Positions 1 to 64,000 of a stretch of DNA of 64,000 bases are shown here, piece by piece. Within the stretch, counting starts at the first letter, position 1; each line of letters starts with the position of its first letter. A program made the translations under genes and the position numbers. Under the pieces are notes generated by a model, which was not told the origin of the DNA, made no database searches, and saw only the letters and a program-made list of their open reading frames with translations. Location of the stretch: assembly GCF_949628265.1 (NCBI RefSeq), contig NC_088788.1, positions 8,556,001 to 8,620,000 of the forward strand, read 5' to 3'. The DNA is from Cloeon dipterum (lineage: Eukaryota; Arthropoda; Insecta; Ephemeroptera; Baetidae).

Positions 1-3000
1 TGTCAAGATCTCGATCATGATATCGCACTCTTTTATTGTTCCACGCCGCGCACTAATTACTCGTGACCGCCAGCTAATCAAAGGGCCAATTGTGTTGCAA
101 CCGAAAATTGGCCTGCAATTAAGGCGAGGTTTTTATGTGTTTTGGAATTATATGGTTCGCAGAAGACAGGGACTTTATTTTTTCTAATATTAAAAAAATC
201 AGCCATGTATAGGGCATTACATTCGGTTTCAGAAAAATAAGATCCACAAAATTTGCTATTTTGTGGCATATTATATACCCTTCTGAATATTTTCATTTTC
301 GGACGGCCTCAAAAATTTTCATGGATATCAGAAAAATCCAGATTTTAGTTTTTGTTGATCCCATTATTATGTAATTATTAAATAATAAATCAAGTACATT
401 TTAAAAATAATAAAATTCATGAAACTTTCACAAATTAGACCGCTAGATAAATCAAAATTTTCTATTTATCGACTCCTGAGTCTCATCTATATGACCTCTG
501 AACCAACAGCCCCATTTAAATTTATTTCTGTTCAATCCCCTTAACATCTGTGACATCCGTTAATTTATTTGATGTTTTATTTGAAATTTTCAACATACCT
601 TATTAAATTATAAGAGAAATAAAAACGATGAAAGGTTTTTAAATAGTTCTAAAAAAATTTAAAAATAAATTATATTTAAAAATAAAATATTGGATTTTTA
701 AACGCTGTAATTTAAAAATATAAAAAATTATTCTTAATATACTACAACATGTACATATTATTAGTTACTTTAATAAAAATAAAACAGTTTTTTTGAAATA
801 TTTTAAACCTAAATACCACGTTTTTACTCTTAAAATTTCACATTATAGTCCAAATTATAAGGTATTAGTGATTTTTAACTAAAAATACTTAAACACAAAT
901 TTTGAGTAATTATTTAAATTTTTCCTCTAAATTTAAAGTTTGCAAAATTCGAAAGCAAACCAACTTTGCGCAGAAAAAAATAATTTTTCTCACAAAAAAA
1001 AAGTAAAATCAACCAGAAAATCCGATTTTATACAACGCGTTTTTCTGTTTATCGTTATGCAATTGGATTGCAGCAGAAAGAGGCGTAATATATATCAGGA
1101 ATACCGTTTTATTGAACTCATTGTGTCTGTCTGCGCAGTGTGAGAAGCAGGCAGACAAGACACGCGTTCGCTTATAGTGAAAGTGGAGTGCTCCGCCATC
1201 CTCTCTGCTCGTAAATTAAACGTATGCTGGTTGGCGTGGCGTGCATTTAATTGCGCGAGGCGACGGGTGTCGTTCGTCCACCTGCATCCACTTTCGCTGC
1301 TGCGCGCGGCGCGATGACCGCTCCAATCCTTCTCCGTGTTGCGTGCGTGTAAATATTTTAAACGACGTATTTCGCGACGAGCACCCTGGCCAGCGGTGTC
1401 GAGCAAAAAAAAAACACACACACACAAGAGGAAGGAAGGAAAGAAAGAAAGCAGCTTTCACCTTGGCCTTCGACGACGCTCAAGTCAATCGCCCCGGATA
1501 ATTATTCGTGTGCGTGGCCAGGTTGAGATTTCCATCTTGACTTTTATCGCTGGTGAATTTGCAGCAATTTGCCACTTCCGTAAAGAGATGGAATTCTTTT
1601 TTTTTATCTCAGAGTTAAAATTGTTGAATAATTCAATTATATCAAACAAGGATATATTTCTATAAGTGTGTTTTTTTTATTATTTTCAGTGTGTAGAATA
1701 TTTCATTCAAGTGAATTTTAGGAGTTTTTATCCTAAATAAGTTTTAAGTGGTTTTTATTCTAAATTTTTACCTCAGCAAATAAAATTGATTGTTAGTTAT
1801 TTTTAAGTTTTGATTTTAAAATTTACAAGACCAATTTTAACAATAAATTAAGTTCAAAAAGGAAACCCCACGGCCCGAACGCTCCTAGCAATATTATATT
1901 TTTCATCAACACTCTTCTGTGATGTAAAAATGAAGCAGCACTCACAATTTTCAAAATATTATCGCTTAATTCGAGTTGCAAACTGGATAAATATTTTGGA
2001 AAATCGATTTTATTAATACAAATTTTTATTTAATATTGATGCATTTCGGTACATGGTTCTCTCCTTCTTCTTCTTCTTCAAATCAATTAGTGCGGAAGTT
2101 TAAACTTACTTTTACGAATACCACTTAGTTTTAATTTTGGGCTGGTACAATGTTAAAAAATTTAAAAAATCATTAATTAGCCTGAAAACTATAGTATAAT
2201 TAAAAAGATGATAATTTTTTATATATTTTTACATTTAATTTCTTATATTTGAAATTAATTTTGACAGTAATAAAAATGTAAAGAAGAAAATAAATATTTT
2301 TGATAATATTTCTAAGGTGGTGAATTATTCCATACACTTTATGAAAATACAATAATCCGGCGTTCTCTATATGAGATTTAGAAGATATTTTTATCCATTG
2401 GTTACTCACCAGTATTTTACAGAGAAAACATGAAATGAAAAACAACAAGTCTTACAAGATTTTGGACATAAAACCATTTTTTTAAAATTAACATGGAAAA
2501 AAATAAACTTTTCATAGTTAAATTCTCTTCTAATTTCATTCAGTCTTCATTTCTGATAATTTCGGTCGATATGCGGAGTTTTCTTTAAGCTGTAGAGTTT
2601 GTATACCTCTTTCATAAGAAAATTACGTTTGGTATTACGTGTCGTGCAAAATGGTCGTTTGAACTTGACGGCGTGCGTCGTCTCGCGGATTAAATAATTG
2701 CGAGTTTGCGCAGCCGAGTGTGCGATTCGCTCTCGTTTCGCTTGCAAAATACCGAGATTTGCACATCCGAAGAATAAGAAGAAGACTTTCATATAATCCG
2801 CTGCGCTCCACCTTGATTTTCTATTTGATTACAAGGTGCTGAAAAATTAATCGCGCGCGCATCTCTCTTGGCATTGTGTGCTTCTCACAATCAGTCAGCT
2901 TTCTAACGTGTGTGCGCCAAAATCAGATATTATCTCGAATGATTCGATGAAATGGAAATGATTTAATTATTTTATCGGTAAATTTCCTGTATAGGGTCTA

Positions 3001-4566
3001 AGGGCCAAAATGACGGAATAAGTTTAAACTTAACCACATTAATTGTACTGAATACGCTAGATAAAAATAAAAATAAAAAACATTTATTTGGAAAAGAGCT
3101 AAAATTAAAAGTAAAGGGCTGAAATATTTTATAAATTTAAATTTTAGCATTCCCAACCTACATTAAATTTTTATAAAGAACTGCATTATTTATTTTTATT
3201 TATCTCACTTTAAATTTAGGGCTTTTACGTATTTAATAGCGCAGAAAATATTTCCCAAGTGACGACAGCGGACAATCTCCGCTCTTGACTCTGCTCCTCC
3301 ACCAGGAAAGTGACGAGACTTTTTCCCAGCTACAGTAGGTGACGCGAGCGAATTACAATTTCGACAAGATGTTTTTTTTTTCTTCGCTCTGTGAATGAAT
3401 AATTGCATTCGGATTCGCATACGCGTGCGTGGGGAAAGGCGGAAGATGCGGCGGCGAGCGCGTGATGCTGCCCTGGAATCTGCGCGTTTCTTGTTTGTTT
3501 TCTTGGGCAAGCCGTGACTCTCGCGTTTAAAATACAAAACAAAAACCGCGTGCATCATCGCTCATCATCGCAGCGAATTGCTAAACTCGATTTGTTCCGT
3601 CGCATTAGTCGTGACTTATTTTTTTCTACAAAAAGTGAAAATAACCAAAAAATCTACAACGGGAAAATATTTAAATCATATTGATGCTCTTTTTAAATTT
3701 TTAGCACAAAATATTTTAAATTTAATTTAATATTAAACATTAATCTTCTTCTTCGCGGCCTGGTTGCATAATATTAATTTGGGAAATCTACAATTTAACC
3801 TAATTTTATATTCTAAATATAAATCTCAGCTCTTTATTTCTAGTTTAGAAACAATTAATTAAATAATTAATTCACTTTAAAAAAATAGGCTCGTAAATTA
3901 TGAATATCTCACGTCTCATTTAATTAATTAGCTAATTACGCACCAATTGGAGCTAAATATAATAGCAGTGTTTCTATTTTATGGGGCCCCTGCAGGAGAA
4001 AATTAGATTAATTTATGCAAAAAGCCCTTTACACGATTTTGTATCACGACTGGCCTGCCTTTTAATTGCGCATTTCGCATGACACATTCCAAGAACCAAC
4101 AACATTAACAAAGAACGACACGGATAATTGAATGTAAAGGCCGGCTCGTGAGGTGGAAAAAAATTGTTTGCACGATGGGCCATAAATTTGGCGTTCGCAC
4201 CTGGACACGATGTTTTATATAATAATTTGCCAACGCCGTCGACGTGCTAAATTCGATGCAATTTATGTCGTAATTGCTCTCCTCTCGCGTAATTTCGGCT
4301 TTTTGCACGATCACTCAAGCAAAACGATACAAATTGCATGCCGAAATCTCGACAAAAAGGCAAAAGGTTCGAAATTGTTGCAACACTTATTGTTTGATGT
4401 AGGAAAATTTAAACTTTTAAAGTTTCAGCCAAAAGTTTCGGTCCTATTTTAAAAGAATTAATTTAAATTTAAACATATGAGTTTCTTATTAATGTTGAGA
4501 CCAAGATAATTGAATTATTTGCAAATTCCCATTCAAAATCAGCGAAGAGTAGATATTTGGACTTAC
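1..4566. other. AT-rich stretch without a recognised gene
   Basis: No reading frame in this stretch shows a family motif, a sensible exon with flanking splice sites, or compositional coding bias. It contains long A/T runs, short simple repeats such as an AC run near 1418, and isolated frames that look accidental. It is probably a large intron or the downstream flank of the minus-strand gene whose first coding exon sits at 4567-4612. Confidence 0.5.
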
Positions 4567-4612
4567 CTAGAGCGAAGAGTGCGCGGAGCAAAAGGTGCGT
4601 GCAGGTCTCCAT
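4567..4612 (-). CDS. signal-peptide first exon of a secreted protein (gene runs off the left edge)
   Basis: On the minus strand an ATG opens a short exon reading METCTHLLLRALFAL, a hydrophobic stretch that looks like a secretion signal. It is followed at once by a near-perfect donor (G|GTAAGT). The exon is 46 nt, so it ends in phase 1. The chitin-binding gene further right (first exon 15879-15933) also has a short signal-peptide exon ending in phase 1, so this may be the start of a paralogue in the same orientation; that is inference. No following exon is visible between here and position 1, so the rest would lie left of the window after a long first intron. A chance ATG plus donor cannot be excluded. 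Confidence 0.45.
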
Positions 4613-5173
4613 GTCGAGAGCGACTCGAGTACGCGGACCCTGACGAAGGTTGCACGCCTCCCTTCCCTGAGTTTCTGAGCTGCTGCGCTGGTGCTCGCCT
4701 TTGTCCCAAAGAGGCCGCTAATCATTCTCTCTCCTCTAATGCTTCAACAAAGCAAGAGGCGCTGCCACTAGCTTTTCGTTCTCGGAATAAATTCGGCTTT
4801 TCAAACGAGATATAAATGCAGGTTTATTCTAGTCTCAGCTGGCTAAATTTTATGCAAATCCTACTTCTGCGTCTCTTCCTCAGTTTTAGTGTGGTTCTAC
4901 TGGAATTTTAATAAAAAAGGTTGTACTTTTGTGATACAATTAGATATAATTTTTTTAGAACATGCTGCGAGTTATTTCATTAATTTTGTAATCACGAGGA
5001 GTAAACGCTTTGTCTCGATCAGATAAAAAAAGGGGAAGACTTCTGATAGATGCGTAAAAAGTCTAATTAATGATTCAGAGGAGTTGAAATAACCTCTTAT
5101 TACCTGCTGCTAGTATTTTGGCAACAGTAGCAGACTCAAGCAGTCATTCCCTTGTGAAGATTTAAATTTAAAT

Positions 5174-6504
5174 ATGAGCTCATTTCTGAGGCACAGCAGC
5201 GATCTCATGGAGGAGCTGATTAGCAGCGAAAGAGATTATCAGTTCGTGGAGAACCACATGAGGGAGATGATGAACACGAATCCTTGGAATCCCGAGTTGA
5301 CTGGCTTCAAAATCGGAAAGGTATCGTTGAAGATTTTTTCAAGAGATTTTATGAAATCATATCATCCAGATTTACCGCATTAACCACCCAGAAAATTGGA
5401 AAAAATACGTCGAGCGGAAAAAGGAGATCGCCGCCGAAGTCGTAGACGAGAATGAGACTTTCGTGAAGGAACTTAGACTTTACCACGGCTCGCCTTACGT
5501 GGAAAAAATCGTCGCGGAAGGCTTTCGTATTGATGAATCGAAAAATGGACACTTTGGGAAAGGTATAAATTGAAAATTTGCTTTCAAGATTATCATACCT
5601 GTTGTAAAATATTCTATTGGATTGACTTAAAAACTGTTTTATGAACATAATTTTAGAACAAAAATAATTTGTAAATAAGAGAAAAAATAGTATATTGTGA
5701 CGTCATCTCACTGCTCAGGGGTGGCGTCAAGATTAATGGGCTGTTGGATTTTCTTTCGTTCGTGTGCCTTGAACAATTGAACGTTATTAGAGGCCATGAC
5801 ACTAATGACGTCATAATATGGCCACAATCTTTGTCCAGCGCTAACGCGGCGGCCGATTATTTAAAAAATTCCAACGTTGCTCTCTGATTTTTGAAATTTC
5901 AACCTAATTATAATATGAAGTTAAAATTTTTAACATCCTTGAAGAACGCACGAGCATAATTATATATTATAAAAGTCGCTCGAGCAAATTAAATTTTAAA
6001 AGTTGATCAATCACTAAAATTATAAACCTCAGCGCAGAGTGGTCTTGCAATAAATTAGTTTAAAACAACACAATGAAGTGTTAAAGTTTGAGTAAATTAG
6101 CAATTTGATCGATGCAATAAATTTTTAGGAATTTACTTTGCCGAAGACTCGTCCAAGAGTAACTATTACACCCTTGGTGGCAGCGGCCACCCGTGTCCTG
6201 TCCACAAAACGCACACATGCGGCGAGTGCGAGCGCAAAATGCTGCTTTGCATTGTGGCTCTAGGCAAGCAGTATGTGGTGGACAAATTTGGCTCAAAACA
6301 GGCAGATTGTGTCACCAAGAGAAACTCAGGATACCACACGCTCAGAGGGGCCAAAGGCCAATCCATTGACAACACTGAACACATCATCTATGACCAAAGA
6401 CAGGTACTTAAAAATAAACTCCCAATTGGATTTTACATTACTAATTTTGTCTCCAGGCCTATCCGCAATTCCTCATTGTGTACAAAGCAACCTACTCTTC
6501 GTGA
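5174..6504 (+). CDS. tankyrase-like stand-alone PARP catalytic domain protein, copy A
   Basis: Coding exons are 5174-5320, 5370-5562, 6129-6403 and 6457-6504; phases agree and give 220 aa. Nearly the whole protein is a PARP ADP-ribosyltransferase domain. The H-Y-E triad is present: His88 in LYHGSP, Tyr116 in GIYFAEDSSKSNYY and Glu197 in TEHIIYD. A C-x2-H-x4-C-x2-C group (Cys136, His139, Cys144, Cys147) matches the zinc site typical of tankyrases, and the C-terminal AYPQFLIVY also resembles tankyrase. There are no ankyrin repeats and no SAM domain, so this is a catalytic domain alone, far shorter than tankyrase. By family it should transfer ADP-ribose from NAD+ to proteins; substrates are unknown. 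A damaged tandem copy follows. The stop codon overlaps a GTGAGT, but copy B ends at the same place, so I take the stop as real. Confidence 0.82.
5698..5823. promoter_or_regulatory. two CRE palindromes in PARP copy A intron 2
   Basis: The palindrome TGACGTCA occurs at 5698-5705 and again at 5816-5823, inside the 566-nt second intron. This octamer is the classical CREB/ATF binding site. Two copies so close together are more than expected in AT-rich DNA, so a small enhancer or internal promoter is possible. Binding is not shown by the sequence. Confidence 0.3.
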
Positions 6505-6885
6505 GTATATTCAAAACAGTTTCAAAGTCTACACCAAATATGTAAAGTACAGCGAAGAACCAAAATGTGATTTTTTAAGAAGTAAATAATATATGCACCT
6601 TTTACAGTCAAATAATTTTTTAAATATGATACTGAACCCCCGGAAATCCTTGTTGCCGTAATACTATTCCCTTGAGGATTCATTTAACGCCAAAATTGAC
6701 CGAGGTAGTGCTGCTAATTATTTATAACATTTGTTTATGTAAAATTACTAGATTATTAGTAAGACAAAAATTAGTTAAGTCTTCAATTAAGGGCAAAACA
6801 GTCTTGCTTTCATGAAAGAATTTTTTTCATTGAACTTTTTCATTGTGATGATTGACAAACATATATGTATGTATTTTTCAGTGAG

Positions 6886-6891
6886 AATAAA
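6886..6891 (+). other. poly(A) signal for PARP copy A
   Basis: AATAAA lies about 380 nt after the copy A stop codon and before the copy B start. It is the first canonical signal on this strand after the stop. Confidence 0.4.
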
Positions 6892-7055
6892 AAACATCAA
6901 TGAATGAACTGAGACAATACAAGACTTCAAAAGTCTAATCGATATGTAAATAGACTAAAATGACCTAGATAGAGTCAGTTCTTGCAAGAGATATAAGACT
7001 CTTTCATTCTCTCTTCATCTGAATAGTGACCGGAATATTTAGAGGATAGTCGAAA

Positions 7056-7834
7056 ATGAGCTCGTTTCTTAGGCATGGCACCGAGAGTCACTTGGAGGAG
7101 CTGATTAGCAGCGAGAGTGATTACCAGTACGTCGAGCGACACATGCGGGAGACGATGAGCAACACACCACGAGACTACAAGTTGACCGGCTACACACTCA
7201 GAAACGTTTGAAAAAGTATTTATTGGTTTATTTTAATTTTTATTTATTGCCTGGTTTAGATCTACCGCATTAACAACGCGGAAATTTGGAATTGTGAACG
7301 AGAAAAAGACTTTTGTGAAGGAAATGAGACTTTTCCACGGCTCGCCCCACGCGGACACCATCGCCAGGGAAGGTTTTCGCAAAGTTAAGGCGAAAGGTGG
7401 TTACTTTGGCAAAGGTGAAAAAGTGTCTAATCGTTAAATGTCAAATAATAATTTCAAATAGGGATATACTTTGCTGAGGAGTCATCAAAGAGCAACTATT
7501 ACGCCCTGGGTGGCAGCGCCGATCCTTGTCCTGTCCATGAAACATACTTATGCGGCAAGTGCGAGCGCAAAATGCTACTCTGCATTGTGGCACTGGGCAA
7601 TCAGCTTGAGACAAAGGAGTATAATTCCGATCTAGCAGCATGTGTGGCAAAGAAGGGCGCCAAATATCACGCGCTTAAAGGGGAAAAAAGCAAACACATC
7701 AAAAATACCGAATACATTATCTACGACGAAAAACAGGTATTTGCACTGAGACGTTTTACCTTGATATCTAATTTATTTTGCTCCAGGCGTACCCGCAATT
7801 CCTCATTTTGTACCACGCAGTTTATTCCTCGTGA
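7056..7834 (+). pseudogene. tankyrase-like PARP, copy B, with frame-breaking deletion
   Basis: Exons align with copy A: 7056-7205, 7260-7414, 7462-7736 (275 nt, same as copy A) and 7787-7834 (48 nt, same as copy A). The triad and zinc motif survive (LFHGSP, GIYFAEESSKSNYY, TEYIIYD, CPVHETYLCGKC). Exon 2 has lost 38 nt just after its TGG codon compared with copy A. Frame-1 translation then hits a stop, while the frame holding LFHGSP is shifted. The first donor (AAC|GTTTGA) is also weak. The simplest reading is a recent pseudogene. The good conservation downstream leaves open a rescue by an unusual splice or a sequence error at the deletion. Confidence 0.68.
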
Positions 7835-9313
7835 CATACATGGAAGGGCCATTTATTTGGAAACTTCTTTTTGTTTAATATTTGTTGGTTATATTATGGG
7901 GAGTAAAATATCGTTTTATTGCTTCAGACAACTATATTTATTTTACTTATTCAACCTTTCAAAGGAATCGAATTTTAGTTGTCAATTTCTAAAGAAAATA
8001 TTTGCTCAGCTTCCGAATTTGGGTCAGTTTTTGCCGAGTAAACAAAAAGTGCAGTTTATTTTCATAGAGCGAAAGGGAGTGGCTGACAAATAAAAAGCAC
8101 CGCTTAAAGCCGATTGCGTAAACGTGTGTTTGTATATTTTATTTTAGAAACTATCGTGTCGAGTCTATTTTATAGCGAAGAAAGTTACCGTGTGTTGTAC
8201 TTGCTGGGAATTAAAGAGGTACATTTGCTGCGCTGCACAATTTCATTTTTAGTTCCGCTCGCAACCAGAGAGACGGGAAACAATGCCGTTTTTTTTATCT
8301 TTATTTTCTTTCGGGCCAGGTAAAATAAAAATAAGTTGGAGAGCGGAAGGTGTTATTTATTGGCCAACGCGCGCGTGATTGCGATTTTGCATTGATCCGC
8401 GGGTAGACACCAACATCGCCGCGTCTCTGATTGTGAGGCTGACTGAGAGCAGAGAGAGATAATGTAGTCCGCCCGCTGCTGCCACTTCGAATCCTGTTCC
8501 TTTGTTGTTCCTTTCACTGTGCGAAGGTCTTTGCTCCATATATTGTACATATATCCTTTCATTGCCTAGTCACGAATGCACCCGAAGCCGCACCGCTGCT
8601 TTTATCCAAAGTCTGCACTCACTGCTCTCGGAAGCGTTTTGTTCTTTTTCTAAGGCCGCGCCCGAATAAAAACACTTCTTACACATTACGAAATTCGTTG
8701 GAAATAATAATTTAGACGTTGCATAGTTTTGCTTATAATTAAAATTGCAGAAGGCACGTTTTTATTCTACCTGTAAAACGAGATAGCTAGAGGACACTAA
8801 ATTGGTTGGAGGGCAAACCTCTAAAAGGCCGGAACTGTTTTTGTTCAGGCAAATTTTGATTGACCGCAAAAGGATCGCGCCAAAACACTCGCAGAAAGAG
8901 AGTCTTGTCTAATTATCACTCTTGATCACATTTCCAAGGGCTCCGCACACAAAGACCAAATTTTAACACAAACCACACACTTGGCCCCCTTCCCAAAATT
9001 GGAGGTCCCAATGGCTTTTAATGACACGTTTTTTACTTATATAAATGCACGGAATGCCTATTTCTAGTTTTCTGAAAACCCTGATCTAAATCAACATTAA
9101 AAATCCTCAAAATAGAGGCGTTTGCAGTGCAACTCCAGTAGTGGGAGGGGGTCGAGTGTGTGGTTCGTCAAATTAAAATCCAATTCTCATCACTCCGGGT
9201 CTGAGTGTGCCACATTCCAACATTTTCCGTTCTCGTGAACTTTTCCACGCCTGGAAAAGCATCTGTCTTTCTACTAAACACTAAATTGTGGTGTTTTTTT
9301 TTAAAGGATGGCA
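7835..9313. other. intergenic, no gene recognised
   Basis: Between PARP copy B and the 3' end of the chitin-binding gene I see no exon with motif support. A possible AATAAA for copy B lies at 8089-8094. The longer open frames here have no family signature. Confidence 0.45.
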
Positions 9314-12300
9314 CTAGGTGAAGATGTTGTCGAGCAGCTCCTTGGTGATGGTGCGGTGCGGCGCGGCGGCGTTGTGCTGCGGCCGTCGGTAGAGGCGATC
9401 GTTGAGAGCGTACAGCGCCTCGCTCAGCTCGCACCGCACGTTGAACCACCAGTCGCACACGAACACCGCCTGGTTGAACTGCGTCCCGTTCGGACACAGG
9501 AACGACGCCTGCCGACCGTCGATGTCGCAGTAGTGCCACGCCTACAAAACCCATATTTAATAAAATGATATTATTATTATAAATAAAAATGGCGACGGAT
9601 TTTTATAAGACACAAATTAGGAATTATTAGTATTCGGAGCCGTAAAAAGATGGCGCCACCGGTTATTTACAAGTTTCAAGTAATTTCACTCTGATATTAG
9701 ATTAAATTCCTACTACTGTACATTGCTGGATTAAAAAGTTCTCATTTGGCGCGCTGAAAACCAAAATTGGTCCAGCCAATCGCGTTAAAAATGACAGAAA
9801 TGATTTTTGTCTTCAAAATTGTAAATAAATGGTGGCGCTATCTGTTGGTGGCTTTGAAAACTGATCTCTTCCAATAAGTTAATTCTAAATTACTTATTAT
9901 TTACAAATTATTAAGTTTCTTATTTACATGAATACCATTCAATAAAATAAATAAAAACCACTGGACATTTAGGTTTAGAAAGAAATGTTGAAAAACCAAA
10001 GTTTTTCGTGCTCATACCTGGCACCTGGTCTCAGTGTCGGCGAAAAATCCCGGGTAGGGTTGCTCGTCGCAGTAGAAGTTTGTGTAGGGCATTTCGCCGA
10101 GGATCGGGTAGTCTGTGCCGGCGCGGCCTGCGAAACCCAAATTCTCTTTTACAACGCGCTATGCGGAAGCACAAAAATATGTGTATGTATGTATGTAATG
10201 TTCTTTGAAAAATTATATTGCGTTATGGCAGCGCGGTAAAAGGCGTTCGAGCGGATAAATTGCAGCTCCAAATCTTGTCATTCATCTCGCGGTTAGTCAA
10301 GTAGTAATTATTGCTGGATGTATGGCTTGGCTCTCGTTGCTCTCGCGTGTTCAACCAATTAATTCGAGCCGTAACGAGAACAGGAACCTTCGAATCGGGC
10401 AGAAAAAAATGCTTTTTATTGGACTAAATTCGTAAGATCGGGTTTTGACTAATGAGAATGAGGAAGAATGGTTTAGTGGAGAATTGTTAATTCCTCCTCT
10501 TGGATGTATATTTTTTTCGAGGAAACGTACGATATCACTGAAAAAAAGGGAAAATAATCATTATATCGACATTTTTATACTAAAATAAATTAGTGGAGAC
10601 TAAAAATCCCCTCAGATTTGAGGCTCGTATTGGGGAAAACATGGAAATCGACACCAAGAACGCTAATTACGGCCATGATGTTTTACATATTTTAAAAACC
10701 ATTTCGTCGAACAAGGATTCGAGACATTCCGTCATATTTCTAAACCAGGGACGCCGATTCCAAGCAATTTATTATGTCTGCTTATAAAAATTAACCAGCA
10801 ATGATCTCTCGTGGTATATAATCGAGTTGCCAGGGGCGCTTCCAGATTCAACTCCTCTGCTTAGCAACAAAGTCCATGATAATAAAAGTCAAACGAAAAT
10901 TCCTCCAAGACGAAAGAAGCAGTTAATTAGACGAGGCATTTATTTTTGTTACTATTGCGCACACGTGCAGCAAGAGCAAAAACGAGTCCAATTACTATCG
11001 TTTCTCCGATAATAGAGTTGCAATTAGAGAAAAATTAACGTTGTGAATGAACGCGAGCAGCGCGCGAGAACGATTCGACCTTCTCGCGTATGTGTGTGTG
11101 TGTGTGTGTGCGGCCGGAATAAAGGAGAAGTGGGTGTCGAGTCTCGAGAGCAGAAGATGAATTCGTCTCGAAATAAGCTGACCTTCCAGCCACTCTCGTT
11201 CGGCGGGCGCGCGGCAACCCGAAAAGCCATAATTTTCGTTCCTAGACCTTATTCATTCTTTGTTTCTCCCCGTGAGCTCATAAAAATAAAAGGGAGGGCG
11301 TGATAAAGTTTTTGCTCTTCGCTACGTGGGAGCAGGATTAATATTCGCGACGGCGGCGGCGGATCTGCGATTTTTTATTATACATATACGCGACTCCTCC
11401 GCAGCCGCGTCCAAGGAGACGTAATGTAATTCTCGTTCCTCTCTCACCGGGCGCCGAATAAAATTAATTTTGATTCGCCAGACCACCTGTCTGCTCGCTC
11501 CAATTATTATTTGAAGCTAATTGCTACTGTGCAAAACACGTTCAGCGGACAGAAATGATAATTTTTAGGGCTGCTGTGGAATCAAACTAACGATGAATTT
11601 TTTTTCTGAAATATACCAATCATCAGACTCGATAAATTTAATTTCAAGCTGAAACGGATTGAATTTTTCTAAGCATTTAAAAACAGTCTCAAAGTTCAGG
11701 GTTTGCAAAAAAGCATTTTTTCGGGGAAAAACAAAGCTTGCCAATTTTTACGATTTTATTTTGCATTATTTGTCAGACAGGAAATTCACAAATTGATTGG
11801 GTTGTATTAAAAAACAGGGTTAATTTTCACGCATCGTAAACCTGCTGGAAATCTTTGCAAAAGTTAAAATTTTTAGGTCATAAAATTAAATTTATAAATT
11901 TTTGATTCTCTATAAATCGATTTATTTTTAGCTTTTCAATAATTTTAAATGAAAATTCAATCTCAAATGTTTTATATGTTTTATTTTTTGAGTACACAAG
12001 AGTTTGATTTTGTTGCAAATTTTAAAACGTGTAAAATTCGCACTGATTAGAATTGGAATAAAAAAGTTCGATTTGCTCCCTGGGAGAAAAAAGCGAGCCT
12101 CTAATTTGGTCGTTGCTGCTGTGCTGAGTGTATAATTGGCTTGGGAAGAGGGCCGCGTGATTTTCGTCAGGTGTGTTTGTGTGTTTATCTGGGCCGCAGC
12201 CTTGGCTGCATTAAATTACTCGCGCGCGGGACCATTATGCATCATGACTTTTATGCCATTTGTCCTTTTGCCGCGCGAGAACATTGTGTCAGCGAGCGAA

Positions 12301-15300
12301 TCTTCTTCGGATCTTCTTCCGAAAAAGACCTTTTCTCGTTTCGCTTCAACAATCACAGCAGCGTTTGTGTAAGGAAAAGCGTCATTATTTGCGCTCAAGG
12401 ACCGCAGCGAAAACTTTTTGTTGAGCGATTATCTCATTTTTTGGTCAAGCCGATGCGATAGACGCGGGCAGACCTGGCCTTTTTTGCTCATGGCTTAAAT
12501 TTCGCTTTTTTTAAATTGAAATAAGAAATTTTCAGCAGGTTGTAAAATTAGAGTTGCAATTTTTTGTAGAGGAAAATTTATAGGCTGTCAGAGAGTTCAA
12601 GAGAATTTGTAGCGATAACCTTGATGCGTCTCCTTACGCGATTTTATCAAAGCTAGATTAATTGGTATTTTCCTGATTTCCTTATTTATTAAATATAATT
12701 TAAAGTAAATAATTTCAATCTCTACAGAGCAAATATGTGAAAAATCCCTTTCACCTTTATTTTTACTACTGCTCTCTTAAAATTAGGAAGGAGGTAACAT
12801 TTTCGCAAGTTGCCGTTTCAATTTTGAGAAAATCGGCTCCGAAGTTTACAACAACTTTTGAGTAGATCGCGACGAGAGGGATCGATATCAATTGAAAATA
12901 ATATTGCTGACAAAAACAGTTTAAAATTTCGAGAAATTTGGCAAAATCTTAAATGTAATAATTGTTCCTTTGGTCCTGATTTCATTGTTGCTCATATTAG
13001 AGATAAACTGTGTCAAAATTCCTCAAACAATTGACTCAATGAACCACTTCTTGCGATAGCCAACAAAGCAACAATGTTGGCCTGTAAAGATGTAAAAGCA
13101 CTATTTTAAAGTGGAATGATACAGGGCAACAATTGAAAATTATTTGAATTGTTGGATGCCATAAACAATTGATCGATAAACAATTTGCAATAGTAAAAAA
13201 TGCCCTTCCTACAGTACAAATTCAAATTTTGCCAATTTTCTCCAAAATTTACAGTGCTTGAACATATTTTCGTGGCATAAATTCCGATTCCTCTCGTCGA
13301 GATCTGTCCAACGGTGTATGCCACTTACTGGGTAAACTCTTGGTTTTGAAATAAAATCGGATTTCAAGTAAGGAGACAGCCATTACCATTTGAAAAGCAC
13401 GCTAACTTTCCAGCCAATTTTCTCAAACAATTACAGCGCTCCTTAGGTCACTTTAGGCTTTAACTGAATCCTAAGGGATGAGTTTATGCATTGGCAACCA
13501 GCATTTTCCAGGCTTTTCCAGTATCATTCCTCTTTAAATAGAATTAGTTTTTTAGTTTTTACCCCTCCTTAATTTTCTTTTTCAGGGAATTTAGCTGAAG
13601 CGTTCGACTCAGAGTTAAATTTACGGAATAGTTTAAAAATTAACATTGCTATAAGAAAATGAGATTTTAACAGTTTTGAGAGTAAAATCGAAACAATCAG
13701 AATTTTTCAAATGCGAGAGAACCACAGCAAATTGTTTTTGTTTTTATTTTTAAGTCAAACATTTGAAGTATTTAGTGCTTGATTCTAAAGCCTCTTGAAA
13801 CTTGTGTCTAATCTTTTTGCTGTTGAATTTGCTTTTTTCAGATACCCTTAAAGCGCAAAAATGTATTATATTTTAAATTAATCAATTCAAGCTACTAAAG
13901 GGACGATTTTATCATTTTGAAAATTTATTTAGTATTTTTTCTAATTTTTTAAAAAGATAATTAGACTAATTTTAATATTTTGTTTTGATGTAACAGATTG
14001 AAAAGCTATCTATGAAAACATAAATTACGTACAAATAAAAATATAAATCGGCAGAAAAGATGAAATATTAAGTGAAGTTTAACATGGGCAAAAATTGCTT
14101 CTTTTGGATTTGTCGGGAAATTGTAAAATGAAAAATCACCAAACACAAAACACCAATTTAAATAAAAAAAACGTGAAGTTTTGCTCCGACCCTTCTGGAA
14201 AACCCCAGACAGCTACAACGCAATTATTCTTCTCATTGTCAACTCTTCAGCGGAGAAGAGGTCAAGAATTTCCTCTGGCTTGAGGCTGAAGGCGCCCTTC
14301 TTCCGATCGATCCACGCTGTTATTCGCGTTCTCGCTTGTTTTTACACGTGTATATTTATATATGTGTGGTTAAAAGGCACGAAGGGAAAAGGATGGGACC
14401 TGCGCCGCGCGCGTGTGGTGGCCTCGGCAAAGGTCAATGGTGTGTACGTACCTGGGATGGCCTTGCCCAGCTCGAGGGCCTGCAGCACGGACGGACTGAG
14501 GAAGCTGAGCGGCAGGCCGGTGGCCGCCTGCTGGCCGCCGCCGTCCTCCGCTGCCGGCGGCCGCAGCTCTTCGCCGCCTGGCTGGGCCCTCGCCTTTTTC
14601 ACGGCCGCTCCTTCCTCTGCTCCCTCTGCGAGCAGCGCGTGCAAAAGCAAAGGTCAAAGGTCGCAAAAGTGAAAGTCGCGCGGCGGCGGCGGCGGCAACG
14701 GCAACGGCTCTAATTGTCTCTGTGCAAACTATGCAAACGCCCCGACTCCACCCTGCCGCTGGGACCCGAATTATATGTATTATATTGCAACTGGCGTGCC
14801 TGACGTCACGCCCCCGCTCTCTGCACCGCTTTTTGACCCGCCGCAGCCGCGTGTCTGCCCGCGACGCCAAAAGGTGGTGCAATCCCTTTTCAATTAGCAA
14901 AGGTGGCAAAATATCGAACGCTTTTCTAGGCCGTCGACTAATATTCACTTTCAAAAAATTACACGGTCCATCAGACATTTCCTCTACGCTACTTGGAAAT
15001 TTAGCATGTTTGTTTTGTAATTAAAAACTATAAATAAATATTTAAGTAGAAAACCTGTTGATTTTTTTTCGTATTTTTGTATACAGTAAAAATTAAAAAC
15101 AAATTGTGCATTAAACATTTCAAAATTTTAAGTAAAATTTAAGTTATTTTAAGATAGAGCAGAGGATAGAGAAATAATTTCCAAAATTCAATTGTTAACT
15201 GTTTCTTACACGAAATTTAATTTATTTTAATCTGCTCTGCTGACTGCTTTATAAAAAAATTGAAAAGTTTTTACAGCGTGTAAATATCCCGATCAATATA

Positions 15301-15933
15301 TTTATTCTGACTCATTTTTATATTTTATTTTCTTATCCAACTGCGGAGAAAAGAATAAGCGATCGATCGACAATGCCACCACGTTGAGGTGAAACTCTTG
15401 ACTTTTGACTTTGGGAATTCGACACGCGGACACAAATCACGGCTGCAACGAGCGCTGCCGCCGCCACATACATAATAATATTGAGAAAGAGCGATAAATC
15501 ACAGACGCGAGCATCCGAAAGAAACCCAACTCTCGCGATGAATCACGCGAGGTAAAAATAAAAAGGCAAATTCGAGCCCCTTCGTTAAGGAAAACCGGCT
15601 TGTTAAAAATTTTCACAATTTTTAGGCCGACACAAGGTCTTTAAAAATGGGTAATGAAATCGTGAGTTGTTGTGACATTTGTATACGGATCGTAAAACTT
15701 TAAATTTTATTGCTGAAGTAATTTTAATATAATTTGGGATTTCCTGCCTTGAAAATTCGAATTGAAAACACTCATAAAAAATTACGTTTCTAAAATGGAA
15801 CAGTAAAAAACAAAATTCACCCAGAAAATCGATTTTTTTCGGGGTGGAAAATCAGGTTGGAAAGTTAATATTGCAGACCTGAGCGCAGGTGGCGGAGCAG
15901 GAAAATGAGAAGCAAAGCAGCGGCTCGGCCCAT
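9314..15933 (-). CDS. secreted single CBM14 (peritrophin-A) chitin-binding protein
   Basis: Four coding exons on the minus strand join in phase: 15879-15933, 14452-14625, 10018-10127 and 9314-9541, giving 188 aa. Residues 1-18 are a hydrophobic signal peptide. Residues about 19-70 are a low-complexity Ala/Gly/Glu/Pro linker. From residue 77 comes GRAGTDYPILGEMPYT and one chitin-binding type 2 domain with the expected six cysteines (96, 112, 118, 129, 142, 150) and the aromatic patch VCDWWFNVRC. This is the arthropod family of secreted one-domain chitin binders found in cuticle, trachea or peritrophic matrix. The 4.3-kb second intron carries two MITEs, one of them degraded. All donors fit (CAG|GTCTGC, CAG|GTACGT, CAG|GTATGAG). 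A transcript would be needed to confirm the distant first exon. Confidence 0.85.
11091..11110. repeat. (TG)10 microsatellite
   Basis: Ten uninterrupted TG dinucleotides lie inside intron 2 of the chitin-binding gene. Confidence 0.9.
12780..13100 (-). mobile_element. degraded MITE relic of the TTAA family
   Basis: Several short blocks in order match the reverse-oriented copies at 54136-54907: a GAGAAAATCGGCT block, a GACGAGAGGGATCGA block, TTGGCAAAAT, ATTGTTGCTCAT and AGCCAACAA. No clear terminal repeats remain, so I read it as an old copy next to the intact one at 13106. Confidence 0.4.
13106..13538 (+). mobile_element. MITE with TTAA ends, copy 1
   Basis: The element is bounded by TTAA on both sides. 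Its ends are short inverted repeats: TTAAAGTGGAATGATAC at the left, and ATCATTCCTCTTTAA at the right. It is about 430 bp and non-coding, and is closely matched by the copies at 38477 and (reversed) 54476. TTAA flanks suggest mobilisation by a piggyBac-type transposase (family knowledge). It sits in an intron of the chitin-binding gene. Confidence 0.75.
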
Positions 15934-17692
15934 GCTGATACTGACTCGGCGGCGGCGGCGGCAGGCAGCTCTCCTCCGCGCGTCCAGCCTCCGCGCGCGG
16001 CTGCTGCTGTGGCGCGGGCGCTCAGGGAGGGGGGCGTGCGGCAGGTGCATCTCGACACCCTTTCGGCCCTGACACCGGCCCCTCCACCTCCACTCCACAC
16101 CGCCAGCATTGTTTGTTTTGCCTCACAATGATCAGTCGAACGGAAAATGGCAATACACAATTGCTAAACTCTCGCGGATGCCTCGCTTGCTCGCGATTCT
16201 ACCTTTTTTTTCTTCTCAGAAATCGTTTTCATGCTCAAGATGAGGGAATCGAGCATCAACACCAAACCAATCTTTTAAAAATGGTTCTTTTTTAAGTTAG
16301 AGAACATGATGTGCGAATTTCGATCACAAGAAAATTTTAGATTCGTTTTAGTTTTTGGTGAAACCATTTAATTCATGCGTGGGCTTTTATGACGCGATAT
16401 TTTTATTTCCATATAGTTTAAACGAATTATTGGATTTTAAAAAGGAAGAAAAAAAGTGAAAATATATTCAAAACTTTGAAGTTTTGCTCAAATTGGGCTT
16501 TCAGGGGAGATTTAATACGGTCTGTAAGATTTAATTTTTTTTAAATATAGTTGGGGTCATTTAAAAACAGGTTTCACGAAAAAAATTGAGACTTTTCCTG
16601 AAAATGTAAGATGAAATGTGAAAAAAACGAGCTGGTCAGACGATCGCACATTTTGCAAAATCATGAATAGCTCAAGTTAAAATAAAGCTATAGAACCCCA
16701 AACTTAGAACCAACTCAATTTCAGAGCACCAAATGTAGCAAAACACGCACACTCGCTTGCGACACAAACATAACGAAATGTTTACACTATGTTTCTTCTA
16801 TTTATTGTTATTAATATTTTGTTGTTTGAGACTCATTTGTAAATGCGCGGACAGAAATGGAGAAGCTTCGATTTTTGTACCGCTGTGTAATACAAATAAA
16901 GGAAAGTTAAGTTAAACCGGCACTCTTAGTTGACCAATAAGTTCTGCGTTTTAATTTGTTTTTTAAAATTTCAAACTCACTAAGAAATCTTGAGAATGGC
17001 CACTCGGATTAATTTCGAAGTTTGGGACTTAAAGAATTCCCTAATAAGTGTCTATAACATTCCTGTAATTTGTTAGGGATGGGGAAATCTGCAGATTTCG
17101 AGTCAAAATGTTAATAAAGAACATTATTAAATCAGCTATGATGATTAGCGTGAAAAAAATCAGATTTTTAACCTGATTTTTACCCTCGGAAAATACTTTG
17201 GTGTCACACGAGACCATCAACTCAATTCAGAAATCAAGCCCTGGCGTCAGGGTAGCCCTCAAGGATCGATATTTTTAAATTCCTACGTGTATACAGCAAC
17301 TTTAACGACGACTGACGGGTACTGTGTTGGTTTGATCTGTAAGTTATAAACACCGTTGGAACGCTCAAGCCGAGAGCTTTCAGAAAATGCTTAGTTTGAC
17401 CCTCTGTAAGCCATCAGGAATCACCCTGACATGCCCAAAATCTCGTCCCTGAGCACCCATAAGGTGTTGCATTGGTCAAATCAGGATCGAATTATTACAC
17501 ATTGTCGAAAACTGGCTTCTTTACCACATTTTCCTTAGTGTGGCGCGAATCTGGCCTTGGTAATATTTTTTTGTCAAAATTCTTCTTTTATAAACCCTAA
17601 CAAAATAATTTAAAAAGAATTAACTGCAAAAGGTATTTTAGAGGAATTAATTTAGATTAAAGAATGACTGGTCCAAACTAGATTTATTTTAT
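15934..17692. other. intergenic between the chitin-binding gene and CstF64
   Basis: I see no protein-coding exon here. The GC-rich part near 15950-16100 encodes nothing recognisable and may be the 5' UTR or promoter of the minus-strand chitin-binding gene, whose ATG is at 15933. The rest is AT-rich. Confidence 0.4.
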
Positions 17693-17703
17693 TGGTATCC
17701 TAC
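17693..17703 (-). other. poly(A) signals of CstF64
   Basis: Two overlapping AATAAA hexamers on the minus strand lie about 110 nt beyond the CstF64 stop codon. Confidence 0.55.
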
Positions 17704-17808
17704 CAAATATGAAAAAAAGACGACACTTTTCTTTTCAAGTCAATAATGCATGCAATTAATTCAAAGAAAGATAGTACACTGAAAATATGAAAATAAGATT
17801 CGGAGACG

Positions 17809-20800
17809 TCAACGCTGGGAGGTTCTGGCGATTTGCTCCTTTAGCACGAGGATGCTGTTGCGCTGCTCGGGCGCCAGGTTGGCGATCTGCTCTTCGGACA
17901 ACTGCAGCACCTGCATGATCAGCTGTGCCTGCGGAGGTGGAAAAACGGATGCAATTTCGGCCAAGGAGGCGGAACGAGGAGGGGCTAATACCTTTTCATT
18001 GTCCGTGGCAGTGTTCATGCCGGCAGCCGTCAGGGTCGGTGGCGCCAGCCGCGGCGGCGGCACCGCTGGACGCACGCCACCCACGGGAGCAGCAGCTGCT
18101 GCAGCCGCTGCGGCTGAAAATTTGATCAAATTGACGGTTTAAATATATGCGGATTTTTGCTTATACTTGCTGAAAAGTTAAAGAACACGATAAACATGAT
18201 AAATGATGGATAGCAACTTGTCCAGATTTTCCTTTGCAATTTGACTGTTCAAATTAAATTTAAAATTCTGATAATTTAAACTAGCTACAAATAAAAAGAG
18301 CCTTTCTAATTTAATTATTCACTTAAAGTTGATAGCATAATTAATTAAAATAAAATAATAAAAAGTGGACCAGATTTAAAAATTATATCAAGCACTAATA
18401 ATTAGCTTCCTTTTAAAAATTAATGTATTAAATTTTTTGTTTAAATTTTTGTCGAATGAGACAAAACGTCTTTGTCTTTACGGCGAAAGCAAGTAAAATC
18501 GTCGCCGTGATGGACAGTCATTGAAGTGTCACATAAACATCGACAGGTGTGTGTTGCGCCACACGACATCACCGCAAGCAAAGCGTTTTCAGATAGCCGT
18601 ACGCAGCTTCTGCTTCCAATGCGGCGCCTCGTTATTGTCAAGCTTCATTATGAAATTGTTTTCTCGGAAAAATAAATTAATATATGTATAAAGAAAGATA
18701 CGCCGCGATCTGCAAGTGAATTAATTCATCGCTCCCGGCCATTTTGACGCAAACGGAATTTTCATTCAGAAAAGAGAAAGCTCCTGTTTCCCCGAGATTG
18801 GAATTTGACGCAGGGTGCTTCTTCCACCGATAAAAAGGCAGACATTTTTTGCTTTGTGCTAATGCAAAGATTAAATTTCGTTGAAGCAAATTCCAAACTA
18901 CAAAAATCATGTTGATATTTTTGGTTTATTGGTTAAAGCGGATTGATACAGGGCAACAATTGAAAATTATTGTTGCAGTTGATCGATAAACGATTTGCAA
19001 AAATAGAATTCAAATAGGGGAACAGTCCTCACCAATTTAAAAGCACGCTTCCTTTGCAGCCACTTTTCTAAAAAAATAGAAGTGCCACTTTTGGCTTCAA
19101 CTGAATCCTAAAAGATGAGTTTATGCATTGGCAGCAAGGCTTTTCTAGGCTTTTTTGCAGTTGTAATTGTACTTTCTTTTGCGTTTATTTTCGGTACAAC
19201 GATGTAAAACCGTTTGGTGCTGCCCGAAAATATCAAAGTATCAATCCTCTTTGAATAATTTCAAATATTATGCTTTTCAAATTGTATGAAGCAATTTTTT
19301 AAAAATATTTTAAAGTGAGCAAAAGCTTTTTATTTTTATATTAATAATTCTTCAAAAAGAAATGAATCAATTTTAAAACTTCCAACGTTTTTAAAATTAC
19401 CAATAATATTTTTAATGATATTTAAAATGCTAAAAGGTACTAACCTGATCTGGGGTCTGCCCTGGGGTCAGCCCTAGGGTCAGCCCTGGGGTCGGCTCTT
19501 GGGTCGGCTGCGAAGGCGGCTCTGGGGTCGCGCATGTCGCGGTCGCGACGTGGGTCTCGCGGGAACGAGCTGAAATTGCGTGTTGCGTAAAAATTATTTC
19601 CCTGAGAAATGAGTTTTTCGGTTCGGACCAACCTGTCATCCACTGCACTCGCAATGAGAGCACTAACAGGGAAAAGGCGAGTTTTCATCTCAAATGCACT
19701 CGTTTGAATGGAGAAAAAGCGAAAATTGGGAGGTACTTACGGCTCAAACTCCTGCGAGGCGGACGGGAAGCCACGGTCGCGATCGGCGCGAGGGTCGCGC
19801 GGCGGAATCACTGGCGGCATCCGCAGGTCCAGGTCGCCCATCGATGGCGGCGGACGCGACCGTGGGTCCAAGTGACGCAAATCCAGGTCTGAAAATATAT
19901 TAAAAAAAAGCGTTTCACTCAACTGAAGCGTAATTATTAGGTTTGAAAGGATTTTCGATATAGAGGCGGACAAGGAAAGTTTGTGGGGAATTTTTGAAAT
20001 TGAGAGCAATCACTTACCAACGATTTAAAAGGATCGCCAGGGGAAAACGATTAAATTTGACGGCTTTAGCAAGCTAAGGATTCTAATTTCTTGAAATTAA
20101 ATATTGGGATAATCGAGATAATGGTTGAAAAAATATTTTATCGCATTTCGTTTGACAGTAATGATACTTAAGTTAAAATGGCTCCTAAAGAACGCTCTAT
20201 TTTTAAATTTTAGGCGGTTAATTCGCTACTACCTCATAAACAGGTTTAAAAAATTGGTCCTATTACTTGACTTTTGTCACAGTTTTGTATTAAAATTTAT
20301 ATTTGCTACAATGTTTTAAATCATTCAGTCTTTTAGGATATAATTGCAGCTGAAATTTTTAATTATTTTTAAAATGAGTAGGAAATAATGTTATTTATTG
20401 TTGCGCAAAGAAAAGAAAAACCGGAATTGTTGCTGACCTGCGCCTGGGACTGCGGCGGCTGCTGCTGCGGCGACGGGAGGGGGCCTCTGAGGTGGCGGAA
20501 TGATTGGGGCGACTGGGGACCAGGTGTCTTGCTGCTGCTGGTAGTCGGGCCGCGCCCTGGTCGGAGGAGGCACGTACGGCGCCGGAACTGGCTTGTCCAC
20601 GCTCAGTAGCGATTTGGGCGCCGGGTTCGCTTTGTGCAGCATGCCCTGAAGAATTTGAATGAAAAACCAAGACCATGGGAATTAAAACCAAGGACCGATA
20701 TATATATATTTTACAGAAACTTCTGTTTGACATACAAAAATTATTTGACCATTAATATTATTTGACAAACAAACTCACAGCCGCGGTGACAGGGTCGACA

Positions 20801-21555
20801 ATGCGCATGACGACCTGCGCCTGCAGCAGCGCATACGCAAGTTGCGGATTCTGCATGAGCATCTGCCTAGCCTCGGTAGGGTTGTTCTTTAAAAAAGATA
20901 AATTATAAAAATATAAGACAATTAAGTTTAGTAAAAAGACTAACCTGACAGCAGAGTTTCATTTGCTTCATCAGCTCAAACATCTGCTCAGGCGGCAGGG
21001 AGGCAACGGCCTTGCTGATGGCTTCAGGCGCCTTGTCCGGCTCCACGGCGTCGCCGTAAGGGTTCTCCACCACTGGCCCTTGCAACAACACTTTGAGCAG
21101 ACGTTAAAAACGATATTGAAATTAATTCAATGACAGGCTCACGTTGCATCTCCATTCGCGACTTCTCCGTACAAGCGTTGTCCACTCTGAGTGTGCGGCC
21201 GCCGATCTCATAGCCGTTCAGGTTGCGCATGGCACTCAGGGCCGTCTCCTGGTCCTTATACTCGCAGAAGCCATAGCCCTTCGGCTTGCCCGTCTCCCTG
21301 TCGTACACGAGTCTACAATGCACCAATAATTAATTGGAGGTGAGTTATTATAAAGAAAAGTCCGGACTTGAAAGAGAGCACGCCGCCAACCTCGCTGAAA
21401 ATGTCCTTTAGCTTCTCTTCGGTCGCCTCGTAGGGAATGTTGCCCACTGGAACAGAGAAATAAATGTCATACATATCTGAGATTTGAGACGCATTTCGGA
21501 GAAAAATACCGAAGACGGAGCGAAGAGACTTGTCCATCAAATTCGGATCTGTCAT
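17809..21555 (-). CDS. CstF64: cleavage stimulation factor 64 kDa subunit
   Basis: Ten coding exons on the minus strand join in phase: 21510-21555, 21368-21446, 21143-21312, 20945-21090, 20779-20886, 20438-20645, 19741-19888, 19445-19569, 17992-18113 and 17809-17928, giving about 423 aa. Residues about 14-93 form the RRM ([18 protein letters not shown] is RNP2, [11 protein letters not shown] is RNP1), which binds the GU-rich element downstream of poly(A) sites. The hinge follows ([39 protein letters not shown]), which binds CstF77/symplekin. A Pro/Ala/Asp-Arg-rich region replaces the vertebrate MEARA repeats. The last 39 residues are the conserved C-terminal helix domain ([16 protein letters not shown]) that contacts Pcf11. 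The exon 4 acceptor has an in-frame alternative 12 nt later. It is head-to-head with the SOCS-box gene, with 374 bp between the start codons. Confidence 0.95.
18933..19254 (+). mobile_element. MITE of the TTAA family, internally deleted, in CstF64 intron 8
   Basis: It starts with TTAAAGCGGATTGATACAGG and shares internal blocks with the 13106 and 38477 copies (GATGAGTTTATGCATTGGCA). It ends near ATCAATCCTCTTTGA. The central part is missing, and about 70 bp of unrelated DNA sits before the right end. Confidence 0.6.
19446..19505 (-). repeat. five 12-nt coding repeats (Asp-Pro-Arg-Ala) in CstF64 exon 8
   Basis: Five consecutive 12-nt units encode DPRA four times and then DPRS in frame. The nucleotide units are almost identical, which points to slippage. 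The block occupies the place of the MEARA-type repeats of vertebrate CstF64. Confidence 0.85.
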
Positions 21556-21820
21556 GATGCAGCTGTTTCAGGCCCAAAAATCCAAAAAACTCGGTCAGAT
21601 GAACCGGCAAAGAACGAGAATCTTGGTTTTGTTTATATTATTCCAGTCGGCAAAGCAAAAGCCACTCCTCAGTAGTGCCAACAGAAATATAGTGCTACAA
21701 TCTTAAATTGTGTGGCCAGCTTGTCAACTATACTTTGTTTACAAATACTTCTAAACAAGAAGGTACACACGGCGGCCATATTGTATTCTCGAAAAACAAT
21801 CAGAATTAATCACTACGTAT

Positions 21821-21828
21821 TATAAAAG
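21821..21828 (+). promoter_or_regulatory. TATA box upstream of the SOCS-box gene
   Basis: TATAAAAG lies about 100 nt before the ATG at 21930, which would give a 5' UTR of roughly 80 nt. It lies in the 374-bp gap shared with the divergently transcribed CstF64. Confidence 0.4.
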
Positions 21829-21929
21829 ATGGCACTCCGGCCGCGCCCCTTGTGTTAATCTAGCATCTTCCGACTAAAGTTTCTCACTCGTTAAGGAATA
21901 CGCAACTCGCTAGGCATTCAGCTGCACTG

Positions 21930-24101
21930 ATGCCTCCGATCAGGATACCAAGACCAGCGAGGATTTTTTATCGTCCTGTGGCGATCGATCTCAGCTGCAT
22001 CCCATCGAGTGCGGTGCCGATTCCAAGAGAACGGAACCATGAGTCAGTAAGCAGCGCCGAGATGCGAGAAGATCCGTTCGAAGGGCCGGATAAGGCCCGC
22101 AAGTGGCGCAACAACCACAATGTCAGCTGCAAGGAGACTGACAACGATCTATCTCTGCTGTTCAAAAAATTCTTGTACGAGCTCGAGTCCGGACGCAGCA
22201 TAATACCGGCCGCTGACCGCCTGCTGATTTTCTTGCGCGGAGCTGGCCGCCGCAAGCACCTCAAATGCGGCCTCCACCTGGTCACCCACGGTCTCGCACA
22301 TGTTCCAGACGAGCAGATACCCGTCCTCTTGCTCAGGCTCATCGCCGATAAGGGCACACCCGCCCGCCTCCGATGTCCTGAGGTTTCAGTTTATTTGATT
22401 GATACGTATATTTAATTAATTATCAACCATCAATCTTTGCGCCTGATGAGTTTGAACCTTGTTAAAACTAGAAGAGAGGAATTGAGGTATTCCCTGATTG
22501 GCTGTTTCCGGTGATAGTGCTGCCACCATTGGTCGGAATTTGACTAATCAAAGGGTTATCACTGTTTTCCCTGAACGATTCAAAGATTTTTATTTTTACA
22601 ATCCTGAATCAATTCAAACCTGTTTACCATGAAAATTAAAACCACCTTTCACACTGTTTCAGGACTTTGTGGTGAGTGTAATTGAGGCGATGGCCAACCA
22701 GGGCGTGAGTCTTCACTACCTGTACTACATGGGAGGCACCCTGCTGGATTCGTCAAGGAACCGCTACCTGATGTCTTCCGTGATGGCCAACGTGCGTCAG
22801 GTAGGCCGCCTGTTGCTGGAACGCGACACAACTGTCGAGCAACTGGTCAAGGCGCCGAATGGCACACAACGCTGCGCAGATGGAAGCGGCCACGCGCCGG
22901 TCAGCTTCTGCCTCTGGCATTTCCAGTTCTACACAGATCCTCCAAGGCATCTCCTCGAATGGGTATTGAATTTTTGCAACCCTATATTCACTTCCCCACC
23001 ACTAGGTTAAATCTTCTCTGAGTTTACCTCCCCAAATTGACCTTAACAGTTGTTGCCCTGAGTTTGAATTTTGGCGGTAGTAGTCCTGCAGGCCTTTCTC
23101 CTCTCTAGTTCATACTGAACTCCTTCCCCTTTGTGAATCCTCTGACTAAGTTGCAATTCACACCTTCTATAATTTCGTTTTCCTTTAGGGCTTGTTCCAT
23201 TGTCCTGACTCATTTTATAACTAGACAGTAGACACCTAAATTCACTTCCTTGCTAGCTTTTTCGATTATGATACCTTTTTGAGGGGAAGTGCTGCCAGGA
23301 ACTTCTACTGCGCAACAGACTAATTACAAGGAACTGCTTTTAACTGCAATCATGATTTTTTCTTATTTTTATTTAACCCTGAACTCCCTCCCCTCAACCA
23401 TCTTGTTGAGTTTGCTACCTTTTTGAGGGGAAGTGCTGCTTTAACGTCCCACTGCTCAACAGCAAATAATTATTTGAGGGAATTTCAACTTTTCTGCAGC
23501 ACTGGTTAAATCCACCCCTCCTCTATTTTTGCAATTTAATCCTGAAATACTTCCCCTCATCTAAAACCTTGATTTTCCCTCAATTTAACGTATTTTCTGC
23601 GCAAATCATCCAATTCAGGTGGAGCTCCTTACACTTCACGGAGCGAAATTCGTACTGCAGCAGGAGAACAACATCAACCTGGACAAGTCCGTACCGCATT
23701 ATTTGGTAGAGCAGCTGATAGTGCCGGAGACGCGGTGCGTGGGCACGGCGCTGAAGTTGCTGCACGTGTACCGCGAGCTGGGCGGTAAAATGTGGAGGAA
23801 GCAGTTGGTGCGACAGCAGCGGTTGGACGCCCACGATTATTTGCGCCTCGAGCGGCCCGAGATGAACAGAGAAGCCGAAGTTGTACACACCATGATGCAG
23901 GAGCCGCGCACGCTGATGAGCATGTGTCGCGGCACCATCCGCACCGCCATCGGCCGGCCCTTCTGGCGCGAGGCACCCAAACTCGGTCTGCCGGCCGTGC
24001 TTGCCCAGTACCTCACCCACTGGAACTACGACGACGAGTTCATGCGCGAGTACGGCGTCCGCATGACTGAGGTGCCTATCACCGCCGAAACAAATGAATG
24101 A
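21930..24101 (+). CDS. SOCS-box protein, probable Elongin BC-Cul5 substrate receptor
   Basis: Three coding exons join in phase 0: 21930-22382, 22663-22962 and 23619-24101, giving 411 aa. Residues about 348-383 form a SOCS box: a BC-box core TLMSMCRGTIR (Elongin B/C contact) and a Cul5-box-like GLPAVLAQYL. The rest is alpha-helical in character and rich in Leu, with ankyrin-like fragments (TLLDSS, LLTLHGA), but no repeat I can call with confidence. By family such proteins recruit substrates to a Cullin-5 ubiquitin ligase; the substrate cannot be guessed. The ATG is preceded by a TATA box, and AATAAA lies at 24428. It could be a divergent ankyrin-SOCS (ASB-like) protein. I do not recognise a specific orthologue. 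Confidence 0.72.
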
Positions 24102-24427
24102 ACTCAAGACTGGTTGCAATCTCAGATGACGAGCGAGTGTGTGACGCTGTGATGCTGAACCACAGTTTTGTGTATTTCTTCAAATGACTTATGTTAACTC
24201 GATAATCCCTGGCCTTCGCTTTCTGTCGCTATTCTAATTAGGTATGTTTTTCTTTTGACCATTCGCACGTCAGGTCCATTTGTTCATTCCGCTCTCTTCT
24301 CTAATTACACCCTAAAATCAGGGTGGCCGCTAAAGCATAGCTACGTTAGTTCCAATTATTATCATTGTCTGGTGTGTTTTTGTGCGACAGTGAGAATGTG
24401 CGTACTCTGTATTTGTTGATGAGAGGA

Positions 24428-24433
24428 AATAAA
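24428..24433 (+). other. poly(A) signal of the SOCS-box gene
   Basis: AATAAA lies 327 nt after the stop codon and 47 nt before the end of the converging UBL7 coding region. The 3' ends of the two transcripts are therefore very close or overlap. Confidence 0.5.
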
Positions 24434-24479
24434 TTAATTAAATGAACATTGAAATGTAACCAGTGACTATTTTAGTTTC

Positions 24480-26166
24480 CTAATTCTGCTGACTCTGAAT
24501 AACCAGATCAATAGCTGCCTGAACGTCTCCGTTTGTGATCTCCAGCATTTGTCTGTTGAGATTGTCATCCATCAGGCCAACCTCTCGCATCTGCTGCAAC
24601 TGTTGCGTCCACTGCTCCACTGAAGGACCCTGAAATAATTTCATTTTATTGCTGCATTACACTTATGCTTTAAATAAAGATATTATTCTTTGCCAAAGAT
24701 AACACTTTAGTTTGAGAGGAAGATAAAATCCCCAGGGTTGTGATTCAGCTGACTGAGGGAAAAAATAAACTAGAAAAGTACAGTCTACCCTAATTAAACT
24801 TGTAAAATTTATTAATTAACGGATAAAAATTCGGTTAAAATTGAATTATCGAGGAAAAATTTAAATCTAAGCTTGGAATTAAAAGAAATCAATCAAATGA
24901 TATAAACTAAAAAAGTAAAACGTTGAAATTTGGCCGATTGTTTGCCCCCACCTACTTCTATACCCCTCATGCGTTTGAGTTAGCTGATAAGAGTCAAGTT
25001 AGCTCATGTGGTAGACCTCCCAGACCTAACTTCACTCCGATAAGCTGACGGCGACGAGCGATGCAAAGGGCGGCAGAATGTCCGTGGCACAAACGAAATG
25101 ACGGTGAGCGTTTATAAGCGCAAAAAACGTCACCAACGCTTAAATGCTTTTTTTATCCTACTACCAAACCGTAACTTACCGGCGTGACAGCAGGGACAGC
25201 ACTGGGGGCAGCTGGGCTACTGGCCAGGGAGGGAACGGATTGGAAGGCCTGCGCCAGGGCCGAGTTAAGCATCTCGGGTGTAAACAGCCTCTGTGGTGGC
25301 GTCTGTCGGGCTCTGCTCACGCCTGTTTTAATAAAAAATCGAAACAAATTCAAATCTTTAAAAGCTTGAGAATGACCTGAGATGGCTGAGGCGAGGGCGG
25401 CGGCCAGCTGGTTGCCCGTGATGGGCCGCTGTGGGGCCTGCGGCTGCTGCCTGGGCGAGTCGTCTGTCTCCATATCGTCTGAGTTGCTGGCCTCATTCTT
25501 GCTGAACTCGGTGAGGTGCGCGGCCAGATACTCGGCGGCCTCGACCAGCCGCGGGTGGCTGTGTCGCGCCTTCTTCAACACTTCCGTGTCCGCTAGGTGG
25601 GCGACCAGGTCGGGTTCTCGCAGGATCGACAAAGCGACAGGGTCGTCGTTCAAAGATGGGATCGCGGCTGTCAACCTCTCCACCAGCGACGTGTCTGACT
25701 TTCCAAGCCTCTGAAAATTTTAATTTCGATAATTCTGCAAGTAAATTCAAATATATAAATAAACTCACCACAATAGTTTGTTTAAGGGACTTCAACGAGA
25801 GAGCAATCCTGCTCGCATCCTCGTCACTCACGTGTGTTTTGTTGGCTGCGGTCTCCATCGGCTGCTTCTTGGCGAAGACGTGGATCAGATCGCCCGACCG
25901 AAATCCGTACGAGGACACTGCCTTTCCGTCCCGCATGATCAGCCCGCGGAAGATGAGGTCTGCAAAAATTTGTCTCCAGTCAGAAAAAATGGAAAAGCTG
26001 AGAACTTGCACGTACTTATTGTGTCGGCATCCATCGCTGTTTCTCTTGCCACAGCCGAGCGCAGATCTTGCACCGCGCCTGCCGAGCCGAAAAGCACCTC
26101 TCGCAGAACGCAGCTGCTGTCAAGCGGAACTCGAATCGACAAAACTGCCTTATTTTGAAAATCCAT
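24480..26166 (-). CDS. Ubl7: ubiquitin-like protein 7 (UBL plus UBA)
   Basis: Five coding exons on the minus strand join in phase: 26016-26166, 25769-25959, 25377-25710, 25180-25322 and 24480-24629, giving 322 aa. The N-terminal third is a ubiquitin-like domain (LIFRGLIMRDGKAVSSYGF, SGDLIHVF). The middle has the family block SLNDDPVALSILREPDL and a segment QRPITGNQLAAALASAIS that matches the UBL7-specific RPIT motif. The C-terminus is a UBA domain (QQLQQMREVGLMDDNL, GDVQAAIDLVI). Such shuttle-like proteins bind ubiquitin chains through UBA and partners through UBL. The order and spacing fit UBL7 rather than ubiquilin (no STI1 repeats). It is divergent from the SUPT7L gene, with a foldback element in the shared upstream gap. 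Confidence 0.88.
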
Positions 26167-26552
26167 CTTGTTCTGATATTAAATTAATTAACTGCGTTCT
26201 GAACGCTGATGTGACGCAGCGTTTAATTTACTTCAAGTATATGTGTGGATGTGTATTAGAATGAGATGCAGAAGCAGAATCAGAGCAGAATACAGAAGAG
26301 AAGACCACAGAACGCAGACAAAAAGGGGGCGTGACTGAGTAAATTTGTTTATATTGATATACACTACCAACTTGAGATTTAAAATTTCCATTTTTGGACA
26401 TTTTTGCTTGACTTTTGTTCATTTTTTTGTGAGAAGATGTATTTTTTAAGCCAATTCCATTTTATTTGTAAATTCATTACCTGATAGAGCACTGAAAATA
26501 TGGAACAATAATATTTTTTAAATTTAAATGTATGACTACCAACGTGACCCAA

Positions 26553-26706
26553 GGACGGTATAACGAGGACTGGTGGACCGCCATTTTTGCAGAGGGAATA
26601 AATTTTCTCTCTCGTCTATACGGCGCGCGCTGTTAGACGAGAGGGGAAGAGTACCCCTCTGTAAATGTAAAAATGGCGGTGTCCGCCAGTCCTCGTTATA
26701 CCGTCC
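26553..26706. repeat. 154-bp foldback (palindromic) element between UBL7 and SUPT7L
   Basis: The left end reads GGACGGTATAACGAGGACTG and the right end is its reverse complement. Pairing continues inward through CCGCCATTTTT, AGAGGG and CTCTCGTCTA, so almost the whole element can form one hairpin with arms of about 70 nt and a short GC-rich loop. It is non-coding. It may be a foldback-type MITE; no target duplication was identified with confidence. Confidence 0.8.
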
Positions 26707-26871
26707 GTTGTGTTTCTGTTTGTGTGTGCTGCAGTGTCTGTTGTCTGTGTTGCTATACTAAACCGTACTAAACGTCCGGATTTTAAATTATTCGGTTTTC
26801 ATTTTTTCTCAAAATGCGACATTAGTGGTGAAAACCGACTCGTCTAAAAAGAAGATTCTCCGCATTTTATC

Positions 26872-27973
26872 ATGGCGGAGAATAGAAAACTGTCGTCGTT
26901 GTGGGGCGCAATACCGAAGCCTTCCGGAGGATCAGAATCTGCGACAGAGAATCAGTCGCAGCAGCCGCCGCTGATGCTGTTCAAGCGCGAAAATCTGGTG
27001 TTCGACGCGCTGACAAATTTTATTCCGATGCCCGGGCCTCCGCCCAAACAGTACATAAGCTTGCATGACTGTGTTCAACGCCAAAATTGATTTTAATAAA
27101 ATTTAATCTTGCAGGGAGAACGACGACTGGGCCAAGCTGGACGACAACGTTCTGCAATCACTCCAGTGCTTGCAGCTGGTGCGGCAAACGGGCCAGGAGG
27201 CCGAGCTGTCCGAGGCCCTAGTCCAGCTGCAGCGCGAAGATGAAAAAATTATTCCGTGCAAGCGCAGGCGGCGTAGTCCCAGTGACGGGGCTAAATCGAT
27301 AATGTTAGTTTTCTAAAATTGATTGTAGTCTAATTTTATTAATTTCTGGCCAAATCCAGCGTAAACGTTGAAGGCATTGACGCCCAAGTGTGTCGGGATG
27401 TGACCAAGCGTGCTGTGACCGCCCTATTGGCGCACACTGGATGTCATTGTGAGTTTTGGGTTTGATTCATATTTTTTTTGTTATTAAATTTCGTGTCTGC
27501 AGCCGCCAAGAATTCCGTTTTAGAGACGCTGACGGACGTGACGAAAAATTTTATTTACAAAATTGGCTTGCAACTGAGTCACAGAAGGGCAAACCAATCG
27601 GTAATTTTTATAATAATTTTCTCGAAGTGAGTTTTGATTTTAAATAACAGCCAGAGTCAGCTTTGATGGAAAGTGGAATCGGCACTCTGGACGAAATAGC
27701 CAGTTATTACGAGGAGCGAGTACTCGCCCACAGGGCAAACATGGAGGCCGCCGTGCAGAAACTACGCGAGAGTCCACTTTCGGAACCCATGCCGTGAGTT
27801 TTTTTAATTTGTATTTTTTTAATCCCGTTTAACAATCTTTCAAACTGTCCAGTCCAAGCCAAGAGGAAGAGACTGCAGTGGAGATCCACTTCCCGGCAGG
27901 CAGCGAAGAGATGGAGACATCGCTGAGTACAGGCCTGCAAATGCTCATCACCATGGAGAGTGGCATTGAGTGA
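26872..27973 (+). CDS. Supt7l: SUPT7L-like SAGA/STAGA subunit (histone-fold)
   Basis: Six coding exons join in phase: 26872-27050, 27115-27303, 27360-27448, 27503-27600, 27651-27793 and 27853-27973, giving 272 aa. A histone-fold (BTP-type) region spans about residues 130-200 and includes VTALLAHTGCHSA and SVLETLTDVTKNF, the second shared almost exactly with vertebrate SUPT7L. It continues with ESGIGTLDEIASYYEERV, like the GIGSV block of SUPT7L. By family it is a core scaffold subunit of SAGA that pairs with a TAF-type histone fold, in the nucleus. A basic cluster KRRRR may be a nuclear signal. The exon 1 donor (CA|GTACAT) is the weakest junction; an alternative donor 20 nt downstream does not keep frame. 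Confidence 0.85.
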
Positions 27974-28072
27974 TTGTACCTCCTGTTCTAGCCAGAATTT
28001 TTTTAAACTTTCGTTGAACACAATACCAGTTTTTAATATTTAGCAGCTTTGCTGCACAGACTTTTATTGGAT

Positions 28073-28165
28073 TATACTGGGTAGACAATCATTATTCATT
28101 AATTTCAAATTTACAATTATTACTTCTTGTATATCAATCAGTGTACACACCAAAAGTATAATAAA
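28073..28165. other. overlapping convergent poly(A) signals of PCNP and SUPT7L
   Basis: AATAAA on the minus strand at 28078-28073 would serve PCNP, and AATAAA on the plus strand at 28160-28165 would serve SUPT7L. Each lies past the other, so the two 3' UTRs would overlap antisense by roughly 100 nt if these signals are used. Confidence 0.45.
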
Positions 28166-28232
28166 AAGTAGTCACAGTGAATTAAATGACTTGCACACGA
28201 TTATTTGTACAGCAGAGAGAGAGAGAGGCGTT

Positions 28233-28999
28233 TCAAGAGTTGCCGCCAGGAGACTCTTGTTGCAGCTTTTTTACTGACATTTCATACAGCTTACTAGGGT
28301 CGCAGAAACCTTGCTTTGTTTTACCAAATGAATTCGGGCCGGACGACGTCGGCGTGTCCCTGCAAACCACATCAATTTATTAATAATGAAGAATTAAAAT
28401 AAAAAAGCCCAACCTGCCGATGTTCTTCATGCGCATCCGGGCCTCTGGCGGCATTTCCTCAGGCTCGGAATCACTGTCCTCGTTAAATACTGACGCCACT
28501 AGGCTGGCCTTGGGCTTCGGGGTCGCAGGGGCGGCCTTGCTCGCCTGAAATAAAACGAATTTCAACTCAAATGAAATTGAAATTTATTATAACAGCTCAC
28601 TTGAGGTCCGGCCTGCTGCAGCTTCATCTGGATGCCGGCTTGCGACTTAGTCTTATTGCCGACCATAATGCTGGGCCTGGCCCTGGGCCCCTCGCCCTCC
28701 GCAGCCCCCTTTCGCTCCTCGCTCAGGGGGGAGCGCGACCTGCTGCGGCTCCGCGGCGCCGTCGATCCTGCTGGGTTAACACTGGAGGATTCAGACAACC
28801 GTCTTTCAACGTCAGCCACACGAAACCATCAATCGGCCTCAATTTCAAATTAATTACTAATTAATGACATGTTTGCCGCATTGACGTTACAAATATAGAT
28901 ACATACACTGAAGACGCTGCTGGAGACCCAGCAGGAGCAGAATGCAAAAAACGAACCTGAGAACTTTGACCTGTGCCTGTTGTAGTCTCGACCGGACAT
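28233..28999 (-). CDS. Pcnp: PEST-containing nuclear protein (PCNP)
   Basis: Four coding exons on the minus strand join in phase: 28957-28999, 28601-28767, 28414-28544 and 28233-28359, giving 155 aa. The first exon encodes [14 protein letters not shown]. It was chosen because the longer open frame in the next exon has no ATG before an in-frame stop, and because this exon's phase-1 donor joins exactly. The hallmark is [20 protein letters not shown] followed by [16 protein letters not shown], which is nearly identical to vertebrate PCNP. The N-terminal half is basic and Ser/Arg-rich (RSRSRSRSP). PCNP is a small disordered nuclear protein linked to cell-cycle control and ubiquitination by NIRF/UHRF2 (family knowledge). 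The exon 2 acceptor is a CAGCAG tandem site, so forms differing by one Ala are possible. Confidence 0.9.
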
Positions 29000-29477
29000 C
29001 GCTCTGTCTGAACTGTCTGAAGATTCTTACTGAAAAGTCCGAAATTCGCAGAGCATCGCTTTAATTCATTCAAGTGGGGTTCAAAACAATAAAAATTTCC
29101 GTGGTCTCCAAAGCACCGGCTGAAGGCTAAAATCTAGAAACAGTGTTTGCCATCTTGAAGAATTTTTTAAAAATTAAATCGATTTTATCAGTTAAATCGA
29201 CCTACAAATTATTTCTCAGCATTAATATAATTTCTTCATGTTAGATTAATCTCGTTTCAGCAAAATTTTCACCGAAAAGGCCAATAAAAATTTTAATTCT
29301 TTCGTCAAACCTCCTCTGTTAGGTTTGTCAGAATGAGAATCCAGCTGGAAATTGTAAACACACGGGGTTACATCAGAAACAATCAGAAACATGCCGTTTT
29401 TTATTAGACAGCCTCTATATTCCCAAATTTTAATTAAATCTTATTGAAATTGTATTAACACGAATTTAATTTGAATT

Positions 29478-32234
29478 ATGAGCATTTCTATGAGAGTATT
29501 GCGGTGCATGCCGTCGTTTGTTTTGCGGCGGAATGCGTGCCGGCGGAGTCTGAGCTCATCCACGAGCCTCTGGCACAAGGTGGACATCAAGAATGGGCCG
29601 GGACTACAGCACTTCATCGCCAACAGCGTGTCCCCGTCGACCCAACAGGAGATCGACACTTCAGTGGTGGACATTCCCTACATCGACAATGTAAGCGGCG
29701 ACGGACAAAAAGGTATTTTTATTCGAATTTCAATGAAAATGTTTGATACATAATTTTTAATCGCAGTGTACTTCGATGTGTACGGGTGCCAGATGAACGT
29801 GAACGACACAGAGGTGGTGTGGTCGATCCTGCAGGCCAAGGGCTACGAGAAGACGGACGAGTTGCTGCTGGCCGACGTCATCCTAGTGGTGACGTGCGCC
29901 ATCAGGGAGGGCGCCGAGACTAAGGTGTGGAACCAGCTGCGAAACTACCGCGGCCTCAAGAAGAAGCGGAACAGGGACAGACCGCCCTTGCGCATTGGTG
30001 TCCTTGGTTAGTTAAGCAACAAATATTTTGATTGACCTGGTGAGATTTGATTGGAAATTAGGCTGCATGGCCGAGCGGCTGAAGGAGCAGCTGATTGAAA
30101 AGGAGCGCTCCGTGGACATCGTAGCCGGACCTGACAGCTACCGCGACCTGCCGCGCCTGCTGGCCCTCAGCAGGGATAGACACACCGCTGTCAACGTCAT
30201 GTTGTCGCACGATGAGACCTACGCTGACGTCATGCCCGTTCGGCTCGACCAGAACTCGAAAACTGCCTATGTGTGAGTGAAAACTGGGGAAGAAAAAATT
30301 GTATATAAATTATTTGATTGCCAAAAAACGTGTTCATGAAAATTGCCTTGAACTTTTATAGTTATTTCTGTAGTTTTTCTTGTATTTTACACCGCGGTTG
30401 TTTTATAAATATATTTTGTTAATTTTCAGCTCAATAATGCGTGGCTGTGACAATATGTGTACTTATTGCATCGTTCCATTCACGCGGGGAAGGGAACGGT
30501 CGAGGCCCATCTCGTCCATCGTCGACGAGATCCGCTATTTGTCCCAGCAGGGCATCAAAGAGGTCACGCTTCTAGGTAGATGCAAATTCTCCAAGAAATC
30601 AAGATTTTTTTCAATTAAAAATGTTTCAATAAATTTCAGGCCAGAACGTGAACAGCTATCGCGATTTATCTGAGCAGCAGCACTTTGTGGCGGCTGACAC
30701 GAACATGGCCAAAGGCTTCAAGACTGTGTACAAACCAAAGAAGGGTGGCCGAAGGTTCGCAGACCTGCTCGACAGGGTCGCCTCCATTGACCCCGAAATG
30801 CGGATTCGCTTCACCTCGCCACACCCCAAAGACTTTCCAGATGAGGTATTTTTGATATCTAATATTTGTAATTTTAATTTTAAAAAATCTGAAATAGTAT
30901 TAAAATTAAAGAATTCATACTGCAGCATTTTTTCTTTTCAAAAGCCTATTTCGACTTCTAAAACCGCTGCTTTGAGAGGATTTTTGTTAAAATTTTGCTT
31001 CAGGTGTTGGAGGTGATCAGGGAGCGGACGAACGTGTGCAAGCACCTGCACCTGCCGGCGCAGAGCGGCTGCAGCAGCGTCCTTGAGCGGATGCGGCGTG
31101 GCTACACGCGCGAAGCGTACATCGATCTGGTCCAGCACATCAGGGAAATGGTTCCAAAGGTCAGCATTAAGATCTCTACCCTTAGTTCTTATTATTTTTT
31201 CCAAACTTGCTGATGGAAAACGCAAAAACAGTGCTAAGAAAAAAAATAAAAAAATAAAATTTCCTTGTGTTTGTTTAATGTGGGAAATCGGCAAGAGAAA
31301 TGGTTTCCTCAGGTTTATTTTCATCAAATTGAACTCAAACAAGGCCTGTAGCGGACTGCAGAAACGTAGCTTGAGGAAGGAACAAAAAATAAATGGATGC
31401 AAAATTTTAAAAGTGAAAAATTTCTTTAGAGCTTAAACTGTTTGAGGATATTTTGACGTAATTTCATTCAAGCTTTCCTTTTCTGTGGTAAAATCGCCGC
31501 GTTCCAGCCTCAGCGACCCAAAAATGACGATTTTTTGTATTATCATTTCTATTTTGCAGGTGTCGTTTTGTTCCGACTTTATCTGCGGCTTCTGTGGAGA
31601 GAGCGAGGAAGATTTCGAGGAGACAATTACGCTGATGCGCAACGTAGTGTACAACTGGATGTTCATCTTTATGTACAGCCTGCGCGAGAAGACGACCGCC
31701 CACCGGCGCCTGCAGGACGACGTACCAGAAGAGGAAAAGAGGCGTCGCATTGAGATCATGCACCAGACTATGCGCATGATCACGGAGCAGACCAACAAGG
31801 CGCAACTCGGAACTAGACAGCTCATCCTTGTCGAAGGGGTTGGTTATTCATTATAATAATATTATTTTAAAATTAATTTCGGGATTTTGGCAGGCGAGCA
31901 AGAGGTCGCGCCAGGTGCTGGCGGGCAGGAACGAGGCCAACATTAAAGTCAACTTTCCTGCCGGCTTGCTGCCGATGTCGCCAGACTCTCAGGAGAGAAG
32001 ACCTGTCGAGCCAGGGGACTATGTTGTTATTGAGGTCAATTTTCTGTCTCTTCTCTTTTGGTTTTTATTTTAATTGAATGCATTTTTTTCTTTTTACAGG
32101 TGACGAATGCGAATTCGCAGTGCCTGCAAGGAGTAGGTGTGCACCACAGCAGCGTGCGGGAGTACGGCAGCTCGCCTGTGGGCCCCAGCTCCGAGGAATT
32201 AGAACGATTGCGTGAAGTATTGGCAGTGTCATGA
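29478..32234 (+). CDS. Cdk5rap1: CDK5RAP1, mitochondrial tRNA methylthiotransferase
   Basis: Nine coding exons join in phase: 29478-29712, 29767-30006, 30062-30272, 30430-30575, 30640-30845, 31004-31159, 31560-31838, 31894-32034 and 32100-32234, giving 582 aa. The N-terminus ([18 protein letters not shown]) is basic and looks like a mitochondrial presequence. The MTTase domain has the three auxiliary-cluster cysteines 86 (YGCQMN), 122 (TCAIRE) and 160 (GCMAERL). The radical SAM domain has CDNMCTYC at 235-242, then [25 protein letters not shown] and LPAQSG. The C-terminal TRAM domain is recognisable ([17 protein letters not shown]). The enzyme converts i6A37 to ms2i6A37 in mitochondrial tRNAs. 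The 582 aa compare well with about 600 in vertebrates, and all cysteines needed are intact. Confidence 0.95.
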
Positions 32235-32266
32235 ACGGAAATAAGATCTCGTCTATATTCGCATTA

Positions 32267-32272
32267 AATAAA
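32267..32272 (+). other. poly(A) signal of CDK5RAP1
   Basis: AATAAA lies 33 nt after the stop codon. It is 126 nt before the end of the converging diego coding region. Confidence 0.55.
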
Positions 32273-32397
32273 AATTGTTTATATAAATTTAATCTCTGGT
32301 TAAATAATTACAAAATTCACACGCGCACAAATTGTACAGAAATTGTTCGATTGTTCGTTCGTTTGTTGAGTATTTTTGGTCACAAGTCGTGGAATAT

Positions 32398-35300
32398 TCA
32401 GACGAGACTGGCCGCTGAGCGCCGCACTACCGGTTTCTGCAGCTGCGCCTCCTGTCGACCAATCAGCGCCGCCACCCTCGACGTGTAAAAGCCGCCCAGC
32501 TGACTCGCACCACCACCGTTGACCACTTGGCCTGAAAATTAAATAAAAAATTAAAACTGGATAATGGTCATGATTTAATTAATTGGGAAGTTTTTCTGAT
32601 GTGGCCCAATTAACAAATTATTTAAATTTAAAGCGTAGTGAATGGCAGGAAAATTATTGAACTCAATATTCCCGCACAGACCTATAGCCGTTTAAAGAAA
32701 TTTCACAAAAACCGCATTCAAATAAAATTCTCAAGCCTAATGTTCATGATAATCAAAACGTCAGTTCTGTACCTGTACCGTCCACGATGTCCGGCGAGGG
32801 TCCTTTGGACAGTTTGCTGCTGTATCCAGACTCGTTTGGCGTCTCGCCGGTTGTATCGGTGGCCGGGGAGGCGCCGTTGCTGTGGTAAACGCCGGTGCGG
32901 CAGCGCATTCCGAGCGACGCGAGCCGCGCGTCCAGCATCTCGGCGCGTTCGTCCCAGTCGCGCCACTCGTGCGGCTCCTTGAACGCCACGTTCTCGTAGT
33001 CGTGGCCTTTCTTGCCTTCGGGCCCCATGCCCAGTCCTGCCGCCGTCTCCACCAATTCCTCGCTTGACTCGGAGCTCGCCCCGTCATCGTCTGCTTCTTC
33101 CTCCGCCACCGGCCGGAACTCCTAAAAAAAGCAAAACAGTTAAACTGCTGGTAAAAAATATGTCAAACCCACATTGAGCCCCCGTTCATTGAGTGGAGGT
33201 CTAGGATGAAACAAAACGCGGTAAAATGTAATTGGTTAAAGGGGAAATTTTACATCTCAAAGACATAAAGATGCTTCTTGGTTGCTTCCCATTCCCAACC
33301 ATGCCTCCAACCCAAGGAGGGGGCGCAGTGTGTTGAAGTTCAAATTTATAAATTTTTTAGACCTACCGACTGGGGCGGCCACCTGAGGTCCTGGTGTGAA
33401 CCATTAAGGTTGAGCTGGGGCCTCTGTTGCTGGTGATCGAGCAGGTCTTCGAGGCTCCTCGTGCGCGACATGTTGCGCTCAAGTCGCGGCCGGTTGGACG
33501 GGATGCGCTCGGAGGCTCTGGTGGCGCCACCGCGCACCAGCTCGCCGTGCAGCCAATGCTTGAGGTGGACGTGGCGTTCGTGGCACTCGAGCCGCTCGGC
33601 CGCCACGCACCTCGACAGTTCCTCCATCTTTCCATGCGTCTTCCGCTCCAGGCTGCTCACCTTCGCGTCCAGACGCGCATGCGCAGCGTCGATGTGCTCC
33701 TTCAGCTCCTGAAATTCGTTAATTTTAGTAAATTTCCTGGGGAATATGTTATTGATGGGGGTTGTGTCTCACCTGCTTATCTTTGTCCAGCCGCGCCTCC
33801 ATGTTTTTGAAGAAGGGTGCGCAGTAACACGTGTACCCCACACCGATCGGACCCTGAAATAATAATAATTTTTGTCAGTTTTACAATAAAATATATTTTA
33901 AGGTTTTTTAAATGTTTTCCCACCTTGCAAATATTGCCGGCCAGGTCGAGGAAGTACTGCTCGCCCCTTTTGAGCGGCTCCTCAGGCAGGGAGTCGAGGT
34001 TGGGCTGCGGAAAAGACGTCGAGTCAGGGTAGTAGTGGCAGCCATAGGGTGACCACTTTTTCGGGCTCTTCAGCTTGTCGAAGGTCACCTTGCTGCTCTT
34101 CGCCTGAATCAAATTAATTTATTTTAGTGTTTGTAACACATAAACACATGCCTGAAAATTTCAGGACGGTGAAACTTTTTTGAGAAGGAAAGAGTTTTTG
34201 TAGAGTGAGCAAATTCAAAATTGCACAATCGATCGGTTCATTTTTACCCTCGGAACATGTTGGGAGTCACTCCTGAGGTCAGAAAATACCTCAGATCAGG
34301 TAAGAAAACGAGCCCCAAGGGCATCCAACGAGTCAACTAGCATATCTCTCAATGAAAGTCTATTTTTTAATATTTTTATTTTAAAATTGACCTCTCTACC
34401 TTCTTTCTTTCCTTGTGTCTGGAGCTGGAGTCCTTGCTGCTGTTGCCGCTGCCGGCCTTTTCGCGCTTTTTGCCAGTCTCACTCCTGCGCTCAGGCTTTT
34501 TGCGGCTGCTGCTTCTGATTTTATCTGCCGGCGCCGAGCTCGATCCCAGCACCGCCGCAGGACTGTTCAGAATCTGCAGGATCTCGTTCAGGTCCTTGCG
34601 CGTCGCAATGTCCCGCGCCGTTTCTCCTTGCTAAACAACAAAGGTCCATGAAATTAAATTAAATATACAAGCGTTCCTTTCATGGGCATGCCAAGTCGTA
34701 AAATTAAAGTCAACTACACTCATTTTTGTTTGTACGGCAATATAAATCATGTATGTGTACCTTATTTTTGAGACTCTTGTCGCAGCCGGCCTCGAGCAGG
34801 ATCCTGGTCAGCTTCCTGCGCCCCATGGCGGCCGCGATGTGCAGCGCCGTGTCGCCATTCTGCAATAAGACCGATTCGCTCTCGTGAGACGCTGGACCGA
34901 ACAATCGAAAAATAAAACGCACCTTGTTCTGGTCGGACACTCGGCTCTTTGCGCTGATCAGGATGCGCGTCACCCCGGCATGCCCGTAACGAGCACTCGT
35001 GTGCAGTGGACTGTCTCCATACTGAAAACAATTAAATTTCTCGTTTAACAATCACATCTTCCTAGTGTTAGTGGATTTGTACTGAAATTTTTTAAAAGAT
35101 CATTCCTATATATATTAATTATAATACTTTTTAATTATTGAAAAAAGCTAAAAACAATTTCAGGTTGCCGCTTAAGTTTCTGAGAAAATTTGTTTTCACG
35201 CTAGTCAAGAGGTGAGCACTATAACTCCTGGTTATTCGCACACTTTTGGATAGAACAAGACGAAAGCAATCGATTTCAAGAGAAATAATCATTTACAAAA

Positions 35301-38300
35301 ATCCCCTTTTAATTAATTATTGGAAACTTTGGCGAAATATAGAATTCCACAATTTTCCCAGTTTTTATTTGACTGCCGCACGTTGTAAATATGATTTTTT
35401 TATGAAATTTACAAAAAAAAATAATGTTCATTATTGCTCTGTATAGGTAAATTACAGTTTCAAATTAGTGAAATAATTTTCTTCATTCAAATTTCTCAGC
35501 AGGATTGCTCAAAATCCGTGACTGACACGATTGGCTCACCGGATTTTCGAAATCCTTGTATCCGGTGACATTATTACCATGTTGATTTTGTATTCATGCG
35601 CAAACTTTAATTACATCGGCATCGCCACTCCGAGAAAATAATCAGCTCTTGAATTTAAAAGTCTTGAAGCTTAACTTATTTAGATTCGATAATATATTTT
35701 GTTTGCTGACACATGCAAACAGTTGAAAAAATGTAAATAATTAATAAATTTTTATGTGTAAATTGTATATTTTTACATAATGCTTTTGTTTACTCAATGA
35801 TTAAAATATCCTAAACTGCTAATAAGATTAAATAATATGGTACAATTACAAAAATAATTATTCATATTTCTATTTCACCAGCGGAAAATACAAGTTATTT
35901 GAATTTACAACCCACCTTAAATTCATCCCGTTTCCTATGAAGAAAATTATAAATAAAAAATTGACATTAAAGTAAATTTAAAAATAAACTAATTTCTTCT
36001 AAAAAAACATGAACGTACTTGACAATTTGTGAGAATAAACAAAAAAATAATAATAAATAAATTGAATTAAATTACTAATTTAATGAAAATTCAAAAACAT
36101 TTTTAATTTGAAGTTTTTTAAGATGAGTTATTGCTTTACTGCGTGAATTATAATTTAAGTACATTATTTACACGAAAGCATTTTTTCAGTCTCGGAAAAG
36201 TGAGGTGAGCGAGCTTTCTCCAACCGAAAATGAAACGAGAGAAGGTTTCACTTGCTCTGCCGCTCTCTCATTGAGCAATTTTCGAGTTTAAAAGTGCGAA
36301 ATGCTCACGACCAACGCAATTATTGGCAGTTTCCATTGTAAAGTAGCAAAGCAAGCGTGACTGCGGCAAAACCTTTATTGCATCGACACTACGAGAAAAT
36401 AATCAGCTCTCTGAATTTAAAAATCTCGATGCTTACTTTAAATGAAGAAGTCTGGCTCGATTTTTTCACATGCAAACAGTTGGAAATCGTGAAGAAACTA
36501 TTTTTACTGTAAATTGTATCTGTTTTTCGGTGCTATAGTTCCCTCTATTTTTAATAATTAAATAAATAAACGGTTTTTTAATTGTTAAAATGATTATGTA
36601 TTTCTCACGTAGAATAAAATTAATTTTAGATATTTATTCCAAAGAATCTAGTCATTTTTTCAATTTTCATCTGTTCATTTCCTATGGATTTTTACTTATA
36701 TATTCAAAATAGGGGTAAAGAAACGTAATGAAATTAAAAAAAACTTTTTTTACAGTGACATGCAAGTAGGGAAACCCCTCTTAAATTTATCCCCTATTTT
36801 TTATGAACAAAACGATAAATTCGAAAATTGTCTCACGTTGTTCTGAACGTCTGGGCTGCAGTTGGCAAGGAGGAGTTCGCGGCAGCTCTGGTTGTGTCCA
36901 TTCTGGCAGCTGAGGTGCAGAGGCGCGAAGCCCCCGCGGTTCTTCCTCGACAGGTCGGCGCCCTTGGCCTTCGACAGGGCGGTCACGCACCGCGAGAAGC
37001 CCTTCCAACTCGCCTCGTGCAACGCCGTGTTCCCATGCTGAAACACAAATTCAATGAACAATCGTTAAATTGTGCGTATAACATTTTCAGGAGGAGCCCA
37101 AACGAGACCAGAGGCGCAATATAAATTGAAAAATGGCGTTTTAATTAGGCTTAGAGGGCGGAAATCGTACAAGTCAATTTAAGGACACAAATTAATCCGT
37201 TTGGCGTGCGAGTGCAAAATAAGAATTGCTTTTGTAGAGGCAATTACGATAATGATCTGCGCGCCGCGCGTCCATTTAATTTAATCTGGAGCTGCGGCAT
37301 CGGTGCGAGCGGATTATTATTTATGTTTTCGCCTTGCCCGCCGCTCGACACCCCGATTTTGATCGCCGCCATTTACGCATGTCATGAATACAAAATCAAC
37401 AAGCGAATTTCACGCCTCAAAATTTCCTCGTCGGCCCGGCCGGCGGTGATTTATTTTTTTTGGCTGATCGACGCAAGGATTTCGAAAATCCGGTGAGCCA
37501 ATCGTGTCGGTCACGGATTTTGAAAGGCTGAAGAAAATTGTTTAACTAATTCGAAACTGGAATTTATATTTAATTTTCAATGAAGGCACAAATTAATTAA
37601 TTTATTACCGGCGATTTAGCGGCAACATTTTGAGAGGAATCGACTTGAGCTGCAATTTTCCCAGCAAGGAGCAATTAATATTGGCGGCTGGAAACGATCA
37701 GCGTGCAGCGGTCGGAACAGGATTTCCAACTTTGACCCGGCGAAAGAAGGAAAAAAAGAGGAAATTGACGCGTCGTGATTGAAGCAAAAGCCCGGCTGCC
37801 GACGTGAGCTGCAGGTTTTATCTGCTGCTCTTTTAGCTTTTGTTTTTCGACACTTGCTCGCTGACTGACTGAGAGAGAAAGAGATAGATGCTGCATGGGA
37901 GTGTCCGAGTCTGATTTTTACGCCAACAAAAGATGCGAGGCCTCAACACCTCTCGTCTCGCCTTTATTGTCTCGCATTTTTACGGCGCATCCACCCACCC
38001 AACTGCGGCGTCGTCCAAATTCCTCTTTAAGTGCCGTCAAGAGGCTTTTCGAGTCGTGAAATAAAATTTATCGATCAATTTGCCAATAAGCTTGTTTTGT
38101 TTGAATTTTATCTTGGTAAAAATGCAAAATAAAGGCACCATAACATCCAAAGTGATGGTTTTTGTCATTCAATTTTATATTCTTGGAGGCAAAGAGAGGT
38201 GAAGTTTTATTAATAAATAATCTTAAAAGAGAAATTTTAAATTTTTTCGAGGAAGTTCAAATAAAAGGTTATCCAGTTTTGAAACCAGTTGGTTTACAGG

Positions 38301-41300
38301 CGATATTTTGTTTTTTAAATATGTGGGGAACTGGATTTAAGAAAAAAATAACTAACCCCTGAAAATAACATGTCCCAAGGGCTGCTATTTTTGTCCAGCG
38401 CTTGACGCAATTCCAAAAATTCCAATGACACCCCATTTTCAGAAAGCTAAACTATTTTTTCCAACATCTAAGTCCTTTAAAGTGGAATGATACTGGGCAA
38501 CAATTGAAAATTATTTAAATTGTTGGATGCCTTAAACAATTGACCGATAAACAATTTGTTCAAAAATTTGCAATAGTAAAAAAATGACCTTCCTACAATA
38601 AAAATTCAAATTTTGCCAATTTTCTCCAAAATGTACAGAGCTCGAACATATTTTCTTGGCATATTCCGATTCCTCTCGTCGAGATCTGTCCAATTGTGTA
38701 TGCCACTTATTGGGGAAACTCTTGGTTTTGAAATTAAATCGGATTTCAAGTAAGGAGACAGCCATTGCCATTTGAAAATCACGGTAACTTTCCAGCCAAT
38801 TTTCTCAAAAAATTACAGCGCTCCTTAGGTCAATTTAGGCTTTAACGGCTTTAACTGAATCCTAAGCGATGAGTTTATGCATTGGCAACAAGCATTTTCC
38901 AGGCTTTTCCAGTATCATTCCTCTTTAAGACCTGCATTGTTACAAAAAAAACCCACTGATAATTGATTAATCCAATTATTATTCATGATATTCTGTTGCA
39001 TATAAATTGTCAATTTGAAATAAAAAGTGTCCGAGTGTAAAGCGGCCGCGGCGAGGAAGAAAGCACCAGGTTGACCACCCACTCGCGGGCAGAAAAAGCG
39101 ATCGAGCGCGCCGGGCAACAATAAATTTGGAGGCGCAGTATTCATCATGCCGGTTGTAATTATTGGCTATCGCAGGCTCGAACCTGTCCTCATAAATTCC
39201 GGCTTGACTCGCTCGTTCTTTTATTTCAAAAGCAATTATTGCTGCACCTCCGAAAATAGATTTCCTTGTAGGACAAGAGCAGGCAAACCATTTTATTTCT
39301 TTTCCGGAACAAATAAAAAACGAACGCGCTTTTCGCGCTCGCCCGGGGCCGATTTTATTGTTGCAGCGACGGTGTTAAAAAGTGTGATTTGTTTTGAACC
39401 TATTCGACGGGGAAAACAAAACGTACGCCGTAAAGTGAAAAAAAACAACAGTGGGCTGATAAGAATCTATTGTTATAGTTTCGCACGAACCGCGCGTCCG
39501 TAATTTATTCCGCGTAGAGTGACTGCCCGGAATCCGCATTTTTTCTCCACTCTCGGAGCACGATCGCGAGGCGATGTTGCCGCCGTACGATACGGGTATG
39601 CAGATAAGTCCGCAGACAACTTCAAAAGCTTCGATAAACAACAAGGAACAACAATTGCAAAGCTCTTGCTTCTTGTAAGCAGGAATATTCGATTTTCGAA
39701 GGGGAAAATATGTAAATTTAGGGCTTATAAAGAATTAAATTCGAGGTATTTTGCGGCGCAGGGATTGTCTTCTTTGTTGTCAGTCAAGATTTACAAGCTT
39801 TGTCTGTCCATTTTTTCGACGGCAAGTTTAAAAATTAGGAATAAAATTGTTAAAATAGTGAAGAATGTTATGTAATTAAAAAAATAAAACGGTTAATTGT
39901 TTTAGTGACATTTTCATCTGAGGAAAAATAAAAATGAGAGTAAAAATTAAAAAAAAAATAGTAGCGATAAACTGTCTAACTTATAGCGTTCAAATTGTAT
40001 CATTCTTCATCTGGCAATTCAGTGTAACGGACGTTTAATAATTCGCGGACCCAAGAATTTGGGGTAAGTGCCGTTAACGATAAAAATATTAATGTAATTG
40101 TAATTTATTGAATTGTATTACAGTCCTGTTGACGATTAAACACGTCTGTGTTAAAAAGAAGAATTATTATTTGGTCATCTCTTCCCCTGCGACCAAATTT
40201 GGTGACCCCGACGTGAATTCTTGGGTCCGCGAATTATTAAACGTCCGTTACACTGAATTGCCAGATGAAGAATGATACAATTTGAATATTCACGTTAACA
40301 ATTACAAAACAACAATGACGATTGGCAATTCTTACACGGCAACAATGAAATAATACAGAACAAATACAACAATCAAATCAACAATACGCTATAAAATCTA
40401 TACCAAACATAACAACTATCAAATATCATGAAATTTTTGAAATATTTTGAAATCGTCAGGCTAACGCGACTTCAATCCGGAACTAAAATTGTCCAAAAGA
40501 GGCAAAACCTTTTTTAAGTGGGTTATTAGCGTCTTTGATGAGTAAAAAATACCAAATATTAAACGTTTTCCTTTTTTAATTTTCAAATTTCTAACATTTC
40601 TTGTTTGTAGATTTAAATTTAGAGAGCAGATATGTGTGCAGACAGAGAAATAAACAATGAGAGAATGAGAGATTCAAGTTCAAGATTTATTTGTATTTCC
40701 CATCAGTTGGATGCGGCCGGACTTTCACTAATATGCATGACAATGCGCGTGAGCGCTGCATGCGACGCGGGTGATGTTCCACGGAAACGCCGCCGTCGCG
40801 CACTATCTTCATAAATATTCCCAAACAATTAAGGCGATAAATAACGGCAGCGGCGAGGAGAGCTGAACGCTGGAACCCTGCCTGCGTGCTTTTTGTGCCC
40901 GCGATTCGGGACGCTCGTCAAAAATGCGTCAGTTATATTCTTCTTTTTTTTTGTACGAATCGAACGTGAGCTTCCACGCCGAGACAAGTGCCGACGCAGC
41001 AGGCGAACACATTCTTTGTGTCGAATAACTGTTCACGAGTGCATTAATACATATTTACCAGCACATTAGAAACGCAAACAAGAAGAAGTAGTGCTCTCCA
41101 GTGGAAAGAACAAAAAATTTAAAACGTATGGATGAGGAAGAAATTTCTTTTAAGTGGATTGAGGCCACTTGACAGAATAATATTCAAAATTACTGAAATG
41201 ATTCTTGAATAAATTAAAAAAATAAAAAAAATAAAGGTTCTTTAACGGCCAGCTGAAATTTTCAGTCGAATTTTGTGCGAAAATAGTAGCTGAGTGGGGA

Positions 41301-44300
41301 AAAACTGAAAATTTTGGCAGTTTTTGATGCTACTTTGAACTGGTGAATTTTAATCAGGCATATCACAGACCCCTTTCGAAAATCTGCAATTTTTGAAAAA
41401 TTAAAATAAAACTTTCAAGACTCAAAAGTACCATTTTTTATCTTCTCAATATGTATTAAATTTAAAAAGTCTATTTACATCGGTGCCAAGAGACAGTGTT
41501 TTGAAAATCCTGAAAGAAAAGTTAATGCAAGATCACAAGCTAATGGAGAGAACATTGATTCCGATTGATACGTTATGTGAAATGGTAGATTTTAGCATGA
41601 AGTCAACATACTTTATTTTCGAAGGAAAATTTTACAAGCAGAAGAAAGGTCTGGCGATGGGTTCGTCACTGTCCCCGGTTCTCGCAGAAGTTTTTATGCA
41701 GGATTTTGAGAGAAAATGCTTGGAGAAATTCCGAAAAAAACCGAAAGTGATGTGGAGGTATGTGGATGACTATTTGGTAATTTATGACCAGGCATGTTTT
41801 CCGATAGCCGAGTTCTTGGATAGCTGTAATAGTGTACATCCTGACATAACTCTTACATTGGAATTGGAGAAGGACAAGTCAATCGCCTTTTTGGATATGT
41901 TACTAGTACACGAACAAGGCAAAGTCAAACTGACGGTGTATAGGAAGCCAGGAAGTGAAAATAGTTTCTTGCAATATGACTCAAATCATAGTTGCGAAAC
42001 AAAAATGGCGGTGGCACTGAACATGTTTAGACGGGCACTTGGCTATTGCAGCGACAGTTTGAGTTTGAACCAGGAGATAAACACGATTTTTGGTTTGTTG
42101 GAGAAGAACGGATATCCGAAACAATTCATCAAGAAGGCATACCGGAAGTGGATGAGAAAAAGAGAGGACAAGGAGGAGCAGGTGCATTCAACGTCGGTGG
42201 TCGTTCCATTTGTGAGGGGGTTTTCTGAAAAATTTAAAAACTTCAGCAAGAAAATCGCAAATGTGAGGGTAGTTTTCTCAAGTGGACTTTCCCTAAGAGA
42301 CCGGTTGATGCGCGTGAAACCTCCATCGGAACCAGTACTTAAAAACTGTATTTATTTAGTGCCATGTTTAGATTGCACGTCAGTATATATTGGCCAAACA
42401 AAGAGACAAGTGCAGTACAGATTAGATGAGCATAGGAGAGCCGTAGGAAAAAGCACTGGAAGCTCGACGAACAATGGTCTCCAGTTAGCGCGGCATGCAC
42501 AGAAAAAAGGACATACGTTTGATTGGAAGAATGTGGAAATTTTGAAGCAAGAAACAAATTTGTGGAAGAGGGTAGTTTTGGAGGCGGTTGCAATGGAATG
42601 CTCAGAAAACGTTATTAGTAACCCAAGCCACCTGCTTTGTGATGTGTGGAAAAATATTTTACGCGCTGAAAGGGGAAAATTTAGCTCACGGAACAAAAAG
42701 GTTCCCTACCACCTGTGAGATGTGCGTGTTATTTAACAAAGGGGTGGCTTAGAATTTGTTACATTTGGTCTTTGGAGCTTGCCTCAAGTGCCTCATGAAT
42801 AGGTGGGTGTTTTTTTAAAAATTGTATGGAATTTATATGATTTTAGATGTGACATTATTGTATTGTTTGTTATTTGATTGTAATTGTAACTCATGATTAG
42901 GACGTACTTGGTGACGTCGAAACTGGTCGAGAAATAAAGAAGACGAATTTCTCTTTAATTTGACAACGAGGATGAAGCCTGGTTTTAATTATATTCAACA
43001 TGAAAACAACCTCGAGTGGTCGCACTTTTCAAATAATGTATTAAATTGTCATAATTTTTCTCATCTCGAAAGCAATTAATTTCCTTTGATAAAAAAGAGG
43101 GCGTAACCAGTAAAATTCGAAAAACTGGATTTGGGGCACTTTTGGTCTGAAGGACATGGAAAAAACAGGTCGATTAGGGTCAACTTTACATGAAATTTCA
43201 TTTTTTTTAAATAAAAAAATCACCAACATTCCACTTTAATTCATAAATAATTCTCATATGCGTTACAATTTTTATTTTAACGCGTGGAATTATGGTTTTA
43301 ACTTATTTTCGTTTCCAAATTGGTTGAAACAGACGATCAAATTGTGTAAAACAGATGTGAAATTGGATTTCAAAGTTGTTTATGTCATTATTAAAATTGC
43401 CTAATTTAACAATATATTTAGTGATCATCCAAACAAAATAAACTCCAATCCGAGTGCTGCATTAAATTTATAGCTTTGCGTGGAATAAATCAGTTTTGTG
43501 TTTTTTGAAAGCCGTATAAAGGTGCACAAAGGCTTTTCCCCAACCAGGCCGGGCCCGGAGTGAAATAAATCAGCAGGAAAAGCTGAATTAGGAAAACGGA
43601 GCCGGGCTGCGTGTTTTATGGGCGCAGAGACATAAATAAGAATGAGGAGCATCGCTCATCTGCCCACACGCAGCGTCTATTCTCTCTCTTTATCGTGCGA
43701 TGTCGTCGCCGGGATCAATTTGGGGGCCGCCAAGAGAGAAAATAAGAGACGCCGGTCATCCTGTTCGTTTGTTTGGACAATGCACCGCCTCGTGACTCGC
43801 TCCAATCGCGCGTTTCTTACGCAAACCTCTTGACAGTGACAGTGGCGTCAAATATAATATAAAGTTCTTCATTCCACTCCACAGAGGTCATGTAATAAAA
43901 ATTTACGAGTGTTTTGATACTTGAAAAGGGTCAGCTCGGAATTATTTTAAAAGAGGAAAATTATTTCGTAATGGAGCGTGCGAGATCACAGCTCACGTGT
44001 TTCCCTGCCCGCGCAATTGAGCAATTTCACCGATCAAAATGAATTTCTCAAGAAATGTGGATGAAAATAATCTACATCAGAAGACAGGAGGAATTAAATG
44101 GGAGTAAGGATATAATTTTTTATAAAATGGCAGGTTAAAAATTATAGCTACGAATTTGTTTAGATTAATAATCATTGTTCCTGAATTTAACTGATTTATA
44201 TAGCACGTCGAATTTATCGCAAATATATATTTTGCACGAGTTGAAATAAGCCCAAGATATGGAGTTTTAAGCAAAATGTATACAATTCATACTGACCCAA

Positions 44301-47300
44301 CAATAATAAGAAAATTTTCTCGCCTCAATCATAATTAGAGCATGCAAAGAATTTATTTTTTTTTCTTGGTCACCTTCCATTATTTTGAACTTGATATAAT
44401 TGTTTTTGAGTAATAATTTTAACTATAGTTAATATTTGACAAAAAAATAATAAATTGCTTAATAACGTATAATATTTTTTAAATTTCTTAAAAATAATGT
44501 AAAATCAATATTCTTTTAAACTAAAAAAATTGTACGTTTTATTTAAGTTTTAGAATAACTGTCTAAACTCGTCAATTATGAACTATTATGATCTAAAAAT
44601 ATGAAAAATTGCGAGAATGATTTAAAATCTTCCAAACGTCCAAAATTCAATTATTAAGAACAAGAAAAAAACCTATTTGTAAATGAATTTAATAATATTT
44701 CAGTAAAAAAAGACCCACCAGTGTTTTTGGCAATCAATTTTAATTATGCACGTCAAGAAAGCAAAAGATTACGCATTTTTCTTTTGACAGCCACGCAAAC
44801 CACCTTAGCAATTTGGCGTTTTTTCGCGATTTACGCCGGAATAAATTGCGTCGGCCACGAAAGCAGGAATTTTAACAAATGCGCTGCGCATTTGTATCCC
44901 ACGATAAGCACAAAATGACATACAGCGTCTGGCTCTTTTTGAACAGAATACAGAGAAGAAGGAGGAGGAGCAGCAAAAAATTAGGTGGCTTACCGTCGAG
45001 TCCTGGTGGTTGACGTCGGCGCCGTGCCGCAGCAACTGCCGCACCACCTCGAGGTGGCCCTCGGCGGCCGCCCTTTGCAGCGGAGAACACCCACTCTGAA
45101 AATTAAAATACAATTTTATTTATTTTTAGAAGTTTTTGCTAAAACAGATCAATTTTTTGCACGCGGACCAAAAAAAAATGATTGAGATGGAAATAATTTT
45201 ACTTCGGGTAGCAAGATTGACTGGCCCGCGGGTGAATTTGTGCCTCAACGCTTGTCGCCTTTTAAAAAGTGATTTTGTTGCATGAGTAATTTGCGGCAAT
45301 TTTCGTGATGATGATCATTTTGCAGCCGCTTCTCCTCTTGGCAAAAGCGATTAATCTGCGCCTGCTCGAGCCAAAGTGGAAAATGACTTTCAACAATTTT
45401 CCCTCTCCCTTTCAAAAAAAGTGTAAAAGCTTTTTTATCGTCAATATGAAAGCGATAATATTTGATCGTATTTAAAGCCTCTTTTGGCAGCGAAATTCCA
45501 TGTCTTTTGCGTTGCAGTTGGAATTTTGATTAGGCAAACAATGGGTTTGTTTAAAAGGACCAAAAGTTGGCGTCTGTGCGGTTTGGCAGAAAATTGCGGG
45601 CCAGCCGCGCGCGAACCGCGAACGACGAACTCGTGACGTCCAAATTAATGTACACACATAATCAGAGTCACGACTGATTAAGCTTATTGCGTCATTTCTC
45701 CTTTTTCTCGCTTCTCCGCGCTGCAGTGCGCGTGAGATATTTTATTTATGCAGCAGCTATAGCGCTAACCGCAAACCGACGAAACGGCCGCCCAAAACAA
45801 AGAGAACATTGTTGTTCGCGCTTCCTTCTCTTTATTGTGCCACGCAGAGCAATGACTATAATTGAAAATTTTCTTGCTTCACACTGAATTTTAATTAATT
45901 TAAAACAAAAACGGTTTGGAAATCAGGTCTAATTAAAGCTTGTCTAAATTTTATACAAAATATGCTTGAAAATCGGCGGAAATTTATTGTTTCAGCCGTC
46001 TGCCTGCCATTTTTAAATTGTGAACAATCCACAAAATTTTTTAAAGGACCTGGAAATTTTTTATTTGGATTTAAAATTATTTTTGGCCAGAATTGAGTCG
46101 CAAAGTTAAATTTACATTTCATAAAGTTCATGTTAAATAAAAAAATCCGTCATAGACTGCCAATAAATATTTATAAGTGTATTTTTCGGATAAAATACCG
46201 TTCTTGGCGTGCATAAGGAAGCAAACCGTTTTGAGAAATAGTTCCTGGCGTGTCGTCGTTTCGTGTTGCGTGTCAACAAACGGGGCCAGCGCGCACAGGA
46301 AAGCGGAGGAATTAAAGAAATTTATAGCATTCGGCGTGCCGGTGATTTATTCCCCGAAATTAATCCTGAGGAATTTTAATTACTGTCACGCGGCGCCAAG
46401 CAGGCCTCGTTTCCAACAATGGAAAATTTTCTGCCAAGATCGCAGGCCGTAAATTTTAAGCGTTGTGGGAGCAGCCGGGACCAAAAGGGAGGCGTGTCGC
46501 TCTCACAAGAACATCTGCGCCAAAGAGTATAAAAGAGACGCACGGAGCAATGTCGTGAAAACAAAACCAGATATTTTATTTTACAGCCTGGCATCTGATC
46601 GCAGAGGCACCTTAAAAATACTCGCAAGGACGGGCTCAACTCGAAAGTAAAACGGTCTGGAAATAAATTAGATTTTTAGATGCCTTGGACATGGCGAGTT
46701 ATTTATTTCGTGGTTAAATTAACGAACGTAGAAATTGTGCTGTTGATGTTTCACAATAATATGCTCGTTTTTAGGGCTATTTGTTTGTATTTTGCCTTTT
46801 AAAACGGTCGATTTTGGATTTTTTTTAGTTTGTGCTGGCTCATAGAAATATTTTGTTTTATTTTATAAGGGTAAATTTTCGTTGTGGCGCTTGTTTTGCA
46901 CGAAAACTAGATGTCCGATAAATATTTATACGTTTTTATTTATTTCGTCGATCAAAACACATGTGTTTTGACGTTATTAAAATATTTGGAGGGTTTTAGA
47001 AACTCTAAACTCATTTAAGAAGCAAAAGAGTTTCACAATTTTTCCTTATTATTAGAAAATTATCCGTTTTCGAGAATTAATGGTAATTCTTAAGAGTTCG
47101 ATGATTGACAAAATAAATTTCCTGAAACTCTAAGAAAACAAATAATAACATTTCTCCAAATTTGAATTTCATTTGAAACCCCGCTCTTTTTCGATATCCT
47201 TTCCTTTAATTAGAAACATAAAACCAGGGGAAGAATCCAATTAATAAAAATTAATTGAAATGAGAGCTAAAAATTTAATCTGGAAGGCAAGCTGGAAGAT

Positions 47301-50300
47301 TTAATTGCTATCTGCGCGTTCGAGAGTGGTTTGTTCGTTCGTTCGTTCGGAGGGGGCGCGGTGCTTGTGCCTTCGAGTGTCCCTGACTTGAAGCGGCGAG
47401 TACCCTGACTGAGTGCTTATGTCGGGAGCGAAGTGGAGAAGGAAAGAAATAAAGGCAGCGTGCCAAGCAGCGCCGAGAGGAGGGCCTGCGGGTGCGCGCT
47501 CGGCGGGCGACAACTCTGTATTGAGTTGAGCTTCTCAAACTTTTTTATCTGTCGGCGCGGCGAAACCCGAGAAACACACTCGCACTGCCCCGGATGGCTG
47601 GCCGATCGTGAAAATTACACTCGTTGTTTGCTTCGCGAATTATTCCTCGGCGAAATCGAGACTTTGCACTTGAGTATCGTTTTCTGCTTTTTCAAACGTA
47701 TCGCTTTCACGCACTCGCTATATAATACGAAATAAACACGTCCAAAGTGTGTTTGTTACTTGTTACTTGTCCGGATTTATTCTGCACTCTAATCGTGGCG
47801 CGAAAAGATTGAAATAAAAAGGATATATAAAAACAAACTAACCAGTTTTAGTATCATTTTTAAATCTGGTGTGATTTATTCAGGGTTTGCAGTTTTGTCC
47901 TTGCGTTTTTTAATAGAACAGAGACTGAAATTTCCTATTTAGAAGGTTGAGGAATTGGTTTAAGTCAGTAATGAAGACGTTAATAGTAAAATCAATGCTT
48001 AAAACTATGAAAATTTCATCATTATTTTTTTAAATTAAGGGGAAAATATAAATGAAAGTTTTTGGTAACGTATTTCACCAATTTTCCAAACCTGAATATT
48101 ACCTAACCTATAAGGAAGTTGAAATCTCCGTTACAAAATAAAATTTTAATTTTTAAAGCTGAGGAAAACTCTAAAAGATCTTTTGCTTTTTTATTTATAT
48201 ACATATAACTAAAATATCAGGTTACTTTTTTGAGCATTGAAGTTTATTGGCCATTCATTCGAAAAAAAAGAAAACAAGTATATTTTTTATTATTATTATT
48301 GGGCCGTGACCAAGTTTATCTCTTCCGCTGGGCGCCCGCTTTGAGCTCTCGTCAGGAGGAAGACATAATTAGGCGCCAATAAAACGTGCGATCGGATTTA
48401 TTTTCATCTTAAGCAGCGGGAGATAACTGCTTCCATGCAGTCAGCCTACTTTTGCGCGAAATATGCGCGCAAACGAGCTAGAAATGAAGAAGAGGCTTTC
48501 GTGCAGTGGTGCGTGCGCCTCTCGATGTGTGGAATGAGGAATGAAGAAGTGTGTTTCGTGGTTTCGGCCGGACCAAATTACACCTCCGAAAAGCCTAATG
48601 ACGCGACGCTTTATTATAATCCGGCGGCTGCGGCGCGGCTTTGCTTTATTCGACCTTTCCCACCGCACGGGCGCACGCATTTTTTCCTAATAGCCCCGCG
48701 AAGCGCTGCATCCCCCGCTCACATTCACCTTTGCTGAACGCCGACTCAGAGGAAGGAAGGAATTTGAAAAATAGAAATAGATGTGCTCACAAAAGGAAAC
48801 TCTTAATAGATGGGATTTCACGTTTCAGTTTTTGGTGAAATTATTAAATTCGTGTAGAATTTAATGATTGAATAGTTGAAATCGTTTTTAAATTTTGAGA
48901 AAACCGTAATTTTCTTTTAAGCATTTGTTCTGGGCTATGTAAGTTTTTAATTGTTAACCAAAGAACAAAAATGGCATAATTAAATTTCCGTCTTTTCATA
49001 CCTAACCACAATTTTCTTGTAGAATTTGCATTAACTTGAAATTAAATCCCAATTTTTAAATTAACTATTCTTAGAATTAATCCACTGATGAAAAATGCAG
49101 CTCTAGAGTCTCAAATAAATTTGATTTCCTATTCCGTGCAGGTTTATTGTAGGGAACAATTTCCGACTGCGGGAACAGTGAAAAGGCTGGGAGCGTTTGG
49201 TCGTGAGCAATGCTGGGAGGCTTCTTTTGATTGAAAAAAATATGGGATGAGAGCTATCGCACGGGCAGAAGGGCCACACAGGTAGAAGAGGCCTTTCGAG
49301 AGAGAAAGAGCCAACCCTAATCGACAACCCGGGGAGCAGAGCACTTTCATTATGGAGCCTAATGGATTTATCAATGCCCCGCCAAACACTGATTTGATGT
49401 TGAGCCATATATAAAACAAGCCCCTGAATTCTGGTTATTGAGAAATAATAGGTGTACGACTGCTGACGGAACAAAAGACTCGTCTCAAACTGTAACTTGG
49501 CTTCCGGATTGTTTATCTCGGCAGCGATGCAAGTCATAAAATAAATCTCAAACATATGGAGCATGCTTGAAATAGTAAATCAATTAAGTCGTTTCCATCT
49601 CTGAAGACAAAATATATACACTGTAAAAGTGAATTGCTGGCTTCAGAAAAAAATATATTACTATATGGTCGATTTTACTGAAAAATCTCCTGTTTGTAAA
49701 AAAAAAAATCTAACTGCTCAACGATCTAGAAACATTTTCTTGGAAATTTTAAAGTGGATTTTTACAAGACAAAACTGACAGTAGAATTTCACAAAAATTC
49801 ATATCTAGAATTAGAAAAAAAATTAAAATTTCGCCCAATTTATCGACTAAGTTAAACGGTTTGTCAATGATTTTTCCCTTCATTTCGATTCGCCTCATCG
49901 CAATCTTTCCAACAGTAACGCTTACCGCTTGCTATTTTCGCCACTTTAAAACGTAAAACCATGGAAAATTTAGCTCTCTCGCAATTTTAGAGAAAAAAAG
50001 TCCGTCGAGGTAAAAATAAGTCTCCAGAACATTTAACCGATAACAATCCACGTAGAAGCTGTAAAATAAATAACGAAGGGAAACGCCTCCTCGTTGTACA
50101 TTATATTTCCATTTCAATAACTCCAACAAGACTGTGAAACCCAGTTTTTGCAGAGCACGCTTTGCAACACGACAAAGAAAGAATGGCACAGAGCAAAAGG
50201 CGTGTGTATGTGTGTGTGTGTGTTTCTTTTTCGTGTTCAGCTTTTCACGCCGTCGTTTTTGTCAGGGTATATTGTTGCTGCGAGCTGGACATGTGTGCGG

Positions 50301-53300
50301 TTGATTGTTGCGCGCAGATGCATGAATAGGATAATGACGGGGCTACTATTTTACTCTCGCGAGAGAGTGTGTGTGTGTGAGTGTGAGTGCAGTGCGATCA
50401 TAAAAATATTACCGCTGCCGTCATTACAACGAGTTCATTGATCTGCGACGCGAGCAGCCATCGCTCCTTGCGTCTTTCTTTCTTTCTTTCTTGCGCTTGC
50501 TCCTCGCCCTGCTCTCTTCAATTATAAAATCCGGGCAAAAAGATACTGAACTACGCAGCTGGAAACAGGTTTTTTTTTTAAATATATCAAAATTACTCTT
50601 TGAATCGAAATCAAACAGAAAGGATGAATTTAAAATTTGGACTGTAATTTTAAAATTTGTAAGTGAAATAATATTTTTTAATTATTTTAAATATATTTTT
50701 ATTTAAATAGTAATTTTCTCTGTTCAAAAACTAAAATCGTATTTTTAACTTCAAGCTATTACTTTTCCTTTATAAAATTGATTTAAATACTCAACAATTT
50801 ACGCAGATAAATTAAATTGAAGTTTAAAAGATTATAATGCTGAGGATCTGCTTATGCAAAGATAAAAAATTATTTAAACTAATTGTGCCGAGTGTAGGCT
50901 TGATTTATTCCTCTTTCGCAAAAGTGTGTTTGTGGCGCTTCTTCCGCTTGAAAGAGTGTGTCACGTTTTCCTGCTCAAAACCCGACTTTTCTATATACAT
51001 TTGCGTGTACGTGAGCTTTACTTTGACGCGAGTAGAAAGCTCACGTCTCTTTTGTCCGATTCTTTTCTGCCAAATAATGTCGTTTTAATTAACGCAGCAG
51101 CCACACGATTCGCCGCCAAATGAGCACTCTCTTGCTCGCGGCGTTTGTTTAAAAAGGTATAAATGCATTTATTCTTAAGTAACTTTTCGAGATAAGCTCC
51201 CGCCGCCGACGACTCCCGGATATCGCGTGCTTTACGTTTGGTCCATTAGCAATTGAGACGAGGGTTTTAACGAGCTGATTAAATTGCTTTTATTCTTAGA
51301 TTGTTTGTCTCTCTCTATATATGGACTTAAAGATTTTTGTTGGTGTATTGTATTTTTATACCAGCCGTTTATTAAAATGATTTTTCCTGATTTCTTGCAC
51401 GAATTGTAACACATAACACTGTCAGACCTAATAGTTTAATACCTATGATGTAATTTGACACTATTACGTCTATAAAATATATTTTTAATGAAAATAAATG
51501 CGAACATAATGAACAAAATAAAAAAATAGATTGCTCTTGATTCATAATTACCACATATTCGTACAAATTATGAAAATTATATTGAATCAATTTTTTTTAC
51601 AACAGTGCGCAATTAAAGATTTTAAGTTCTTTTTACGGTGTAAAACTAAAATTTATCCACGCTTTGCTGGGAGAATTTCTTAAAAATCAGCTTCAAATTT
51701 TTCAGGCTTTTTAAAAGCCGAGACAATGTTTGCTTGCTTAATATCAAGATTTTCTTATATTTAAAGGAGAATAACTACAAAAGTCACACAATTTTTAACG
51801 GGTCGTGCTAGTTAGCCGCAAAAACATGTCCCACGACAGGAGTAAAATTGCGACTAAAATCATTTAATCCATTATTAAAATTGTTGCTTTGCACAGTTTT
51901 GATTTTAAAAGAGTCAAATAATGGCGCTGAATTTCATCTTAAAGACACGCGAGTGTTAAAAAAAGATATTTTCAGCTAAAAATCTGAAAATCAATGGGCC
52001 GTTTGATTTTTGGAATCGGCCGCTGAGTTAGCCGTCCAGCGCTGGACAAATAGAGCGGCCATGTTGTGACATCAAAAATGTCAAGGCATTTAAAAGCACG
52101 CGAAATGATGGATAATCCAACAACAAGCAGCCCAACAATGACTTTAAAAATGGCCACCTTGAGCAATGATATAGCGTATCTTTGATGACCGCTTGTTTGC
52201 TAACGTATGGAAGTGATTGTCTGAAATTCCAGCTTTGCATAATATGAAATGACTTGTTTAGTATCGTTTACTTTATATCGTGTCAATATTAAATTTTCCT
52301 TAAACGTGGAAAATGTCGTCTGGACAAACCAGATTTGAATTCATCTGGAATAAAATATAATTATCGCGAGATAAAATCGCGTCGGTCGGCAATTACTCGT
52401 GCCGATTTACGCCGAGCAGCCGCGTTTGCGTCGTCCCACCCGAGACATTCCTCGCGCGGCTCAATAGTGCGTGGCTGCGTGCATATGCAGATGGGGCGAT
52501 TGCGCAAGAACGCATGCAGCTTCTTATGCATTCGTCCAGAACGCAGCTCTTTTGAGTGATTGATGACGGACGCGCGGCCACCGCCGCTTTCGGCCTTAAA
52601 AATCAGCGTTTTCGCTTCAGCGGGCGGGCGGTTGGCCGGGAATTAATCACTCGGTTCTTTTTCTTGATCTGCATCAGTCAAAAGTATAACTGGACACACT
52701 CGGCCAAGCCAAACAAACAGGCTCCGCATCGATAGATAGCATCTGCGCGGGTCGGAAAACAAACTGGTCCGCCGCTTTCGTCGCCACGAACACTTTCTGC
52801 GGCCTCACCTCCACTCTTTTTCTGTATATCAAATTTCTAAAATTATAAAGAGGAGAAGAATGAATTTAGGGAAATAAAAGACGTTAAAGAATTCATTTAA
52901 TGGCGCAGCAAAGATGGAATTTTACGATGGTGGGAAAAATAATAAATCTCTTAACTTGAACCGACGAGGTCAGATTATATCTTCCTGGGGAAAATTTCAA
53001 ATCAGTGTAATTTTAATCAAAATAATTATCGTGATAGAAAGTAAGGCACGTAGTGGTTTGCGTTTTGCTAAATTTCTCCTGCGAAGGTCCGATTTGTTTG
53101 ATTATCCGCGTCCTGATCCTAATTTAGCGTTATAGCAGCGATTGCTCAATTAAGCGCTGACCCACCAAGCCAAGAGATGAGCTCTGACTTTTACCAATTC
53201 ACGGCGCAAACTTATAATCACAATTATCGCCACTCTCGCACTGCCGCGGATTTCCAAATAACGATCGCGGTGGAGAACTAGTGACCGAAAAATTATTAAA

Positions 53301-55610
53301 ACCACACACATCCTACTAGAATTTATAATTAATTCAAATTACAAAAAGGAATTGTGACGTTTTCCCACCAGGAGTCAAGAGTTAATTGCCAGTGTTGGTG
53401 GAATGCAAACAAGCCGAGATTTGGGAGAAAAAACCGCTAGGATGAGTTTTAATTGCCGGTGTTCAATGCTGCGGTTGCATAATCTTCGGAGAGATCGTGT
53501 TCGCCTTTCGCCTGCCTCTCTGCTTCTTTATTAACATGTCAACGCGCGGCCGGCGGTGCGGGGACAAAAAATTTCGCAGCGCACGGCCGTAAAGAAGCGG
53601 CAGGAGCAGCACACCGGGCATAAAAGTGTCGCCTCGCCTCGCAATATCTCAATTACACCAGGCGCAAATTAATAACGACCAGTTCCCAGCCGAACTCTGA
53701 ACTTTTTACGGCCGCAAAATCACTAAGCGAATCTACGTTTATGCCAACGCGATTGAAAAAGACACGTAGACAGACGAAATTTATATATAACCTTGCCAAA
53801 TAAATTACAATTCATATTGATTTATGGTTTTAAGTGGAAATTGAAAGAGACACTCACCCCATCCGGCCTGTTGACGTCGGCACCGCTGAGAAGGAGACTA
53901 GCGACCACGTTTGCGTGCCCTGCCGAACACGCCAGGTGCATTGCCGACCGACCAGCCTATGGAAAAAGACGGAAATTAATTTTTTACGCAGACGAAAAAT
54001 GTTTTGAAACACAATATAATTTTCAAAACCCCCTGAGGGTAAAAATTTATACCACAACACACAAAATACACAGAAATTAAAGTTAAGAGTTTAAATTTTT
54101 CAAGAAAAATATTGTTTTGTTCTTTAAATTAAATTTTAAAGAGGATTGATATTGCAAAACCCGGCATGCATAAAATAAACTCTAAGGATTCAAAATTGGC
54201 CTGGGTAGCTCTTTAAATTTTTGAGAAAAGTGGCTGCAAAGTTATTAAGCTTGAAAAATGTTTCCCTACTTGAAAATAAATGTAACTTTATTTCACAACA
54301 AAGAATTTCCCTAAAAATTATCATAAACCGTTGGATAGATCTTGACAAGAGGAATTGAATTTCGGAGAAAATGGGCACAAATTTAATTTCAACTCCTCTT
54401 TTGATTGTTGCTCATTGCTAACAATTTGAACAACTGCTTAGTGTAGCCAACAATTCTAATACTTTTTAATAGTAGTTAAAGAGGAATGATACTGCAAAAG
54501 CCTGGAAAATGCTTGTTGCCAATGTATAAACTCATCCCTTAGGATTCAGTTAAAGCCTAAATTGACCTAAGGAGCTCTGTAATTTCTTGAGAAAATTGGC
54601 TGGAAAGTTACCGTGCTTTTCAAATGGTTAATGGCTGTCTCCTTACTTGAAATCTGATTTAATTTCAAAACCAAGAGTTTCCCCAATAAGTTGGACAGAT
54701 CTCGACAAGAGGAATCGAAATACGCCAAGAAAATATGTTCAAGCACTGTAAAGTTTGGAGAAAATTGGCAAAATTAGAATTTTTACGGTTAGGAAGGTCC
54801 TTTTTTATTATTGAAAATTGTTAAACTAATTGTTTATCGATCAACTGTTTATGGCATCCAACAATTCAGAAAATTTTCAATTGTTGCCCTGTATAATTCC
54901 ACTTTAATACTCAGCATCAATCTAAAGAAGGTATCCTCCATCCTTGCATCAATCTACCTCGAAGGTTTCTCAATAAGTTTGTTCATTGTATTATCCAACC
55001 ATTAAAAAAATTAATAATTTCCTCCTGCCGTTTGTTTACAAGTGGCAGCAAATTGACAATCGAAAAATGATTTGCCGAATCGGCTTGGAGACAGATAAAA
55101 AAATTGGAGAGGCCATGCGATTTTTCACAGCAGCGGGATGGATGGTCTGGAGATTGGAGGAATGTTCGGCCGTGGCGCACGGTGAATAAGTAATTAGCGA
55201 TGGTAGTTTGGCTATTCAACAATGCGACACGCCGGGCCACGCGGCACAATGCCTATTAATGAAGCCGCCGCCGACACTCACACAACACCCGGAATGCTAC
55301 AAAATGGCTGAATCACTTTTATTAAGTGATAATAACAAATACACGCGGCGGCGGCGCTTCTTTCACACGATTGATACTCAAAAGAGCGTCATTTACACCG
55401 TCCTCTTGAAATTAAAACAACGGAGCAGGCTATTTTCCTCCCATCTAATTGAATTTTGCTCACCTCATCGGGCACATCGGGCTTGACGCCTTCGCCGACG
55501 AGTCGGACGATGGTGTCCGAGTCGCCCCGCACGGCCGCCTGCCGAATTTGCTCGAGCAGCTCGGCTTCGGCGGCCGACGGAGCGGCGTTTTTGCTCCGGC
55601 CGAGGGGCAT
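32398..55610 (-). CDS. dgo: Diego/Diversin (ANKRD6) planar cell polarity ankyrin protein
   Basis: Twelve coding exons on the minus strand, all in phase: 55464-55610, 53858-53956, 44994-45095, 36837-37037, 34923-35021, 34761-34859, 34400-34630, 33924-34103, 33773-33853, 33367-33708, 32773-33121 and 32398-32531, giving 687 aa. Residues about 15-275 are a block of about eight ankyrin repeats, with exons 2, 3, 5 and 6 each encoding one repeat. GNTALHEASWKGFS and LHLSCQNGHNQSCRELLLA match vertebrate ANKRD6 closely. Next come a basic Ser/Lys/Arg-rich stretch, a conserved patch (GVGYTCYCAPFFKNMEARL) and a coiled coil (about 405-465, DAKVSSLERKTHGKMEELSR) that also aligns with ANKRD6. The C-terminus is acidic, then disordered. 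Diego binds Dishevelled, Prickle and Flamingo in the polarity complex at cell cortices. Introns 1-3 are large and hold transposons. Exon 11 has two usable donors 6 nt apart. Confidence 0.92.
35510..35558 (+). repeat. left arm of a 49-bp inverted repeat around diego exon 4
   Basis: It matches the reverse complement of 37474-37522 with a single mismatch; the core is GGCTCACCGGATTTTCGAAA. The two arms lie 1.9 kb apart and bracket exon 4 of diego. Confidence 0.8.
35613..35730 (+). repeat. intronic direct repeat, first copy
   Basis: The stretch contains GAGAAAATAATCAGCTCT and then ACATGCAAACAGTTG about 75 nt on. The same two blocks recur in the same order and orientation at about 36385-36490 in the same diego intron. 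The blocks between are diverged, so this is an old repeat. Confidence 0.6.
36385..36490 (+). repeat. intronic direct repeat, second copy
   Basis: It is the partner of 35613-35730, sharing GAGAAAATAATCAGCTCT, GAATTTAAAA and ACATGCAAACAGTTG. It lies just downstream (in gene orientation) of diego exon 4. Confidence 0.6.
37474..37522 (-). repeat. right arm of the 49-bp inverted repeat around diego exon 4
   Basis: It is the reverse-complement partner of 35510-35558 with one mismatch. With the other arm it could mark the two ends of an old insertion or be two oppositely oriented copies of a short dispersed repeat. Confidence 0.8.
38477..38928 (+). mobile_element. MITE with TTAA ends, copy in diego intron 3
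   Basis: TTAA is at both borders, and the ends read TTAAAGTGGAATGATACTGG and ATCATTCCTCTTTAA. It is collinear with the 13106 copy across its full length, with small indels and a short duplication of GGCTTTAAC near 38840. Confidence 0.78.
39989..40286. repeat. perfect 71-bp inverted repeat with 156-nt spacer
   Basis: The arms 39989-40059 and 40216-40286 are exact reverse complements (core CAGTGTAACGGACGTTTAAT). The spacer next to the right arm contains CCAAATTTGGTGACCCCGAC, which resembles the LTR end plus primer-binding site of Ty3/gypsy-type retroelements, so the arms may derive from the leader of such an element. It lies in diego intron 3. Confidence 0.75.
41467..42960 (+). mobile_element. 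5'-truncated Penelope-like retroelement (RT plus GIY-YIG)
   Basis: One open frame runs to a stop at 42716-42718. It begins abruptly in reverse transcriptase motif A at SLFTSVPRDS, with no start codon or upstream RT motifs, so the 5' end is missing. Then follow the fingers/palm motif KKGLAMGSSLSPVLAEVFM, the catalytic YVDD (WRYVDDYLVIY), and a linker. The C-terminal GIY-YIG nuclease has CIYLVPCLDC, VYIGQTKRQVQYRLDEHRR, paired histidines and a late Glu in VVLEAVAME. RT followed by GIY-YIG is the diagnostic order of Penelope-like elements. The remaining frame has no stop or frameshift, so insertion is probably young. It lies antisense to diego within intron 3. The 3' limit near 42960 is an estimate. 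Confidence 0.88.
42961..44993. other. diego intron 3, right part: no other feature seen
   Basis: This is AT-rich sequence without any exon or recognisable repeat, between the Penelope-like element and diego exon 3. Confidence 0.4.
45096..53857. other. diego intron 2 (8.8 kb): no nested gene recognised
   Basis: I found no nested coding exon with motif support. There are simple repeats (CTTT run near 50474, TG run near 50207) and islands of higher GC near 47300-47600, 48600 and 53500-53650 that could hold regulatory DNA or an alternative first exon of diego. Nothing decisive is visible. Confidence 0.4.
54136..54469 (-). mobile_element. MITE of the TTAA family, diverged, reverse orientation
   Basis: It starts at TTAAAGAGGATTGATATTGC and ends at a TTAA near 54466. 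Shared internal blocks include GACAAGAGGAATTGAATTTC. It abuts the better-preserved copy at 54476. Confidence 0.6.
54476..54907 (-). mobile_element. MITE with TTAA ends, reverse orientation, diego intron 1
   Basis: It is bounded by TTAA on each side, starts TTAAAGAGGAATGATACTGC and ends ATAATTCCACTTTAA. It is the reverse complement of the 13106 and 38477 copies along its whole length. Two family members side by side suggest insertion into or beside an earlier copy. Confidence 0.75.
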
Positions 55611-56039
55611 ATCGTCCTCACTTCACGGCGCAGTCACTGCATCCCACCTGAAACAAAACAATCCGAAAATTTAATTCATACTAATTTTTGTCAAATTAAA
55701 AAATATATATATTAAAATTAATGACAAAAAGGTTAATCAAACGGTTGCGTAGAATCTATTTGTTAATAATGCCTGATTTAAAAATAGTTTATTATTGTCT
55801 GACAAATTCCATTAGTACGATGAAAGGTGGTATTGTGTAAAGGAATTAGTACACATTTCATTTCCGACAAAGTATTAGCAAATATAAGTAATTATTGTGA
55901 CCAATCAAAAAAACTCCCTCTTATACACGACAGTCAGTTTAGGAAAATCCTTCGAAAGGCGTGTTTCTCGTTTTCCGTCTATTAGACATGATTTAGGTGT
56001 TTTTCTATAACGATTTCATTTGGATTCAACGGATTCAAC
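55611..56039. promoter_or_regulatory. divergent upstream region of diego and caspase-like gene A
   Basis: This 429-bp gap separates two start codons that face away from each other. From about 55738 it matches the region upstream of gene B (from about 61437), for example GCGTAGAATCTATTTGTTAA and AGGCGTGTTTCTCG. So the promoter of the caspase-like gene was duplicated with it. No TATA box is evident. Confidence 0.5.
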
Positions 56040-59000
56040 ATGTCTCGCTCTGGAGAGCCATTCGAAGGTATAATGATTGCTTCTATTTAAACTAAGTGAG
56101 TACTAAATTTGACCCACGATAGACGGAGAGAAGGAGAGCATTGGTTACTGGGACGGTGACCCATCGGAAACCGTGGGGTTTGTATTTTAAAGTATTATTA
56201 CCCAACCATTTTTTGTTTTATCAGCATTGCATGAAGAATCAAGTCAAAATTTATTCAAAGAATAAACTGAAGTCTAGAAATGACTCCATTGTTTTAATTT
56301 TTAAATAAATAAATAGATGTAATAGGTTATTTATGGTTTACTTCCACTACATTATATTCATGTTTTTTTTTAAATATGTTTTTCCGGAAAATTAGCATCA
56401 AATTTTGGCAGTAACTCATACCTGAAAATCACGATTGGGTCATTTCCAGAAAAATTAAGTGCGAAATATCATTTTCAGAGTAACGTGTGCATTAATTGTC
56501 CACTACTCCTATTCCGGAAACACGGAGAAAAGCCGTGAGGTAAGCGACAGAAAGGACGTAGAAAATTTGAAACAAAATCTGGGAAGATACGCAAGAGTCT
56601 TCGAGACCTCGGAGCATAAAAAAGACGTGCTCAACTTGATAAGCAGTGAACACAGGCTGAGAAGAACTTTTAATCTGCGAAGTATGTTTAATTATTTGAC
56701 AGCTTTTGGTAAATACATGTATGTAATTTGCTTTGCTTGAAGCTGATGAAGAGCTGGAACTGTTCTTTTTGTTCATCCTGACTCATGGTAACAAAGATGG
56801 CTACTTGGGAACTCATTTTCAAGATGAATCTTTCTACGTAAATGAAGTCTACGAAAGGCTAAATAAAAATCGAATTCTTGAAAAAACTCTAAAAATTAGC
56901 ATCATATCGGTATAGTACACGTTTTTAAGTTTTGTGCTTAACATAAAGGTAATTAACGCAATTTAGGCTTGTCGTGGCGATATGATAGATGACATCGTTC
57001 CCTCGCATGGGAATGAGAAGGAAGTGGAATTCAAAAATGTTGTTCATAGCAAAACGATTGAGAAGGAAAGTGATGCAAACCTCAACGCAGTAAGAGTGAC
57101 GGCAGAGCCAAACAGAGAGAATTTCATCACCATGTTTGCCTCCGTCGAAGGTACCAAATTAATTATTTTCTTTAGATGTAATTAAATTAATTGTAAATAC
57201 AAAGGAACATGTTCATACGACAGAAAAAAAGGGACACTCATCTGCGAATCCTTCTGCGCGTGCCTCGATTTTTTGGAGAAAGACGTCAGTATTGTTGAGT
57301 TTCTGACAAGAGTCATGTTCTGCATTCACCGAGGAATAAACAGATATTATGGATTCGGTGAGACGCCGGAAGTGAAGATTTTCAAACACAGAGAATTAAC
57401 CATATCAAAAAAGTTTGCAGGATCAGATAACTCGTAAGATCTTTAATTATATTGTTAATTTTTCCATTTAAAAAAAAAATTATCAGCGAGTACCAGGGTC
57501 TAGGAAATGTAAACTACGACTGGATTTCTGATAAGAAGGAGCTTATTTTGAAGCGGAAAGCACATTTCTGCATTTCATACCAGAGCAAGGATGGGCCCAA
57601 CGTTTCAATCCTGCAAGATTTGCTATGGAGCAATTTTGGTCTGGAAGTGAAGCAACACGATTGTTTAAACACGCTCGTTCATTCTAGTTAGTATAAATTT
57701 TAAATTTTTATACGATTATTCACTTAAATAAAAATCAGTTTCAGCAAAAAGCGAGGAAGAAGATGGCTGTGTCTTCATATTCATTGTGGCTCCACTAAAA
57801 ACTGACGAGAAAACCGGCGAAATTTTCGCCAAAATCGAAGATGGATATATTCCGATTAAACGAGTACTCTACCAATCCATTGGGCCAAACACTGGAAACT
57901 GGATCGGAAAGCCAAAACTGTTTGTGTTTCTCAATTCTTCTGACGCATCGACTTCAAGGGACTCTTATTGTACTGTGTGCCAGGTAAATCAACAAAGCCA
58001 AATATTTAAAATTAAAGTCTAAAAAAATGCACTATTTTTTTCAAAGGTTTACAAAGAGAGTGATTTTACTAGAAGTGGTACCATCCACGTTGGCCTTCTA
58101 ACCCTGATTCTGCCACAACAAAGTAAGAAAGCAATAAATCCTTCAAGCGTTTTGTGTTAATTGATTGGGTTTTAGATGCTGTAAAGTTTTTCAACGGTGA
58201 ACTAGAAGAATACACGAAATCGGGAAAAATGAGAACTTCAACATTTCAGCAATTCTTCACTGACGTTCAACGCAAAGCAATGGACACGTTCAAAATCAAG
58301 CCGATGGTTATTTCAACCCTTGAAATGATGCTCGGCATGTCTTTCCCATGCCAAACTGTCGCCAAAAACTTCATTCTAACGGGCGTGCACAACAACGTTC
58401 GAGTTTCGCTGTCTGCACTCAGCAAAATGTACATCGGGATGCTGAGAGGAAGTGCAAGAGCGGCCACTTCTCGACCAGAAATCATGGCTATAGAGTGCCT
58501 GTTGGCGGATTCAGATCAAGCGCACGTAGGACGAGTCGAGAAGTGCGTCTTGGAAATGAAGTGTGAGTACACGGTGTTCATCATTTCCGCCAACGCCGGC
58601 TGGGGAGCGTCTGCGTTGACTCAAATTCTGACCTCGAGGGTCAGCGAAGAAGAGCGAAATATCACTTATGTCAACTTGAGAAACGACAGCGAATTTTACA
58701 AGGCGTTGAACGATTGCAATGAAGATTACAAAGCACTCTTCAAGCAATATTGGCAGTTGAAAGGGCAGCCGCGCCCTTTTGGAAGGAACGAGCTCATCGT
58801 TCTTGACAACCTGGATGGTTTGCGCAGCGTAGAACTGGAAGACGTGCTCAAGATGGTGCGCCAGATGGCAAAAGACAGGGTTTCTCTGATGATATCCATG
58901 TGGCCTAAAAGCGAGGAAATTGTGGAGAAGAGTCTCAAGGGAATTTGCCCAGTGACCATTGTGCACATCAACCGCGCCTCCAGAGAAAATCAGATCGCCT

Positions 59001-59548
59001 TGTTGGAGAGCAGGATCGGTGGCTGCGTGGAGAGAGACGCGATCGAGAACATCTTGGAGGTAATTGAAAGGGCAGGCGCTGACGACCTCACCGAGAAAAT
59101 CGGCTCTATGGAGTACTTGGCCACTTTCCCCAACCTGACAAGACAAGAATCTGTCAACATTTACGCGTTGAGTAAGCACGTGTTCAACCTGACAGTTGAA
59201 ATGGTTCTGCATAGAGTAATTGGCTTCCCTCCGTTATCAGGAAAAAACAAAAAGTATCGCAAGGAACACACTAAAAAGCTCTCGATTCTCTCCCAATCTT
59301 ACTTTTGCGACACCCCAGTGAAAAAAGACTTTGAATATGAAACGAATCTGGAGCATTATGGCATTGTACGCGTATTGGAGTCACGAGTAGATGTTTTGAG
59401 CAAAACTTTGGCGGCCTACCTGTGCGTGAGTGAGGGCTTGATTTCGGCCAAACAGATTAGCAAGATGCCCGATGAGAAACGAAAAATTCTCGAGAAGATG
59501 TGGCGTGAAAAAGAACAACTGAATGAAGAATCCAATTGTGAAAATTAG
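56040..59548 (+). CDS. caspase / pseudocaspase / STAND-like NTPase protein, gene A
   Basis: Ten coding exons, all in phase: 56040-56067, 56123-56177, 56479-56681, 56743-56909, 56967-57150, 57205-57433, 57487-57686, 57745-57983, 58047-58122 and 58176-59548, giving 917 aa. Residues about 28-285 form a caspase fold (VTCALIVHYSY) with catalytic His110 (FILTHGNKDG) and Cys153 (SACRGD). The p10-like part has NFITMFASVEG and GTLICESFC. Residues about 310-560 look like a second caspase fold (KRKAHFCISYQ, GKPKLFVFLN). There the HG is replaced by AP (371-372) and the Cys position by Ser421 (NSSDAS), so it should be inactive. Residues about 585-800 resemble a NACHT/STAND NTPase: NAGWGASALTQIL (600 onward) is a P-loop lacking its lysine, and LIVLDNLDGL (from 667) fits Walker B. 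The C-terminus is Lys/Glu-rich. There is no CARD, DED or signal peptide. A tandem copy follows. Confidence 0.78.
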
Positions 59549-59622
59549 GACAAGGGAAGCTTCACATTTTTCATATTTAAATAATTTTTCGTTTAAACTT
59601 GCTGCAATATTGATATGTAATC

Positions 59623-59628
59623 AATAAA
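59623..59628 (+). other. poly(A) signal of caspase-like gene A
   Basis: AATAAA lies 75 nt after the stop codon. Confidence 0.6.
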
Positions 59629-59931
59629 TGTAAAAAACACTACACTAATAAACAGTGGCGGCCAGATTCGTGCGACGCGCAGATATGGCGTCCGGTGGAG
59701 AATGGCGCGAAAAACGGTGACGTGAAAAGGCGCGAAAAGATCCAAGTGTTCGTCAATATTGCGACATAATTTGCAGCACTTGTACTAATTTTGTCTTTTG
59801 GATCGTACAAACAAACTCTTGATACTCGCACGGCAATCCAAAGAGAGCTTTTTGTTTCCCACATTCGGACGCCATCTTGTAACTGCGCATTGGAAACCGA
59901 TTTTATCGCACATCTGGATCCCACTGCGATT

Positions 59932-59999
59932 AAATTAAATGCGTTATTGAAATCGTGATCCCATTATTATGTAATATTTTGCTTAATAAACATTATCTG
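59932..59999 (+). repeat. direct repeat in the gap between caspase-like genes, copy 1
   Basis: Blocks ATTAAATGCGTTA, CCATTATTATG and TAAACATTATC occur here and again in the same order at 60878-60942. They point to a local duplication inside the intergenic region. Confidence 0.6.
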
Positions 60000-60051
60000 A
60001 TAACAAGAATAAAAAGTATGGAAATCATCCACAGATGGAGGTCTGACGCAT

Positions 60052-60082
60052 TGAAGAAGTGTCTCAAGGGAATCTGCCCTGT
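60052..60082 (+). pseudogene. short relic of the caspase-like gene's NTPase exon
   Basis: About 30 nt containing GTCTCAAGGGAATCTGCCCT closely match 58924-58953 in the last exon of gene A (SLKGICPV region). Nothing on either side matches, so it would be a remnant of a further, decayed copy. The match is short and could be chance. Confidence 0.3.
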
Positions 60083-60306
60083 AAATTGTAGATATAAATT
60101 GTCAATTTAAGCAGGAACTATTTCAAAACCGACGTGGTAAGATTTTTTCGATTCCATTCTAATAATTCAAAGAGCTCAAACATTTTGTATATATAATTAT
60201 TTAGTAAAATAAAACCCCTTCAACAATTTTATACACTTGTTTAATTTGCCAAGCCCTTCTCAGCTCGTGTAAATGCAAATGAACCGTTCACAAGATATTT
60301 CCAACA

Positions 60307-60352
60307 ACCAGCCCGTTGGCTCGCATTGGAACCAGCCCGTTGGCTCGCATTG
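60307..60352 (+). repeat. 24-bp tandem duplication
   Basis: The unit beginning ACCAGCCCGTTGGCTCGCAT occurs twice in direct succession (60307-60330 and 60331-60352). Confidence 0.9.
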
Positions 60353-60399
60353 TTAAGGCACTCTCAGGAGTGTCAAAGCAATGAGAGGTATTTGAGCAG

Positions 60400-60770
60400 T
60401 TGGGAGATCTAATACTGGCTACCCAATGTCCGAGATGGCAAAAAGTGTTTAGTTTAGTGACTCGAATTGCTCAAATTGCTCAACGGGCTGGGAAGCGCAC
60501 CGGCGCTGACTCGCTACTTGCTGGTTTGCACCTTTCCAGCATGCGTGATTTGGCTTCACGGGACGAACGTCTAGCGTTTCAAAGCAGTCCTCGGTGCGGA
60601 GGCAAGTGGCCCTTGAGTGGGCGGGGTCCCTGTGCGGCCTGGTGCGCCCATGTTATCCGTTCGCGGTGTTATTGGGACCCGGGTTTCAGCATTCGTGCTA
60701 GTGCAGTGCGCGCCCTTCCCGGTCCTCCGGTCCTCGGACAGGGATAAAAAGAGCAAAAAAAAACAAGCAA
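60400..60770 (+). other. GC-rich island with A-rich tail, possible retroposon fragment
   Basis: This 300-400-bp stretch is much richer in G and C than its surroundings and stays open on both strands without any protein motif. Its right end is AGGGATAAAAAGAGC followed by an A-run, as at the 3' end of a SINE or LINE. No target duplication was found by eye, so the identification is tentative. Confidence 0.35.
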
Positions 60771-60877
60771 AGAAACGCAGCTTTTTTACTCACACAATAA
60801 TTGTAAATAATAAAATATTTTAAAATAAACTTCCTGCAAAATTTATTTGTAATAATTGTAGGAACGTCATACTTATA

Positions 60878-60942
60878 AATTAAATGCGTTACTCAATTCG
60901 TCTTTCCATTATTATGAAATATTGTATTATAAACATTATCGA
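60878..60942 (+). repeat. direct repeat in the gap between caspase-like genes, copy 2
   Basis: It is the partner of 59932-59999, diverged by scattered substitutions. Confidence 0.6.
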
Positions 60943-61722
60943 TTAAAAAATATGGCTTAGTCTAATTTTGTAATTTGTTTCTCTGCCCTATTCTAACATA
61001 TTTAGTGGCCAATTAGGCTTTGAGAAAAGCAAAACGGAAGAAAATTACATAAAAATAGCTTATAATATAGCACCTTTTCTTGATTTTAAAAATTTTGGAA
61101 TAATGTTAATACGCGTGTTGCATAATTATTACGCCCACCGCTATCTGATCGAATTAAAAGATTTCGGAAAAAGTGACCTTGTCTCTATTTGCTGACTTGT
61201 CACCAACCTTTTTCTAAAAGCTTTTCCTAGGCTACCGTTTCATCTGAGAAAATTTGTTAGCCAATAAGCTGTGATAGAAAAACACGATTTATTTCACCAG
61301 TTTGCAAATAAACCCTAAGATTTGTAAACCATCGAAGTGATTGCGACGTGAGGAATCGAAATAAAGCGAAAAATGTTGATAAATAACCGTTTAAAAATTA
61401 TTGCACCCCTGCGATGACATAAAAATAATCAAAAGGTCGCGTAGAATCTATTTGTTAATGATGCCTGATTTACAAAACTTGTCTGACAAATTTCATTAGT
61501 CAACATGATTAGGTTGAAAGGTGGAATTAGAACATTTCATTTCGGAAGAATTAGCAAATAAGTAATTATTAAGACCAATAAAAAGATTATGAAAAATTTC
61601 CGCTTCTACATCACGGTCAGTTTAGGAAAATCCTTCGAAAGGCGTGTTTCTCGCTTTCCGTCTATTAGACATGATTTAGGTGTTTTTCTATAACGATTTG
61701 ATTTGGATTCAACGGATTCAAC

Positions 61723-64000
61723 ATGTCTCACTTTAGAGTGCTATACGAAGGTATAGTAATTCCAACAATTTGCACTTCAAGTACTAAATTTGACCCACGA
61801 CAGACGGAGAGAAGGAGAGCATTGGTTACTGGGACGGCGACCCATCGAAAGCCGTGGGGTTCGTATTTTAAAGTATTATTACCCAACCATTTTTTGTTTT
61901 ATCAGCATTGAATTGAGAATCAAGTCAAAATTTATTTAACGAGTAAACTGAAGTTTAGAAATGATTTAATTTTAAATAAATAGGTTCATCATATTGTGAT
62001 TTTTGGTTTATTTCCACTACAGCCGAGATATTCATGGTCGAACTTTTTCCAAAATATGTTTTTCCGGAAAATTAGCATCAAAATTTATCTGCGGACACAT
62101 ATTTCATACCTTAACTCATACCTGAAAATCACGATTAGGTCATTTCAATATCATTTTTAGAGTGACGTGTGCATTGATTGTCCACTACTCATATTCCAAA
62201 AACACGGAGAAAAGCCGTGAGGAATACGACAGAAAGGACGTAAAAAATTTGAAACAATGTCTGGGAAGATATGCAAGAGTCTTCGAGACCTCGGAGCATA
62301 AAAGAGACGTGCTCAACTTGATAAGCAGTGAACACAGACTTAGAAGAACTTTTAATCTGCGAGGTATGTTTAATTATTTAACAGCTTTTGGTTCATACAT
62401 GTATGTAATTGGCTCTGCTTGAAGCTGATGAAGAGCCGGAACTGTTCTTTTTGTTCATAATGACTCATGGTAAAGAAGGTGGCCGCTTGTACACTCATTT
62501 TGAGCATGAATATTTCACCGTAAATGATGTCTACAGACGGCTTAATAACAATCGAATTCTTGAAAAAGCTCTGAAAATTATCATCATATCGGTATAGTAC
62601 ACGTTTTTAAGTTTGTAGCATAATTGAAAGGTAATTAACGCAATTTAGGCTTGTCGTGGAGATATAAGAGATGACATCGTTCACTGGATTGGGAATGCGA
62701 ACGAGGTTGAATTAAAAAATGACGTTCCAAGCAAAACGATTGGGAAGGGAAGAGATACGAACCTCAACGCAGTAAGAGTGACGGCAGAGCCAAACAAAGA
62801 TAATTTCATCACCATGTTTGCCTCCGTCGAAGGTACCAAATTAATTATTTTCTGTAGATTTAATTAAATTAATTGCAAATACGTAGAAACATGTTCATAC
62901 AGCAGCAAAGAAGGGACATCTATCTGCGAATCCTTCTGCAAGTGCCTCAATGTTTTGGAGAAAGACGTCAGTATTGTTGAGTTTCTGACAAGAGTCATGT
63001 TCTACATTGACCGAGCAATAAACACATGTTATGGATACGGTGAGACGCCGGAAGTGAAGATTTTCAAACACAGAGAATTAACTATATCAAAAAAGTTTGC
63101 AGGATCAGATAAGTCGTAAGATCTTTAAATTAATTTGTTAATTTTGCCATTTAAAAAAATTATCAGCGTGCAACTGGCTCTAAGAAATGTAAACTACGAC
63201 TGGATTTCTGAAAGGCACAAGCTTATTCTGAAGCGGAAAGCACATTTCTGCATTTCATACCAGAGCAAGGACGGGCCCAACGTTTCAATCCTGCAAGATT
63301 TGCTATGGAGCAATTTTGGTCTGGAAGTTAAGCAACACGATTGTTTAATGACGCTCGCTCATTCTAGTTAGTACATTTTTTATATTTTTGTGCGATTATT
63401 TACTCATATAAAAATCAGTTTCAGCCAAAAGCGAGGAAGAAGATGGATGTGTCTTCATATTCATTGTGGCTCCACTAAAAACTGACGAGAAGACCGGCGA
63501 AATTTTCACCAAAATCGAAGATGGATATATTCCGATTAAACGAGTTCTCTACCAATCCATTGGGCCAAACACTGGAAACTGGATCGGAAAGCCAAAACTG
63601 TTTGTGTTTCTCAATTCTTCTGACGCATCGACCTCAAGGGACTCTTATTATGATGTGTGCCAGGTAATTGAACAAAGCCAAATATTTAAAATTAAAGTCT
63701 AAAAAATGCACTATTTTTTCAAAGGTTTACAAAGAGAGTGATTTCACTAGAAGTGGTACCATTCACGCTGGCCTACTAACCCTGATTCTGCCACAACAAA
63801 GTAAGAAAGCAATAAATTTTCAAGCGTTTTGTGTTAATTGATTGGGTTTTAGATGCTGTAAAATTTTTCAACGGTGAACTAGAAGAATACACAAAATCGG
63901 GAAAAATGAGAACTTCAACATTTCAGCAATTCTTTACTGACGTTCAACGCAAAGCAATGAACACGTTCGAAATAAAGCCGATGATTGTTTCAACTCTTGA
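61723..64000 (+). CDS. caspase / pseudocaspase protein, gene B (cut by the window end)
   Basis: Coding exons: 61723-61750, 61804-61858, 62161-62363, 62425-62591, 62649-62832, 62887-63115, 63167-63366, 63425-63663, 63725-63800 and 63853 to beyond 64000. The nine complete exons have exactly the lengths of gene A exons 1-9 (28, 55, 203, 167, 184, 229, 200, 239, 76), and no frameshift or stop is present. The catalytic His (FIMTHGKEGG) and Cys (SACRGD) are kept. In the p10-like loop gene A has CSYDRKKG while gene B has CSYSSKEG, losing the arginine. The linker after the active cysteine is the most diverged part. The pseudocaspase exons are nearly identical to gene A, including NSSDAS. The NTPase part would continue to the right. 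It is the product of a tandem duplication with a period near 5.7 kb. Confidence 0.78.

Follow-up and report, generated by a model that had tools for sequence, protein, structure and literature searches.

In vertebrates, caspase-8 and cFLIP-L are two chains with death effector domains. Both this pair and the NLR inflammasomes are normally assembled from several proteins. The CASPS18/CASPS19 pair of Aedes consists of a caspase and an inactive partner, and in this insect the pseudocaspase modulates the caspase. STAND proteins of bacteria and fungi, with caspase-like or other effector domains, tie an effector protease to a signalling NTPase, and we know of no caspase-pseudocaspase tandem among them.

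Tandem arrangements have been described in corals. In its available text, the report on caspase-X of Acropora describes two caspase domains in one chain, one active and one inactive, which the authors model as an internal pair resembling caspase-8/cFLIP (PMC4715348). As described there, HeLa cells are killed more effectively by a construct of the active domain on its own than by the full-length protein, and the inactive domain damps the active one within the same chain (PMC4715348). The same text gives four caspase-X genes for A. millepora and suggests that they may be restricted to corals (PMC4715348). In the available text of a second paper, bacterial caspase domains are fused to TRADD-N and other domains, and the combination of caspase, pseudocaspase and NACHT is absent there (PMC8195603). 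Here, we establish the architecture, the residue states, the gene family and the selection pattern of a gene that had been noted as carrying a caspase, a pseudocaspase and an NTPase.

Gene model and gene family

We analyzed a 64-kb stretch of DNA (the window; C3:8556001-8620000) and searched the whole genome, which comprises 190.1 Mb in 10 contigs. We found that ten joined exons at 56040-59548, fitted by splice sites and phases, give an unbroken open reading frame of 917 residues. Each of the nine introns has GT..AG ends, and the reading frame is continuous through all ten exons. Spliced alignment of the window protein recovered identical exons; because the query was the window protein itself, this demonstrates consistency of the ten-exon model rather than discovery. 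Rfam and tRNA scans of the 64-kb window found nothing. Five copies of the telomere repeat TTAGG, used as a query, gave no match, an uninformative outcome. The features, in window positions, are as follows.

56040..56067, + strand: exon 1, with the start codon at 56040 (splice sites, phase)
56123..56177, + strand: exon 2 (splice sites, phase)
56479..56681, + strand: exon 3, where the caspase domain begins (splice sites, phase; Pfam C14 at residues 32-251)
56743..56909, + strand: exon 4, with catalytic His110, codon 56784-56786 (gene model, alignment)
56967..57150, + strand: exon 5, with catalytic Cys153, codon 56970-56972, in SACRG (gene model, alignment)
57205..57433, + strand: exon 6, small-subunit part of the caspase (gene model, PDB search)
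57487..57686, + strand: exon 7, where the predicted pseudocaspase begins (gene model, domain 2 profile)
57745..57983, + strand: exon 8, core of the predicted pseudocaspase, with Pro at 57792-57794, Ser at 57936-57938, and W-I-G-K-P-K (gene model, alignment, PDB profile)
58047..58122, + strand: exon 9 (splice sites, phase)
58176..59548, + strand: exon 10, a single open frame from the small-subunit part of the pseudocaspase through the NACHT-type region to the stop
56479..57420, + strand: predicted caspase domain, residues about 28-284, introns inside (Pfam, PDB search)
57518..58429, + strand: predicted pseudocaspase domain, residues about 300-545, introns inside (profile searches)
58562..59029, + strand: predicted degenerate NACHT-type NTPase, residues about 590-745 (motifs, Pfam, PDB profile)
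59030..59545, + strand: C-terminal part behind the NTPase core
61723..64000, + strand: second, tandem copy, running past the end of the window (genome search, spliced alignment; exon 1 by eye)

A genome search with the window protein returned 72 matching stretches, most of them at 8.34-8.63 Mb on contig C3 and the others on C1, on C2, and elsewhere on C3. By spliced alignment, we modelled 36 genes with the order caspase, pseudocaspase, NACHT: 17 members in a first round, 7 more from C1 and C2, and 12 from a sample of NACHT loci. The GT-AG introns of these relatives were imposed by the aligner and thus are no evidence for their models. The model of K, a short member, contains two in-frame stops. 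The Pfam NACHT model had 101 matches in the genome and the Pfam C14 model had 36, nine of which have a NACHT match 1.0 to 1.7 kb downstream on the same strand. For the sample, we took every eighth of the 101 NACHT rows, starting from the first, which gave 13 loci, none of them modelled earlier. Caspase, pseudocaspase, and NACHT were present in order at 12 of these 13 loci; the exception, L060 (rank 1), is a different NACHT gene. At face value, this extrapolation from a sample of 13 would assign some 90 of the 101 NACHT loci to the family. The window gene is one of dozens of family genes and not a single curiosity. The initial annotation had described one gene with a single ten-exon reading frame. 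The reading frame is confirmed (917 residues, with phase and splice sites fitting), and the one gene can be extended to dozens of genes of one family, some of them with ankyrin tails.

A tree of the 36 members (midpoint root only) separated 16 short members, including the window pair, from 20 others with support of 100/100. The 20 others are Q and 19 members called ankyrin-type by kinship. Ankyrin repeats exceeded the cut-off in 7 of the 11 frames scanned from this branch (L049, L050, L051, L053, L054, L057, and L059), and at least five modelled genes (L049, L050, L051, L053, and L054) join caspase and pseudocaspase with ankyrin repeats. Among the frames with no ankyrin match over the cut-off, that of L058 meets a stop without showing repeats and the match of Q is sub-threshold; the frames of L062 and L063 are cut off by the end of the fetched DNA too soon for the ankyrin scan. 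For the remaining ankyrin-branch members, coverage behind the FAEF motif was mostly only about 100 residues.

The window protein ends some 45 residues behind the place of the other branch's TFAEFLAAQ. A stop soon after this place was found in the last modelled frame of 15 of the 16 short members, with K stopping earlier. The short members may still have further exons behind an unseen intron. By Pfam, the window gene has no leucine-rich repeats and the window protein has no death-fold domain; at E up to 10, the 917 residues matched only C14 and a sub-threshold MTRES1_C, with no tandem death effector domains.

Domain assignments and residue states

Pfam Peptidase_C14 matched residues 32-251 of the window protein (E 2e-12; score 47.8 bits, cut-off 21.4), and the closest solved relative of this first domain in a PDB search was caspase-8 (E 8e-4). 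The catalytic His and Cys are both present, in THG and ACRG (His110-Gly and Cys153-Arg-Gly). As aligned, the His is kept in 35 of 36 members and the Cys in 35 of 36, with both kept in 34; the His is lost in L070 and the Cys in L071, both from the sample of NACHT loci. By the curated model and the catalytic dyad, domain 1 of the window protein is a caspase and a predicted protease.

The S1 pocket for a P1 Asp is formed by two Arg residues and the Gln of QACRG. In the window copies this Gln is replaced, giving Ser-Ala-Cys-Arg-Gly; the ankyrin branch mostly has Phe-Gly-Pro-Cys-Arg-Gly at this place. By eye on the alignment, there is an Arg in or adjoining the first Asp-pocket place in 32 of 36 members, including the window copies. 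At the second place, also judged by eye, an Arg is present in 23 of 36 members and absent in the other 13, which include both window copies.

For domain 2, we searched the PDB with a profile of 13 family members. All 13 matches up to E 10 were caspases, the best being 6pdq (E 0.0013). We then searched 987 open frames, 294 of them belonging to eight of this genome's C14 loci and the other 693 to bases 1-53000 of the window. The five frames at E < 0.05, and the nine best overall, were all forward-strand frames of C14 loci, and the tenth-best was a window frame at E 2.2. As a control, the NACHT profile was run on the same 987 frames and gave nothing below E 1.8. Therefore, although single domain 2 sequences missed Pfam C14 in all 13 members searched, the PDB profile and the 987-frame test reject a placement of domain 2 outside the caspases.

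The hallmark of domain 2 is W-[IV]-G-K-P-K-[IL]..F, and the equivalent caspase strand ends in QACRG. In the window gene, the domain 2 strand ends in F-L-N-S-S-D, which puts a Ser at the place of the Cys; the place of the His is taken by Pro in the window copies in an ungapped reading. Neither catalytic residue is kept in any of the 36 members as aligned, with the domain 2 part of L068 aligning poorly. Window residues 300-545 are thus predicted to be a caspase fold minus both catalytic residues. An alignment of the family domain 1 and domain 2 profiles by hhalign gave no match (probability 0.2%). This does not support the idea that domain 2 was recently copied from domain 1, and we therefore take the two domains as old, distinct caspase lineages. 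We also rejected a viral or bacterial origin of the pseudocaspase: 10 viral and 15 prokaryote stretches fit a short pattern, and none was confirmed as a relative (one contig scan each).

Neither window copy had a NACHT match over the Pfam cut-off. The window NTPase alone had no significant match in Pfam, where NPHP3_N (E 0.13-0.17) stood beside other chance matches, and the tandem copy likewise had none. Among the other members scanned, 13 of 16 passed the NACHT cut-off: E and M of the short branch, Q, and L049, L050, L051, L053, L054, L057, L058, L059, L062, and L063. Thus, besides Q, all 10 L-numbered frames scanned from the other branch passed; L057, L058, and L059 were read only from the last pseudocaspase exon onward. 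The short members below the cut-off were N (26.3 versus 26.7), A (19.1), and I (no NACHT match). An NTPase profile searched against the PDB gave, among the best 60 of 126 matches, NAIP first (E 1.7e-4) and ClpC second (1.8e-4), with assorted P-loop ATPases, plant ADR2 (0.012), and NLRC4 (0.031) lower down. AlphaFold2 on exon 10 alone as a single sequence gave a mean pLDDT of 39.7, and this model was discarded.

The window gene has a Walker B motif, IVLDNLD (LDNLD), and it shares Walker B and the motif order with members that pass Pfam NACHT. The Walker A of the window copies is AGWGAS, with Ala in place of Lys (GAS); GK[ST] is present in 34 of 36 modelled members and is lost only in the two window copies. 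The sensor Arg is changed to Trp in the window copies, which have ISMWP for ITTRP. It is also lost in D and H, and the Pro behind it is lost in O and L052. By homology to family members, window residues 590-917 are predicted to be NACHT-type. With the Walker A Lys and the sensor Arg lost, however, the window copy cannot be assumed to act as an NTP-driven oligomeriser.

The initial annotation had proposed an active caspase, a second caspase-like fold with Cys changed to Ser and His lost, and a STAND-like NTPase. The second fold is borne out by the family profile, which returned only caspases from the PDB (13/13), and by the motif alignment. The term "active" is borne out only at the level of the catalytic dyad: in the window copies the Gln of QACRG is Ser and the second S1-pocket Arg is not at its place. 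The NTPase call can be kept as NACHT-type by homology, but the window copies fall below the cut-off and lack the Walker A Lys and the sensor Arg.

Selection and proposed mechanism

The tandem copy shares 87% amino-acid identity and the same exon layout with the window gene. Its modelled coding part ends beyond the window at C3:8621219, with the stop a few residues further, and there is no stop in the nine exons modelled. Synonymous divergence between the two copies was similar across domains (0.10-0.14). Among the three domains and the C-terminus, dN/dS was highest in the caspase, at 0.88 (bootstrap 0.55-1.54), followed by the C-terminus at 0.54 (0.29-1.13), the pseudocaspase at 0.26 (0.13-0.52), and the NACHT at 0.14 (0.03-0.37). 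The linker that joins pseudocaspase to NACHT spans 44 codons and gave a ratio of 1.38, with only 1.5 synonymous changes. The caspase carried a higher density of nonsynonymous change than either the NACHT (Fisher p 2e-9) or the pseudocaspase (p 1e-6), and synonymous change did not differ in the same comparisons (p 0.54 and 1.0, respectively). In the window pair, the caspase evolves almost freely, and the pseudocaspase and NACHT are constrained. In other close short pairs, the caspase either changed faster than every other part (Bc-C and C-D) or was outpaced only by the C-terminal part (J-K and Bc-D). The ankyrin-branch pairs had caspase ratios mostly of 0.2-0.6, with the parts more alike.

The explanation that we favor, and consider probable, is an NLR-like family with a built-in caspase and pseudocaspase, in which the window gene is switch-dead and most likely a regulator or decoy. 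We infer sensing, oligomerisation, a heterodimer, protease activity, and a regulatory role for the family. In full-length members, the ankyrin tail would sense a ligand or danger, after which the NACHT would open and the chains would oligomerise. The N-terminal caspase would be activated by proximity, pairing with the pseudocaspase of its own or a neighbouring chain as in caspase-8/cFLIP, and a family protein would be receptor, platform, and protease in one. The product of the window gene would co-assemble with paralogues through its pseudocaspase and NACHT, and its caspase would have little or altered activity. A protein that has no ankyrin tail or Walker A Lys, in which the NACHT and pseudocaspase are selected and the caspase drifts, is what would be expected if the useful parts were binding surfaces. 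Comparisons of the window protein with caspase-8/cFLIP and with inflammasomes appear reasonable as analogies. The case for a regulator or decoy comes from one paralogue pair, and both of its members keep the catalytic dyad. Whether the genome holds roughly a hundred single-chain inflammasome-like receptors, each with an ankyrin sensor, a NACHT oligomeriser, a caspase, and a pseudocaspase, with genes of the window pair's type as switch-dead regulators of the rest, we regard as evenly balanced.

The main rival to a regulator or decoy is a protease with fast-adapting specificity. The window protein would then be active, matured by its own pseudocaspase without NTP switching, and the fast change in the caspase would reflect adaptation of substrate specificity, for example in an arms race. 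This would fit the presence of the His and Cys in both window copies and their joint presence in 34 of 36 members, and the upper bootstrap bound of 1.54 for the caspase makes positive selection at some sites possible. However, it does not fit well with the second S1-pocket Arg missing from both window copies (and from 13 of 36 members overall) or with the Ser in place of the QACRG Gln in those copies. We consider an active window protease rather unlikely. Still less probable is that the two window copies are remnants of the family decaying into pseudogenes. The missing ankyrin tail, the loss of the Walker A Lys and sensor Arg, and the relaxed caspase are consistent with decay, as are the two in-frame stops in the model of short member K. 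However, the reading frame of the first copy is intact, the second has no stop in its nine modelled exons, and purifying selection has been clear since duplication in the pseudocaspase (0.26) and the NACHT (0.14).

Direct evidence in the DNA for fusion comes from domain junctions that lie inside single exons. One exon covers the caspase end and the pseudocaspase start in 5 of 36 modelled members, and one exon covers the pseudocaspase end and Walker A in 25 of 36 (24 of 36 without K, with its two in-frame stops). Because the same order recurs in 36 modelled genes, chance is excluded for the domain order, and the earlier proposal of caspase, pseudocaspase, and NACHT/STAND-type region in one chain is supported. 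Although the ten-exon model is known from genomic DNA alone, these junction-spanning exons, the order conserved across the 36 genes, and the frame and phase continuous across all ten exons led us to reject, as extremely improbable, a division into two genes, one for the caspase and a downstream one for the pseudocaspase and NACHT.

If an NLR-like family with a built-in caspase and pseudocaspase is the true explanation, it would be a new class of immune or cell-death receptor and a natural single-chain system in which to test the tuning of a caspase by a pseudocaspase. The window pair would offer a testable case of a NACHT region under selection after loss of its nucleotide-binding lysine. If it belongs to an arthropod, the family would fill, by another route, the gap of a lineage said to lack bona fide NLRs.

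Comparison with known systems

We found no arthropod caspase-NACHT family in the titles and abstract openings of the literature searched, the coverage of which was partial, and we do not claim absence from print. The same architecture may well occur, unnamed, in the predicted proteomes of other animals. A one-chain caspase-pseudocaspase (in corals) and NACHT with repeats are already known; their combination appears not to have been described in the literature that we covered.

Like coral caspase-X, the family here has active and inactive caspase domains in one chain. The order is inactive to active in the coral protein, as given in the available text, whereas it is active to inactive here. The family here has an NTPase-type region, whereas the term NACHT does not occur in the available text of the coral paper (PMC4715348). 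Like caspase-8 with cFLIP-L, as presented in that text, the window protein places a predicted catalytic caspase beside a pseudocaspase without catalytic residues (PMC4715348). Unlike that pair, it is one chain and has no death-fold domain by Pfam. The bacterial and fungal STAND systems, unlike the family here, are not animal genes. CASPS18 and CASPS19 of Aedes, unlike the window gene, are separate genes and have no NACHT. Like animal NLRs, many family members have a Walker B of the LDGFDE type and a TTRP/GTRP sensor, and the family is large and clustered, with a repeat-rich C-terminus in the ankyrin branch. Where animal NLRs carry LRRs, its members carry ankyrin repeats or nothing, and where NLRs carry a death-fold adaptor domain, they carry a predicted protease and pseudoprotease.

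Upstream DNA of the tandem copies and a nearby member

By eye, the DNA upstream of both tandem copies of the caspase-pseudocaspase-NACHT gene (window 55.8-56.04 kb and 61.4-61.72 kb) appears to be duplicated as well. Because of this likeness, we suggest that the tandem duplication probably carried the promoter region with it. Member K of the short branch (L012; C3:8630402-8634685, on the same contig) has two in-frame stops in its gene model, which fall near an intron position of its sister, member J. These stops reflect either an unrecognised intron or an early pseudogene.

Other genes and repeated DNA in the window

Features of the window outside the caspase-pseudocaspase-NACHT gene
6101-6586, +, exon with PARP catalytic domain (Pfam PARP, E 2e-6)
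7452-8090, +, exon with PARP catalytic domain (Pfam PARP, E 2e-7)
23589-24098, +, SOCS-box exon (Pfam, E 2e-7)
34713-35051, -, ankyrin repeat exon (Pfam)
38477-38693 and 54691-54907, inverted repeat of 217 nt (arms 86% complementary, 16 kb between)
41405-42715, +, reverse transcriptase ORF, 437 aa (Pfam RVT_1, E 1e-9)
53857-54090, -, small ankyrin-like frame (by eye)
55392-55622, -, small ankyrin-like frame (by eye)

The two PARP exons resemble each other, and on inspection they look like a tankyrase-like gene, duplicated, or a gene pair. Both small ankyrin-like frames adjoin the caspase-pseudocaspase-NACHT gene; Pfam found no match in either. After the reverse transcriptase ORF comes, in frame, a GIY-YIG-like motif, and by eye this looks like a Penelope-like element. 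The inverted-repeat arms are probably two copies of one repeat element.

NACHT loci elsewhere in the genome

The best Pfam NACHT match in the genome (E 4e-14 as protein) was at locus L060, on another contig (C1:9154945-9160400), where the family model gave no good alignment anywhere in the 5.4 kb read. Two loci on contig C4 are members of the ankyrin branch by kinship, and the caspase has lost its His in one (L070) and its Cys in the other (L071). Both are thus natural double-dead versions.
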